Virus record (IMG/VR): IMGVR_UViG_3300037189_001799
Span: 1-33,074 of that record
DNA: 33,074 nucleotides
From: a virus
Strand: one strand, 5' to 3'
This document shows, one piece after another, positions 1-33,074 of this stretch. The position numbers and the translations under genes were made by a program. Numbering within the stretch: position 1 is the stretch's first letter; the number at the start of each line of letters is the position of its first letter. Under the pieces are notes generated by a model that searched no databases, was not told the origin of the DNA, and saw nothing but the letters and a program-made list of their open reading frames with translations.

Positions 1-1
1 C

Positions 2-943
2 AGCGTCGATGAGATCGTGTTCGTACTGGCTCACGAGGTTGGCCACATCATGGGTCAGCATGCCTTGCGTCGTGGCTCTCGTACCCCCAAGCGTTGGAAC
101 ATTGCAGGCGATGCGTGGATCAATGACATGCTCAAGGATGCCGGCATCGGTGATCCTATTGCAGGGTGCGTGGACATGCCCGGCTCCAAGGACAGAACAA
201 CTGATGCTATCTACAACGACTTGCCTGATGATCCTGATGGTGACGGACCCGGCGGTACAGGCGACGACATTATCGAGCGAGGCTCACCACTCACCTCAGA
301 AGAGGCTGATCGCTTAGACGTTGAGACCCGTGTCGAGATAGCCCAAGCAGCGCAAGCGGCTAAGGCTCAGGGTAAGTTGCCCGGTGCACTGGCTAAGATC
401 ATCGCTGACTTGATCGATCCCGGCACACCATGGTACGACGTACTCGAGCGTTACATGACAAGCTATGTTCGTGGAGACTATTCGTGGGCTCGCCCCAATC
501 GTAGGTTCAAGGACTACTTGCCTAGCGTAGGCCGTGTCCAAGAGATGGGCGAGGTCGTCATCCAAGTCGATGTGTCCGGCTCTATTACACAGCAAGAGTT
601 GTCGTACTACCAAGGTCACTTGGCTCGTATTCTGGAGCAGTGCAACCCCGAGCGTGTACACTTACTGTATGTAGATACAGGTGTTCGCTTGCACAAAGTG
701 TTTGAACGTGGCGACGAATTTCAGTTAGAGTTCTACTCAGGCGGTGGCACGGACATGGAATATGGCTTTGAGTTCCTTGCCAAGGAAGGTATTGAGCCTG
801 AGGTATTCGTCTGTTTGACAGATGGTTACACCAGTTTCAGCGAGAGTAACAGCCCTGCCTACCCTGTCGTATGGTGTATTTCTAGTGATGTGGAAGCGCC
901 TTACGGCGACACCATCCACTTTACTATGGAAGAAACTGTATGA
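2..943 (+). CDS. VWA-like metallopeptidase protein (DUF2201-type), 5' truncated
   Basis: The reading frame is open from base 2, so the gene starts outside the window; the GTG at 17 is an internal valine codon. An HEVGH zinc-binding motif (bases 32-46) is followed by an R...WN.A.D..IN pattern typical of the N-terminal metallopeptidase-like part of DUF2201 proteins. The C-terminal half is a von Willebrand A-like domain: DVSGS (bases 569-583, MIDAS D-x-S-x-S), a GGGTD segment and a TDG aspartate (821-823). Family members usually work with a MoxR-type AAA+ ATPase encoded next door, which would lie just upstream and is not visible. The role in the phage is unknown; a chaperone or complex-remodelling function is an inference. 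The stop overlaps the next start (ATGA). Confidence 0.8.
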   Translation, partial: SVDEIVFVLAHEVGHIMGQHALRRGSRTPKRWNIAGDAWINDMLKDAGIGDPIAGCVDMPGSKDRTTDAIYNDLPDDPDGDGPGGTGDDIIERGSPLTSEEADRLDVETRVEIAQAAQAAKAQGKLPGALAKIIADLIDPGTPWYDVLERYMTSYVRGDYSWARPNRRFKDYLPSVGRVQEMGEVVIQVDVSGSITQQELSYYQGHLARILEQCNPERVHLLYVDTGVRLHKVFERGDEFQLEFYSGGGTDMEYGFEFLAKEGIEPEVFVCLTDGYTSFSESNSPAYPVVWCISSDVEAPYGDTIHFTMEETV

Positions 944-1089
944 ATGAAGACCTCAAAGGCTTAATCGATAGCTACAACTATCTATTGCAACGATGCAGTG
1001 AGGCGCTAGCGCCGGGCATGCAACAAGAGCAACGAACCCAACTAAAAGAAGCGGTAGATACCTTTCTCGAGGCATCACAAACCGACTAA
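940..1089 (+). CDS. small hypothetical protein, 49 aa
   Basis: This short ORF starts on an ATG that shares ATGA with the stop of the VWA gene, the usual sign of translational coupling. It encodes 49 residues (begins MNEDLKGLIDSYNYLL, ends EASQTD), probably two amphipathic helices. It finishes five bases before a clear terminator hairpin, so it is the last gene of the upstream transcription unit. No family is recognised. Coupling and the terminator position support it being real. Confidence 0.6.
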   Translation: MNEDLKGLIDSYNYLLQRCSEALAPGMQQEQRTQLKEAVDTFLEASQTD

Positions 1090-1094
1090 ACCCT

Positions 1095-1118
1095 ACCCGC
1101 TTCGGCGGGTTTCTTACT
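1095..1118 (+). terminator. Rho-independent terminator
   Basis: A six-base-pair stem ACCCGC/GCGGGT closes on a TTCG tetraloop (1095-1110) and is followed by a T-rich tract (TTCTTACTT). It lies directly after the 49-residue ORF and before the next ribosome binding site, separating the VWA unit from the downstream early genes. Confidence 0.8.
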
Positions 1119-1139
1119 TAATCAATCAAAGGAAATACA

Positions 1140-1808
1140 ATGGCTACCGTATACATCACACAACAACTCTCAAGTGAAGTCTCTAGCGTTATCAAGCGCA
1201 TGCGAGAGGCTGAGATCATCACCAACAACGCCGAGGTTGGCAAGCCCATCGAGTTAGACACATCAGGGTTTCTGACCAAGGCCATGTGGGGCAGTCACTT
1301 GCATCTAAAGGATCAGATGCCTGAGGAATGGTTGGGCGTAAACACAAGCCCGATTCTAAACATTCATATGCCCATTGACGATGCTGGCAATAAAGTCGTC
1401 CACGGCATCAGCTTTAAAAATCAGAATGTGACCAATCGCCCCAACAATGATCGTTGGAGTGAGCCTAAGATTTCTTGCAAGAAGGCTTACCTTGAAGCCA
1501 ATGTAGACATGGCAGGGGTGCAGAATGTCTTGAACTACCTTGAGCGCATCGAACTCAACGCAGAGATCAAGGCTCGTTGGGCTAAAGTCGAGGGTGATAT
1601 CATGGCGTTCCTTGGCAAGTGCAAGTCACTCAATGAGGCACTCAAGCTATGGCCGGGCGTGAAGATGTACATCCCACGGGAATACATCGAGCGTGTGGAG
1701 CGTAAGGTCGAGCGCAAGGTTCGTGAGAAAGAAATCCTTGACGACACCCCAGTGGACACCTTAACCGCAGCAGCTATCGCTGCAAGACTATCAGGGATCA
1801 CAGCATGA
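1140..1808 (+). CDS. hypothetical phage protein, possibly Nmad5-like
   Basis: The start at 1140 is preceded by AAAGGAAATACA, a good ribosome binding site. The 222-residue protein has an N-terminal helix, a beta-rich middle (about 60-115), and a helix-rich C-terminal part with a SLNEALKLWPGVKMYIP segment (163-179). That L..LWP.V...P signature reminds me of the phage family Nmad5 (putative nucleotide-modification-associated domain 5), but I am recalling the pattern, not matching a profile. A highly charged helix with a repeated RVERKVERKV follows (185-200). No catalytic motif is evident. The gene is followed, with an ATGA overlap, by a small ORF. Confidence 0.5.
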   Translation: MATVYITQQLSSEVSSVIKRMREAEIITNNAEVGKPIELDTSGFLTKAMWGSHLHLKDQMPEEWLGVNTSPILNIHMPIDDAGNKVVHGISFKNQNVTNRPNNDRWSEPKISCKKAYLEANVDMAGVQNVLNYLERIELNAEIKARWAKVEGDIMAFLGKCKSLNEALKLWPGVKMYIPREYIERVERKVERKVREKEILDDTPVDTLTAAAIAARLSGITA

Positions 1809-1984
1809 CATTTACCAGTATGTTTGAGTTACGTCACAAGGCGCGAGCCTTGTACAACAACGACATGGTTCCCGAGCACATCAATCGGCACAACCAACGC
1901 CAATGGGTACGCGCAGTAATACGTCTCGGAGACAAATGGTTAATTGCCAAACAAGTAAAGCGGATAGAAAATCCAACTACTTAA
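1805..1984 (+). CDS. small conserved phage protein, 59 aa
   Basis: The ATG overlaps the upstream stop codon (ATGA), so it is probably translationally coupled. The 59-residue basic product has an HINRHNQRQWVRAVIRLGDKW segment (split around residues 26-45) that resembles short phage proteins of unknown function I have seen in replication or early regions. No catalytic motif or membrane segment is present. The stop codon is immediately followed by a repeated AGGGTTCAYCCCTAT element. Confidence 0.6.
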   Translation: MTFTSMFELRHKARALYNNDMVPEHINRHNQRQWVRAVIRLGDKWLIAKQVKRIENPTT

Positions 1985-2003
1985 GGGTTCATCCCTATAT
2001 ACA
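1984..2003. repeat. 20-bp intergenic repeat, copy 1
   Basis: This 20-base element matches 9041-9060 at 18 of 20 positions (differences at positions 9 and 16). Its core is a small inverted repeat, AGGG-TTCAT-CCCT, followed by an AT-rich stretch. Both copies begin on the last bases of a stop codon and lie 50-60 bases ahead of the next start. It could be an operator, a promoter element or an RNA signal; the sequence does not decide. Confidence 0.6.
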
Positions 2004-2006
2004 CAC

Positions 2007-2030
2007 GTGGGGCTCGCCCCCACAATTCTC
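2007..2030 (+). terminator. hairpin, possible weak terminator
   Basis: GTGGGG (2007-2012) pairs with CCCCAC (2018-2023) around a five-base loop, followed by AATTCTCTTT, a poor T-tract. It sits between the 59-residue ORF and the winged-helix gene, directly after repeat copy 1. It may terminate weakly or structure the leader of the next gene. Confidence 0.35.
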
Positions 2031-2060
2031 TTTCACCACTCATTCATTCATGGAGTATTT

Positions 2061-2582
2061 ATGCCCGACTTAAAATCAGCCCTTTCCGCAGTAGCAAATC
2101 AAATCTCTTTCGACGACGTAGAAGAAGTCGATACAACCCCTAAGTACCCAAGCTTCTCTGAGCAACTCTTTTATTGGTTCGTGGCTAACCCTGCGTCCAC
2201 AGTACAAGAAGCCAAGGCCGCGCTTAACTTAGATAACGATGGCCCAGTCTCAGGTCGCGTCTTTCAGATGTGGTCAAAGGGCTTGCTCTCTCGGTCCGAA
2301 GGATCAGGCTCGTACCGTTACACACCAACTCAAACTGTGTATCCCACGTTTACCATTGAGAAACGCCGGGAGATGATGAAGAAGGCCATTGAAGCACGCA
2401 AGTCTAAGCCTAAGAAAATCAAGGTCAAGAAGGTCGCTAAGGTAGTGAATGTCGTATCTCTACCGCCTAAAGCCGCACCGAGCCTGAACGCTCATCCCAA
2501 TGCAGAGCAGATCGTCAACAGTATGTCTGTTGGCTTAGCTAAAGCGGTGTACTTGGAACTCAAGAAAGTATTTGAAGCATGA
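2061..2582 (+). CDS. winged-helix-like DNA-binding protein
   Basis: The ATG at 2061 has a GGAG five bases upstream, so I prefer it to starts further upstream. The 173-residue protein has an acidic N-terminus, then a winged-helix-like domain (about 30-92; FYWFVANPASTVQEAKAAL ... GRVFQMWSKGLLSRS ... YRYTPT). A very lysine-rich linker follows (about 112-132), then a C-terminal helix. This layout is that of a small phage DNA-binding regulator or replication accessory factor; target and role are unknown. It is followed by an ATGA-overlapping ORF. Confidence 0.6.
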   Translation: MPDLKSALSAVANQISFDDVEEVDTTPKYPSFSEQLFYWFVANPASTVQEAKAALNLDNDGPVSGRVFQMWSKGLLSRSEGSGSYRYTPTQTVYPTFTIEKRREMMKKAIEARKSKPKKIKVKKVAKVVNVVSLPPKAAPSLNAHPNAEQIVNSMSVGLAKAVYLELKKVFEA

Positions 2583-2746
2583 ACGATGAAACCAATATCA
2601 TCGACCGCCTAACCCGCATCGAGACACGCTTAGCCAAGTTCATGGAAGCGTTTGGCCTCAATCCTTACACAGGCAAGATCGACCATACAAGAGAAAAGCA
2701 ATTTAACTTACCCAAACCAAAGGAGAAACAAGATGAGCGCAAATGA
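2579..2746 (+). CDS. small hypothetical protein, 55 aa
   Basis: It starts on the ATG overlapping the preceding stop (ATGA) and encodes 55 residues. The N-terminal half (IIDRLTRIETRLAKFMEAFG) is a short coiled-coil candidate; the C-terminal half is charged and probably unstructured. Its end overlaps the DUF3310 gene by 14 bases, and that gene's AAGGAG ribosome binding site lies inside this ORF. No family recognised. Confidence 0.55.
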   Translation: MNDETNIIDRLTRIETRLAKFMEAFGLNPYTGKIDHTREKQFNLPKPKEKQDERK

Positions 2747-2951
2747 TATGCAGGTTGGCGGTGAGCACTACCAATCAAAATCCATACAGCCATGGGATGC
2801 CATGCAAGCTTGGATGACACCTGACCAGTTCAAAGGCTTCTTGTGGGGCAATGTCATCAAGTACATTGCACGTTGGCAAGACAAAGGCGGTGTGGAAGAC
2901 CTACGCAAAGCCCGTCACTACATGGACAAGCTGATTGAGGTGCAAGTATGA
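2733..2951 (+). CDS. DUF3310 domain protein
   Basis: The ATG at 2733 is preceded by AAGGAG with good spacing, which decides the start. The 72-residue product carries the DUF3310 signature: GGEHYQSKSIQPWDAM near the N-terminus, then GNVIKYIARWQDKGGVEDLRKARHY split over residues 36-62. DUF3310 is widespread in phages and is also found in the T7 gp1.7 nucleotide kinase. This stand-alone version has no P-loop, so kinase activity should not be assumed. It is coupled by ATGA to the following gene in an early-gene operon. Confidence 0.85.
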   Translation: MSANDMQVGGEHYQSKSIQPWDAMQAWMTPDQFKGFLWGNVIKYIARWQDKGGVEDLRKARHYMDKLIEVQV

Positions 2952-3223
2952 GTAACATCATACAAGGTATGGCAAATACCCCATGGATTACCAACAACAA
3001 TGTGACAGCCAAGCTCGATGCCAACTACCCCTACACAACCGGGCATAACAACATGATTGTATTCAAAGGGCTTGTGGAAGTAGAGCGAGCCGCTAATGGA
3101 TTTGTTGTTCGTATCGGTACAAGGCAAGGCGATGTAGCCACAACATACGTGGCCAAGGATGTGTCGGAAGTTAACGGCATCATCACTGCTGAGATGGTCA
3201 AATTCAAACTGGAGGACAAATGA
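2948..3223 (+). CDS. hypothetical protein, 91 aa
   Basis: The start overlaps the DUF3310 stop (ATGA). The protein appears to be mostly beta: MIVFKGLVEVERAANGFVVRI and TTYVAKDVSEVNGIITAEMV stretches alternate hydrophobic and polar residues. No cysteine cluster, signal peptide or membrane segment is present, and I do not recognise the family. Its stop overlaps the next start by the same ATGA pattern, so it belongs to the same coupled operon. Confidence 0.6.
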   Translation: MSNIIQGMANTPWITNNNVTAKLDANYPYTTGHNNMIVFKGLVEVERAANGFVVRIGTRQGDVATTYVAKDVSEVNGIITAEMVKFKLEDK

Positions 3224-3426
3224 ACGACTTACTTTACTTTTTTATTGCACCAATGACCGTTGCAGTGCTTGTCCTGTTGTACAAGATGAAGGTGGCCGAG
3301 CGTGAATGGGTTAGCTTGACCAAAGAAGAGATTTACCACTTGTGGGATACCAACTCAGAAAAGTTTGGCGGCGTGGAAGAATTCGGTAGAGCGCTCGAGC
3401 ATGCCATACAGGAGAAGAATCCATGA
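3220..3426 (+). CDS. small single-pass membrane protein
   Basis: It encodes 68 residues. Residues about 4-22 (LLYFFIAPMTVAVLVLLY) form a transmembrane helix, followed by a cytoplasmic-looking tail with LTKEEIYHLWDTNSEKFGG and a final EFGRALEHAIQEKN helix. The tail pattern (LT.EEI..LW ... FARAIE..L.EKN) recurs in phage proteins that I know only as hypothetical. Both ends overlap neighbouring genes by ATGA. A membrane location is well supported; the role is unknown. Confidence 0.65.
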   Translation: MNDLLYFFIAPMTVAVLVLLYKMKVAEREWVSLTKEEIYHLWDTNSEKFGGVEEFGRALEHAIQEKNP

Positions 3427-3623
3427 CACTAATAGACAAAAGATGTTGGGAACGTGGATGCGCTTGTTACGATAGCCGGGTCGCTGATGAGACTGTAAAG
3501 GTTGTACAACGCAACGATGTACTGGAAGAAGTTGCTCAAGAGTTTGATGCCATGCGTATTGCGTTTGGTGATACAGCCGATAGCTTTGCTACGTATGTCA
3601 GGGACATGAAGATTGAAAAGTAA
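3423..3623 (+). CDS. hypothetical protein, 66 aa
   Basis: The start overlaps the preceding stop (ATGA). The 66-residue product has three N-terminal cysteines (KRCWERGCACYD) and a C-terminal helix-rich part, DVLEEVAQEFDAMRIAFGDT. The C-terminal pattern resembles short conserved phage proteins of unknown function. Three closely spaced cysteines could bind metal, but a fourth ligand is not obvious. It overlaps the following TTG-started gene. Confidence 0.55.
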   Translation: MTLIDKRCWERGCACYDSRVADETVKVVQRNDVLEEVAQEFDAMRIAFGDTADSFATYVRDMKIEK

Positions 3624-3888
3624 CCACAACATCATTCGAGACTTACTCAAACGACACCCCGATGGTTTGAAGTCAAGCGAGATAGCTAAGCTAACTGGCA
3701 TAGACAATCGTTCTGTCAACAAATCATTGGAGAGTGTCTTTGGTGTGTATGTCGATCGATGGGAAAAAGCAACCTACCGAAATACTCTAGCAGCCGTTTG
3801 GGTTGTCGTAGATGTGCCTGAGAACTGCCCGAAACCTAATAACACTGGAAGGAGATCGCGTGAACGGCTTTGTGAAAAGGCAGATTGA
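3613..3888 (+). CDS. winged-helix protein, TTG start
   Basis: No ATG or GTG is available in frame near the beginning; TTG at 3613 overlaps the preceding gene by 11 bases and gives a protein starting with the helix IIRDLLKRHPDG. A winged helix-turn-helix follows (residues about 17-45, LKSSEIAKLTGIDNRSVNKSL), then VYVDRWE and AVWVVVDVPENCPKP. This combination is common in small phage DNA-binding proteins. The C-terminal tail overlaps the next gene. A transcriptional or replication-accessory role is inference. Confidence 0.6.
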   Translation: MKSNHNIIRDLLKRHPDGLKSSEIAKLTGIDNRSVNKSLESVFGVYVDRWEKATYRNTLAAVWVVVDVPENCPKPNNTGRRSRERLCEKAD

Positions 3889-4039
3889 TATTGGTAGCAG
3901 ACAACCAATGCATCAGTTAAAACTTTGCAACAAATGCGAAGAGAAAAGACCGCCCGAAGGCGGCGTTCAAATGAACCCAAGTAGATGGTATTGCGCTTCA
4001 TGTTGGGCAAAGAAAGTAACCGTTAGGAACCTAAAATGA
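3860..4039 (+). CDS. zinc-ribbon protein, GTG start
   Basis: GTG at 3860 is preceded by GGAAGGAG with five-base spacing, which makes it the best start and gives 59 residues. Two CxxC knuckles, C23-x2-C26 and C45-x2-C48, are separated by 18 residues, the layout of a small treble-clef or zinc ribbon. The protein is otherwise basic. It overlaps the DNA polymerase start by four bases (ATGA), so it may be co-regulated with the polymerase; a nucleic-acid-binding role is likely but unproven. Confidence 0.65.
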   Translation: MNGFVKRQIDIGSRQPMHQLKLCNKCEEKRPPEGGVQMNPSRWYCASCWAKKVTVRNLK

Positions 4040-5940
4040 CACCTGTCTATATAGACTTTGAGACCTTTTGGTCTACTACTCACTCACTGACAAGGATGCC
4101 CCCGACAGAATACGTCATGCACCCTGATACAGAAATACAAGCGGTGGCTATCAAAGTAGCTAACTTCCCGACCGATGTGTACTTTGGCGAAGACAAAATA
4201 CGAAAGGCGTTGCATAGCCTTGACTGGCATGACAAGATTGCCATTGGACACAACATGTCCGGCTTTGATTCCATGATCCTTGCTTGGCGCTTTGGCATCA
4301 AGCCTAAGATGTGGGGTTGCACGCAAGCCATGGCCATGTCCAAATATAAGAAGACCTGTGGTGTATCACTGAAGAACCTGAGCAAAGAATTCAACATTGG
4401 CGCTAAGCTGAGCCTTGAGGCGACTAATACTAAGGGTAAACGCTTAGTTGACTTTACGCCTACTGAGCTTGAGTCCATGAAAGAGTACAACAAGGTCGAT
4501 ACTGACCTGTGTGCGAAGTTGTTCAAAGAACTAGCCAAGGGTATATCCAAGGCCGAGATGGTTCAGATCGATATGACTACACGAATGCTTGTGGAGCCTA
4601 AGTTCAATCTCGACTACAGATTAATCCGGGAGGCACAAGAGTCTGTTAAAGCCGAAAAGAGTCGCTCACTACGTGAGCTAGCCGAGCAGATCGGCATCGA
4701 CGATATCGTGGACGAAGTATCTATTGAAGAGCAAGTGCGTACCCAACTGGCTAGTTCGGCTAAGTTCTCCGAGTTGCTTACGAGCCTTGGCATCGATCCT
4801 CCGATGAAACAGTCGCCGACTAACCCTGCCAAGATGACACCTGCGTTGGCTAAGACCGACGAGGAGTTCATCAAGCTCCAAGAACACGCTAACCCAATCG
4901 TTGCTGCGGCTGCAAGGGCGCGCCTCGAAGTCAAGTCCACGCTGCTGGAGACACGCCTAGAAGCGTTCATTCGTGCGGCTGATGCCTGTGGTGGCAAGTT
5001 GCCCGTGCCTCTTAGATACTGCGGTGCTGACACAACTGGTCGTTGGTCCGGCGAGCAATACAACATGCAGAACCTACCGCGTATAGGTAAAAACCCTAAG
5101 CCATCTGACGCATTACGCATGAGCCTTCTTGCCCCCAAGGGTTACAAAGTTATCGTGGCTGATCTGTCAGGTATTGAACTAAGGGTAAACCACTACTTGT
5201 GGAAGGTTCCGTCGTCTATGGAGATGTATGCGGGCGATGCCGAAGCCGACTTGTACCGAGCGTTTGCTGCTGCAAGGTACGACATTGACCCAGAAGCGGT
5301 AACTAAAGATCAACGACAACTAGCCAAGGTCGCTCAGTTAGGTCTAGGCTTTGGGGCGGGTGCGCCCACGTTCAAGCGTGTAGCCAAACTCATGGGCGGC
5401 TTAGAGCTTACAGATGCCGAGTCGCTGAGCATCGTGACGGATTGGCGTGAGCAGTATTCAGACATTGTGGATGGGTGGAAGTCCTTTCAAAAGAGTCTGA
5501 TCGATCTGATGCAAGGCAATGAGACTGCCATTGATCCATGGGGTATGTGCGTTACCGAACACAAAGCGGTTCGCCTGCCATCAGGCCGACGCATTTACTA
5601 TCCGGAGTTGCGCAAGGAAGTAGACAACGGCAAGCACGAATGGTGGTATGGAGCAGGCCGGCACAAGGCTCGTATCTATGCCGGGAAAGGTGTAGAGAAT
5701 CTTGTCCAAGCCCTTGCCCGAGATGTGATTGCGGGTAACGCCCTTGAGTTTCGTAAGCGCACGCAAATGTCGCCAACACTCATGGTGCATGATGAGCTTG
5801 TTTATGTAGTGCCTGAAACTTATGCTGAGACGCTGCTCAAAGAGTTGCAAAACATTATGCGCACACCGCCTGCATGGTGGCCTGAGTTGGTCACATGGTC
5901 TGAAGGTGACATAGCTGATTGCTATGGAGAAGCTAAGTAG
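4036..5940 (+). CDS. family A DNA polymerase with 3'-5' exonuclease
   Basis: This 634-residue replicative polymerase has a proofreading domain and a polymerase domain but no 5'-3' exonuclease domain. Exo I is IDFET (D7, E9); Exo II is the GHNMSGFD segment (about 74-81); Exo III is YNKVD...L. In the polymerase domain, motif A is DLSGIELR (D376, E381), motif B is RQLAKVAQLGLGFG (K431), and motif C is HDE (H585-D586-E587). All catalytic carboxylates are present, so it should be active. Aligning motif B with the E. coli Pol I O-helix puts Leu435 at position 762 and Phe439 at position 766, instead of the Phe/Tyr and Tyr usual there. It overlaps the zinc-ribbon gene by ATGA. Confidence 0.95.
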   Translation: MTPVYIDFETFWSTTHSLTRMPPTEYVMHPDTEIQAVAIKVANFPTDVYFGEDKIRKALHSLDWHDKIAIGHNMSGFDSMILAWRFGIKPKMWGCTQAMAMSKYKKTCGVSLKNLSKEFNIGAKLSLEATNTKGKRLVDFTPTELESMKEYNKVDTDLCAKLFKELAKGISKAEMVQIDMTTRMLVEPKFNLDYRLIREAQESVKAEKSRSLRELAEQIGIDDIVDEVSIEEQVRTQLASSAKFSELLTSLGIDPPMKQSPTNPAKMTPALAKTDEEFIKLQEHANPIVAAAARARLEVKSTLLETRLEAFIRAADACGGKLPVPLRYCGADTTGRWSGEQYNMQNLPRIGKNPKPSDALRMSLLAPKGYKVIVADLSGIELRVNHYLWKVPSSMEMYAGDAEADLYRAFAAARYDIDPEAVTKDQRQLAKVAQLGLGFGAGAPTFKRVAKLMGGLELTDAESLSIVTDWREQYSDIVDGWKSFQKSLIDLMQGNETAIDPWGMCVTEHKAVRLPSGRRIYYPELRKEVDNGKHEWWYGAGRHKARIYAGKGVENLVQALARDVIAGNALEFRKRTQMSPTLMVHDELVYVVPETYAETLLKELQNIMRTPPAWWPELVTWSEGDIADCYGEAK

Positions 5941-5945
5941 AAACA

Positions 5946-5994
5946 CGGGGTTGACAAACCACATACACACCTATATATTGGTAGTTCGACCCCG
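5946..5994 (+). promoter_or_regulatory. sigma-70 promoter with flanking inverted repeat
   Basis: TTGACA (5951-5956) and TATATT (5974-5979) are separated by 17 bases, an almost perfect host sigma-70 promoter in the 62-base gap after the polymerase gene. It is framed by an inverted repeat, CGGGGTTGA at 5946-5954 against TCGACCCCG at 5986-5994 (eight of nine pairs). The arms cover the -35 box and the expected transcription start, as an operator would. It should drive the nuclease/SNF2 genes. Confidence 0.75.
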
Positions 5995-6002
5995 ACCGAA
6001 TC

Positions 6003-6689
6003 ATGAGTTGGGGCGTGAAGCATTGGAAACATATGATGCCTGCATGGACGTACAGCCAACTTGATTCATTCGAGAGCTGTCCAAAAAAGTTCTATCACTT
6101 AAAAGTGGTTCGGGACGTAGTAGAGCCGCCTACAGAACATACTGTATGGGGTACAAGAGTTCACACGGCCTTTGAAAACTTCATTCTCCATGGAGAACTG
6201 CTACCCGAAGGTATGGATCAGTGGCAACCTATTGCTGACAAGATTGCAAAGCTTGGTGGGAAGAAACACGCTGAACTTAAGTTTGCCATTGACAAGAACT
6301 TTCAACCTGCTGACTGGAAGGAAGCGTGGAGCAGAGGCATCGCTGACTTGGTTGTCATCAACGGCAAAAAGGCAGTCGTCATGGACTACAAGACCGGAAA
6401 GCGCAAGCCGTCTGAGCAACTTGATTTGTATGCCGCTTACGTATTCCACTACTATCCTGAGGTGCAAGAAGTTACAACCGTATTTGTGTGGCTTAAGGAA
6501 AAGAAATTAGATAAGAAAAAAGTCATGCGAAGCGAACTAGCCGATGTATGGCAAGGTTTACTGCCACGAGCAATGCGCTTAGAGCGAGCCTATGACAAAG
6601 ATGAATGGCCTGCACGATCATCCGGTCTGTGTAAGGCGTGGTGTCCTGTTATCACCTGCAGCTTCAACGGCAAGAGAGACAAGCTATGA
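6003..6689 (+). CDS. PD-(D/E)XK nuclease, RecB/Cas4-like, with FeS-type cysteines
   Basis: The nuclease core is readable in order: H54 in GTRVHTAFE, D115 in GIADL, D128-x-K130 in VMDYKTGK, and Q139...Y143 in the QLDLYAAY helix. This is the RecB/AddB/Cas4 branch of the PD-(D/E)XK superfamily, which cuts DNA with divalent metal. One N-terminal cysteine (C26, in SCPKKF) plus three at the C-terminus (C210-x3-C214-x4-C219) match the split 4Fe-4S cluster layout of AddB and Cas4. It is probably a phage exonuclease for replication or recombination. No ribosome binding site is obvious before 6003; ATG at 6033 is an alternative start. The stop is coupled to the VRR-NUC gene by ATGA. Confidence 0.85.
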   Translation: MSWGVKHWKHMMPAWTYSQLDSFESCPKKFYHLKVVRDVVEPPTEHTVWGTRVHTAFENFILHGELLPEGMDQWQPIADKIAKLGGKKHAELKFAIDKNFQPADWKEAWSRGIADLVVINGKKAVVMDYKTGKRKPSEQLDLYAAYVFHYYPEVQEVTTVFVWLKEKKLDKKKVMRSELADVWQGLLPRAMRLERAYDKDEWPARSSGLCKAWCPVITCSFNGKRDKL

Positions 6690-6982
6690 CACCCGAAGGC
6701 AAGGTCAAAGATGCCGTGCGCAAACTACTTAAAGAGCGTACCATTTGGTACTACCAACCCATGCAAAACGGTATGGGGCAAGTCGGAATCCCTGACTTCA
6801 TTTGTTGTTGGAATGGCCGGTTTTTAGGAATAGAAACCAAAGCCCCCGGCAAGCGCAAAGACACGACCGCTAACCAAGACAGAGTGTTAGCCGAGATTAT
6901 CAGCCACGGAGGTCACTCAGTTGTGGTTGACGACGTGAAACAGTTACACGACTTCTTAGACAACATCGCATGGAGAGCATGA
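6686..6982 (+). CDS. VRR-NUC domain nuclease
   Basis: Starting at the ATG coupled to the previous stop gives 98 residues, the size of a stand-alone phage VRR-NUC protein. The catalytic signature is present: GIPDF (D37), IETKAP (E50-x-K52), then a NQDRVL helix with Q64. This branch of PD-(D/E)XK enzymes includes FAN1 and phage Holliday-junction-type resolvases, so branched replication or recombination intermediates are the likely substrate. It lies between the RecB-like nuclease and an HNH-like gene. Confidence 0.9.
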   Translation: MTPEGKVKDAVRKLLKERTIWYYQPMQNGMGQVGIPDFICCWNGRFLGIETKAPGKRKDTTANQDRVLAEIISHGGHSVVVDDVKQLHDFLDNIAWRA

Positions 6983-7248
6983 TGGCTACATCATCTAAAC
7001 AGAAACTCGCATATCAAAAAGATTACAACGCTCGCCCCGAAGAAGTGGCTAAGCGTGTGAAGAATAACGCTGCAAGGCGTGAAGCCATCAAGACCGGCAA
7101 AGCAAAAGTCGGCGATGGAAAGGACGTTGCCCACGTAGTTTCGTTGGCTAACGGTGGTGGTAATACGAAAGGAAATACCAAAGTGCAAGACCAAAAGACC
7201 AACCGAGGATGGAGAAAAGGTAGTGGCAGTTACAACCCGGATAAATGA
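6982..7248 (+). CDS. HNH-like basic protein
   Basis: ATG at 6982 overlaps the VRR-NUC stop and lies six bases after GGAG; the adjacent ATG at 6979 has poorer spacing. The 88-residue protein is strongly basic, with RVKNNAARREAIKTGK followed by GKDVAHVVSLANGGGNTKGNTKV and TNRGWRK. This resembles a minimal phage HNH pattern (DH...GG...N...N.R), but the first motif reads AH rather than DH and there are no zinc-binding cysteines. It may be a degenerate nuclease or simply DNA-binding. Confidence 0.6.
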   Translation: MATSSKQKLAYQKDYNARPEEVAKRVKNNAARREAIKTGKAKVGDGKDVAHVVSLANGGGNTKGNTKVQDQKTNRGWRKGSGSYNPDK

Positions 7249-7480
7249 CTTTCCTACTTGGAATGGGTATTCAAACAAACCATCATTGTTCGGCTATCCC
7301 ATCCCTGATAACGTCAAAGCCGTAGATCATTCCTACGATGTATTGACAGATGGTGTACGTGTTGCATGGGCAACCTACACCGACCCGCAAGTAAAACTGT
7401 GGCATCACATGACTCTTGAACGACCAATAACAGAAGAACAAATAACCGCCCTTATCGTAGCAATGAAACTATCATGCTAA
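7223..7480 (+). CDS. hypothetical protein, 85 aa, GTG start
   Basis: GTG at 7223 has GGAG eight bases upstream and gives a protein overlapping the HNH-like gene by 26 bases. The product shows NDFPTWNGYSNKP, IPDNVKAVDHSYDV and a C-terminal helix ITEEQITALIVAMKL. No family is recognised, and there are no cysteine clusters or membrane helices. It ends seven bases inside the SNF2 gene, so it is probably co-translated with that helicase and may be a partner of it. Confidence 0.55.
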   Translation: MAVTTRINDFPTWNGYSNKPSLFGYPIPDNVKAVDHSYDVLTDGVRVAWATYTDPQVKLWHHMTLERPITEEQITALIVAMKLSC

Positions 7481-9042
7481 TACATAAAGAAAAGAAGGCA
7501 GTGTTACTTAAACTCAAACATCCTGAGAGAGTAACCACTGTCATACCATCAGCAGTAACAGTCAGTTATCAAGGCGGCAAAGTAGTTGCAGTGCCTCACA
7601 GACCTGATGAAACAAGGGTTCTGAGAAACTTAGGTTTTGAAGTCCCTGACCCGATGCCCATTCACTATGCGTGGCCTAAGGTATCCGGCAAGTACGATCC
7701 GTTTGAAGCACAGCGAGAGACCTCAAGTTTCTTATCTATGCACAGTAGAGCGTTCTGCCTTAACGACATGGGAACTGGCAAAACTAATTCTGCCCTTTGG
7801 TCTTATGACTATCTGCGTAGAACAAGACAAGTCAAGCGCATGCTTGTAGTGTGTCCGCTCTCGACCATGGAGCGAACATGGGGTGACTCGGTATTCCAAA
7901 CCTTTCCTCACCTTACAGCCACAGTGTTGTACGGTAACAGGGATCGCAGAGCTAAGTTACTTAAGCAGCCGGCGGATGTTTACATCATTAACATTGACGG
8001 CCTGTCTATCATTAAGGACGAACTAAAAGACCGAGATGACATTGATCTAATCGTCGTTGACGAACTGGCCCTTGCTCGCAATGCAAGCACCGAGCGTTGG
8101 AAGACGTTGAACGAGATTTGTAACAAACAATTCCCACGCAGAGTATGGGGTATGACGGGCTCACCTACGCCTAACGCACCAACCGACGCATGGGCACAAT
8201 GCAAACTCATCACGCCTGACAACCATGACTTACCTAAATACTTTGGTAAGTTCCGCGACCTTGTAATGCGTCAGTTGACACAGTACAAATGGATAGCAAG
8301 ACCGGATGCCAATGACACTGTTTATCAACTCATGCAACCATCGATTAGGTACTCCCTAGACGACTGTGTGGACTTGCCCGAGCAGGTGTTTCTGACCCGG
8401 GATGTTGAGATGACCGACGAGCAAAAGAAAGCATACAAAGACATGCTGAGCAAGCTCGCTACTGAGTACAAGGGCGGCCAGATTCTGGCAGTCAACGAAG
8501 CCGTTAAGGCTAACAAGCTTATTCAAATAGCTTGCGGTGTTGCATACGGAACCAACGGCGAAGAGGTAGTCATACCATCTAAACCACGCATGGATGCACT
8601 GAAAGAATTGATCGACGAATCCAGTGGCAAAGTCATTGTGTTTGTCCCCTTGACCGCGGCGCTTGAGACCGTAGCAAAAGAGTTAGCAAAAGACTGGTCT
8701 GTGGAGATTGTCCATGGAGAAACTAGCAAAGCTGAACGTGACTTGATCTTCTCGTCCTTTCAGAAAACCAACGACCCTCGTGTGCTTGTGGCTAACGCTG
8801 CGACCATGAGTCACGGCTTAACTTTAACAGCCGCTACGACCATTGTTTGGTACGCTCCCGTACACAGCAATGAGATATACGAACAAGCATGTGCGCGTGT
8901 AAGACGACCCGGCCAAACCAAGACAACAGTGATTGCACACATCGCTGGCTCCGACGTTGAACGACGTGTATACAAGCGCTTGCAAGACAAACAATCTATG
9001 CAAGGAATTTTGCTTGAAATGATGAAAGATCGACCCGAATAG
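7474..9042 (+). CDS. SNF2-type superfamily 2 helicase/translocase
   Basis: Two RecA-like domains are visible in 522 residues. The first has motif I GTGKT (G100-T104), motif II DELA (D196, E197; a variant of DEAH) and motif III MTGSPTPN. The second ends with motif VI QACARVRRPGQ (about 471-481), whose arginines complete the ATP site. The GQ after the arginines and the sequence around motif III are typical of phage SNF2 proteins. Such enzymes translocate on duplex DNA rather than necessarily unwinding it. Neighbouring nucleases suggest work on replication or recombination intermediates. The residues before motif I (about 1-75) contain short beta strands of unknown role. Confidence 0.92.
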   Translation: MLIHKEKKAVLLKLKHPERVTTVIPSAVTVSYQGGKVVAVPHRPDETRVLRNLGFEVPDPMPIHYAWPKVSGKYDPFEAQRETSSFLSMHSRAFCLNDMGTGKTNSALWSYDYLRRTRQVKRMLVVCPLSTMERTWGDSVFQTFPHLTATVLYGNRDRRAKLLKQPADVYIINIDGLSIIKDELKDRDDIDLIVVDELALARNASTERWKTLNEICNKQFPRRVWGMTGSPTPNAPTDAWAQCKLITPDNHDLPKYFGKFRDLVMRQLTQYKWIARPDANDTVYQLMQPSIRYSLDDCVDLPEQVFLTRDVEMTDEQKKAYKDMLSKLATEYKGGQILAVNEAVKANKLIQIACGVAYGTNGEEVVIPSKPRMDALKELIDESSGKVIVFVPLTAALETVAKELAKDWSVEIVHGETSKAERDLIFSSFQKTNDPRVLVANAATMSHGLTLTAATTIVWYAPVHSNEIYEQACARVRRPGQTKTTVIAHIAGSDVERRVYKRLQDKQSMQGILLEMMKDRPE

Positions 9043-9060
9043 GGTTCACCCCTATTTACA
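9041..9060. repeat. 20-bp intergenic repeat, copy 2
   Basis: This is the second copy of the element at 1984-2003, 18 of 20 bases identical, with the inverted core AGGG-TTCAC-CCCT. It begins on the stop codon of the SNF2 gene. Its last six bases, TTTACA, coincide with the -35 box of a candidate promoter. Confidence 0.6.
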
Positions 9061-9083
9061 AAACGCCGACACGAGCGTAAATT
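9055..9083 (+). promoter_or_regulatory. candidate sigma-70 promoter
   Basis: TTTACA (9055-9060) and TAAATT (9078-9083) are 17 bases apart, close to a host sigma-70 promoter though weaker than the one at 5951. It lies in the 63-base gap before the coiled-coil and SSB genes, both of which have AAGGAAA-type ribosome binding sites, and would drive them and the primase-helicase. Confidence 0.45.
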
Positions 9084-9105
9084 TAATACCCCCCAAGGAA
9101 ACAAT

Positions 9106-9489
9106 ATGAAACTATCAGATGCAGTAGGCTTATACGTCAAATTGCGCGATCAAAAAGCCAAGATGAAAGCCGAGTATCAAGATGCAGTTGCGCCCGTCCA
9201 AGAGAAAATGGACAAGTTAGAGGCTAAACTGTTGGAAGTATTTAACACTACAGGAATGGACTCAATTAAAACTGAGTTCGGCACTGCTTATACATCGACA
9301 AGGACGACGGCCAGTGTTGCTGACCGCGATGTATTCATGGACTACGTGAAGGCTAACGAAGAATGGAGCCTCATGGAAGTTCGTGCGTCCGCTACTGCTA
9401 TCAAGCAGTTCCAAGAAGCAAGTGACGGAGACATACCACCGGGGATCAATCTCAGTGTGGAACGTACCGTAAACATTCGCCGCTCTTAA
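9106..9489 (+). CDS. coiled-coil phage protein, Gp157/Gam-like layout
   Basis: The start follows CAAGGAAACAAT. The 127-residue protein begins with a helical, charged segment (about 9-45, coiled-coil candidate), then TEFGTAYTSTRTTASVADRD, a second helix pair, and a basic C-terminus (PPGINLSVERTVNIRRS). The order helical hairpin, T..G....., V.V.D, G..PPG, basic strand is similar in outline to phage Gp157/Gam-type proteins, but I cannot confirm homology. Position directly before the SSB candidate supports a replication or recombination accessory role. Confidence 0.55.
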   Translation: MKLSDAVGLYVKLRDQKAKMKAEYQDAVAPVQEKMDKLEAKLLEVFNTTGMDSIKTEFGTAYTSTRTTASVADRDVFMDYVKANEEWSLMEVRASATAIKQFQEASDGDIPPGINLSVERTVNIRRS

Positions 9490-9507
9490 TCAACCCTAGG
9501 AAACAAA

Positions 9508-10407
9508 ATGCAAATCATCCCATTTGACAGTGGCAACTTACCCGCCCACTTTAAAAAGCGTGTCTCCGGTCTTAACGCTGATCTCATGTCAGCAGGCGGC
9601 GGAGGATTCCCAGTCGTGTCTATCAAGGGCAAAGTCTTTGCCGTAGTGAAAGCCGGCGAGCGTAAAGTTTTGCCTAACCCCAAAGACCCTGACAGCCCTG
9701 CTACAAGCATTGACGCTGTGATTATTAAGGGCAACCCCGGTTCTGCCAAGGTGTTCTACATGAAGGGCTACGATCCTGAGTCTAGCGAGAAGCAAAAGCC
9801 TGACTGCTACTCAAACGATGGCATAGCTCCAGCATCCGATGCGGCTAACGCTCAGTCTAAGAAGTGTGCAACGTGTACACACAACCAGTTTGGTTCTGCC
9901 CGTATGGGTAAAGGCAAGGCTTGCTCAGATTCTAAGCGTTTGGCCATTGCCGCCGTTGACCAAATCAACGAGCCTATGTTGCTCCGCATCCCACCCGCAT
10001 CGCTCAAGCCATTGTCTGAGTACGTGAAGTTCTTGGACAACCGTGGTGCTGACTACGATCAAGTGATTACAAAGATCAGCTTTGATATGGAAGCCGAGTC
10101 TCCAAAGCTTGCGTTCAAGCCCGTGGGTATCTTGGACGACGAGACCTACAAGGAAGTCAAGGAAATGTCTGAATCCGAAACGGTTCGTGACATTATTGGC
10201 GGTAGCATGACTGCGGTGCATGAATCACTGGCCGAGGCTGATGTCAAAGAAACCAAAGCAGCAGCCGTTGCTACGGAAGAAGTGATTGAGAAAGCCAAGC
10301 CTAAATCCGAAGCTAAGCCTGCGGCCAAGCCCAAGGTTGAGAAGAAAGTTGAGCCCGAGATCGCGGTTGACGATTTAGATATCGCTGACATTGATTTTGA
10401 CGACTGA
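9508..10407 (+). CDS. probable ssDNA-binding protein
   Basis: The start is preceded by AGGAAACAAA. The N-terminal 210 residues are beta-rich and contain four cysteines that can bind zinc (C100, C120-x2-C123, C139). A long Lys/Ala/Pro/Glu linker follows (about 235-283), and the chain ends in an acidic tail, DDLDIADIDFDD. A DNA-binding core, flexible linker and acidic tail is the layout of replicative SSBs (T7 gp2.5, bacterial SSB), whose tails recruit partners; a zinc site recalls T4 gp32. Location between the SNF2 and primase-helicase genes agrees. I recognise the architecture, not a specific family. Confidence 0.7.
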   Translation: MQIIPFDSGNLPAHFKKRVSGLNADLMSAGGGGFPVVSIKGKVFAVVKAGERKVLPNPKDPDSPATSIDAVIIKGNPGSAKVFYMKGYDPESSEKQKPDCYSNDGIAPASDAANAQSKKCATCTHNQFGSARMGKGKACSDSKRLAIAAVDQINEPMLLRIPPASLKPLSEYVKFLDNRGADYDQVITKISFDMEAESPKLAFKPVGILDDETYKEVKEMSESETVRDIIGGSMTAVHESLAEADVKETKAAAVATEEVIEKAKPKSEAKPAAKPKVEKKVEPEIAVDDLDIADIDFDD

Positions 10408-10414
10408 TTGAATC

Positions 10415-10463
10415 GGGGGGAACGTCGTGCAATTTAGCTTGCGGACGAACGGCTAGTACCCCC
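10415..10463 (+). other. structured intergenic region
   Basis: The 74-base gap between the SSB candidate and the next gene contains nested complementary arms: GGGGG (within 10415-10420) with CCCCC (10459-10463), and inside it CGTC (10423-10426) with GACG (10444-10447) and GCAA (10429-10432) with TTGC (10439-10442). No T-tract follows, so it is not a standard terminator. It could be an mRNA stability or processing structure, or a replication signal. Confidence 0.4.
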
Positions 10464-10481
10464 ACCCACCTTGGAGTACAT

Positions 10482-10733
10482 ATGAGTTATGCAATTGAAG
10501 CGCGTAAAGTCGCCGGCGTTGTGAAAGAGGCGAACTTTGCTATCGCGGGTAAAGGATTCAATCATGGAGAAATCATTCTTGGCTTAGCCGAGTTGACTGC
10601 TCGTGTAATCGTTGAGTCTGGCCGGAACAGCATCCAAATGGATGAGATGAAAGCCGCCGTCGTAAGCCACTTAGACCGAACCATTTCCATTGGTTCGCAT
10701 GCCACTGGGAAGAGCGTTATCGAAAGAGTGTGA
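10482..10733 (+). CDS. hypothetical protein, 83 aa
   Basis: ATG at 10482 follows TTGGAGTACAT, a good ribosome binding site. The 83-residue product is predicted mostly helical (EARKVAGVVKEANFAI, EIILGLAELTARVIVESG, DEMKAAVVSHLDRTI), with no cysteines or membrane segment. No family is recognised. It ends one base before the primase-helicase ATG, so the two are co-translated and it may act with that enzyme. Confidence 0.6.
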   Translation: MSYAIEARKVAGVVKEANFAIAGKGFNHGEIILGLAELTARVIVESGRNSIQMDEMKAAVVSHLDRTISIGSHATGKSVIERV

Positions 10734-10734
10734 G

Positions 10735-13701
10735 ATGACCGCACTCGATTTTCTCAAGTTGATACTGCCGGAACACGGCATACATTACATCGCCCTTTTT
10801 AAAGAGGGTAACAAGTTTCCTGCGCACCTAGTCCAAGTTGATCTTGAAGACATGGCGGATAAGATCGCCGAGATCGCGCCACGAAGCAATTACCAAATCT
10901 ACCATGCGTGTGCGGCTTACCTCAAACCTGCCGTGGAGATAGACCAGCCTGACGGTTCGGTCAAAAAGAAATACCGCATCCCTGAGAATTGGGATAGCGC
11001 ACGATCATTTTGGGTTGACCTAGATTGTGGACAAGCTAAGTTTGACAAGGGTGATGGATACCTCACCAAGAAAGATGCAGTCATTGCCATCACAAAGTTT
11101 GCCAAAGATGTAGATTGGCCTCGACCACTCATCGTAGATTCCGGCAACGGGGTTCATGCCTACTGGCCGCTGACCAAAGATATTAAAGCCGCTACGTGGG
11201 TGAAGGTTGCAACGGCCTTGAAGTCAGCGCTTGCTCACGCAGGTGTTATTGCCGATCCTAGTCGCACTGCCGACTTTGCATCGATCCTGAGACCACCGGG
11301 GGCAATCAATCGTAAGAACGGTGAAGCAAAAACAGTCAAAGTTCTAGCCTCATGCGAACCATGCGAGCCGTCAGACCTTGCTGCAAAGCTAAGCGTATAC
11401 GTCAAGACCAACCAAGTCAAGATGATTAAAGATGCGCCCATCAGGGAGCGCAATAAGAATTCCGACTTGATGATGGAATTCCCACAAGTGGATACGTCCC
11501 TTGATGTGCTTGTAACTAAGTGTTCCCAAGTCGCAGCGATGCGTTCTGAGAAGGGTGACATTGGGTACGAGCACTGGCGCGGTGTAGCCGGCCTTGCAAA
11601 ATACTGCACGGATGGCGAAGCCCTAATGCACAACTGGAGCGAAGACTATCCCGGTTATACATACGAAGAGACACAGGCCAAGATCGATACTTGGACAATG
11701 GCTCCGACACTGTGCGAGTTCTTTGAGAAATGCAACCCTGACGGATGTACGGGCTGTGAGTTCAAGGGTAAGATTAAAACTCCTATGGTTCTTGGTAGGG
11801 TTATCCCTATATCTGTCGAAGTGGAAAAAGAAACTGTCACCGAAGAAGGCGTTGTTCAAACGGTTGTAATTCCTGCGTTGCCAACTGGCTACCTATGGGA
11901 TGGTCAACTCATGAGCCGCCTAATTCCTGACAAGGATGGTGTACTGCACCCCATGGTTTTCTGCCACGACCTGTTCTATTTAACGAGCCGCATCCGCGGT
12001 GAAGACGGCACGTATCGACACGGTGTTCGCATGCACATGGCGAACAATAAGATTCGTGAGTTTGATATTTCCGGCGAGTCAATCGCTTCTAACACGGACA
12101 TGCTACGGGCACTAGCCAAGCATGAACTACACACCAGTAACCACAAAGACGCAGGTTCTCACATGGCTGCATATTTACGCGACCAACTTAAAGCATTGAA
12201 AGCACAAGTTGAGGAGACTAGCACGATGACCAGTTTTGGCTGGCGCGATGATAGATCGTTCTTGCTCGGTGACAGGTTGCACTGTAAGGACGGCACGACC
12301 CGTACTGTATTAGTAGGCGGTAACGCTCGCAGATACGCCAAGCACATGGTTCCCAAGGGTACGATGGAAGGCTACGCTCGTGGCCTAAACTATCTCTACA
12401 ACCGAGAAGGCGCTGAACCTTGGCAGTATGCCTTGTGCGCCGGATGGGGAACGCTTCTATCACCTATGTGCGAGTCCTTGTACAAAGGCGTTCTGTTTGC
12501 ACTGCACGGAGGAGATACTGCTCGTGGTAAAACCACGGTATGCCATGCATCGCTTGCGGCGTTTGGTGCGCCATCAGAGCTGTCTATTAACGGCAAGCAG
12601 GGCTTTACACCCCTTGCTCTGTGGGCAGTGCTTGGTACGATTCGCGGCATGCCTGTATTGCTAGATGAGTTATCTACAGCAGAGCCTAGCACCATCAGCG
12701 ACATTGCTTACGGCATAGCTAACGGCAGAGAGCGTCAGCGTCTTAAATCCTCTGGCGGCACGGTCAGTCTTGCTGAATCAGCCGAGTGGCGTTTGAATAT
12801 GTTTGTAACTGGCAACATGGATTTTCACGGCATGCTAGCGTCAAATCAAGCAAACTCACAAGCCGAAGCGGTTCGCGTTATTCAGTTGAGCGTAGACAGG
12901 TATTCTCATTTAGCCAACTCAAATGTTGATGGGGATACAGAAGCCCGTAGCCGGGAAATTGCACAAGCACTGGACGAGCTTGATCGCAACAACGGTATTG
13001 CCGGTGACATGATGGTGAAGTACGTTGTGGCCAACTACGATAGCATTGCTGAAGAAGTTCAGACCATGGTGCACCAACTTACTGTGGAAATACCCAGTCC
13101 AAAGTACAGGTTTTATCGTAGCCACACGGCGTGTACCATTGTCATGGCTCGTATCTGCAAGCAACTGGGTATCATTGACTTTGATCTTGATGCCTTATAT
13201 ACATTCATTATTGCCACAATACGCGACCTTGCAGAATCAGTGATGCTGTCTAATACAGTGACAGATGAGGAAGCATTTAGTCGCATGGTCAGTTCACTGG
13301 CCAGTCGTATCTTGGTAACAAATGAATTTAGGGATAAGCGCGATGGTCGTGGCCCTGAGACACCACGTAGCCGGATCATTGGTGAAGTGGCGGGACGTTA
13401 CGTTCTTGGTACGCAAAAGGACAAAGCCTGTGCAGGGCACATGATGCTTGCGCAGAAGGAAATCCGAGACTGGTGTATAAAAAACCGTACGGACTACAAC
13501 GTCATGATTAACAAACTGTCGGGCAATGGTTATCTTATATCCAAGGGCGAGAAGGTCACATTGACCAAGGGTACAGACTATCCAACAGTGCAACAGCGTT
13601 GCATTATCGTGGACATGTACAAGATAGATAAAGAAGCAGTTCCAACATTAACTTTGGTTCATAGCCAAGAAGTTGACGCAGATTCTTTAATGGGTGTATG
13701 A
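10735..13701 (+). CDS. AEP-like primase fused to a Walker-type helicase
   Basis: ATG at 10735, one base after the preceding stop, gives 988 residues. The N-terminal part looks like an archaeo-eukaryotic-type primase: WVDLD (D95, D97) supplies the metal-binding acidic pair, SGNGVH (S136-H141) is the second motif, and a LRPPGAINRKNG segment follows. Four cysteines (C327, C333, C338, C341) form a probable zinc knuckle between domains. The C-terminal half carries an ATPase of the DUF927/D5-like kind, with Walker A GGDTARGKTT (592-601) and Walker B VLLDE (D644, E645). The protein would unwind and prime the fork for the family A polymerase. Rightward transcription ends at a hairpin about 50 bases downstream. 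Confidence 0.85.
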   Translation: MTALDFLKLILPEHGIHYIALFKEGNKFPAHLVQVDLEDMADKIAEIAPRSNYQIYHACAAYLKPAVEIDQPDGSVKKKYRIPENWDSARSFWVDLDCGQAKFDKGDGYLTKKDAVIAITKFAKDVDWPRPLIVDSGNGVHAYWPLTKDIKAATWVKVATALKSALAHAGVIADPSRTADFASILRPPGAINRKNGEAKTVKVLASCEPCEPSDLAAKLSVYVKTNQVKMIKDAPIRERNKNSDLMMEFPQVDTSLDVLVTKCSQVAAMRSEKGDIGYEHWRGVAGLAKYCTDGEALMHNWSEDYPGYTYEETQAKIDTWTMAPTLCEFFEKCNPDGCTGCEFKGKIKTPMVLGRVIPISVEVEKETVTEEGVVQTVVIPALPTGYLWDGQLMSRLIPDKDGVLHPMVFCHDLFYLTSRIRGEDGTYRHGVRMHMANNKIREFDISGESIASNTDMLRALAKHELHTSNHKDAGSHMAAYLRDQLKALKAQVEETSTMTSFGWRDDRSFLLGDRLHCKDGTTRTVLVGGNARRYAKHMVPKGTMEGYARGLNYLYNREGAEPWQYALCAGWGTLLSPMCESLYKGVLFALHGGDTARGKTTVCHASLAAFGAPSELSINGKQGFTPLALWAVLGTIRGMPVLLDELSTAEPSTISDIAYGIANGRERQRLKSSGGTVSLAESAEWRLNMFVTGNMDFHGMLASNQANSQAEAVRVIQLSVDRYSHLANSNVDGDTEARSREIAQALDELDRNNGIAGDMMVKYVVANYDSIAEEVQTMVHQLTVEIPSPKYRFYRSHTACTIVMARICKQLGIIDFDLDALYTFIIATIRDLAESVMLSNTVTDEEAFSRMVSSLASRILVTNEFRDKRDGRGPETPRSRIIGEVAGRYVLGTQKDKACAGHMMLAQKEIRDWCIKNRTDYNVMINKLSGNGYLISKGEKVTLTKGTDYPTVQQRCIIVDMYKIDKEAVPTLTLVHSQEVDADSLMGV

Positions 13702-13708
13702 TTCCCTC

Positions 13709-13724
13709 ACCATGTTGCCATGGT
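13709..13724 (+). other. small hairpin before main terminator
   Basis: ACCATG (13709-13714) and CATGGT (13719-13724) form a perfect six-pair stem with a four-base loop, eight bases after the primase-helicase stop. Only a short mixed pyrimidine stretch follows, so it is at most an auxiliary terminator or mRNA 3' end structure. Confidence 0.4.
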
Positions 13725-13746
13725 TGTTTCCTTTTGGGTTTACTTT

Positions 13747-13777
13747 AGTCCCCGGCGTAAAAACCGGGGACTTTTTT
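13747..13777 (+). terminator. strong Rho-independent terminator at gene convergence
   Basis: AGTCCCCGG (13747-13755) pairs with CCGGGGACT (13764-13772) around an eight-base loop and runs into six T residues. It ends the rightward replication operon. It also lies immediately past the stop of the last leftward gene, but on that strand the stem is followed by AAAGTAAACC rather than a T-run, so it should work mainly rightward. Confidence 0.9.
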
Positions 13778-14027
13778 ACTTCTTCAGCGTTGCTGCGTTA
13801 GTCTTCGGGTTGTACTTGAAGTCACTAGCAGAACGCCCACTGGCTTTAGCTGCACGGTCTTTGGCTCGACCGGCGTTACCTAAGGCTTGACGGGACTCAC
13901 CCTTGGCGGTGAGCTTACCGTCCTTCAAATCCCCACGTTTAGTTAAGATGGCAATAGCCATACCCTTGGCGTTCTTGTTACCCTGTGAGGCAAGTTGCCG
14001 TGTCAGTCTAGTTTCTAACTTAGACAT
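13776..14027 (-). CDS. small basic phage protein, 83 aa
   Basis: This is the last gene of the leftward block. It is very basic (lysine and arginine throughout), with KGESRQALGNAGRAKDRAAK in the middle and YNPKTNAATLKK at the end, a pattern I recall from small proteins of uncultured podoviruses. No membrane or enzymatic motif is present. The start overlaps the upstream stop by one base (TAATG). A nucleic-acid-binding or virion-associated role is a guess based on charge and position. Confidence 0.7.
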   Translation of the reverse strand: MSKLETRLTRQLASQGNKNAKGMAIAILTKRGDLKDGKLTAKGESRQALGNAGRAKDRAAKASGRSASDFKYNPKTNAATLKK

Positions 14028-14179
14028 TATTTCTTCTTTGCAGTTTTAGCCGACTTGATAAAGTCTTGCTTAGTCGGAGCACCCTTGCTGCCAACCTTGC
14101 GCATCTTCTCCCCTGAGCCTTCAGCAATGCGCTTTTGCTTGGCGTGGATGTTTGCGTATAAACCGGGTTTAGTAGCCAT
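14027..14179 (-). CDS. small basic phage protein, 50 aa
   Basis: The 50-residue product begins MATKPGLYANIHAKQKRI and contains AEGSGEKMRKVGSKGAPT, ending in AKTAKKK. This KPGLYANI...GSGEKMR..G..GAPT pattern recurs in phages with similar small-gene clusters; its function is unknown to me. The stop overlaps the next start by TAATG, and one base separates its start from the upstream stop. High basicity suggests DNA or RNA contact. Confidence 0.7.
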   Translation of the reverse strand: MATKPGLYANIHAKQKRIAEGSGEKMRKVGSKGAPTKQDFIKSAKTAKKK

Positions 14180-14180
14180 G

Positions 14181-14444
14181 TTAGCAATTCCATGCACGCA
14201 ACGATTTATTGATCCGAGAGTTCGGGTCTTTGGCCGTCTTCTCGCTTGTCAACTTCGACTTCATGCCCTCCATCCGAGCGCAGAAAGAGTCGCGGCGTGG
14301 GCCACCCTGTGGCTGTGGAGCCTTCAGTCCCGGCTTGCCCGGATTGGCTTTGTTGTAAGAGGCTCGCCCTTTTGCGTTGAGACCACCCTTTGGGTCCTTG
14401 CCTTCTTTTCGTGTCCATGCTGCGGTCTTTGGTTTAGTGGCCAT
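14181..14444 (-). CDS. small basic phage protein, DUF6321-like
   Basis: The 87-residue product begins MATKPKTAAWTRKEGKDPKG and continues GGLNAKGRASYNKANPG, PRRDSFCARM.GM and SRINKSLRAWNC. I associate the AWTRKEG..P.GGLNAKGRASYN signature with a conserved phage family (DUF6321 is my best recollection). Function is unknown. Its start overlaps the stop of the giant ejection protein by one base (TAATG), so it is translated with the late virion genes and may be a minor virion or packaging-related protein. Confidence 0.7.
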   Translation of the reverse strand: MATKPKTAAWTRKEGKDPKGGLNAKGRASYNKANPGKPGLKAPQPQGGPRRDSFCARMEGMKSKLTSEKTAKDPNSRINKSLRAWNC

Positions 14445-17400
14445 TATTGTGCTCCAACGAGTTCCTGAGTAAATCGGCGTGTCTGTTTATTAAACTGAAT
14501 ACCGCCGGCTGTCTCTCGCTCACGTTTTGCTTGCGCCTGAGGAGCTTGCAGAAGGTTAGACAGTGGCTCACGCTTGAAGCCTTCGCTGACTCGCTCTTCT
14601 TGGAGTTTATTCCATTTTTCACGAACAGCGCTAGTATCATCACCCTCACGGCGAGCCTTGGTGTATTGATTCTTCAGTTTGGCAGCTTTGTCCTTGAAGG
14701 CTTTTTCTTCTTCAAACTTTATATCCGTCAAGAAGCGACGTTTAGTATCTGATGTAACTGGTACACCAAAGAACTTAGCCGTAGATTCCCATGCAGCAAT
14801 CTCATCTGCGGGAACAAGCACATCGCCATTGAGACGAGTCACACCTTCATTGTTCTCACGAACAGCTTTCATGGCATCTGAGATACCTTTGGGTGCTAGT
14901 TTTTCCAACCCGCGATGGTACTCTCCGCCACCTATTAATTTCAAGCCATCAGCAAAGCGTTGCGCTAACGAGCCTGATGCTCCAAACGCCATGGCAAACC
15001 CTGCTTCAGCAACGCCGGCCTTAGACAAGTCAAAATCAGTAAATGGTAAGACAGACAAAGCGTTACCCATACCAAGTTTGCCTGATAGGTCTATGCCTGC
15101 AGCAGCAGGCGCACCGCGCATGATCAACGTCGCGGCATCTTCACCCCACTGCGAGACCATGGCCTCATACAATTCTTTTTCAAGGTTATAAGGCTCTTCA
15201 TCGTCTCCAAACGTGCCAGCCAAGCCTTTGAGGATAAACGATATGGCAGCAAAACCGGGCATACCCACGAGTCCTGCCATTGCAGCAGTATGACCTAGGG
15301 TAAACGCTAATGCTTTACGAGCCGCAGTACGCTCTTCTTTTGTCCCACCTTTGACAGAGTTTGCCACCAGCTTAGTCAGTAGTGTTAACTGGATTAACTG
15401 GAACTTGCGGAACTGCAAAGCAACTTTACCGGCATTGGTATTAAAAGCACGGGGTGCATTGATGCGGGTATAGTCGCCATGGGTCTGAGCAATTACACTG
15501 TCGGCATACTCAGTAGCATCTTTAATGCTACCAGTCTTAGCCAACTCAAGTCGGTATGCAGCAATGGCCGTGGATACACGGTTAATTGCTTCCATCTTTT
15601 GACCAACAGAACGTAGCACACGATCAACTTTATTTACGGCTTGGGCAGCTTTGCTTTCGCCTGCAACTTGGAACTTGCCAAGTTCGGTCTCCATACCAAT
15701 GTCAATGCGACCACGATCCACCAAAGTGGAAATCATCTTGCGCACATCTGCAGGCACGTTTTCAAAATCAAGCGGTTCGTCGATCTTTTTGTTCTTGTTG
15801 AGGCCGCCAAGCTGGGTGTATGCTTTGAGCAACGCTGCCTGAGCCTTGAAATAATTGTGGCGACCTGCCATGAATGGAACTGACAGCATGACTGGCTGTG
15901 TCAAGTTCTGCAAGTAGTACATTGGGCTTGTAGCCAACATCCATACGGAGGTAACACGGCTAGCCTTGGCAGCAACATCACTCCACTCAGAATTGTCGTA
16001 ACTCAATGACTGGTTGTGGCGAGCCATGATCTCATTAAACAACTGAGACTTCTCAAGCTGATCGCCGCCTTTCTTAGTTTCACGACGCATCTCATTGATG
16101 GCTTCAGTCATCTGTGGAGAATACTTAGCTGTTGCCAAGAACTGTGCATCGGCTCGGCCTTGTGTGGCAAACGAACGCAACATATCAATCTCACCTGCAA
16201 CACCCTTGCGGCGCATCTCAGCTTTACGAGAACTGTTCTCGGCTAACGCAGCCAAATACAAATCGGCTACCACAGCACGGGCTTTTGACAAAGCCTCACG
16301 CTCTTTGGGGTCCGTCACATTGGACAACTCAGCATCCAAATCCCCACGCAACTTGTTAAAAGCCTGCATCAGACCGCCATACATGCGGTTGCTTGGGTCT
16401 TCTTTCTCACGAGCTACCACTTCAGCAAAAGACTTTGTGCCTTCAAGTTCGCGTTGCAACTCAAGCGCCGACGCAGTGGACTCAGCAAAGCTCACATGAT
16501 ACTGGTCAGGATCGCTCTCAAGCTTGGCTTGCTCAGCAGGCGTTGCATCCAAATACTTCTGTGACTTGGCAATCACTACATAGTTACCGAAACGCTTCAT
16601 TGGAGCGTAAGGGTTGAACTCAGATACCGCAAAGAGGCGAGCAAACTGGGCTAACTGCGCCTTTTTGTCCGCTTGGAACTTAGCTACCTTGGCTGTATCA
16701 CCCTTAGCCTGTGCATCTTTAATAAGTGCATCGTACTCAGAGTTCGTGGCATCCATCAAGGTCTGCTTCTTCAGCTTGAGCATGGCATCACCATGGGCAA
16801 ACACTGCCTCAATCCAGTCTTGTGACGGTTGACTCAACGCATCAAAACGCTTGCTCATCGCAGGATCAATCTTGACCTTATCGCTTGTGCCAGTGCGCCA
16901 AGTAGGTTCAAACCCCCACTTCTTTTCACGAGTCATGTCATAGACAAACTTGTTGGCACTCGTGTCGCTAGTACCGCGCTCTTTTACTGGAATCTTGTTA
17001 TACAAAGATGCCACGCGCTCAACGTCACGTTCAATCTGACCTTCAAGGTTTGTACGCTCGCGGTAGATGGTGTCCATCTTCTTAGCCGCTTTGATACCAG
17101 ACTTGACGGCTCGCTTGAATAAATCCTCAGTAAACACCACGGAGTTCAGCAACTTCGACGACACCGCCGAGACTGCCTTGGCCGCAGGAGACTTTAGGAT
17201 TTCTTCTTTGTTGGCTCGTAATTGCCGTCCATTAATTTCTTGAGGTTTGACCCCAGCTTGAACTTGTCCTGACTTAGCACCTTGAACGGCTCCGGCTGTT
17301 TGGGTGCTTGTTGCGGCTTGTTTAATTTTTGCATTTGTGCGCTCCATGAAAGCCGCAGTCAGCGGCAGGTTATCTTTTAAGAACAAGCGGGCTTGCTCCA

Positions 17401-20400
17401 TGCCATTGAAAGCGTACAGTTGCGCAAAGATTTCTTCACGCATACTGTCTGAATTGAGGCCCTTGTTATCCACGAAAGGATACACCATCATTTGCGACAG
17501 TGGAGAATCAGGCTCATTAATGAAATGGTTGTACACCTCACGGGTTACAGCCCCGACAGGACGCAGCTTGCCATTATTAAACGTCAAGTTCAACTCGGGA
17601 GAGCTAGAGTACGTACCGCCTTGACCATCTACAACACCGTCAGCACCGTGGCCAACTTCGTGCATCAATGTAATCGTGGCAAGATATTGATCGTTAAGCG
17701 CTGCTTGGCTAAAGATGATTGTGGGCTTGCCGTCAACCATGGCAAACAGGCCGTCCCACGGAACATTATCGTTTGTGACTAACCAGTTCTCAATGTTCTG
17801 GACGTTGGAAATCAAACCTGCTTTTTGCAGATGCTTGAGGCCATTGGTAATACCGGTGTACTTAACCAGCTTGGCAAGGTTAGTCGGCTGTGTCTTAAAC
17901 GTATTACCGTCGTTGTCTTTCCACTCTTGGCTGGTAGCTGATTTGCTGTAGCGGGCTGTGCCGTCATCAGCTTCAAAGTCTTCGGTGTACATCTCACTGG
18001 CCGTATCGTCGGCAACACGGTCAAAGTCCATGTTGTTTTCAATAACCGTGGAAAGTGATGGCTCAGATGCCAACGTAAAGTCACCGCCAGTACGGGAAGC
18101 TACTTCATCAAGATAACCCTTTTCGCTCTTAGTCAACTCACCATATGAGTTCAAACCGGGCATGTCTTCACGCAGTTGTTCCCACACGTCACGGCCAGTC
18201 AATTCACTTGTTGCGGCTTTCTGTTCAGTCGGCTCGGCCAACGCTGCGGCTTTGCTATTCTTCTTGGTTTTTGTAGGCTTTTTCTTACCTGACAAAAACG
18301 CTGCATACTTTTCCATGGCAGCGACTTGCTTGGCTTGTAGTTCCGTTATTTCCGCTTTTAGTTGGTCGGCGATAGCCGGAACTTCTAGGGCTAGCGCTTC
18401 TAGCTGTTCAATTTTATCGGCGATAGTGTTAACGGCATTTGCCAAAGCTTCATCTTTGACATTCAAAGTATCGCCTACACCTTTAACACCTTGAGCCCAT
18501 GTGCGAGTATCGTCATAGCCAAAACCACCCGTTGCACCTTCTTCAGATTCCACACCGACAGCAGTTAAAGCATCTTCTAAGCCGCCCGTCTTTCCGCCAG
18601 CAGTGGTGCTAACTCCACCTTTTGCAGTATCTGCAACACCTAGTAAGTTACGAGCTTGCGCTTCAGTCATCCCCATGGATACCGCGGCGTTGACCATATT
18701 GGTTGTATTACCAATCTTACGAACCGCCTCTGGGCCAATACCAAACTGTTGACCAATAGCAGCTTGCGCTTTAATAGCGTAGCCCTCAGGAGCGCCTTTC
18801 ATTGCAGCAAGATAAGCTTTGGCAATCTCAATGTCACGAGCTTTGTCTTTGGAGTTCTCAAACGTCTTGTCCAGAATCTGGTCAGTGGCTTGAGCAACAG
18901 CCTCGTCGGTAACATTAGTGTCTTCGCGTTGACCTAAGTTTTCCTCAGTCAAAGCTTGAGTTTCGGCAGTGTTGCCAGTCAATTCACCAATGGCTAACTG
19001 ATCTTCTAAAGAAGTCTGAGCTGGTTGTTCTGCGGGTAAACCCTGATCTTGCTCAGTTGTTGTTTCCGGTGCAACAAACGCTTGGCCTTGTTGTGGTTGA
19101 TCAAACGTAATTCGCTTTTTACGAGAAACTACAGGGGTAGCAGGTTGGCCGGAGACATTTCCGAGAAGTGAAGTTTCATTACCTGCGGGGCTAATTCCGG
19201 CAACACGGGAACCCACGTCTGCCACGGGTCCGCTAGTAAGAGCTGGTCCTGTAGGAGCCACGCTTCCCTGTACGTCAGGGCCCCCAGTTGCCACGCTCGG
19301 TGCAAGTCCTCCTGTAGCGGAAACATCAGTGCTGACATTTTGATCCTCTGGTTTTGGAGCCCGTTGGAATTTAGGCTGATTAGCTATACGCTGTTTCTCT
19401 TGGAAGTCAGCTTCAACTTGCGCAAAAGATTTAGTGGCTTCGGCGTATCGACCCTTTTTAAGCTGCTCAATCGTTTGATCGAACATGGCTCTATCAATTG
19501 CGCCACTGCCAAGCAAATCAACTGCTTTGGTAAACGCTTCAATGCGTTTGACGTTGGGTTTACCTCTACTACCTACAAGACTCAGGCCAACTTTAGACGC
19601 AGCAGCCTGTAAGTCATCAGCAACAACTTGTGAAGTTGTCTCGCCAGATGGTGCTTCAGCAGATGTAAGTGTTCCCAGTTCAGGTGTTTCGTAGCCAAGG
19701 GATGCAGCTTCACCCATGGTAAGTTCGCGCTCAAGGCCATTCTCATCAGTAACGTAACGACCGGATGGCTCGCTCAGGGCTGCTTTAATATCTGCTTCAC
19801 GCGCAGCACGTTGGGCTTTTGTAGCCGCGGGAGTAACACCCGTTTGGACGTTAATTAAGTCCTGCGTAGACAGACCCGCACCCTTGTTGATGCCGAGCAT
19901 TAGGCTCTGGTCAACTGACGGATTGGCCGTGCCAAGAATGTTGGACTCATAAGCGCGGTTGTTCAGATAGGCAACCCCTCCACCTCCGCCAGCGCCCATA
20001 ATGCCGCCAAGGGTAGCTGCACCTACAACACCGCGCATGGGGTCAATCGTGGGGTCATATTGCATTGCAGCAATATTGGCAGAAGCTTTTGTGCCGCCTT
20101 CTTCAATACCCTCTGTAAGAAACTCTTTTCCAGCGGTGCGACGAATACCTTCACGGGTAATGCCGCGAGCACCAGACATAATTCTTTCAAGGCCAGTAGC
20201 ACCGGACAACCCGCCCAAAATAGCAGGCACAACCGATGCCTGACGTGCAGCTTGGCGAGCCATGGATTCTCGTTGGTCCTCTGGAATGTTCGGGCTGTTC
20301 ATCACCTGATCGTAGGCATCAGAAGCAGCATCACCGCCAGCGGCGGCTCCACCCAACGTAGCACCAGTACCAAGGCCAGCAATGCCTTGTCCACGAGCAC

Positions 20401-20866
20401 CTAGACCAAGAGCTTTAGCACCAACAGTGCTGTACTTAACGGCTTTACCTATGGGGCCAAAACCACCAACAATCTTGCCTGCAGTCTGCACAGGAGATGA
20501 TAGAACGTATTTGCCAACACCTTTGACAGCTTCAAAGCCGCCTTCATCCATGGCTTGGCCTAGTTCTTCCTCGGCTTGTTTGACTTGAGGGCTGTAAGTT
20601 TCTTCGCCCTCTTTAATGATGTAGTCTAAACCTCGTGACAGAGGGTTGTCTACCGAAACAAAATCACTAATGCCTTTGACAATACCAAGGCCGGAGTTGA
20701 TCGTTGTAACAACGGTGTCGTTGAGAAACTCTAACGGGTTGCGCATGCCAGAGGCATCGCTTTCGCCTCGCATGGGAACTTTGTAGACCGAAGTAAAACC
20801 TTCAAGTGCCCGCGGTGCATCTTCTCGTGATCTACCGGAAGGAGTAAACCCTTCAATGATTGGCAT
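14444..20866 (-). CDS. giant polyvalent internal virion/ejection protein (PLxRFG type)
   Basis: At 2140 residues this is the largest gene and occupies the T7 gene 16 position. Residues about 110-310 are rich in Gly/Ala with hydrophobic stretches, suggesting membrane insertion. A low-complexity Pro/Gln/Thr region (about 490-650) and a helical, charged part follow. LMHEVGHG gives an HExxH metal site (H1069, E1070, H1073), so a metallopeptidase-like domain is likely. NPYAPMKRFGNYVV (PMKRFG at 1422-1427) is a variant of the PLxRFG motif of large polyvalent phage proteins. Another hydrophobic Gly/Ala segment lies at about 1845-1880. Such proteins are packaged and injected with the DNA. I see no lytic transglycosylase motif. 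Confidence 0.8.
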   Translation of the reverse strand: MPIIEGFTPSGRSREDAPRALEGFTSVYKVPMRGESDASGMRNPLEFLNDTVVTTINSGLGIVKGISDFVSVDNPLSRGLDYIIKEGEETYSPQVKQAEEELGQAMDEGGFEAVKGVGKYVLSSPVQTAGKIVGGFGPIGKAVKYSTVGAKALGLGARGQGIAGLGTGATLGGAAAGGDAASDAYDQVMNSPNIPEDQRESMARQAARQASVVPAILGGLSGATGLERIMSGARGITREGIRRTAGKEFLTEGIEEGGTKASANIAAMQYDPTIDPMRGVVGAATLGGIMGAGGGGGVAYLNNRAYESNILGTANPSVDQSLMLGINKGAGLSTQDLINVQTGVTPAATKAQRAAREADIKAALSEPSGRYVTDENGLERELTMGEAASLGYETPELGTLTSAEAPSGETTSQVVADDLQAAASKVGLSLVGSRGKPNVKRIEAFTKAVDLLGSGAIDRAMFDQTIEQLKKGRYAEATKSFAQVEADFQEKQRIANQPKFQRAPKPEDQNVSTDVSATGGLAPSVATGGPDVQGSVAPTGPALTSGPVADVGSRVAGISPAGNETSLLGNVSGQPATPVVSRKKRITFDQPQQGQAFVAPETTTEQDQGLPAEQPAQTSLEDQLAIGELTGNTAETQALTEENLGQREDTNVTDEAVAQATDQILDKTFENSKDKARDIEIAKAYLAAMKGAPEGYAIKAQAAIGQQFGIGPEAVRKIGNTTNMVNAAVSMGMTEAQARNLLGVADTAKGGVSTTAGGKTGGLEDALTAVGVESEEGATGGFGYDDTRTWAQGVKGVGDTLNVKDEALANAVNTIADKIEQLEALALEVPAIADQLKAEITELQAKQVAAMEKYAAFLSGKKKPTKTKKNSKAAALAEPTEQKAATSELTGRDVWEQLREDMPGLNSYGELTKSEKGYLDEVASRTGGDFTLASEPSLSTVIENNMDFDRVADDTASEMYTEDFEADDGTARYSKSATSQEWKDNDGNTFKTQPTNLAKLVKYTGITNGLKHLQKAGLISNVQNIENWLVTNDNVPWDGLFAMVDGKPTIIFSQAALNDQYLATITLMHEVGHGADGVVDGQGGTYSSSPELNLTFNNGKLRPVGAVTREVYNHFINEPDSPLSQMMVYPFVDNKGLNSDSMREEIFAQLYAFNGMEQARLFLKDNLPLTAAFMERTNAKIKQAATSTQTAGAVQGAKSGQVQAGVKPQEINGRQLRANKEEILKSPAAKAVSAVSSKLLNSVVFTEDLFKRAVKSGIKAAKKMDTIYRERTNLEGQIERDVERVASLYNKIPVKERGTSDTSANKFVYDMTREKKWGFEPTWRTGTSDKVKIDPAMSKRFDALSQPSQDWIEAVFAHGDAMLKLKKQTLMDATNSEYDALIKDAQAKGDTAKVAKFQADKKAQLAQFARLFAVSEFNPYAPMKRFGNYVVIAKSQKYLDATPAEQAKLESDPDQYHVSFAESTASALELQRELEGTKSFAEVVAREKEDPSNRMYGGLMQAFNKLRGDLDAELSNVTDPKEREALSKARAVVADLYLAALAENSSRKAEMRRKGVAGEIDMLRSFATQGRADAQFLATAKYSPQMTEAINEMRRETKKGGDQLEKSQLFNEIMARHNQSLSYDNSEWSDVAAKASRVTSVWMLATSPMYYLQNLTQPVMLSVPFMAGRHNYFKAQAALLKAYTQLGGLNKNKKIDEPLDFENVPADVRKMISTLVDRGRIDIGMETELGKFQVAGESKAAQAVNKVDRVLRSVGQKMEAINRVSTAIAAYRLELAKTGSIKDATEYADSVIAQTHGDYTRINAPRAFNTNAGKVALQFRKFQLIQLTLLTKLVANSVKGGTKEERTAARKALAFTLGHTAAMAGLVGMPGFAAISFILKGLAGTFGDDEEPYNLEKELYEAMVSQWGEDAATLIMRGAPAAAGIDLSGKLGMGNALSVLPFTDFDLSKAGVAEAGFAMAFGASGSLAQRFADGLKLIGGGEYHRGLEKLAPKGISDAMKAVRENNEGVTRLNGDVLVPADEIAAWESTAKFFGVPVTSDTKRRFLTDIKFEEEKAFKDKAAKLKNQYTKARREGDDTSAVREKWNKLQEERVSEGFKREPLSNLLQAPQAQAKRERETAGGIQFNKQTRRFTQELVGAQ

Positions 20867-20877
20867 AGTGCCCCCCG

Positions 20878-22128
20878 TTATTTGGCTTTAGCTTTTTTAG
20901 CTTCGTCAAGTGTACTGTAATAGTTGCCGTCTTTGCCTTTATACGCAATGACTGGTTTACCATCTACTGAACCAACTTCCATGGGAATCTTAGCTGTGCG
21001 GGATTCTTTAACCATGCGGTTGTAGTCCGAGCTTGTAACGCCCAATGGCACTTCTAAACCACCGCCAACAATGTTATACAGCGGACGACCTTCTGCACTG
21101 TAAGCAACTGTATTGCCTTCTTGGTCTGTCATGACTTTAGCTGGAACGGGTCGTGTAGATTTAGGTTGTAACTTGGGGAATGATCCTTCAAAGCCTTCTG
21201 GAACTTTAAGTGTGGCTTCTACACCGCCTCGAGTTCCAAAGATGGTTCTTCCGTTGTCGCCTAAACCTAATGGCTCAAAACGCTCAGGAGCCCGAGAATA
21301 CATACCGCCAGCTTTTCTTGCAGTAAATTCATCACGGTTAAGTGCCAAGTTGCCTGCATAATAATCTGCCTGCCGCGCTTTAAACTGAGCGTCGGTTTCA
21401 TTGGCTTGTCGTTTTATACCAAGACCTTCGCGTTCCAAACCAACCTGCTCTTGCTTCATGGCAAGCTCGGCGTATTTAGGATCAACACTAGCTAGTTCGT
21501 CAAAATACATGGACTTTGCTACGCGCATCATGTCCTGCCTAGTCACAGGAATTTGCGAAGCTTGTTGACCTTGAGGGCCATAGATATTCAATACAGTACC
21601 TTGAGCCGTACTCATGGGAGCTGCCACAAATCCTTTCGTGCCGGGGCCGCCATACTCATCTGAGTTGAACTTAGCAAGGTTCTCTTGCACCCATTTGTTT
21701 GGATCAGCGTTAATGGCTTTAACTGTATCAGCGTAGCTAGTTTGGATAGACTTAAGTCTGTCAGCAGACTCTTCTGCGCGAGAAGCTTGGTTTAACTGCA
21801 AACCCAACATCTGTGATTGACGGTCCGGCGAAGCAGAATAGATTTCAGCTTGCCGCGCCAACATCTGGGCACGAGACAGCTTCTGTGCAGGCTTGGTAAT
21901 AAACTCCCCAGACACATCGCGTTCTTCTGGCGTCTCGGCCTGAATACCCTTGATCTGTTCGCCAACACGCTTTTCTTCAGCAATCCGTTCACGCTCACGT
22001 TGCTGTAATTCTTTGCGAAATTGTGCTTCTTCTTTGCGGTTCTTGGCCTCGTCCATGCGTTCGAGGTCTTGTACTCCAGCAGAGATACCTTGGCCAACGC
22101 CACCCAAAATGCCCATGATATTGGCCAT
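20878..22128 (-). CDS. internal virion protein, T7 gp15-like position
   Basis: The 416-residue protein starts with a short Gly-rich stretch (MANIMGILGGVGQGISAG), then a long charged coiled coil (about 18-75; RKEEAQFRKELQQRERERIAEE). A mixed alpha/beta middle follows, then a C-terminal part with GKPVIAYKGKDGNYYSTLDEAKKA. It sits between two other internal-virion-like genes directly upstream of the giant ejection protein, the place of T7 gene 15. I cannot show sequence homology; assignment rests on order and composition. Confidence 0.6.
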   Translation of the reverse strand: MANIMGILGGVGQGISAGVQDLERMDEAKNRKEEAQFRKELQQRERERIAEEKRVGEQIKGIQAETPEERDVSGEFITKPAQKLSRAQMLARQAEIYSASPDRQSQMLGLQLNQASRAEESADRLKSIQTSYADTVKAINADPNKWVQENLAKFNSDEYGGPGTKGFVAAPMSTAQGTVLNIYGPQGQQASQIPVTRQDMMRVAKSMYFDELASVDPKYAELAMKQEQVGLEREGLGIKRQANETDAQFKARQADYYAGNLALNRDEFTARKAGGMYSRAPERFEPLGLGDNGRTIFGTRGGVEATLKVPEGFEGSFPKLQPKSTRPVPAKVMTDQEGNTVAYSAEGRPLYNIVGGGLEVPLGVTSSDYNRMVKESRTAKIPMEVGSVDGKPVIAYKGKDGNYYSTLDEAKKAKAK

Positions 22129-22138
22129 GGTTTACCCC

Positions 22139-22402
22139 TTAAACTTCGATTTGTACGTCGTCGCTTGTGGCTACAGGAGCTTCTACGACGTCTTCAACAA
22201 TCTTTTTCTCACGTTTCTTTGGCGTAGCAGCAGCGATTGCTGCATCAGCAGCATTGTGCAACATCAAGCCCAGTTCATTCAAGAAAGGCTCACCGTCGCC
22301 ACTGATGTCAGTGATGTACTGCTTCTTACCATCGTGCCAAACGACCAAACGGCCACCAGCAGATTCAGCGTTCAAGTGTTTTTCAAGTTCATTCAGTGTC
22401 AT
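22139..22402 (-). CDS. hypothetical protein, 87 aa
   Basis: A small acidic protein between two virion genes. It has GGRLVVWHDGKKQYI, likely a beta hairpin, followed by LNELGLMLHNAADAAIAAATPKKREKK and an acidic tail. No family is recognised. Ten bases separate it from the following gene and one base from the preceding gene's stop, so it belongs to the virion operon and may be a minor virion component or chaperone. Confidence 0.6.
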   Translation of the reverse strand: MTLNELEKHLNAESAGGRLVVWHDGKKQYITDISGDGEPFLNELGLMLHNAADAAIAAATPKKREKKIVEDVVEAPVATSDDVQIEV

Positions 22403-22403
22403 G

Positions 22404-23849
22404 TTAAGGCTTTCCTATACCAAGTTTGTTTTCGTACGCCAAACCATCTTGACGAATCTTCTCTAGTTTAGCAAGTCCAATGCGGTCAACCGCATCAGGT
22501 TGGATGATGAATTCGTCGTCCGATACACGAACTTTGACCATTGAACGTTTTTTCTTAGTGGCAGAATGGTCTTCAACTTCGTTCATCTTCTCCAACGCTT
22601 TACGTCCCAGCTTCCTCACCACACCAATGGGCATAACAAAAGCACCCTCTGGAATTTCAGTGGCAATCAAATCGTCTTTGGGACCGCCGGGGCCATCTAT
22701 CTCGCCACCGCGCATGTAGGGTTGCTGGTTAACAACGCCGCCGTTTTTAAACAAACCCAAGGCTGAGCCTACAAGCATTGCGCCGCCAATCCATGGCATA
22801 GCAGCACCTAAAGCAGCACCCGCACCCATAGAACCAGCAACGCCCTCAAGAACTGCACCGCCAGCGCCTTCCGCCATAGCAGCAGCGCCTGTAGTACCGC
22901 CAAGGCCACCCGTAGCAATGTCAGCCGCGGCCATCTCGGCAGTAGGAGGTAGAATAGAATTTACCTGCGCAGCAGCTTGTGAGTAAGCATCAATGGCAGG
23001 TTGGGCTTCTTTGCCCAAACGCATACCTTGACCATACGCAGTCATATTAGTGTTGCCAGTCATACTGCCAACTTTTTCTACGCCTGTACCTAGCATCTCT
23101 CGACCGCGCATCAAACCTTGACCAGTCGCGGCAGCATTAGCGTTTGACATATCCGGGCTGCCTGTTGGGGGAGGCGGAGGGGTAATTTGCTCCATTGCGC
23201 CAGTAATGCCGCCGCGAGCTAGACGTTGAACGTAACCGCCGCCTTTAAGTTTTAAGACAGGGCCGCCATCAGCACCAAAGAATGTGGGGTTATTACGGGT
23301 AAACCCGTATAGATCAATACCACCGCGCACAGCGCCAGCCACGTTTTGGCCCATTTGCTGTTGACCTTGGTTGTACATGTTTGCTAGGTTTGATCCTGTA
23401 GCAGCTGTACTTGAGAGAGCAGATGACGCATTAGATGGCACACCTGCTAGCAAACCAGTAGTGTCTTGCATACGGGCAAAGCCCATTTGATCAACACGCT
23501 CACGAGCACCGGTCATACCGGCAGCGCCACCGCCGTAGGCAGTTGTAGCCAGTTTTCGCATTTCTTTGGCGTACCGAGGGTCCTCAGGGTTAATACCCAT
23601 AGAAGCCAGATCGCTCTTGTATGCACCCATGGCTGAACCAAATGAAGATTCTGCATCGGCTTTTGCTTGTGATGCTGCTCGTTCTTTGTTTGCAAGAGAC
23701 CCATAGTCAGCTGATTCACTGACCATGCGTTCGTACATGGGGTAAGTTAATTTCTCAGATAACCCCATTAAACGCTCAGACTGTGCAGCCTGTGCGCCGT
23801 AAAGCTTCTCTAAGTTTGCGTAGTATTGATTGCCGCCACCGCCGCCCAT
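22404..23849 (-). CDS. internal virion protein, T7 gp14-like position
   Basis: The 481-residue protein begins MGGGGGNQYYANLEKLYGAQAAQ, a helical N-terminus typical of internal virion proteins, and carries a Gly/Ala-rich hydrophobic segment (about 303-368) that could enter a membrane. Two related C-terminal units, EIPEGAFVMPIGVVRKLG..ALEKMNE (399-424) and SDDEFIIQPDAVDRIGLAKLEKI (443-465), look like tandem copies of the pattern EF(V/I)(M/I)P.(A/G)V..(L/I)G...L. Context (GNAT-like gene before, coiled-coil virion gene after) matches T7 gene 14. Confidence 0.65.
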   Translation of the reverse strand: MGGGGGNQYYANLEKLYGAQAAQSERLMGLSEKLTYPMYERMVSESADYGSLANKERAASQAKADAESSFGSAMGAYKSDLASMGINPEDPRYAKEMRKLATTAYGGGAAGMTGARERVDQMGFARMQDTTGLLAGVPSNASSALSSTAATGSNLANMYNQGQQQMGQNVAGAVRGGIDLYGFTRNNPTFFGADGGPVLKLKGGGYVQRLARGGITGAMEQITPPPPPTGSPDMSNANAAATGQGLMRGREMLGTGVEKVGSMTGNTNMTAYGQGMRLGKEAQPAIDAYSQAAAQVNSILPPTAEMAAADIATGGLGGTTGAAAMAEGAGGAVLEGVAGSMGAGAALGAAMPWIGGAMLVGSALGLFKNGGVVNQQPYMRGGEIDGPGGPKDDLIATEIPEGAFVMPIGVVRKLGRKALEKMNEVEDHSATKKKRSMVKVRVSDDEFIIQPDAVDRIGLAKLEKIRQDGLAYENKLGIGKP

Positions 23850-24274
23850 TAGACACCTCTTTCTAAGATAGTGTAGATTCTTCCGGCATCAGGCGCAACT
23901 CGCCTGCAGTACCGTTCCATTGAGGGGCGTACAGCGCCCCGTATTGCCGAAGCACCTACCAGCAAGGCTAGCTCAGTAAGGGCATCCCAGCAGAACTTCA
24001 TCAACCGGTCAAACCCTGTTCCACCCATCGCCAAGACGTACAACACGCACTTCTTAGGGTAATTGAGGATTTCAAACACAATGGCTAGGTTGATCTTGTC
24101 ATCCTCTTTGTATGTAGCTACAAAGACTCTTTGGCTGTGAACCATGGTCAAAATGTCATCTACATCAAACTCACCATTAGAGTGTTCCATACCCGGAGCA
24201 AGCATCGTACGCAGGTCAGCCCAGTGACTTTCCACTGTTTCAGGAAGCAGAACAGAAAGTGTGTGGCCGCTCAT
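23849..24274 (-). CDS. GNAT-like protein, T7 gp13 position
   Basis: The 141-residue protein has features of an acetyltransferase-like fold: a central strand pair INLAIVFEI and KKCVLYVLAMGG (about 61-84), a helix FDRLMKFCWDALTELALLVGA, a strand with IRGAVRPSMERYCRRVAP, and a terminal strand RIYTILERGV. A strong P-loop for acetyl-CoA is not evident, so it may be structural only. T7 gp13, an internal-core assembly protein, occupies the same place in gene order and is reported to have a GNAT-like fold. The stop overlaps the next start (TAATG). Confidence 0.7.
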   Translation of the reverse strand: MSGHTLSVLLPETVESHWADLRTMLAPGMEHSNGEFDVDDILTMVHSQRVFVATYKEDDKINLAIVFEILNYPKKCVLYVLAMGGTGFDRLMKFCWDALTELALLVGASAIRGAVRPSMERYCRRVAPDAGRIYTILERGV

Positions 24275-24286
24275 ACCAAGATGTTA

Positions 24287-24448
24287 TCAGCTTTCTGGCT
24301 CTGTGTGTGAAGATTTTTGTTTCTCTTCTAAAGCCAACCATTGCTGGTTAAACGTAGTCAACATGCCGCTAGCCAATTCAAGGGTAATTCTGTTACCCAT
24401 GTTGTTTTGCATCATGTTTGCCAAGATTTCAATTAGTTCATTACGCAT
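24287..24448 (-). CDS. small hypothetical protein, 53 aa
   Basis: A short ORF beginning MRNELIEILANMMQNNMG, which overlaps the end of the upstream gene by eight bases and ends 13 bases before the GNAT-like gene. The product is helical and ends in a charged tail (EEKQKSSHTEPES). Overlap with a real gene and correct spacing support it, though it has no recognised family. It fills what would otherwise be a 166-base hole in the virion operon. Confidence 0.6.
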   Translation of the reverse strand: MRNELIEILANMMQNNMGNRITLELASGMLTTFNQQWLALEEKQKSSHTEPES

Positions 24449-24719
24449 TTTCAGCCCTTTGTAAATCTATGTAGTGCCACAAGTCTTCGTTTCTGTATGT
24501 GCCGCTTGGCTTATCAGGAGCCCAAGCAGGGGGAGCACCAACTAATTCTTGATAGTCAGTCCCCAGAATTCTGTACTGCTTTGTGGGAATCTCTAAATCA
24601 AATTTATTTTCTGAGTTTAAGAATCCAACCACTACTCGCACAGCAATTCCAACAGATTCTTCAATCAAATAAATGTCTTCCTTGATAGTAGACGCAGGTA
24701 TATTTATTTCTCTTGGCAT
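24441..24719 (-). CDS. hypothetical protein following tail fibre, 92 aa
   Basis: This 92-residue protein begins MPREINIPASTIKEDIYLI and has strands GIAVRVVVGFL and a segment GAPPAWAPDKPSGTYRNEDLWHYIDL. It starts three bases after the tail-fibre stop, so it is co-translated with it and may be a fibre chaperone or a fibre-associated factor. I do not recognise the family. Confidence 0.6.
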   Translation of the reverse strand: MPREINIPASTIKEDIYLIEESVGIAVRVVVGFLNSENKFDLEIPTKQYRILGTDYQELVGAPPAWAPDKPSGTYRNEDLWHYIDLQRAENA

Positions 24720-24722
24720 AAT

Positions 24723-27134
24723 TTAAGTCCAGACAGGTATATAAAGAGTTGTTGCATCAATTGTAATCTGCATCCAAGTATTTGAACTTGCGCTGCCGGG
24801 TTTATTGGTTCCTGAGAACCCTGCTGTTGCCGCTCCACTTACCGTCCCTTGAACAAACCTCATAACATTTGAGCCAGCAGAACCATTTAATCTATTTGCA
24901 GCATACGCATCTGTTCCCAAAGCAGTTGTGGCAAACGCACTTATTGCTTTCCAAGTACCGTCACTGTTTAAATACGAAGCGGCGGCAGCTGCAACAGAGG
25001 TAGAAGGGGCTAACAATGTCCAAACAGCGCCGCGGTTATTGCTGTAACCCAAACCAAGATCGCCTTGAAAAAACACACAGGGTGACAAAGCGCTGTAAGC
25101 AATGATTGCGTAACCCCCACCGGAACTACTAAATTGGGCGGCATTACCTACTGAATCTGCACGCAATCCAAGCCCTGTTCCGTAGTTGATTGCATAAATT
25201 GTAGGTAAACCAAACGTGCCGGTTGTAGTGCTATAAAAATTCCCCGCTGAACCCGTGCCTGTGTTGTTGCTATAAACTCCCGTACCGGAAGAACTATTAC
25301 TGACATACAAAGAAGCACCGCCCGCATTGGTTGTAATTGCCGCGCCAATGTCGCCAAAACCTGATTGGTTAAAAGAACCGCTTACAGTAAATCTACCTTT
25401 AACAGTAGTTTCACCTCCAAAATAAGCCGCACCGTCAGAACCACGCATCCAAAAGTTTGTTCCTGAAGTAGTTCCTAACGTAGCACCTGAAGATAAAATA
25501 TTTCCTGCAGTTACATTTCCTGCAAAATTTCCCGTTGCTCCAGTAATGTCACCCTTAAACGTAGCAGCCCCGGTTGTAGCATCAATGGTAAACGTTGTAC
25601 TAGCCGAAGTTCTACCAACAATACCTTTACTCGTAAAAGCCACGCCATCACCAGTAGCGTTACCAGAGCCATCAATAGAAATAGTTCCAGTTTTAAATCC
25701 GCCGGCAGAGGAAAATGTAATACCGCCACTCAAAATATCAGCAGCATTCTTATTAAGTTTATTTGTAACTTGTGATAACGCACTGGTTGCATTGGCATCC
25801 GCAGATGTGGCAAGACTTAAGGCGCTAGAAGCATTACCCTCTACCGCTGTCAACGTAGTCCCGCCTGCACCTATGGTGACACTACCAACAATAATAGAAC
25901 CCGCGCTAATCGTACCCTTAACAGTCAGGTTGCCCGCAGCACTAATAGCCACCGAGTTGTTCCACGCACCAGTGTTGTCGTTGTATCCCATGGCAATACC
26001 AGCGGACGAGATACCCACCGCAGGGAGAATGCCTAGACCGGCTGCTGATGTGCCGTTGTACACCGCATCTTTGTGCTGAAACGCAATAAACGCAAGAGAT
26101 GCATCAACTTTGAGGCGGTAGTTAGAACCCGTGCCTGCAAGGATGTTGGTGACTCCAGAGTTTAAATTTGATTGAAGCGTTGAACTAAAACTTGCGGATG
26201 GTAAGGCTCCACTAGCCTGCGATGCAATGATGGACAGGGATGTGCCGCCAGCAGAGTTTAAAGTTACCGAATCAGTAATGATTGCGCCGGCTGATACCGT
26301 ACCCACAAAACTACCCGAGGCTGCAACCAGAGCACCAGCAAATGTAGCCGCTCCCGTTGTGGCGTCAATGGTAAATGTCGTATTAGAAATATTACGACCA
26401 ACAATACCTTTACTTGTAAAAGCTACGCCGGCTCCGGTAGCATTACCGGAACTATCAACAGAAATCGTACCGGTTTTAAATCCGCCAGCGCTGCTAAATT
26501 CAATCGTTCCGCTAAGAATGTCAGCAGCATTCTTATTAAGTTTGTTTGTAACCGATGCAGCGTTATTTACCACATCACTAACTAAGGTTGACCCAAGGTA
26601 CGCGCTGGCTGAAATAACAGATGCCGCCCTAATTGTTCCTAACAAAGTCAAATTACCCGTGGAAGATTCAATGGCAAAGGTTGTCTGCCACACACCGTCA
26701 GATGTTCGGTTGTATCCACCTAAAATACCTGTGGATGTAATGCCTAAACCGGTTCGGACAGTGCCGGAGTAAGCGCCAGTTGTGCCAAGGACAACTGCAT
26801 CTTTATGTTGAAACACAACGTACTGACCGGCAGGCTCTAACTTCATAACGGTTGTGCCGTTAGTTACACCAGTAATTACTTCTGCTGCACCGCGTTTTAA
26901 ATCAGCAGTCAACGTGTCCAGCGTATAGGATGGAGCAAGGTTGGTAATGTTTGTACTACTAACACCACTGCCAAACGTAGATGCTCCGCCTACTGGTGTT
27001 AGCGCTGTGTTTGTATTTGTACTAGTGCCAGAGTCGATGACCACTTGCATGTTTCGACTAAGAACATCTAACACCGCCCTCACTTGAGGGTCAGCTACCG
27101 CGTATGTCGGTGGGAGTGGAATAAAGTTAGACAT
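24723..27134 (-). CDS. tail fibre protein with internal duplication
   Basis: ATG at 27134 overlaps the preceding gene by eight bases and gives MSNFIPLPPTYAVADPQVRAVL, a typical phage tail-protein start; a longer open frame extends upstream without support. The 803-residue protein is rich in Gly/Ser/Thr/Ala and beta-prone, as trimeric fibres are. Residues 195-270 and 456-531 are near copies of each other, and a shorter FQHKDAV unit is repeated at 108-114 and 352-358. The C-terminus (about 600-803) is non-repetitive and probably holds the receptor-binding or tip domain. No enzymatic motif or intramolecular chaperone is evident. Confidence 0.75.
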   Translation of the reverse strand: MSNFIPLPPTYAVADPQVRAVLDVLSRNMQVVIDSGTSTNTNTALTPVGGASTFGSGVSSTNITNLAPSYTLDTLTADLKRGAAEVITGVTNGTTVMKLEPAGQYVVFQHKDAVVLGTTGAYSGTVRTGLGITSTGILGGYNRTSDGVWQTTFAIESSTGNLTLLGTIRAASVISASAYLGSTLVSDVVNNAASVTNKLNKNAADILSGTIEFSSAGGFKTGTISVDSSGNATGAGVAFTSKGIVGRNISNTTFTIDATTGAATFAGALVAASGSFVGTVSAGAIITDSVTLNSAGGTSLSIIASQASGALPSASFSSTLQSNLNSGVTNILAGTGSNYRLKVDASLAFIAFQHKDAVYNGTSAAGLGILPAVGISSAGIAMGYNDNTGAWNNSVAISAAGNLTVKGTISAGSIIVGSVTIGAGGTTLTAVEGNASSALSLATSADANATSALSQVTNKLNKNAADILSGGITFSSAGGFKTGTISIDGSGNATGDGVAFTSKGIVGRTSASTTFTIDATTGAATFKGDITGATGNFAGNVTAGNILSSGATLGTTSGTNFWMRGSDGAAYFGGETTVKGRFTVSGSFNQSGFGDIGAAITTNAGGASLYVSNSSSGTGVYSNNTGTGSAGNFYSTTTGTFGLPTIYAINYGTGLGLRADSVGNAAQFSSSGGGYAIIAYSALSPCVFFQGDLGLGYSNNRGAVWTLLAPSTSVAAAAASYLNSDGTWKAISAFATTALGTDAYAANRLNGSAGSNVMRFVQGTVSGAATAGFSGTNKPGSASSNTWMQITIDATTLYIPVWT
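25542..25769 (-). repeat. tail-fibre internal repeat, copy B
   Basis: This stretch encodes residues 456-531 of the tail fibre and is a near copy of 26325-26552. Bases 25738-25769 match 26521-26552 at 31 of 32 positions. The repeat starts VTNKLNKNAADILSG and ends TIDATTGAATF. Confidence 0.75.
26325..26552 (-). repeat. tail-fibre internal repeat, copy A
   Basis: This stretch encodes residues 195-270 and is the partner of 25542-25769. Similarity at both protein and DNA level points to an intragenic duplication or recombination rather than convergent fibre composition. Confidence 0.75.
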
Positions 27135-29127
27135 TACGGAACTCTGACATAGATTCTGCCATGGCAATTTCTTCAATTTTACCGGTTGTTTGAACCCGTA
27201 CAGACCAACGTAAAGCACGCTTGCCCGCAGGTAGGCGGTAATACCCAGTGGCTGCAGCTGTAAAAGTAGTCCAAGATGCGCCATCGACATAAATAGTCAC
27301 GGCAGTTGAAGCTGTGCACCGAATATAGAATGCGCCAAAGTTTGTGTAATTTGGCATGGTGAACTCTTTGCTCCACCAATCCAGCGTGTAGTAAGCAGCC
27401 GCACCATCACGCAGGCGATACACATTTGCACCCTTGGAGTAATACAGAGTGTCTGTGATTGGCAAATAAAACATCGAGTCAAACGTCTCGTTGAACTGGG
27501 TCAGCGTGCCGGCAGCTTCGTCTAGCCTGATAATAATCCCCTTGGCTTCCTGAGAAGACACCATGACAAGGTAGCCATCTGTATAGCCAAACCGAGCATC
27601 GTCGGCAATCGTGGCAAACGTAGCACGCCAGTCCTCCCGAGAGTAGAACTTCTGGCTCAACGTCATTGTTGATTGTGAGCCTTGTACCAAGACAATACCG
27701 TCAGCGGATGCGTAAGCAACAGCGCCCTCTAAGTTAACCATGAGCCTCTGGGCAATACCGGCTTGGGGAAGCGGCAACTTTTGCTGAGACAAATTAGATG
27801 GCAAACTACCAAGAACAATATATGCGCCAGTGTTTGTCGTTACCACTAGGGACTGTGCATCGGTGCAGAGACCTATAATGTTGTTTGGGAATGACATGGC
27901 ATAAGGCCAAGCGTGCGGTCTAAACGGTTCGCTGAAATACAGCATGTTGTTTTTGTACGCCGCAAAGAATCCGTTTGGCATGGAGACCAAACCGGTCATG
28001 CCCGTTTCAGGGATATCCCAATCGAGGGATGGCAGGGGCACACCAATGTCGGAAGCTTTGTAAGTCTCGTCTTTGTAAACGCCGCTTCCTAGACTTGTTG
28101 TAGTAATCTTAAAGTACGTAGGGTTTGTACCAAACGTGCGGTAGATATTGACCGTAGACTTAGGAATGTAGCCAGTGAACGAGGGGTCTGCCGTGGTAAC
28201 TTCTACGTAATCAAGGTACGTCAAAGAGACAGCGTTGGCCCCAGATGGGACGGATTCTTCAAGAATGGCGTTTACCATTGTGTACACGTAAGCACGGGTC
28301 TCAACAACTCCCCACTCAAAAGTCAATGCGCCATCTGTAGACAACATGACTTCTACACCGCCGGGAAACGCATTGCTTCGTGTAGGCGTTGTCGCACCGG
28401 AAGCAACTGTCACATTAAAGATTTCTTTGTTTGCGTTAGTTGTATCTTTAATGATGATCTGCGCTGTTAGCTTGGCATCAGGAGGAGTTCCAGTGGCAGC
28501 TACGGCTTCGGTAACGGTTGTAGTTGTGTTTTGCTCAGTCTGCTCAAACGTAGACGTGGCTTCTTGGCCAGCGTTATAAAGAGTACGGGTGGGTGGAGTA
28601 AACGTATATTTCTTCCATGGAGACACCACAACAAACGAAGTCATTGCGCCTTCTTGGTATCTCTTACCATTGAGCTCGTACCATACAGTGGTTGTGACAC
28701 TGATACTGGGATAGTCAGGCAATGAGGCCCGCTGCTTTAGCACAAGGGTAGGAGACACCGTAGGAGCAGGAACACCCACAGTGTAAGACGTGCTAGGCTC
28801 GCCTCCGGTAGCGGTTGCTAATGAATACTGGGCAACTTTGAACCCGCTTGAGTTCATAAAGTACATGCGCCCGTAGGTGTCGTTATTAACGGGGGTTCTA
28901 ACTGCAAACGTCTCAACTGGCCATGTGAAGAAATTAACGCCTTCTTCGGTATAAATACCTCTGACCGTATTGGTCATGGTTTTAATTAGTGTGCCCCCTC
29001 GTAGCGGGCGTAAGTCATTTTGCGCAAAGTCACAAAATAAAGCCTGCTGAGCGTTGATATCCGGCAGTTTATAGTCCGGCACATTTGGCAGTTCGCCAGA
29101 AAAGTTTTTTAGTACGAGGGTAGTCAT
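27127..29127 (-). CDS. nozzle-like tail protein (T7 gp12 position)
   Basis: The 666-residue protein begins MTTLVLKNFSGELPNVPDYKLP, with an N-terminal NAQQALFCDFAQNDLRPLRGG segment, and is beta-rich throughout, with LVSMPNGFFAAYKNNMLYFSEPFRPHAWP resembling the central part of podovirus nozzle proteins. It lies upstream of the fibre and the gene 13-16-like block, as T7 gp12 does. The family is recognised by architecture and context, not by a profile search. It overlaps the tail-fibre start by eight bases. Confidence 0.7.
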   Translation of the reverse strand: MTTLVLKNFSGELPNVPDYKLPDINAQQALFCDFAQNDLRPLRGGTLIKTMTNTVRGIYTEEGVNFFTWPVETFAVRTPVNNDTYGRMYFMNSSGFKVAQYSLATATGGEPSTSYTVGVPAPTVSPTLVLKQRASLPDYPSISVTTTVWYELNGKRYQEGAMTSFVVVSPWKKYTFTPPTRTLYNAGQEATSTFEQTEQNTTTTVTEAVAATGTPPDAKLTAQIIIKDTTNANKEIFNVTVASGATTPTRSNAFPGGVEVMLSTDGALTFEWGVVETRAYVYTMVNAILEESVPSGANAVSLTYLDYVEVTTADPSFTGYIPKSTVNIYRTFGTNPTYFKITTTSLGSGVYKDETYKASDIGVPLPSLDWDIPETGMTGLVSMPNGFFAAYKNNMLYFSEPFRPHAWPYAMSFPNNIIGLCTDAQSLVVTTNTGAYIVLGSLPSNLSQQKLPLPQAGIAQRLMVNLEGAVAYASADGIVLVQGSQSTMTLSQKFYSREDWRATFATIADDARFGYTDGYLVMVSSQEAKGIIIRLDEAAGTLTQFNETFDSMFYLPITDTLYYSKGANVYRLRDGAAAYYTLDWWSKEFTMPNYTNFGAFYIRCTASTAVTIYVDGASWTTFTAAATGYYRLPAGKRALRWSVRVQTTGKIEEIAMAESMSEFRNV

Positions 29128-29158
29128 ACAGTCATTCTATGTAAGACGCATTGGGAGT

Positions 29159-29755
29159 TCAAGCTTTCAGCACTTCCAGCGCATGATTTATATGTTTAAT
29201 GCGGTCTTGCAGCCCGATTGTGCCGCCATTGATCTTCTTAGTCATGGTCAAATAGTCCATACTGTCAGCAAACCGGTTGAGCTTCTGAACATCCCAAAAC
29301 CAGCCGGCAGTCAACGCAGCGTACATGGGAGTGGCCACAAGATCGGGCTCCATGATGAAATCCACCCCAAGGGCTTGCCCTGCGTGATGGTAATTAGCCG
29401 CGCCAGTGAGCTGTATACATCCGCGTCCGCGGAAACGCCATCCATCCCCTGAGGCTTCGTCCCGGTTGTTCATCCGGTTAGAGTACACCGTATTGGCAAT
29501 GAGTTTTGGGTTACGGGCGCAGGCTTGAGCCTTGGCTGCGTCAAACCGTTTGGGCCACAGTTTTTGAAGAGCCTCGGCTCTGTAGTTTAAGTTCTCTTCA
29601 AGGATTCTAAAGTTCCCACACTCATGTCCGCACTGGCCTATGAAGGCCGCTTGGCGCAAGGGCGTAGAAATATCAAACCGCTGGAATGTGCTGTTTAGCG
29701 CATCAACCCAATCAGAGCCGATGTGCAGTTTCTGTAGTTGGGCTTCACTGACCAT
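29159..29755 (-). CDS. GH19 chitinase-like endolysin
   Basis: The 198-residue protein has the lysozyme-superfamily GH19 layout used by many phage endolysins: AAFIGQCGHECGNFRILEENLNY with putative catalytic Glu45 and a second acidic residue near Glu54, then RFRGRGCIQLTGAANY (about 107-122). It would cleave the glycan backbone of peptidoglycan. No signal peptide or membrane segment is present, so release needs a holin. It overlaps the Rz gene by 11 bases, placing it in one lysis cassette with spanins and holin candidates. Confidence 0.88.
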   Translation of the reverse strand: MVSEAQLQKLHIGSDWVDALNSTFQRFDISTPLRQAAFIGQCGHECGNFRILEENLNYRAEALQKLWPKRFDAAKAQACARNPKLIANTVYSNRMNNRDEASGDGWRFRGRGCIQLTGAANYHHAGQALGVDFIMEPDLVATPMYAALTAGWFWDVQKLNRFADSMDYLTMTKKINGGTIGLQDRIKHINHALEVLKA

Positions 29756-30224
29756 TGATAAGATTCCTTACTTCGTTGTAAGCGGCGGCGCAAGCGTTGA
29801 GCTTGGTGATGGCTTTATCCCCGTCGGCTGCGATGTCGATAAGAGCTGATATAAGCGCTCGCTCAGATTCGCTTTGCTCGGGTTGCTCGGGTTGTGGATT
29901 TCCAACGGGAGCAGAGGCACTTTGGCTGGCTTGTGGACAACTGGGGGTGGGGAGGCGCAACCGACCAGTGCGAGCAAGCTCGTGCATAGCAGACTGTTTC
30001 TTAGCAATTTCATCTTGAGCCTTTCTGAGTTGGGTTTCGTGATCTTGCAGCTTAGACGCCATCGTTTGCTCTAGCGCCCTCGCTTCTTCATTTTTCTTTG
30101 CAATGGCAACTTGCATGTCTTTGTCACGGTCTTCCCAACCAAAATGGTAGCCACCGCGGTATGTACCAAACACGGTAATGGCTAAGCCGACGAGTATCCA
30201 AGGTAATGGTATGCCAAACATCAT
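29745..30224 (-). CDS. Rz: Rz-like inner-membrane spanin
   Basis: The 159-residue protein begins with a single membrane helix (PLPWILVGLAITVFGTY, about 7-23), followed by a charged coiled-coil region (about 32-85; EEARALEQTMASKLQDHETQL) and a Pro/Gln/Ser-rich linker. This is the standard i-spanin layout: inner-membrane anchor and periplasmic rod. An outer-membrane partner is nested in another frame inside it, which strongly supports the call. The stop of the upstream gene overlaps the start by ATGA; ATG at 30221 is an alternative start. Confidence 0.85.
   Translation of the reverse strand: MMFGIPLPWILVGLAITVFGTYRGGYHFGWEDRDKDMQVAIAKKNEEARALEQTMASKLQDHETQLRKAQDEIAKKQSAMHELARTGRLRLPTPSCPQASQSASAPVGNPQPEQPEQSESERALISALIDIAADGDKAITKLNACAAAYNEVRNLINGQ
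29768..30013 (-). CDS. Rz1: Rz1-like outer-membrane spanin lipoprotein, nested in Rz
   Basis: This 81-residue ORF lies wholly inside Rz in another frame. Its N-terminus is a lipoprotein signal, MKLLRNSLLCTSLLALVGC, with lipobox LVGC (lipidated C19), followed by a proline-rich ASPPPVVHKPAKVPLLPLE region, as in lambda Rz1. The fully embedded arrangement is the classic spanin gene design. The mature lipoprotein would sit in the outer membrane and contact Rz across the periplasm to fuse the membranes at lysis. This indicates a Gram-negative host. Confidence 0.85.
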   Translation of the reverse strand: MKLLRNSLLCTSLLALVGCASPPPVVHKPAKVPLLPLEIHNPSNPSKANLSERLYQLLSTSQPTGIKPSPSSTLAPPLTTK

Positions 30225-30751
30225 TCAGCCTCCTTGCGTGCAGCCGCGGTCTCAGCCCGCTCTTGCTCATCTTCTAAGTGATCAGGCGGCGTTGTGGGCG
30301 GAGGGCCGGGTGTCCATGACTCATCGAGCTCCGGATTCTTCCACACAGGCATTGCACCAAACGGTTGTGTGGGTAAGCCGTAGGCCGACTGCGGAGGAGC
30401 GTAGTTACTGGACATTCCGTATCCACCACTCATACCGCCCATCATTGGCGGACACATTTGTTGCATCGGAGGTTGGGGAGCCCCAAAAGCCTTAGCCGCT
30501 GCGCCTGCCGCACGTTTAGTCATCACCCCACCAATACCTCCCACAATCAACAGAACAATGTCGTTGAGCATCTTGGTGTAGGCTTGGTCAATGGGGGCCA
30601 TGCTCTTGATTGGTTGCGTCACAAACGTTACAGAGTAAAGCAGCGCAATGACAATGAAGCACAGGATGAGAGTGACAACCCCGACAACGAAGCCCCAAAC
30701 GCGGACTTCAAATTCTTCAGTTGTTAGTCTTGGTTTCTGATTGCTGTTCAT
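30221..30751 (-). CDS. two-helix membrane protein, holin candidate
   Basis: ATG at 30751 is preceded by GGAGAAG and gives 176 residues. Residues about 18-41 (WGFVVGVVTLILCFIVIALLYSV) form one membrane helix and about 64-78 (DIVLLIVGGIGGVMT) a second, weaker one. The rest is Met/Gly/Pro-rich and then acidic (DEQERAETAAARKEAE). Two helices near the N-terminus, and position directly upstream of Rz and endolysin, make it the best holin candidate. The long disordered C-terminal tail is atypical for holins, so other membrane roles remain possible. Confidence 0.55.
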   Translation of the reverse strand: MNSNQKPRLTTEEFEVRVWGFVVGVVTLILCFIVIALLYSVTFVTQPIKSMAPIDQAYTKMLNDIVLLIVGGIGGVMTKRAAGAAAKAFGAPQPPMQQMCPPMMGGMSGGYGMSSNYAPPQSAYGLPTQPFGAMPVWKNPELDESWTPGPPPTTPPDHLEDEQERAETAAARKEAE

Positions 30752-30920
30752 TGACTTTCTTCTCCAAGATAGGGGCAACTAGGTATTCAGGGCACTGCTG
30801 GGTAAAAAGGCACTTTGGCTTCTGACATTCCAGCGCATGAAAGTTGTCGGGGTTCTGGCATGGATATCGGTAAACGTCTTTGCATCCAGCCAGTAGTAAG
30901 ATTAGTATGAAGTATCTCAT
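30717..30920 (-). CDS. small cysteine-rich lipoprotein
   Basis: The start at 30920 is fixed by its ATGA overlap with the upstream ORF stop. The N-terminus, MRYFILILLLAGC, is a very short lipoprotein signal with lipobox (C13), then KDVYRYPCQNP and three more cysteines (about 36-52). I recognise the KDVYRYPCQ.P signature as recurring in lipoproteins of uncultured phages, with unknown function. It could contribute to lysis or to superinfection exclusion. It overlaps the holin-candidate start by 35 bases. Confidence 0.7.
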   Translation of the reverse strand: MRYFILILLLAGCKDVYRYPCQNPDNFHALECQKPKCLFTQQCPEYLVAPILEKKVNEQQSETKTNN

Positions 30921-31087
30921 GCCTTGACATCCACTAAGCGGGCCCATTGAGTCTTGATTTCCTGAACTTTTTGTTGTTGTTCAGCCTGTCTGGTCAACTC
31001 TGCCAAACGCTTGATATTTTGTTCATGAATTGCCCTATGAGCCTCTGACAACATTTTGGCATTCTCTTGGTAAGTGGTAATTCTCAT
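30917..31087 (-). CDS. small coiled-coil protein, 56 aa
   Basis: This micro-gene, too short for most callers, encodes 56 residues, strongly helical and charged (MLSEAHRAIHEQNIKRLAELTRQ in the N-terminal half, split around a Gln-rich middle), a coiled-coil candidate with no membrane segment. Both ends overlap neighbouring genes in ATGA style, which supports translation. No family is recognised. It sits in the chain of membrane micro-genes ahead of the lysis cassette. Confidence 0.6.
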   Translation of the reverse strand: MRITTYQENAKMLSEAHRAIHEQNIKRLAELTRQAEQQQKVQEIKTQWARLVDVKA

Positions 31088-31239
31088 TTGCCTAATCCAA
31101 CCCTTCCAAGTAAAAGATTAACAATCTTGTCTGACAAGTCATCAGGCAAGAACTTTAGAAATCCAAGAAACCACAAAGCCACGCACCCGTAGATGAATAT
31201 CTTGAGACATAAATCAAAGGTCTTCTGATACTCATTCAT
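31084..31239 (-). CDS. small membrane protein, 51 aa
   Basis: It encodes 51 residues, MNEYQKTFDLCLKIFIYGCV followed by ALWFLGFLKFLPDD. Residues about 11-30 form one membrane helix. It overlaps the next gene by ATGA and the upstream 29-residue ORF by eight bases. Size and helix resemble small phage holin- or antiholin-type proteins, but no family is recognised. Confidence 0.6.
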   Translation of the reverse strand: MNEYQKTFDLCLKIFIYGCVALWFLGFLKFLPDDLSDKIVNLLLGRVGLGK

Positions 31240-31321
31240 TGCTCAAATACGGATAAACAACTATCCAAAAGAAATAGTTAAGAGGTACAGCAGACCAAAG
31301 AACTATATCAAAGTAAGTCAT
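31232..31321 (-). CDS. membrane micro-peptide, 29 aa
   Basis: Only 29 residues long: MTYFDIVLWSAVPLNYFFWI and VVYPYLSNE. It is almost entirely one hydrophobic helix. Its start overlaps the upstream stop (ATGA) and its end overlaps the next start, so it is translated in a coupled chain if it is real. The length makes chance more likely than for its neighbours. Confidence 0.45.
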   Translation of the reverse strand: MTYFDIVLWSAVPLNYFFWIVVYPYLSNE

Positions 31322-31815
31322 CTGCCACCGCACCGGCGAGTAGTATTACAAAAGTCCATCAACTCATTGATGCCAATAAAAACCAAGAACAGCACAAACG
31401 CACAGCCGCCAATGATCATGGCTAGCTCGTTCATCTCAGCTTCTTTTTCTTTTGCCTTCTTTTCTGCCCGCTCTAAAGCCCTCAGTTCTCTAGCGTCATC
31501 AATATCCATCTGGTCTTGACGAGCTTTAATCTTGTTCCACACGTCTATCTTGCCAGTGGTCATAAAGAGCATTTTTAACTCTTCCTCAAACGCTCTTGCT
31601 TGCTCAAGCGCCATCTCGATTTGCAATGCGGTTCCCATGTTGGAACCCTTGCTTTTTTTGGTTTCAATCAGAGCTTTAGTGGCTGTTGATTTGGCGTCAA
31701 ACAGCTTACCGATCATTGGCGCAAGCGAACCAAGATCATTGGCCACCGCGCTGGCCTTCTTAACCATGCTGATGGCTGACTGTATGCCAGCTAGGGCTGT
31801 TAGCGGATCAATCAT
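31318..31815 (-). CDS. phage membrane-associated protein, 165 aa
   Basis: ATG at 31815 overlaps the stop of the upstream micro-gene (ATGA) and is preferred to 31836. The protein begins MIDPLTALAGIQSAISMVKKA, a start I know from a conserved phage family in T7-like aquatic phages with unknown function. A long charged coiled coil follows (about 75-125; ALRALERAEKKAKEKEAE-type), and a C-terminal membrane helix (about 130-148; LAMIIGGCAFVLFLVFIGI). It was probably named hypothetical or virion-associated in relatives. A membrane-attached role in virion or lysis is likely. Confidence 0.65.
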   Translation of the reverse strand: MIDPLTALAGIQSAISMVKKASAVANDLGSLAPMIGKLFDAKSTATKALIETKKSKGSNMGTALQIEMALEQARAFEEELKMLFMTTGKIDVWNKIKARQDQMDIDDARELRALERAEKKAKEKEAEMNELAMIIGGCAFVLFLVFIGINELMDFCNTTRRCGGR

Positions 31816-31937
31816 TTCCGTTCTACCTTTTTCCATTCAATACAGTAGACTTTTCGGTTATAGACATCGCCAACCCAAATCCACTTAACACATCTGTATT
31901 CAATAGATACAGCCAGTAAAATTATGGAAAGCACCAT
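31812..31937 (-). CDS. membrane micro-protein, 41 aa
   Basis: The 41-residue ORF begins with a short hydrophobic helix (MVLSIILLAVSIEY) and continues with a Trp/Val-rich, basic segment (CVKWIWVGDVYNRKVYC). It overlaps the upstream 30-residue ORF by 16 bases and the next gene by ATGA. That coupling is the main support. One cysteine pair (C16, C32) is present. The function is unknown. Confidence 0.55.
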   Translation of the reverse strand: MVLSIILLAVSIEYRCVKWIWVGDVYNRKVYCIEWKKVERK

Positions 31938-32014
31938 ACAACAACGTACGTGCCCAAGATCACAAAACAAGTGATACCTGCCGTTGCAATAAGTGCCTCG
32001 GCCCAGTTAATCAT
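31922..32014 (-). CDS. membrane micro-peptide, 30 aa
   Basis: A 30-residue product, MINWAEALIATAGITCFVIL followed by GTYVVVWCFP, that is essentially a single membrane helix. It starts one base after the stop of the XhlA-like gene and overlaps the following ORF. Short hydrophobic peptides like this can be holin or toxin-like, but there is no sequence family evidence. Confidence 0.45.
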   Translation of the reverse strand: MINWAEALIATAGITCFVILGTYVVVWCFP

Positions 32015-32015
32015 T

Positions 32016-32213
32016 TTACAGCCCTAATACTTTTTTGACAAATTCAGCCGCGACACCGGGACCAAACAGAACGGCAAGCATAACGGCGTAAAGCATATAC
32101 TCAATATTGCGCATGCGGTCTTTCCCGCTATCGAGCTTGCCCTCAATAGACCTGTATCTTTCAGCGCAAACAGCTTCGTGCACGGCTAGCCTTTTATCAA
32201 CATCTGATTCCAT
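32016..32213 (-). CDS. XhlA-like small membrane protein, 65 aa
   Basis: The 65-residue product has an N-terminal charged helix (VDKRLAVHEAVCAERYRSIEGKLDSG) and a C-terminal membrane helix (about 40-58; YMLYAVMLAVLFGPGVAAEF). A short charged helix followed by one C-terminal helix is the layout of XhlA/holin-family proteins. It follows the glycine-rich tail gene and starts a run of micro-genes, so a lysis role is plausible. Confidence 0.6.
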   Translation of the reverse strand: MESDVDKRLAVHEAVCAERYRSIEGKLDSGKDRMRNIEYMLYAVMLAVLFGPGVAAEFVKKVLGL

Positions 32214-32221
32214 GATTTATC

Positions 32222-33074
32222 TCAAAAAGTAATAGAACCATTGGCTGTAAATCGGTAGACCCTAAAGCCTCCAGCCACAGTAATCGTTGGTGAACCTGTT
32301 GTGCTTGTTGCGGCTCTAAATGTGTCTGGATAACGAAGGATGACGATACCGCTACCGCCATTACCACCAGCAAGAGAGCCGGTAATATTATCTGCGCCGC
32401 CGCCACCGCCACCTGTATTAGCAGTTCCTGCGGTGGCTCCACCGCCATTACCACCGCCACCAACGCCGCCAATGCCACCACCAGCAGAACCCGTATTTCC
32501 TCCTCCACCACCACCGGCATAAACAACTAAGGAGCCAGAAATAGAGGAAGCAATACCTGCGCCGCCATTAGTTCCTGTGTTTACACCAGAAACATTATCC
32601 AATCCTTGAGTTCCAGCGCCGCCGCCGCCTTGTCCCGGTATGCTTGTGCCACCGCTAGTACCGCCGCGATTGCCTTGCCCAGAAATACCTGAACCACCTG
32701 CTTTTGGCCCACTACTGCTATTACCAGTAGAACCGCCGCCTGAACCACCTGCACTACCGCTAGTTCCGTTGGCTCCGCCACCATATCCAGAACCGCCGCC
32801 GCCGCCGCCTGAAGCAGTTATAGAGTTAAAAACAGAATTTACTCCGTTTGTTCCTTGGACATATCCGCCAGCGTATGTTCCGCCAGCGCCAATAGTAATT
32901 GTAATTGCAGAATTTGTGGTGATTCCAACAAAGCCAGCAAGTAAGCCGCCAGCACCGCCACCACCACCACGATCTCCACCACCACTGCCACCACCAGCAA
33001 CGATCAAATACTCCACATTCTGGGCAGGGATGCCAGTCCAGTTATTGTCTTTTACAGCTTGAGACACCTGCGAG
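32222..33074 (-). CDS. glycine-rich tail adhesin, C-terminal part (partial)
   Basis: The frame is open to the right edge of the window: the GTG at 33067 is not preceded by an in-frame stop, so the gene probably begins outside. It encodes EYLIVAGGGSGGG-type segments and then long runs of Gly, Ser, Asn and Thr in many GGxG patterns, ending with GGSGIVILRYPDTFRAATSTTGSPTITVAGGFRVYRFTANGSITF split over the last ~45 residues. Such domains occur at the C-termini of phage tail fibres and gp38-like adhesins and carry receptor contacts. DNA on this stretch is triplet-repetitive. Confidence 0.75.
   Translation of the reverse strand, partial: SQVSQAVKDNNWTGIPAQNVEYLIVAGGGSGGGDRGGGGGAGGLLAGFVGITTNSAITITIGAGGTYAGGYVQGTNGVNSVFNSITASGGGGGGSGYGGGANGTSGSAGGSGGGSTGNSSSGPKAGGSGISGQGNRGGTSGGTSIPGQGGGGAGTQGLDNVSGVNTGTNGGAGIASSISGSLVVYAGGGGGGNTGSAGGGIGGVGGGGNGGGATAGTANTGGGGGGADNITGSLAGGNGGSGIVILRYPDTFRAATSTTGSPTITVAGGFRVYRFTANGSITF

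Follow-up and report, generated by a model that had tools for sequence, protein, structure and literature searches.

P0001, a 2140-residue protein of an uncultured short-tailed phage (podovirus), combines a predicted zincin-like metallopeptidase domain with a C-terminal domain of the PLxRFG/tail-700 family. We propose that it is a giant internal or ejection protein with the job of T7 gp16, which would be packaged and injected, its peptidase then being active and most likely cutting P0001 itself. We give this reading a probability of about 0.62. The gene is an uninterrupted ORF in the window, i.e., the whole 33,074-base virus record that was analysed, which is possibly a fragment. The earlier note had its coordinates and length right, and the ORF lies on the minus strand, with an ATG at 20866 that is preceded by a GGGGGG stretch and a stop at 14446-14444. 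The gene and its immediate neighbours are as follows.

22404..23849, minus strand: 481-aa Gly/Ala-rich virion structural protein (phrog_8003), putative small ejection protein
20878..22128, minus strand: 416-aa protein directly upstream of P0001, by gene order a putative second internal/ejection protein
14444..20866, minus strand: P0001, 2140-aa giant ejection-type protein (single ORF, tail-700 family match, relatives)
14181..14444, minus strand: 87-aa DUF6321 protein (PF19846, E 9.8e-20), its ATG overlapping the P0001 stop (TAATG)

P0001 closes the virion-gene cluster, after the genes of two smaller proteins of virion type. In the order of transcription, it is preceded by genes encoding a 666-aa protein (phrog_511), a putative fibre, a 92-aa protein, a 141-aa GNAT-like protein, the 481-aa virion structural protein, an 87-aa protein, and the 416-aa protein. 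This order is conserved in relatives L002/L011, L014, and L051, and partly in many other loci. Many loci have the 481-aa gene ahead of the giant one, and the 416-aa gene also precedes the latter in L002/L011, L013, L014, L051, and L054. The largest ejection protein is found at the same gene position in T7 (gp14-15-16) and in N4 (gp52-51-50).

Downstream, many relatives also have the DUF6321 gene (50-92% identity) beside the giant gene. This adjacency persists even where divergence hides the other virion genes from detection, which suggests coupled expression and a linked function. The DUF6321 gene is followed by an 83-aa Lys/Ala-rich protein (13776-14027, minus strand), possibly DNA-binding, which is 83-98% conserved in the nearest relatives. 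An 855-aa fibre-like ORF (24723-27290, minus strand) shares sequence with the end of the 666-aa gene upstream of it; translation of this ORF probably starts at an internal ATG (MSNFIPLPPTYAV). Farther away, two ORFs at 29745-30224 and 29768-30013 (minus strand), adjoining a GH19 endolysin (29159-29755), look like a spanin pair of the embedded kind, in which a lipoprotein-like ORF (LVGC) lies in another frame within an ORF of inner-membrane type. Both ends of the window cut an ORF. At 32222-33073 (minus strand), this is an extremely Gly-rich, tail-tip adhesin-like protein. At 2-943 (plus strand), it is an ORF with another HEVGH (HEVGHIMGQH), followed by a stretch resembling the VWA-type part of phage DUF2201 proteins.

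The peptidase part of P0001 comprises the following features.

17279..17941, minus strand: predicted zincin-like metallopeptidase domain, residues 976-1196 (AlphaFold2 model, fold matches, 18-member alignment, dN/dS)
17648..17662, minus strand: HEVGH, residues 1069-1073 (model residues 94-98), predicted zinc-binding/catalytic motif in a helix
17420..17440, minus strand: REEIFAQ, residues 1143-1149, including E1145, the predicted third zinc ligand, in a later helix
17147..17296, minus strand: relaxed linker behind the peptidase, residues 1191-1240, candidate cleavage zone (dN/dS, motif list)

The HExxH motif with E1070, already singled out in the earlier note, occurs once in P0001, when ~0.004 HExxH would be expected from its composition (11 His in 2140 residues). 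Searching for relatives with the full-length protein gave two loci; the C-terminal domain by itself retrieved 52 viral and 10 genome loci, and the peptidase domain by itself 25 loci. In the 18 aligned homologues, whose whole-protein identity to P0001 is 35-85%, H1069, E1070, H1073, and E1145 are all invariant. This is also true of F1147, A1148, and Q1149, and of W1028, G1046, G1084, S1087, G1105, Y1129, P1130, P1168, and F1173, while D1076, three residues after HEVGH, is present in 17 of the 18. Y1129 is a candidate for the catalytic Tyr of lethal factor/PPEP-type gluzincins. The peptidase-only search found HExxH and ExFAQ in all 25 loci, and fusion to tail-700 in each of the 23 ORFs that are not cut off. 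The proposal in the earlier note hinged on conservation of HExxH in homologues, which is what we found, and this conservation rules out a chance motif. The peptidase domain is under strong purifying selection, with a dN/dS of 0.06-0.12 and, against the two nearest relatives, of 0.06 and 0.11; linker 1191-1240, with a dN/dS of 0.66-0.71, is relaxed.

The earlier note would also have fallen with a predicted fold unable to bind metal at HExxH, and here too the outcome speaks for it. AlphaFold2, run with the 18-member alignment, yielded a confident zincin fold for the ~220-aa peptidase domain (pLDDT 91, pTM 0.88), in which HEVGH is in the right helix (85-101) and the conserved downstream E1145 in a later one (164-179). 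The top Foldseek match in the PDB is lethal factor, at an E value of 2e-3 only, followed by Certhrax and PPEP-3 among others. VIA-align gave a Z score of 10.7 to the catalytic domain of lethal factor and of 8.4 to PPEP-2, and a profile search of PDB sequences returned lethal factor (E 2e-5), the best stretch being its N-terminal copy of the fold. Since the model and the Foldseek, VIA-align, and profile matches all point to the lethal factor/PPEP group, domain 976-1196 is predicted to be a gluzincin-type peptidase, with H1069, H1073, and E1145 as ligands and E1070 as the base. These metallopeptidases have the same predicted fold and the same HExxH plus downstream Glu as P0001, with roughly 13-19% identity over 133-159 residues, a likeness that says nothing of shared substrates. 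Pfam and PADLOC searches returned nothing significant for P0001, and a sequence search of named phages with the peptidase domain gave a best match of only E 7. Pfam ATLF is weakly matched by 11 of the 18 homologues (best 0.0024).

Outside the peptidase, which is preceded by a variable region, four further features can be delineated.

14480..16612, minus strand: C-terminal PLxRFG/tail-700 domain, residues 1419-2129 (NF032893, E 3.5e-96)
16586..16603, minus strand: PMKRFG, residues 1422-1427, the PLxRFG motif, aligning with PLGRFG/PLARFG of named phages
15212..15310, minus strand: conserved hydrophobic segment inside the C-terminal domain, residues 1853-1885
19952..20479, minus strand: N-terminal Gly/Ala-rich region, residues ~130-305, inside a phrog_18222 match

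The C-terminal domain scores 323 bits against NCBIfam NF032893 (PLxRFG domain, "tail-700"), for a cut-off of 100. The PLxRFG-like PMKRFG that the earlier note had recognised is found once in P0001, at the start of this domain. The same region also matches the C-terminal portions of a number of very long PHROGs, including one annotated as DarB-like. In named phages, the alignment is limited to the C-terminal part (69 records, with ~22-29% identity among the matches listed). The AlphaFold2 model of residues 1212-2140 (929 residues) is almost all helical (pLDDT 74, pTM 0.61). Its matches include models of other viral proteins named "large polyvalent protein", with weaker ones to the "internal virion protein D" of phage CRP-4 (E 4e-5) and a putative core protein of phage Ab05 (E 7e-4); a PDB search gave no significant match (best E 2.3). 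Aligned with T7 core proteins by VIA, it gives Z scores of 4.6-4.9 over 187-224 residues with an rmsd of 5-6 Å, a level expected of long helices; this match is suggestive only.

The earlier note had also described membrane-prone segments, and one of them stands. Residues 1861-1879 are the sole 19-residue stretch with a mean hydropathy above 1.4 (1.87), and segment 1853-1885 is hydrophobic in all 18 homologues (1.45-2.14); judging from sequence, it is a possible membrane-contact helix. The Gly/Ala regions, in which G+A reaches 42% in residues 151-200 and 251-300, are only mildly hydrophobic (maximum 1.1-1.3), and for these the description does not hold.

How does P0001 compare with known systems? 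Like P0001, T7 gp16 is encoded by the largest and last internal-protein gene, and its long helical C terminus has a predicted, weakly matching counterpart in P0001. While gp16 (1318 aa) has an N-terminal lytic transglycosylase, P0001 (2140 aa) has none that Pfam detects, but has a predicted peptidase instead. The earlier note pointed to this greater length and missing transglycosylase; both are true but unremarkable because relatives of P0001 run from ~2000 to 5000 aa with exchangeable modules. Among these, the PLxRFG/tail-700 proteins of Erwinia phage PEp14, Klebsiella phage ZX1, and Rhizobium phage RHph_TM3_14A are homologous over the C-terminal 700 aa (26-28% identity). In PEp14, ZX1, Mwe-JY07, and RHph_TM3_14A, HExxH precedes the PLxRFG position by 371-544 aa, but it is not at that place in Atu_ph08. 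The named relatives checked are 3867-4985 aa long, except RHph_TM3_14A (2307 aa), and named tail-700 records bear methylase, helicase, or transglycosylase names.

Two virion proteins of other phages bear comparison. N4 vRNAP (gp50), a giant protein of the virion that is ejected, is laid out like P0001, its HExxH domain C1 coming before the large helical domain C2 at the C terminus (PMC12633501); it has an RNA polymerase, which P0001 lacks. An hhalign comparison of the P0001 profile with single N4 gp50 domain sequences detected no similarity and is uninformative. By mass spectrometry of purified JC1 virions, the second-highest score went to gp69, a 4515-aa protein annotated as DarB-like and represented by 51 unique peptides (PMC9144972). 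It is likened to P0001 by its corresponding gene place and giant size, that is, by position and not by sequence.

P0001 matches the polyvalent proteins, which have been known since 2017 (Iyer et al. 2017, PMC5512222); it would be a good further case of these, and is not new in kind. They are huge virion-type proteins with an HEXXH helix and a later Glu helix, like P0001, and one phage-type clade of their MPTases has an Asp three residues after HEXXH, the counterpart of which is D1076. Relatives of P0001 carry ART-PolyVal, tudor, ParB-like, and sigma-like modules, as polyvalent proteins do, whereas P0001 itself has an MPTase and tail-700, with one recognisable enzymatic domain only. In that clade, Iyer et al. 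describe this Asp together with a conserved His closing strand 2, a residue that has no counterpart among the invariant positions of the 18 homologues. Since there is no conserved His besides the zinc ligands, P0001 is not clearly in that phage-type MPTase clade.

The association between peptidase and tail-700 extends beyond close homologues. We assembled 57 tail-700 proteins from the search loci and five named phages, chosen by their C terminus regardless of HExxH and with at least 600 residues upstream. HExxH or HExxxH is found within 650 aa upstream of PLxRFG in 45 of these (1.13 expected by shuffling) and within 1200 aa in 54 (1.51 expected), which leaves three with neither motif in that range. 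These counts are not independent since the 57 proteins share kinship, but the group of P0001 alone already spans 35-85% identity. The counts need HExxxH besides HExxH, about a third of the family carrying HExxxH.

In the wider group, the slot before tail-700 is occupied by either an HExxHxxD peptidase (type A, including P0001) or an HExxxH peptidase (type B), the latter mostly followed ~130-135 residues later by an ADP-ribosyltransferase. ART-PolyVal was found in 10 of 18 scanned proteins (set A5). A quick tree built from the C-terminal domain requires at least 6 switches between the two types, and well-supported branches force 5 of these. L018 (type A) and L019 (type B) share 88-100% identity in the first 900 residues and hardly differ in the last 800, but between these conserved ends their identity is mostly 17-25%. 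The L046/L023 pair shows the same exchange pattern around the slot. All exchange loci are metagenomic contigs, so that a single case could be a chimeric assembly, yet the ORFs are intact and the pattern recurrent. Many type A members have in common an SGQVQ sequence, at 1199-1203 in the P0001 linker; we rejected it as a universal cleavage site because it is absent from type B members.

Other relatives show tudor, ParB_N, and YkuD domain matches. The type A relatives L018 (4670-12295), L020 (4081-11928), and L016 (2-5116) have an extra YkuD L,D-transpeptidase-like segment before the peptidase, a candidate for another cargo domain; one member of the set matches Pfam YkuD at 0.0078. In the protein of the near relative L002, residues 883-930 form a PcrA/UvrD tudor-like domain (E 2.3e-4) before the peptidase, which is absent from P0001.

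We favour an injected gp16-like core protein because of the gene position, the presence of JC1 gp69 in virions, the layout of N4 gp50, and the proposal that polyvalent proteins are injected, their zincin domains either processing them or attacking host proteins (Iyer et al. 2017, PMC5512222). The helical C terminus would hold P0001 in the virion and help form the DNA-ejection conduit. P0001 would then enter the cell together with the DNA, and its peptidase would become active inside the host cell, where it would cut P0001 itself in the relaxed linkers flanking the domain, freeing the modules. Counting against processing, N4 vRNAP reportedly goes into the virion unprocessed although it has an HExxH domain (a report that PMC5512222 cites). 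The earlier idea of a virion protein with a metallopeptidase domain is well supported by the family, the conserved ligands, the predicted fold, the gene order, and the JC1 proteome, while delivery into the host and protease activity are what we infer from them.

Host proteins would be the main alternative substrate. Keeping the same protein and delivery, the peptidase could be an effector cutting a host protein, e.g., a defence or regulatory one, after injection, which we regard as a real but rather unlikely possibility. That near-identical relatives swap the peptidase block for an HExxxH peptidase plus ART-PolyVal is expected of effectors under host-driven diversification, and the nearest folds, lethal factor and PPEPs, act on other proteins. 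However, 54 of the 57 members retain a peptidase irrespective of the other effector domains they carry, as would be more natural for a general processing step. For this reason, self-processing is somewhat likelier than host attack.

It is much less probable that the HExxH domain binds metal without being proteolytic, as a structural zinc site or with an alpha-ketoglutarate/HExxH oxygenase-like activity. The Foldseek list does include the HExxH domain of an alpha-ketoglutarate-dependent oxygenase (8s5f, rank 15, E 0.046), and the N4 preprint cites such oxygenases beside zincins for the N4 HExxH domain (PMC12633501). However, the best fold matches are peptidases, and the general base E1070, unneeded for structural metal binding, is invariant in 18/18 homologues. 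Finally, that P0001 is a DarB-like antirestriction protein, as PHROG annotation would have it, is very improbable: phrog_10089 ("DarB-like antirestriction") matches residues 1360-2086 at 2.6e-68, but only through the tail-700 part that the two have in common at the C terminus (profile positions 3902-4590 of 4647), P0001 has no SNF2 helicase or methylase domain in Pfam, and the antirestriction label stems from other parts of those long proteins.

Returning to P0001 as a putative self-cutting ejection protein, we tentatively suggest that each exchanged cassette might bring its own protease, needed to free that cassette in the host, in what would be a self-cutting, swappable cargo system. If so, the protease would be matched to its cassette. 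Since their description in 2017, it has been an open issue whether the zincin domains of injected phage proteins have the phage protein or the proteins of the host as their substrate. The tail-700 group of P0001 is a good testing ground for it, with proteins of ~2100-2500 aa rather than 4000-5000 and one clearly conserved active site, and its natural pairs of relatives, which differ almost solely in the peptidase cassette, are suited to the question of self versus host.

Follow-up and report, generated by a model that had tools for sequence, protein, structure and literature searches.

The window analysed here, a 33,074-nt stretch of virus DNA (IMG/VR record IMGVR_UViG_3300037189_001799), carries a tail fibre gene with two copies of one module, B1 and B2. 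We suggest that a cassette made up of a linker and the module A2 was probably gained in the window, or lost in its nearest relative (L001), by recombination in B, that is, by module shuffling. The B copies flank a linker-A2 segment of ancestry other than that of A1, and we therefore take the repeat as a likely trace of such shuffling. The fibre would thus be laid out as an N-terminal anchor, A1, B1, A2, B2, a distal region and a conserved C-terminus.

The fibre gene (803 aa, 24723..27134) is an open frame on the minus strand, read from 27134 down to 24723; an ATG at 27290 opens a longer ORF of 855 aa. The gene is located within a virion structural cluster, between P0002 (27127..29127, minus strand), a virion structural protein gene assigned to phrog_511, and a 92-aa gene (24441..24719, minus strand) that adjoins the fibre and served as bait for collecting relatives. 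The upstream product is 90% identical in amino acids to L003, which is encoded on the contig of L001. The order of a P0002-like structural gene, a fibre and a small gene is common to the window and Aeromonas phage phiARM81mr, in which the gene in the fibre position is annotated as 'tail tip fiber protein'. Neither the window fibre nor that of L001 matched a Pfam or PHROG family. Among the relatives sharing its modules, L061, L062 and L101 match Peptidase_S74 and tail fiber PHROGs, and L102 matches the tail fiber PHROGs phrog_5616 and phrog_31 (central tail fiber J). The fibre identity of the window protein hence comes from its position and shared modules, not from a family match of its own. 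The name 'tail fibre' in the initial annotation is borne out to that extent by gene order and module-sharing relatives, while the sequence itself lacks a match to a named family. Called by position and shared modules, the protein appears to be a modular tail fibre of putative receptor-binding type.

Residues 1–94 (26853..27134, minus strand), presumed to be the virion anchor, align without gaps with L001. At the other end, the fibres of L061, L062 and L101 terminate in Peptidase_S74 and the other module-sharing fibres in a short TTLYIPVWT-type end. The latter end is also common among the fibres beside relatives of the 92-aa gene, a set in which S74 is a pattern label only. A tblastn search of the phage collection with the 855-aa ORF gave no match, and the best E-values of the PDB profile searches were 0.57 and 0.023. 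A monomer model of A1-B1, built from 14 alignment rows (pLDDT 69.5, pTM 0.33), displays a helix followed by strands in A and B alike. In a fold search with this weak model, the top PDB matches were to T4 gp34 and not significant (E 0.037, TM 0.2), and nothing was found among viral models at E ≤ 0.001. The B profile also weakly matches A1 of the window (16 bits) and of L001 (15 bits). Together with the model, this suggests that A and B may be distant versions of one shaft unit.

Module B1 occupies residues 195–270 (26325..26552, minus strand) and B2 residues 456–531 (25542..25769, minus strand). Over 76 codons, the copies share 82.9% of amino acids and 75.4% of nucleotides at an offset of 261 aa (783 nt). 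The best 76-aa offset score was 311, whereas 30 shufflings of the fibre protein never exceeded 63, which confirms that the repeat is real and far above chance. The initial annotation had described these residues as near copies with correct coordinates, to which the minus strand is to be added. Its two further observations also held: 31 of 32 bases are identical between 26521..26552 and 25738..25769 (both minus strand), and FQHKDAV, at residues 108 and 352, recurs at a different offset (244). According to the alignment, the 17-residue discrepancy mostly corresponds to about 18 extra amino acids between A2 and B2. Two plus-strand ORFs, at 25546-26079 (177 aa) and 26227-26772 (181 aa), run antisense to the fibre, one per B copy; they are probably incidental to composition and the repeat.

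Since the window is an IMG/VR virus record, the structure might in principle come from two phages joined in assembly at a shared word. The frame is open throughout; moreover, 25% of bases are mismatched between the B copies, the longest word that the gene repeats exactly is 23 nt, and synteny with one relative holds on either flank. On the divergence of the copies, the shortness of the shared word and the synteny, we reject an artefact as the main explanation and find it hardly credible. Diversity-generating retroelements feature a nearby reverse transcriptase, and their repeats differ specifically at adenines. No match to PF00078 (reverse transcriptase) was found in the 33-kb record, possibly a fragment, and the mismatches between B1 and B2 are spread over all four bases. 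Variation of this type was rejected on both grounds.

L001, a 55,634-base virus contig found both by its fibre and by its upstream gene, is the only close relative found with a whole fibre; the L004 contig breaks off within the upstream gene. The initial annotation had suggested comparing repeat number among relatives, and it does differ: the L001 fibre has 543 aa versus 803 aa in the window and is shorter by exactly one period. The two fibres align end to end save for a 261-residue gap (window residues 211–471, the register being arbitrary within B) and small gaps in the distal region. Left of codon 247, the single B of L001 resembles B1 at 16 of 24 informative sites, and from codon 247 onward it resembles B2 at 18 of 19 (maximum chi-square permutation p 0.00025). 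Codons 195–246 alone supported no breakpoint (p 0.60). Within these codons, B1/B2 differ at 31 of 156 bases, B1/L001 at 37 and B2/L001 at 44, and B1/B2 came out nearest in 4061 of 5000 bootstraps. Omitting the first 12 codons lowered this count to 2111 of 5000 and put B1/L001 ahead with 2843. The clear signal is that the odd part appears to be the right end of B1, where it runs into the linker: from codon 247 B1 departs from both B2 and L001, and the right end of B2 is like L001.

A B that is B1-like on the left and B2-like on the right is also what a deletion between the two copies predicts. It may be that the fibre has long consisted of two units, A-B-A-B, whether by duplication or by acquisition, and that B1 and B2 recombined in the L001 lineage, deleting one period. 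With a single close relative, gain and loss are not firmly separable, because the L001 mosaic is expected under both. We regard this older two-unit state as rather unlikely, for a reason that comes from the more distant fibres considered below.

The A modules bear on the ancestry of the segment between the B copies. A1 (residues 95–194, 26553..26852, minus strand) is 86% identical to the A of L001, and A2 (residues 339–455, 25770..26120, minus strand) is 43% identical to A1. In a tree of eight A modules, which leaves three of its five inner branches open, A1 clusters with L001, L061 and L062, and A2 with L101 and L102 (support 100/99). A tree of 14 B rows left B1, B2 and the B of L001 unsorted, with no well-supported set containing B1 or B2. 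Residues 247–455 (25770..26396, minus strand), comprising the right end of B1, the linker, A2 and a coil, form a probable foreign cassette within the period absent from L001.

The order of B end, linker and A2 is shared with L102, whose B-linker-A segment is 55% identical over 160 aa. L101, which has two tandem A modules, is 49% identical to the cassette region over 188 aa. The contig of L102 (read as L105) encodes matches to tape measure and distal tail families, and that of L101 (read as L104) carries a phrog_31 gene followed by the A-A fibre. The GC3 of residues 271–455 is 0.449, compared with 0.276 in B1, 0.250 in B2 and 0.392 in residues 1–194, a contrast that would mildly favour a separate origin of residues 271–455. 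The best relatives of the cassette are just 49–55% identical, so that no close donor was present among the sequences searched. In the phage collection, tblastn of residues 245–455 gave no match, and the L102 segment gave one weak match, to Bacillus phage vB_BauM_KLEB27-3 (19% covered, E 6e-4). A profile search of reference genome contigs with B and A2 confirmed none.

The initial annotation had read the repeat as a recent internal duplication. Several features accord with the idea that an A-B block of the window fibre was recently duplicated in tandem, namely the A-B-A-B order with near-constant spacing, the 31 of 32 identical bases at one place, the first 12 codons of B, where B1 and B2 agree against L001 at eight sites (the other pairings at one site each), and the dS values, by which B1/B2 is the closest pair. 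These values, which are rough, were over the 76 codons 0.89 for B1/B2 (NG86), 1.29 for B2/L001 and 1.84 for B1/L001, and the nucleotide identity of B2/L001 equals that of B1/B2 (0.754). The same B1/B2 dS argues against a recent event. The B1/B2 mismatches number 56 of 228 nt, 32 of them at third codon positions, and 17 of 33 fourfold sites are identical; N-terminal residues 2–194 of the window and L001 differ with a similarly rough dS of 1.11 (46 of 84 fourfold sites identical). Thus 'recent' did not stand, as the B copies (about 0.9) are diverged nearly as far as the N-terminal parts of the two fibres (about 1.1). Nor did duplication of the whole unit, given that A2 belongs to another clade than A1. 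In addition, when codon pairs of the repeat were shuffled, the 32-base stretch was not exceptional within it (permutation p 0.094 for 76 codons and 0.053 for 88 codons), and it was rejected as a significant conversion tract. Recent block duplication was rejected on the B1/B2 dS and the clade split of A1 and A2, and we consider it very improbable.

It should be noted that the B1/B2 dS is lower than that of either copy versus L001; copying or conversion within the window lineage may therefore account for at least part of B. A small conversion tract in the first 12 codons of B is possible, judging by the eight shared sites. A further point in favour of the older two-unit state is that the B1/B2 dS (0.89) is comparable in size to that of the N-terminal parts of the window and L001 fibres (1.11).

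Relatives of the 92-aa gene were collected from 54 loci with scans whose short-pattern prefilter may let relatives slip through. In 53 of these loci, all but L058, the 92-aa relative has an ORF of 150 aa or more immediately upstream. The ORFs of L012, L013 and L051 are open-ended, with L051 possibly not encoding a fibre; the L001 contig is itself among the loci, as L006, and several other loci are near copies of one another. Among the 54 proteins surveyed for internal repeats, window included, only two had a strong one: in the best stretch, 45 of 50 residues agree in the window and 35 of 50 in L015, the next value being 20 of 50. A profile search for A and B in all loci collected up to that point, those found by other routes included, left 28 rows after dropping those with the same last 150 residues, the row of L005 being the window. 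Two strong B modules occur only in the window, and A-B-A-B is its order alone. A-B was found in L001, L061 and L062, A-A in L101, B-A in L102 and B without A in 21 rows; A modules occurred in the window and these five named fibres. The B of L062 is a weak match (46 bits), weak second partial B matches occur in L091 (11 bits) and L096 (14 bits), and two contigs, L064 and L065, apparently carry one and the same fibre.

Because L061 and L062 each have a single A-B unit, one unit is more likely to be the older state, which favours gain in the window lineage. Were two units the older state, these more distant fibres would require repeated loss, although this comparison comes from a very small sample in which the B of L062 reaches 46 bits.

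The second strong repeat belongs to another module than A or B and is likewise not recent. The L015 fibre (1,272 aa) contains adjacent 90-aa units at residues 623–712 and 713–802, whose best stretch is identical at 35 of 50 residues and 103 of 150 nt; residues 807–883 form a third, weak unit (14 bits). A profile of the two units matches 27 of 53 other fibres with at most 38 bits, compared with 166 and 162 in L015 itself. The fibres of L016 (1,059 aa) and L019 (1,081 aa) are shorter, with a break in the region of the L015 repeat, and are about 69% identical or more elsewhere.

Based on the above results, we propose the following course of events for the window fibre. Recombination within the conserved B would bring in a cassette of B end, linker and A2, leaving two B copies one period (261 residues) apart with the frame intact; conversely, the L001 form would arise if B1 and B2 recombined with each other. 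Homologous recombination is the presumed mechanism, and the event would presumably be a gain in the window lineage rather than a loss in L001. Its product would be a longer fibre shaft behind the same kind of tip, which might in turn affect adsorption and host range. More tentatively, and with rather little confidence, B may serve as a common adapter in the fibres of unlike phages and in J-like central fibres, with cassettes gained or lost in frame by whole periods. If so, shaft length and content would change without touching the anchor or the tip.

The distal region (residues 532–708, 25011..25541, minus strand) ends in one of the most divergent parts of the compared region. It is followed by the conserved C-terminal domain (residues 709–803, 24726..25010, minus strand), which ends in TTLYIPVWT and is highly identical to L001; residues 711–803 show 97.8% nucleotide identity and a rough dS of 0.08. 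Identity between the window and L001, taken per 150 columns, is mostly 70–97% in the compared region. The distal lows of 60 and 65% at 25280-24987 give way to 99 and 97% at 24986-24687 and to 87–97% across the 900 bases that follow; identity also drops, to as little as 54%, at 21389-21094. The sharp edge near 24986 points to a recent exchange and to recombination of fibre parts that is independent of the repeat.

Elsewhere in the record, a glycine-rich protein (PF21722) is encoded at 32222-33067 on the minus strand. In L001, the glycine-rich protein that lies past the shared neighbour gene is a different one, without meaningful similarity to that of the window, and the window protein is possibly a second, exchangeable adhesin. 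The C-terminal third of a 2,140-aa protein (14444-20866, minus strand) matches DarB-like antirestriction/PLxRFG proteins (phrog_10089), and the protein is 25–29% identical in the best 12 of 69 phage records. Genes for DNA polymerase A, a PD-(D/E)XK nuclease and an SNF2-type helicase lie in one stretch on the plus strand (4036-9042).

The window and L001 provide a natural phage pair whose fibres differ by exactly one period, and they place the mosaic exchange inside one module. They illustrate one way in which the length of fibre shafts may change, and leave the general picture as it is. They also counsel caution, as an internal repeat need not mean that the whole stretch was duplicated.

Among the closest known systems, phiARM81mr shares the gene order, and its structural gene is 28.7% identical; unlike the window fibre, its product ARM81mr_p63 has 1,322 aa and matches PHROG tail fiber families. 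With the J-type central fibre L102 (phrog_31, phrog_5616), the window fibre shares the B-linker-A order and, by eye, a similar C-terminal end. Unlike J-type proteins, it has no PHROG match and nothing of the J body, so that the kinship is one of modules only. In crAss-like phage tails, BACON arrays are described as having evolved in two lineages mainly through separate domains being transferred horizontally, and in a third through duplication (PMC6949934). The window fibre resembles these arrays in its tail-associated repeated domains; BACON is a named family with longer arrays, whereas the window fibre is built from another domain and matches no Pfam or PHROG family. A literature search on repeat number in fibres returned other subjects only, among the matches listed. 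Receptor-binding proteins are reported to have a mosaic domain structure, with recent between-family mosaicism in tail fibres and spikes (PMC10684548). Like those mosaic fibres, the window shares modules with otherwise different fibres and has conserved and variable parts side by side; as a difference, it carries two copies of one module flanking another and is known here from sequence alone. We do not claim that these modules are absent from the literature; the window case is a further example of known fibre mosaicism and domain transfer.
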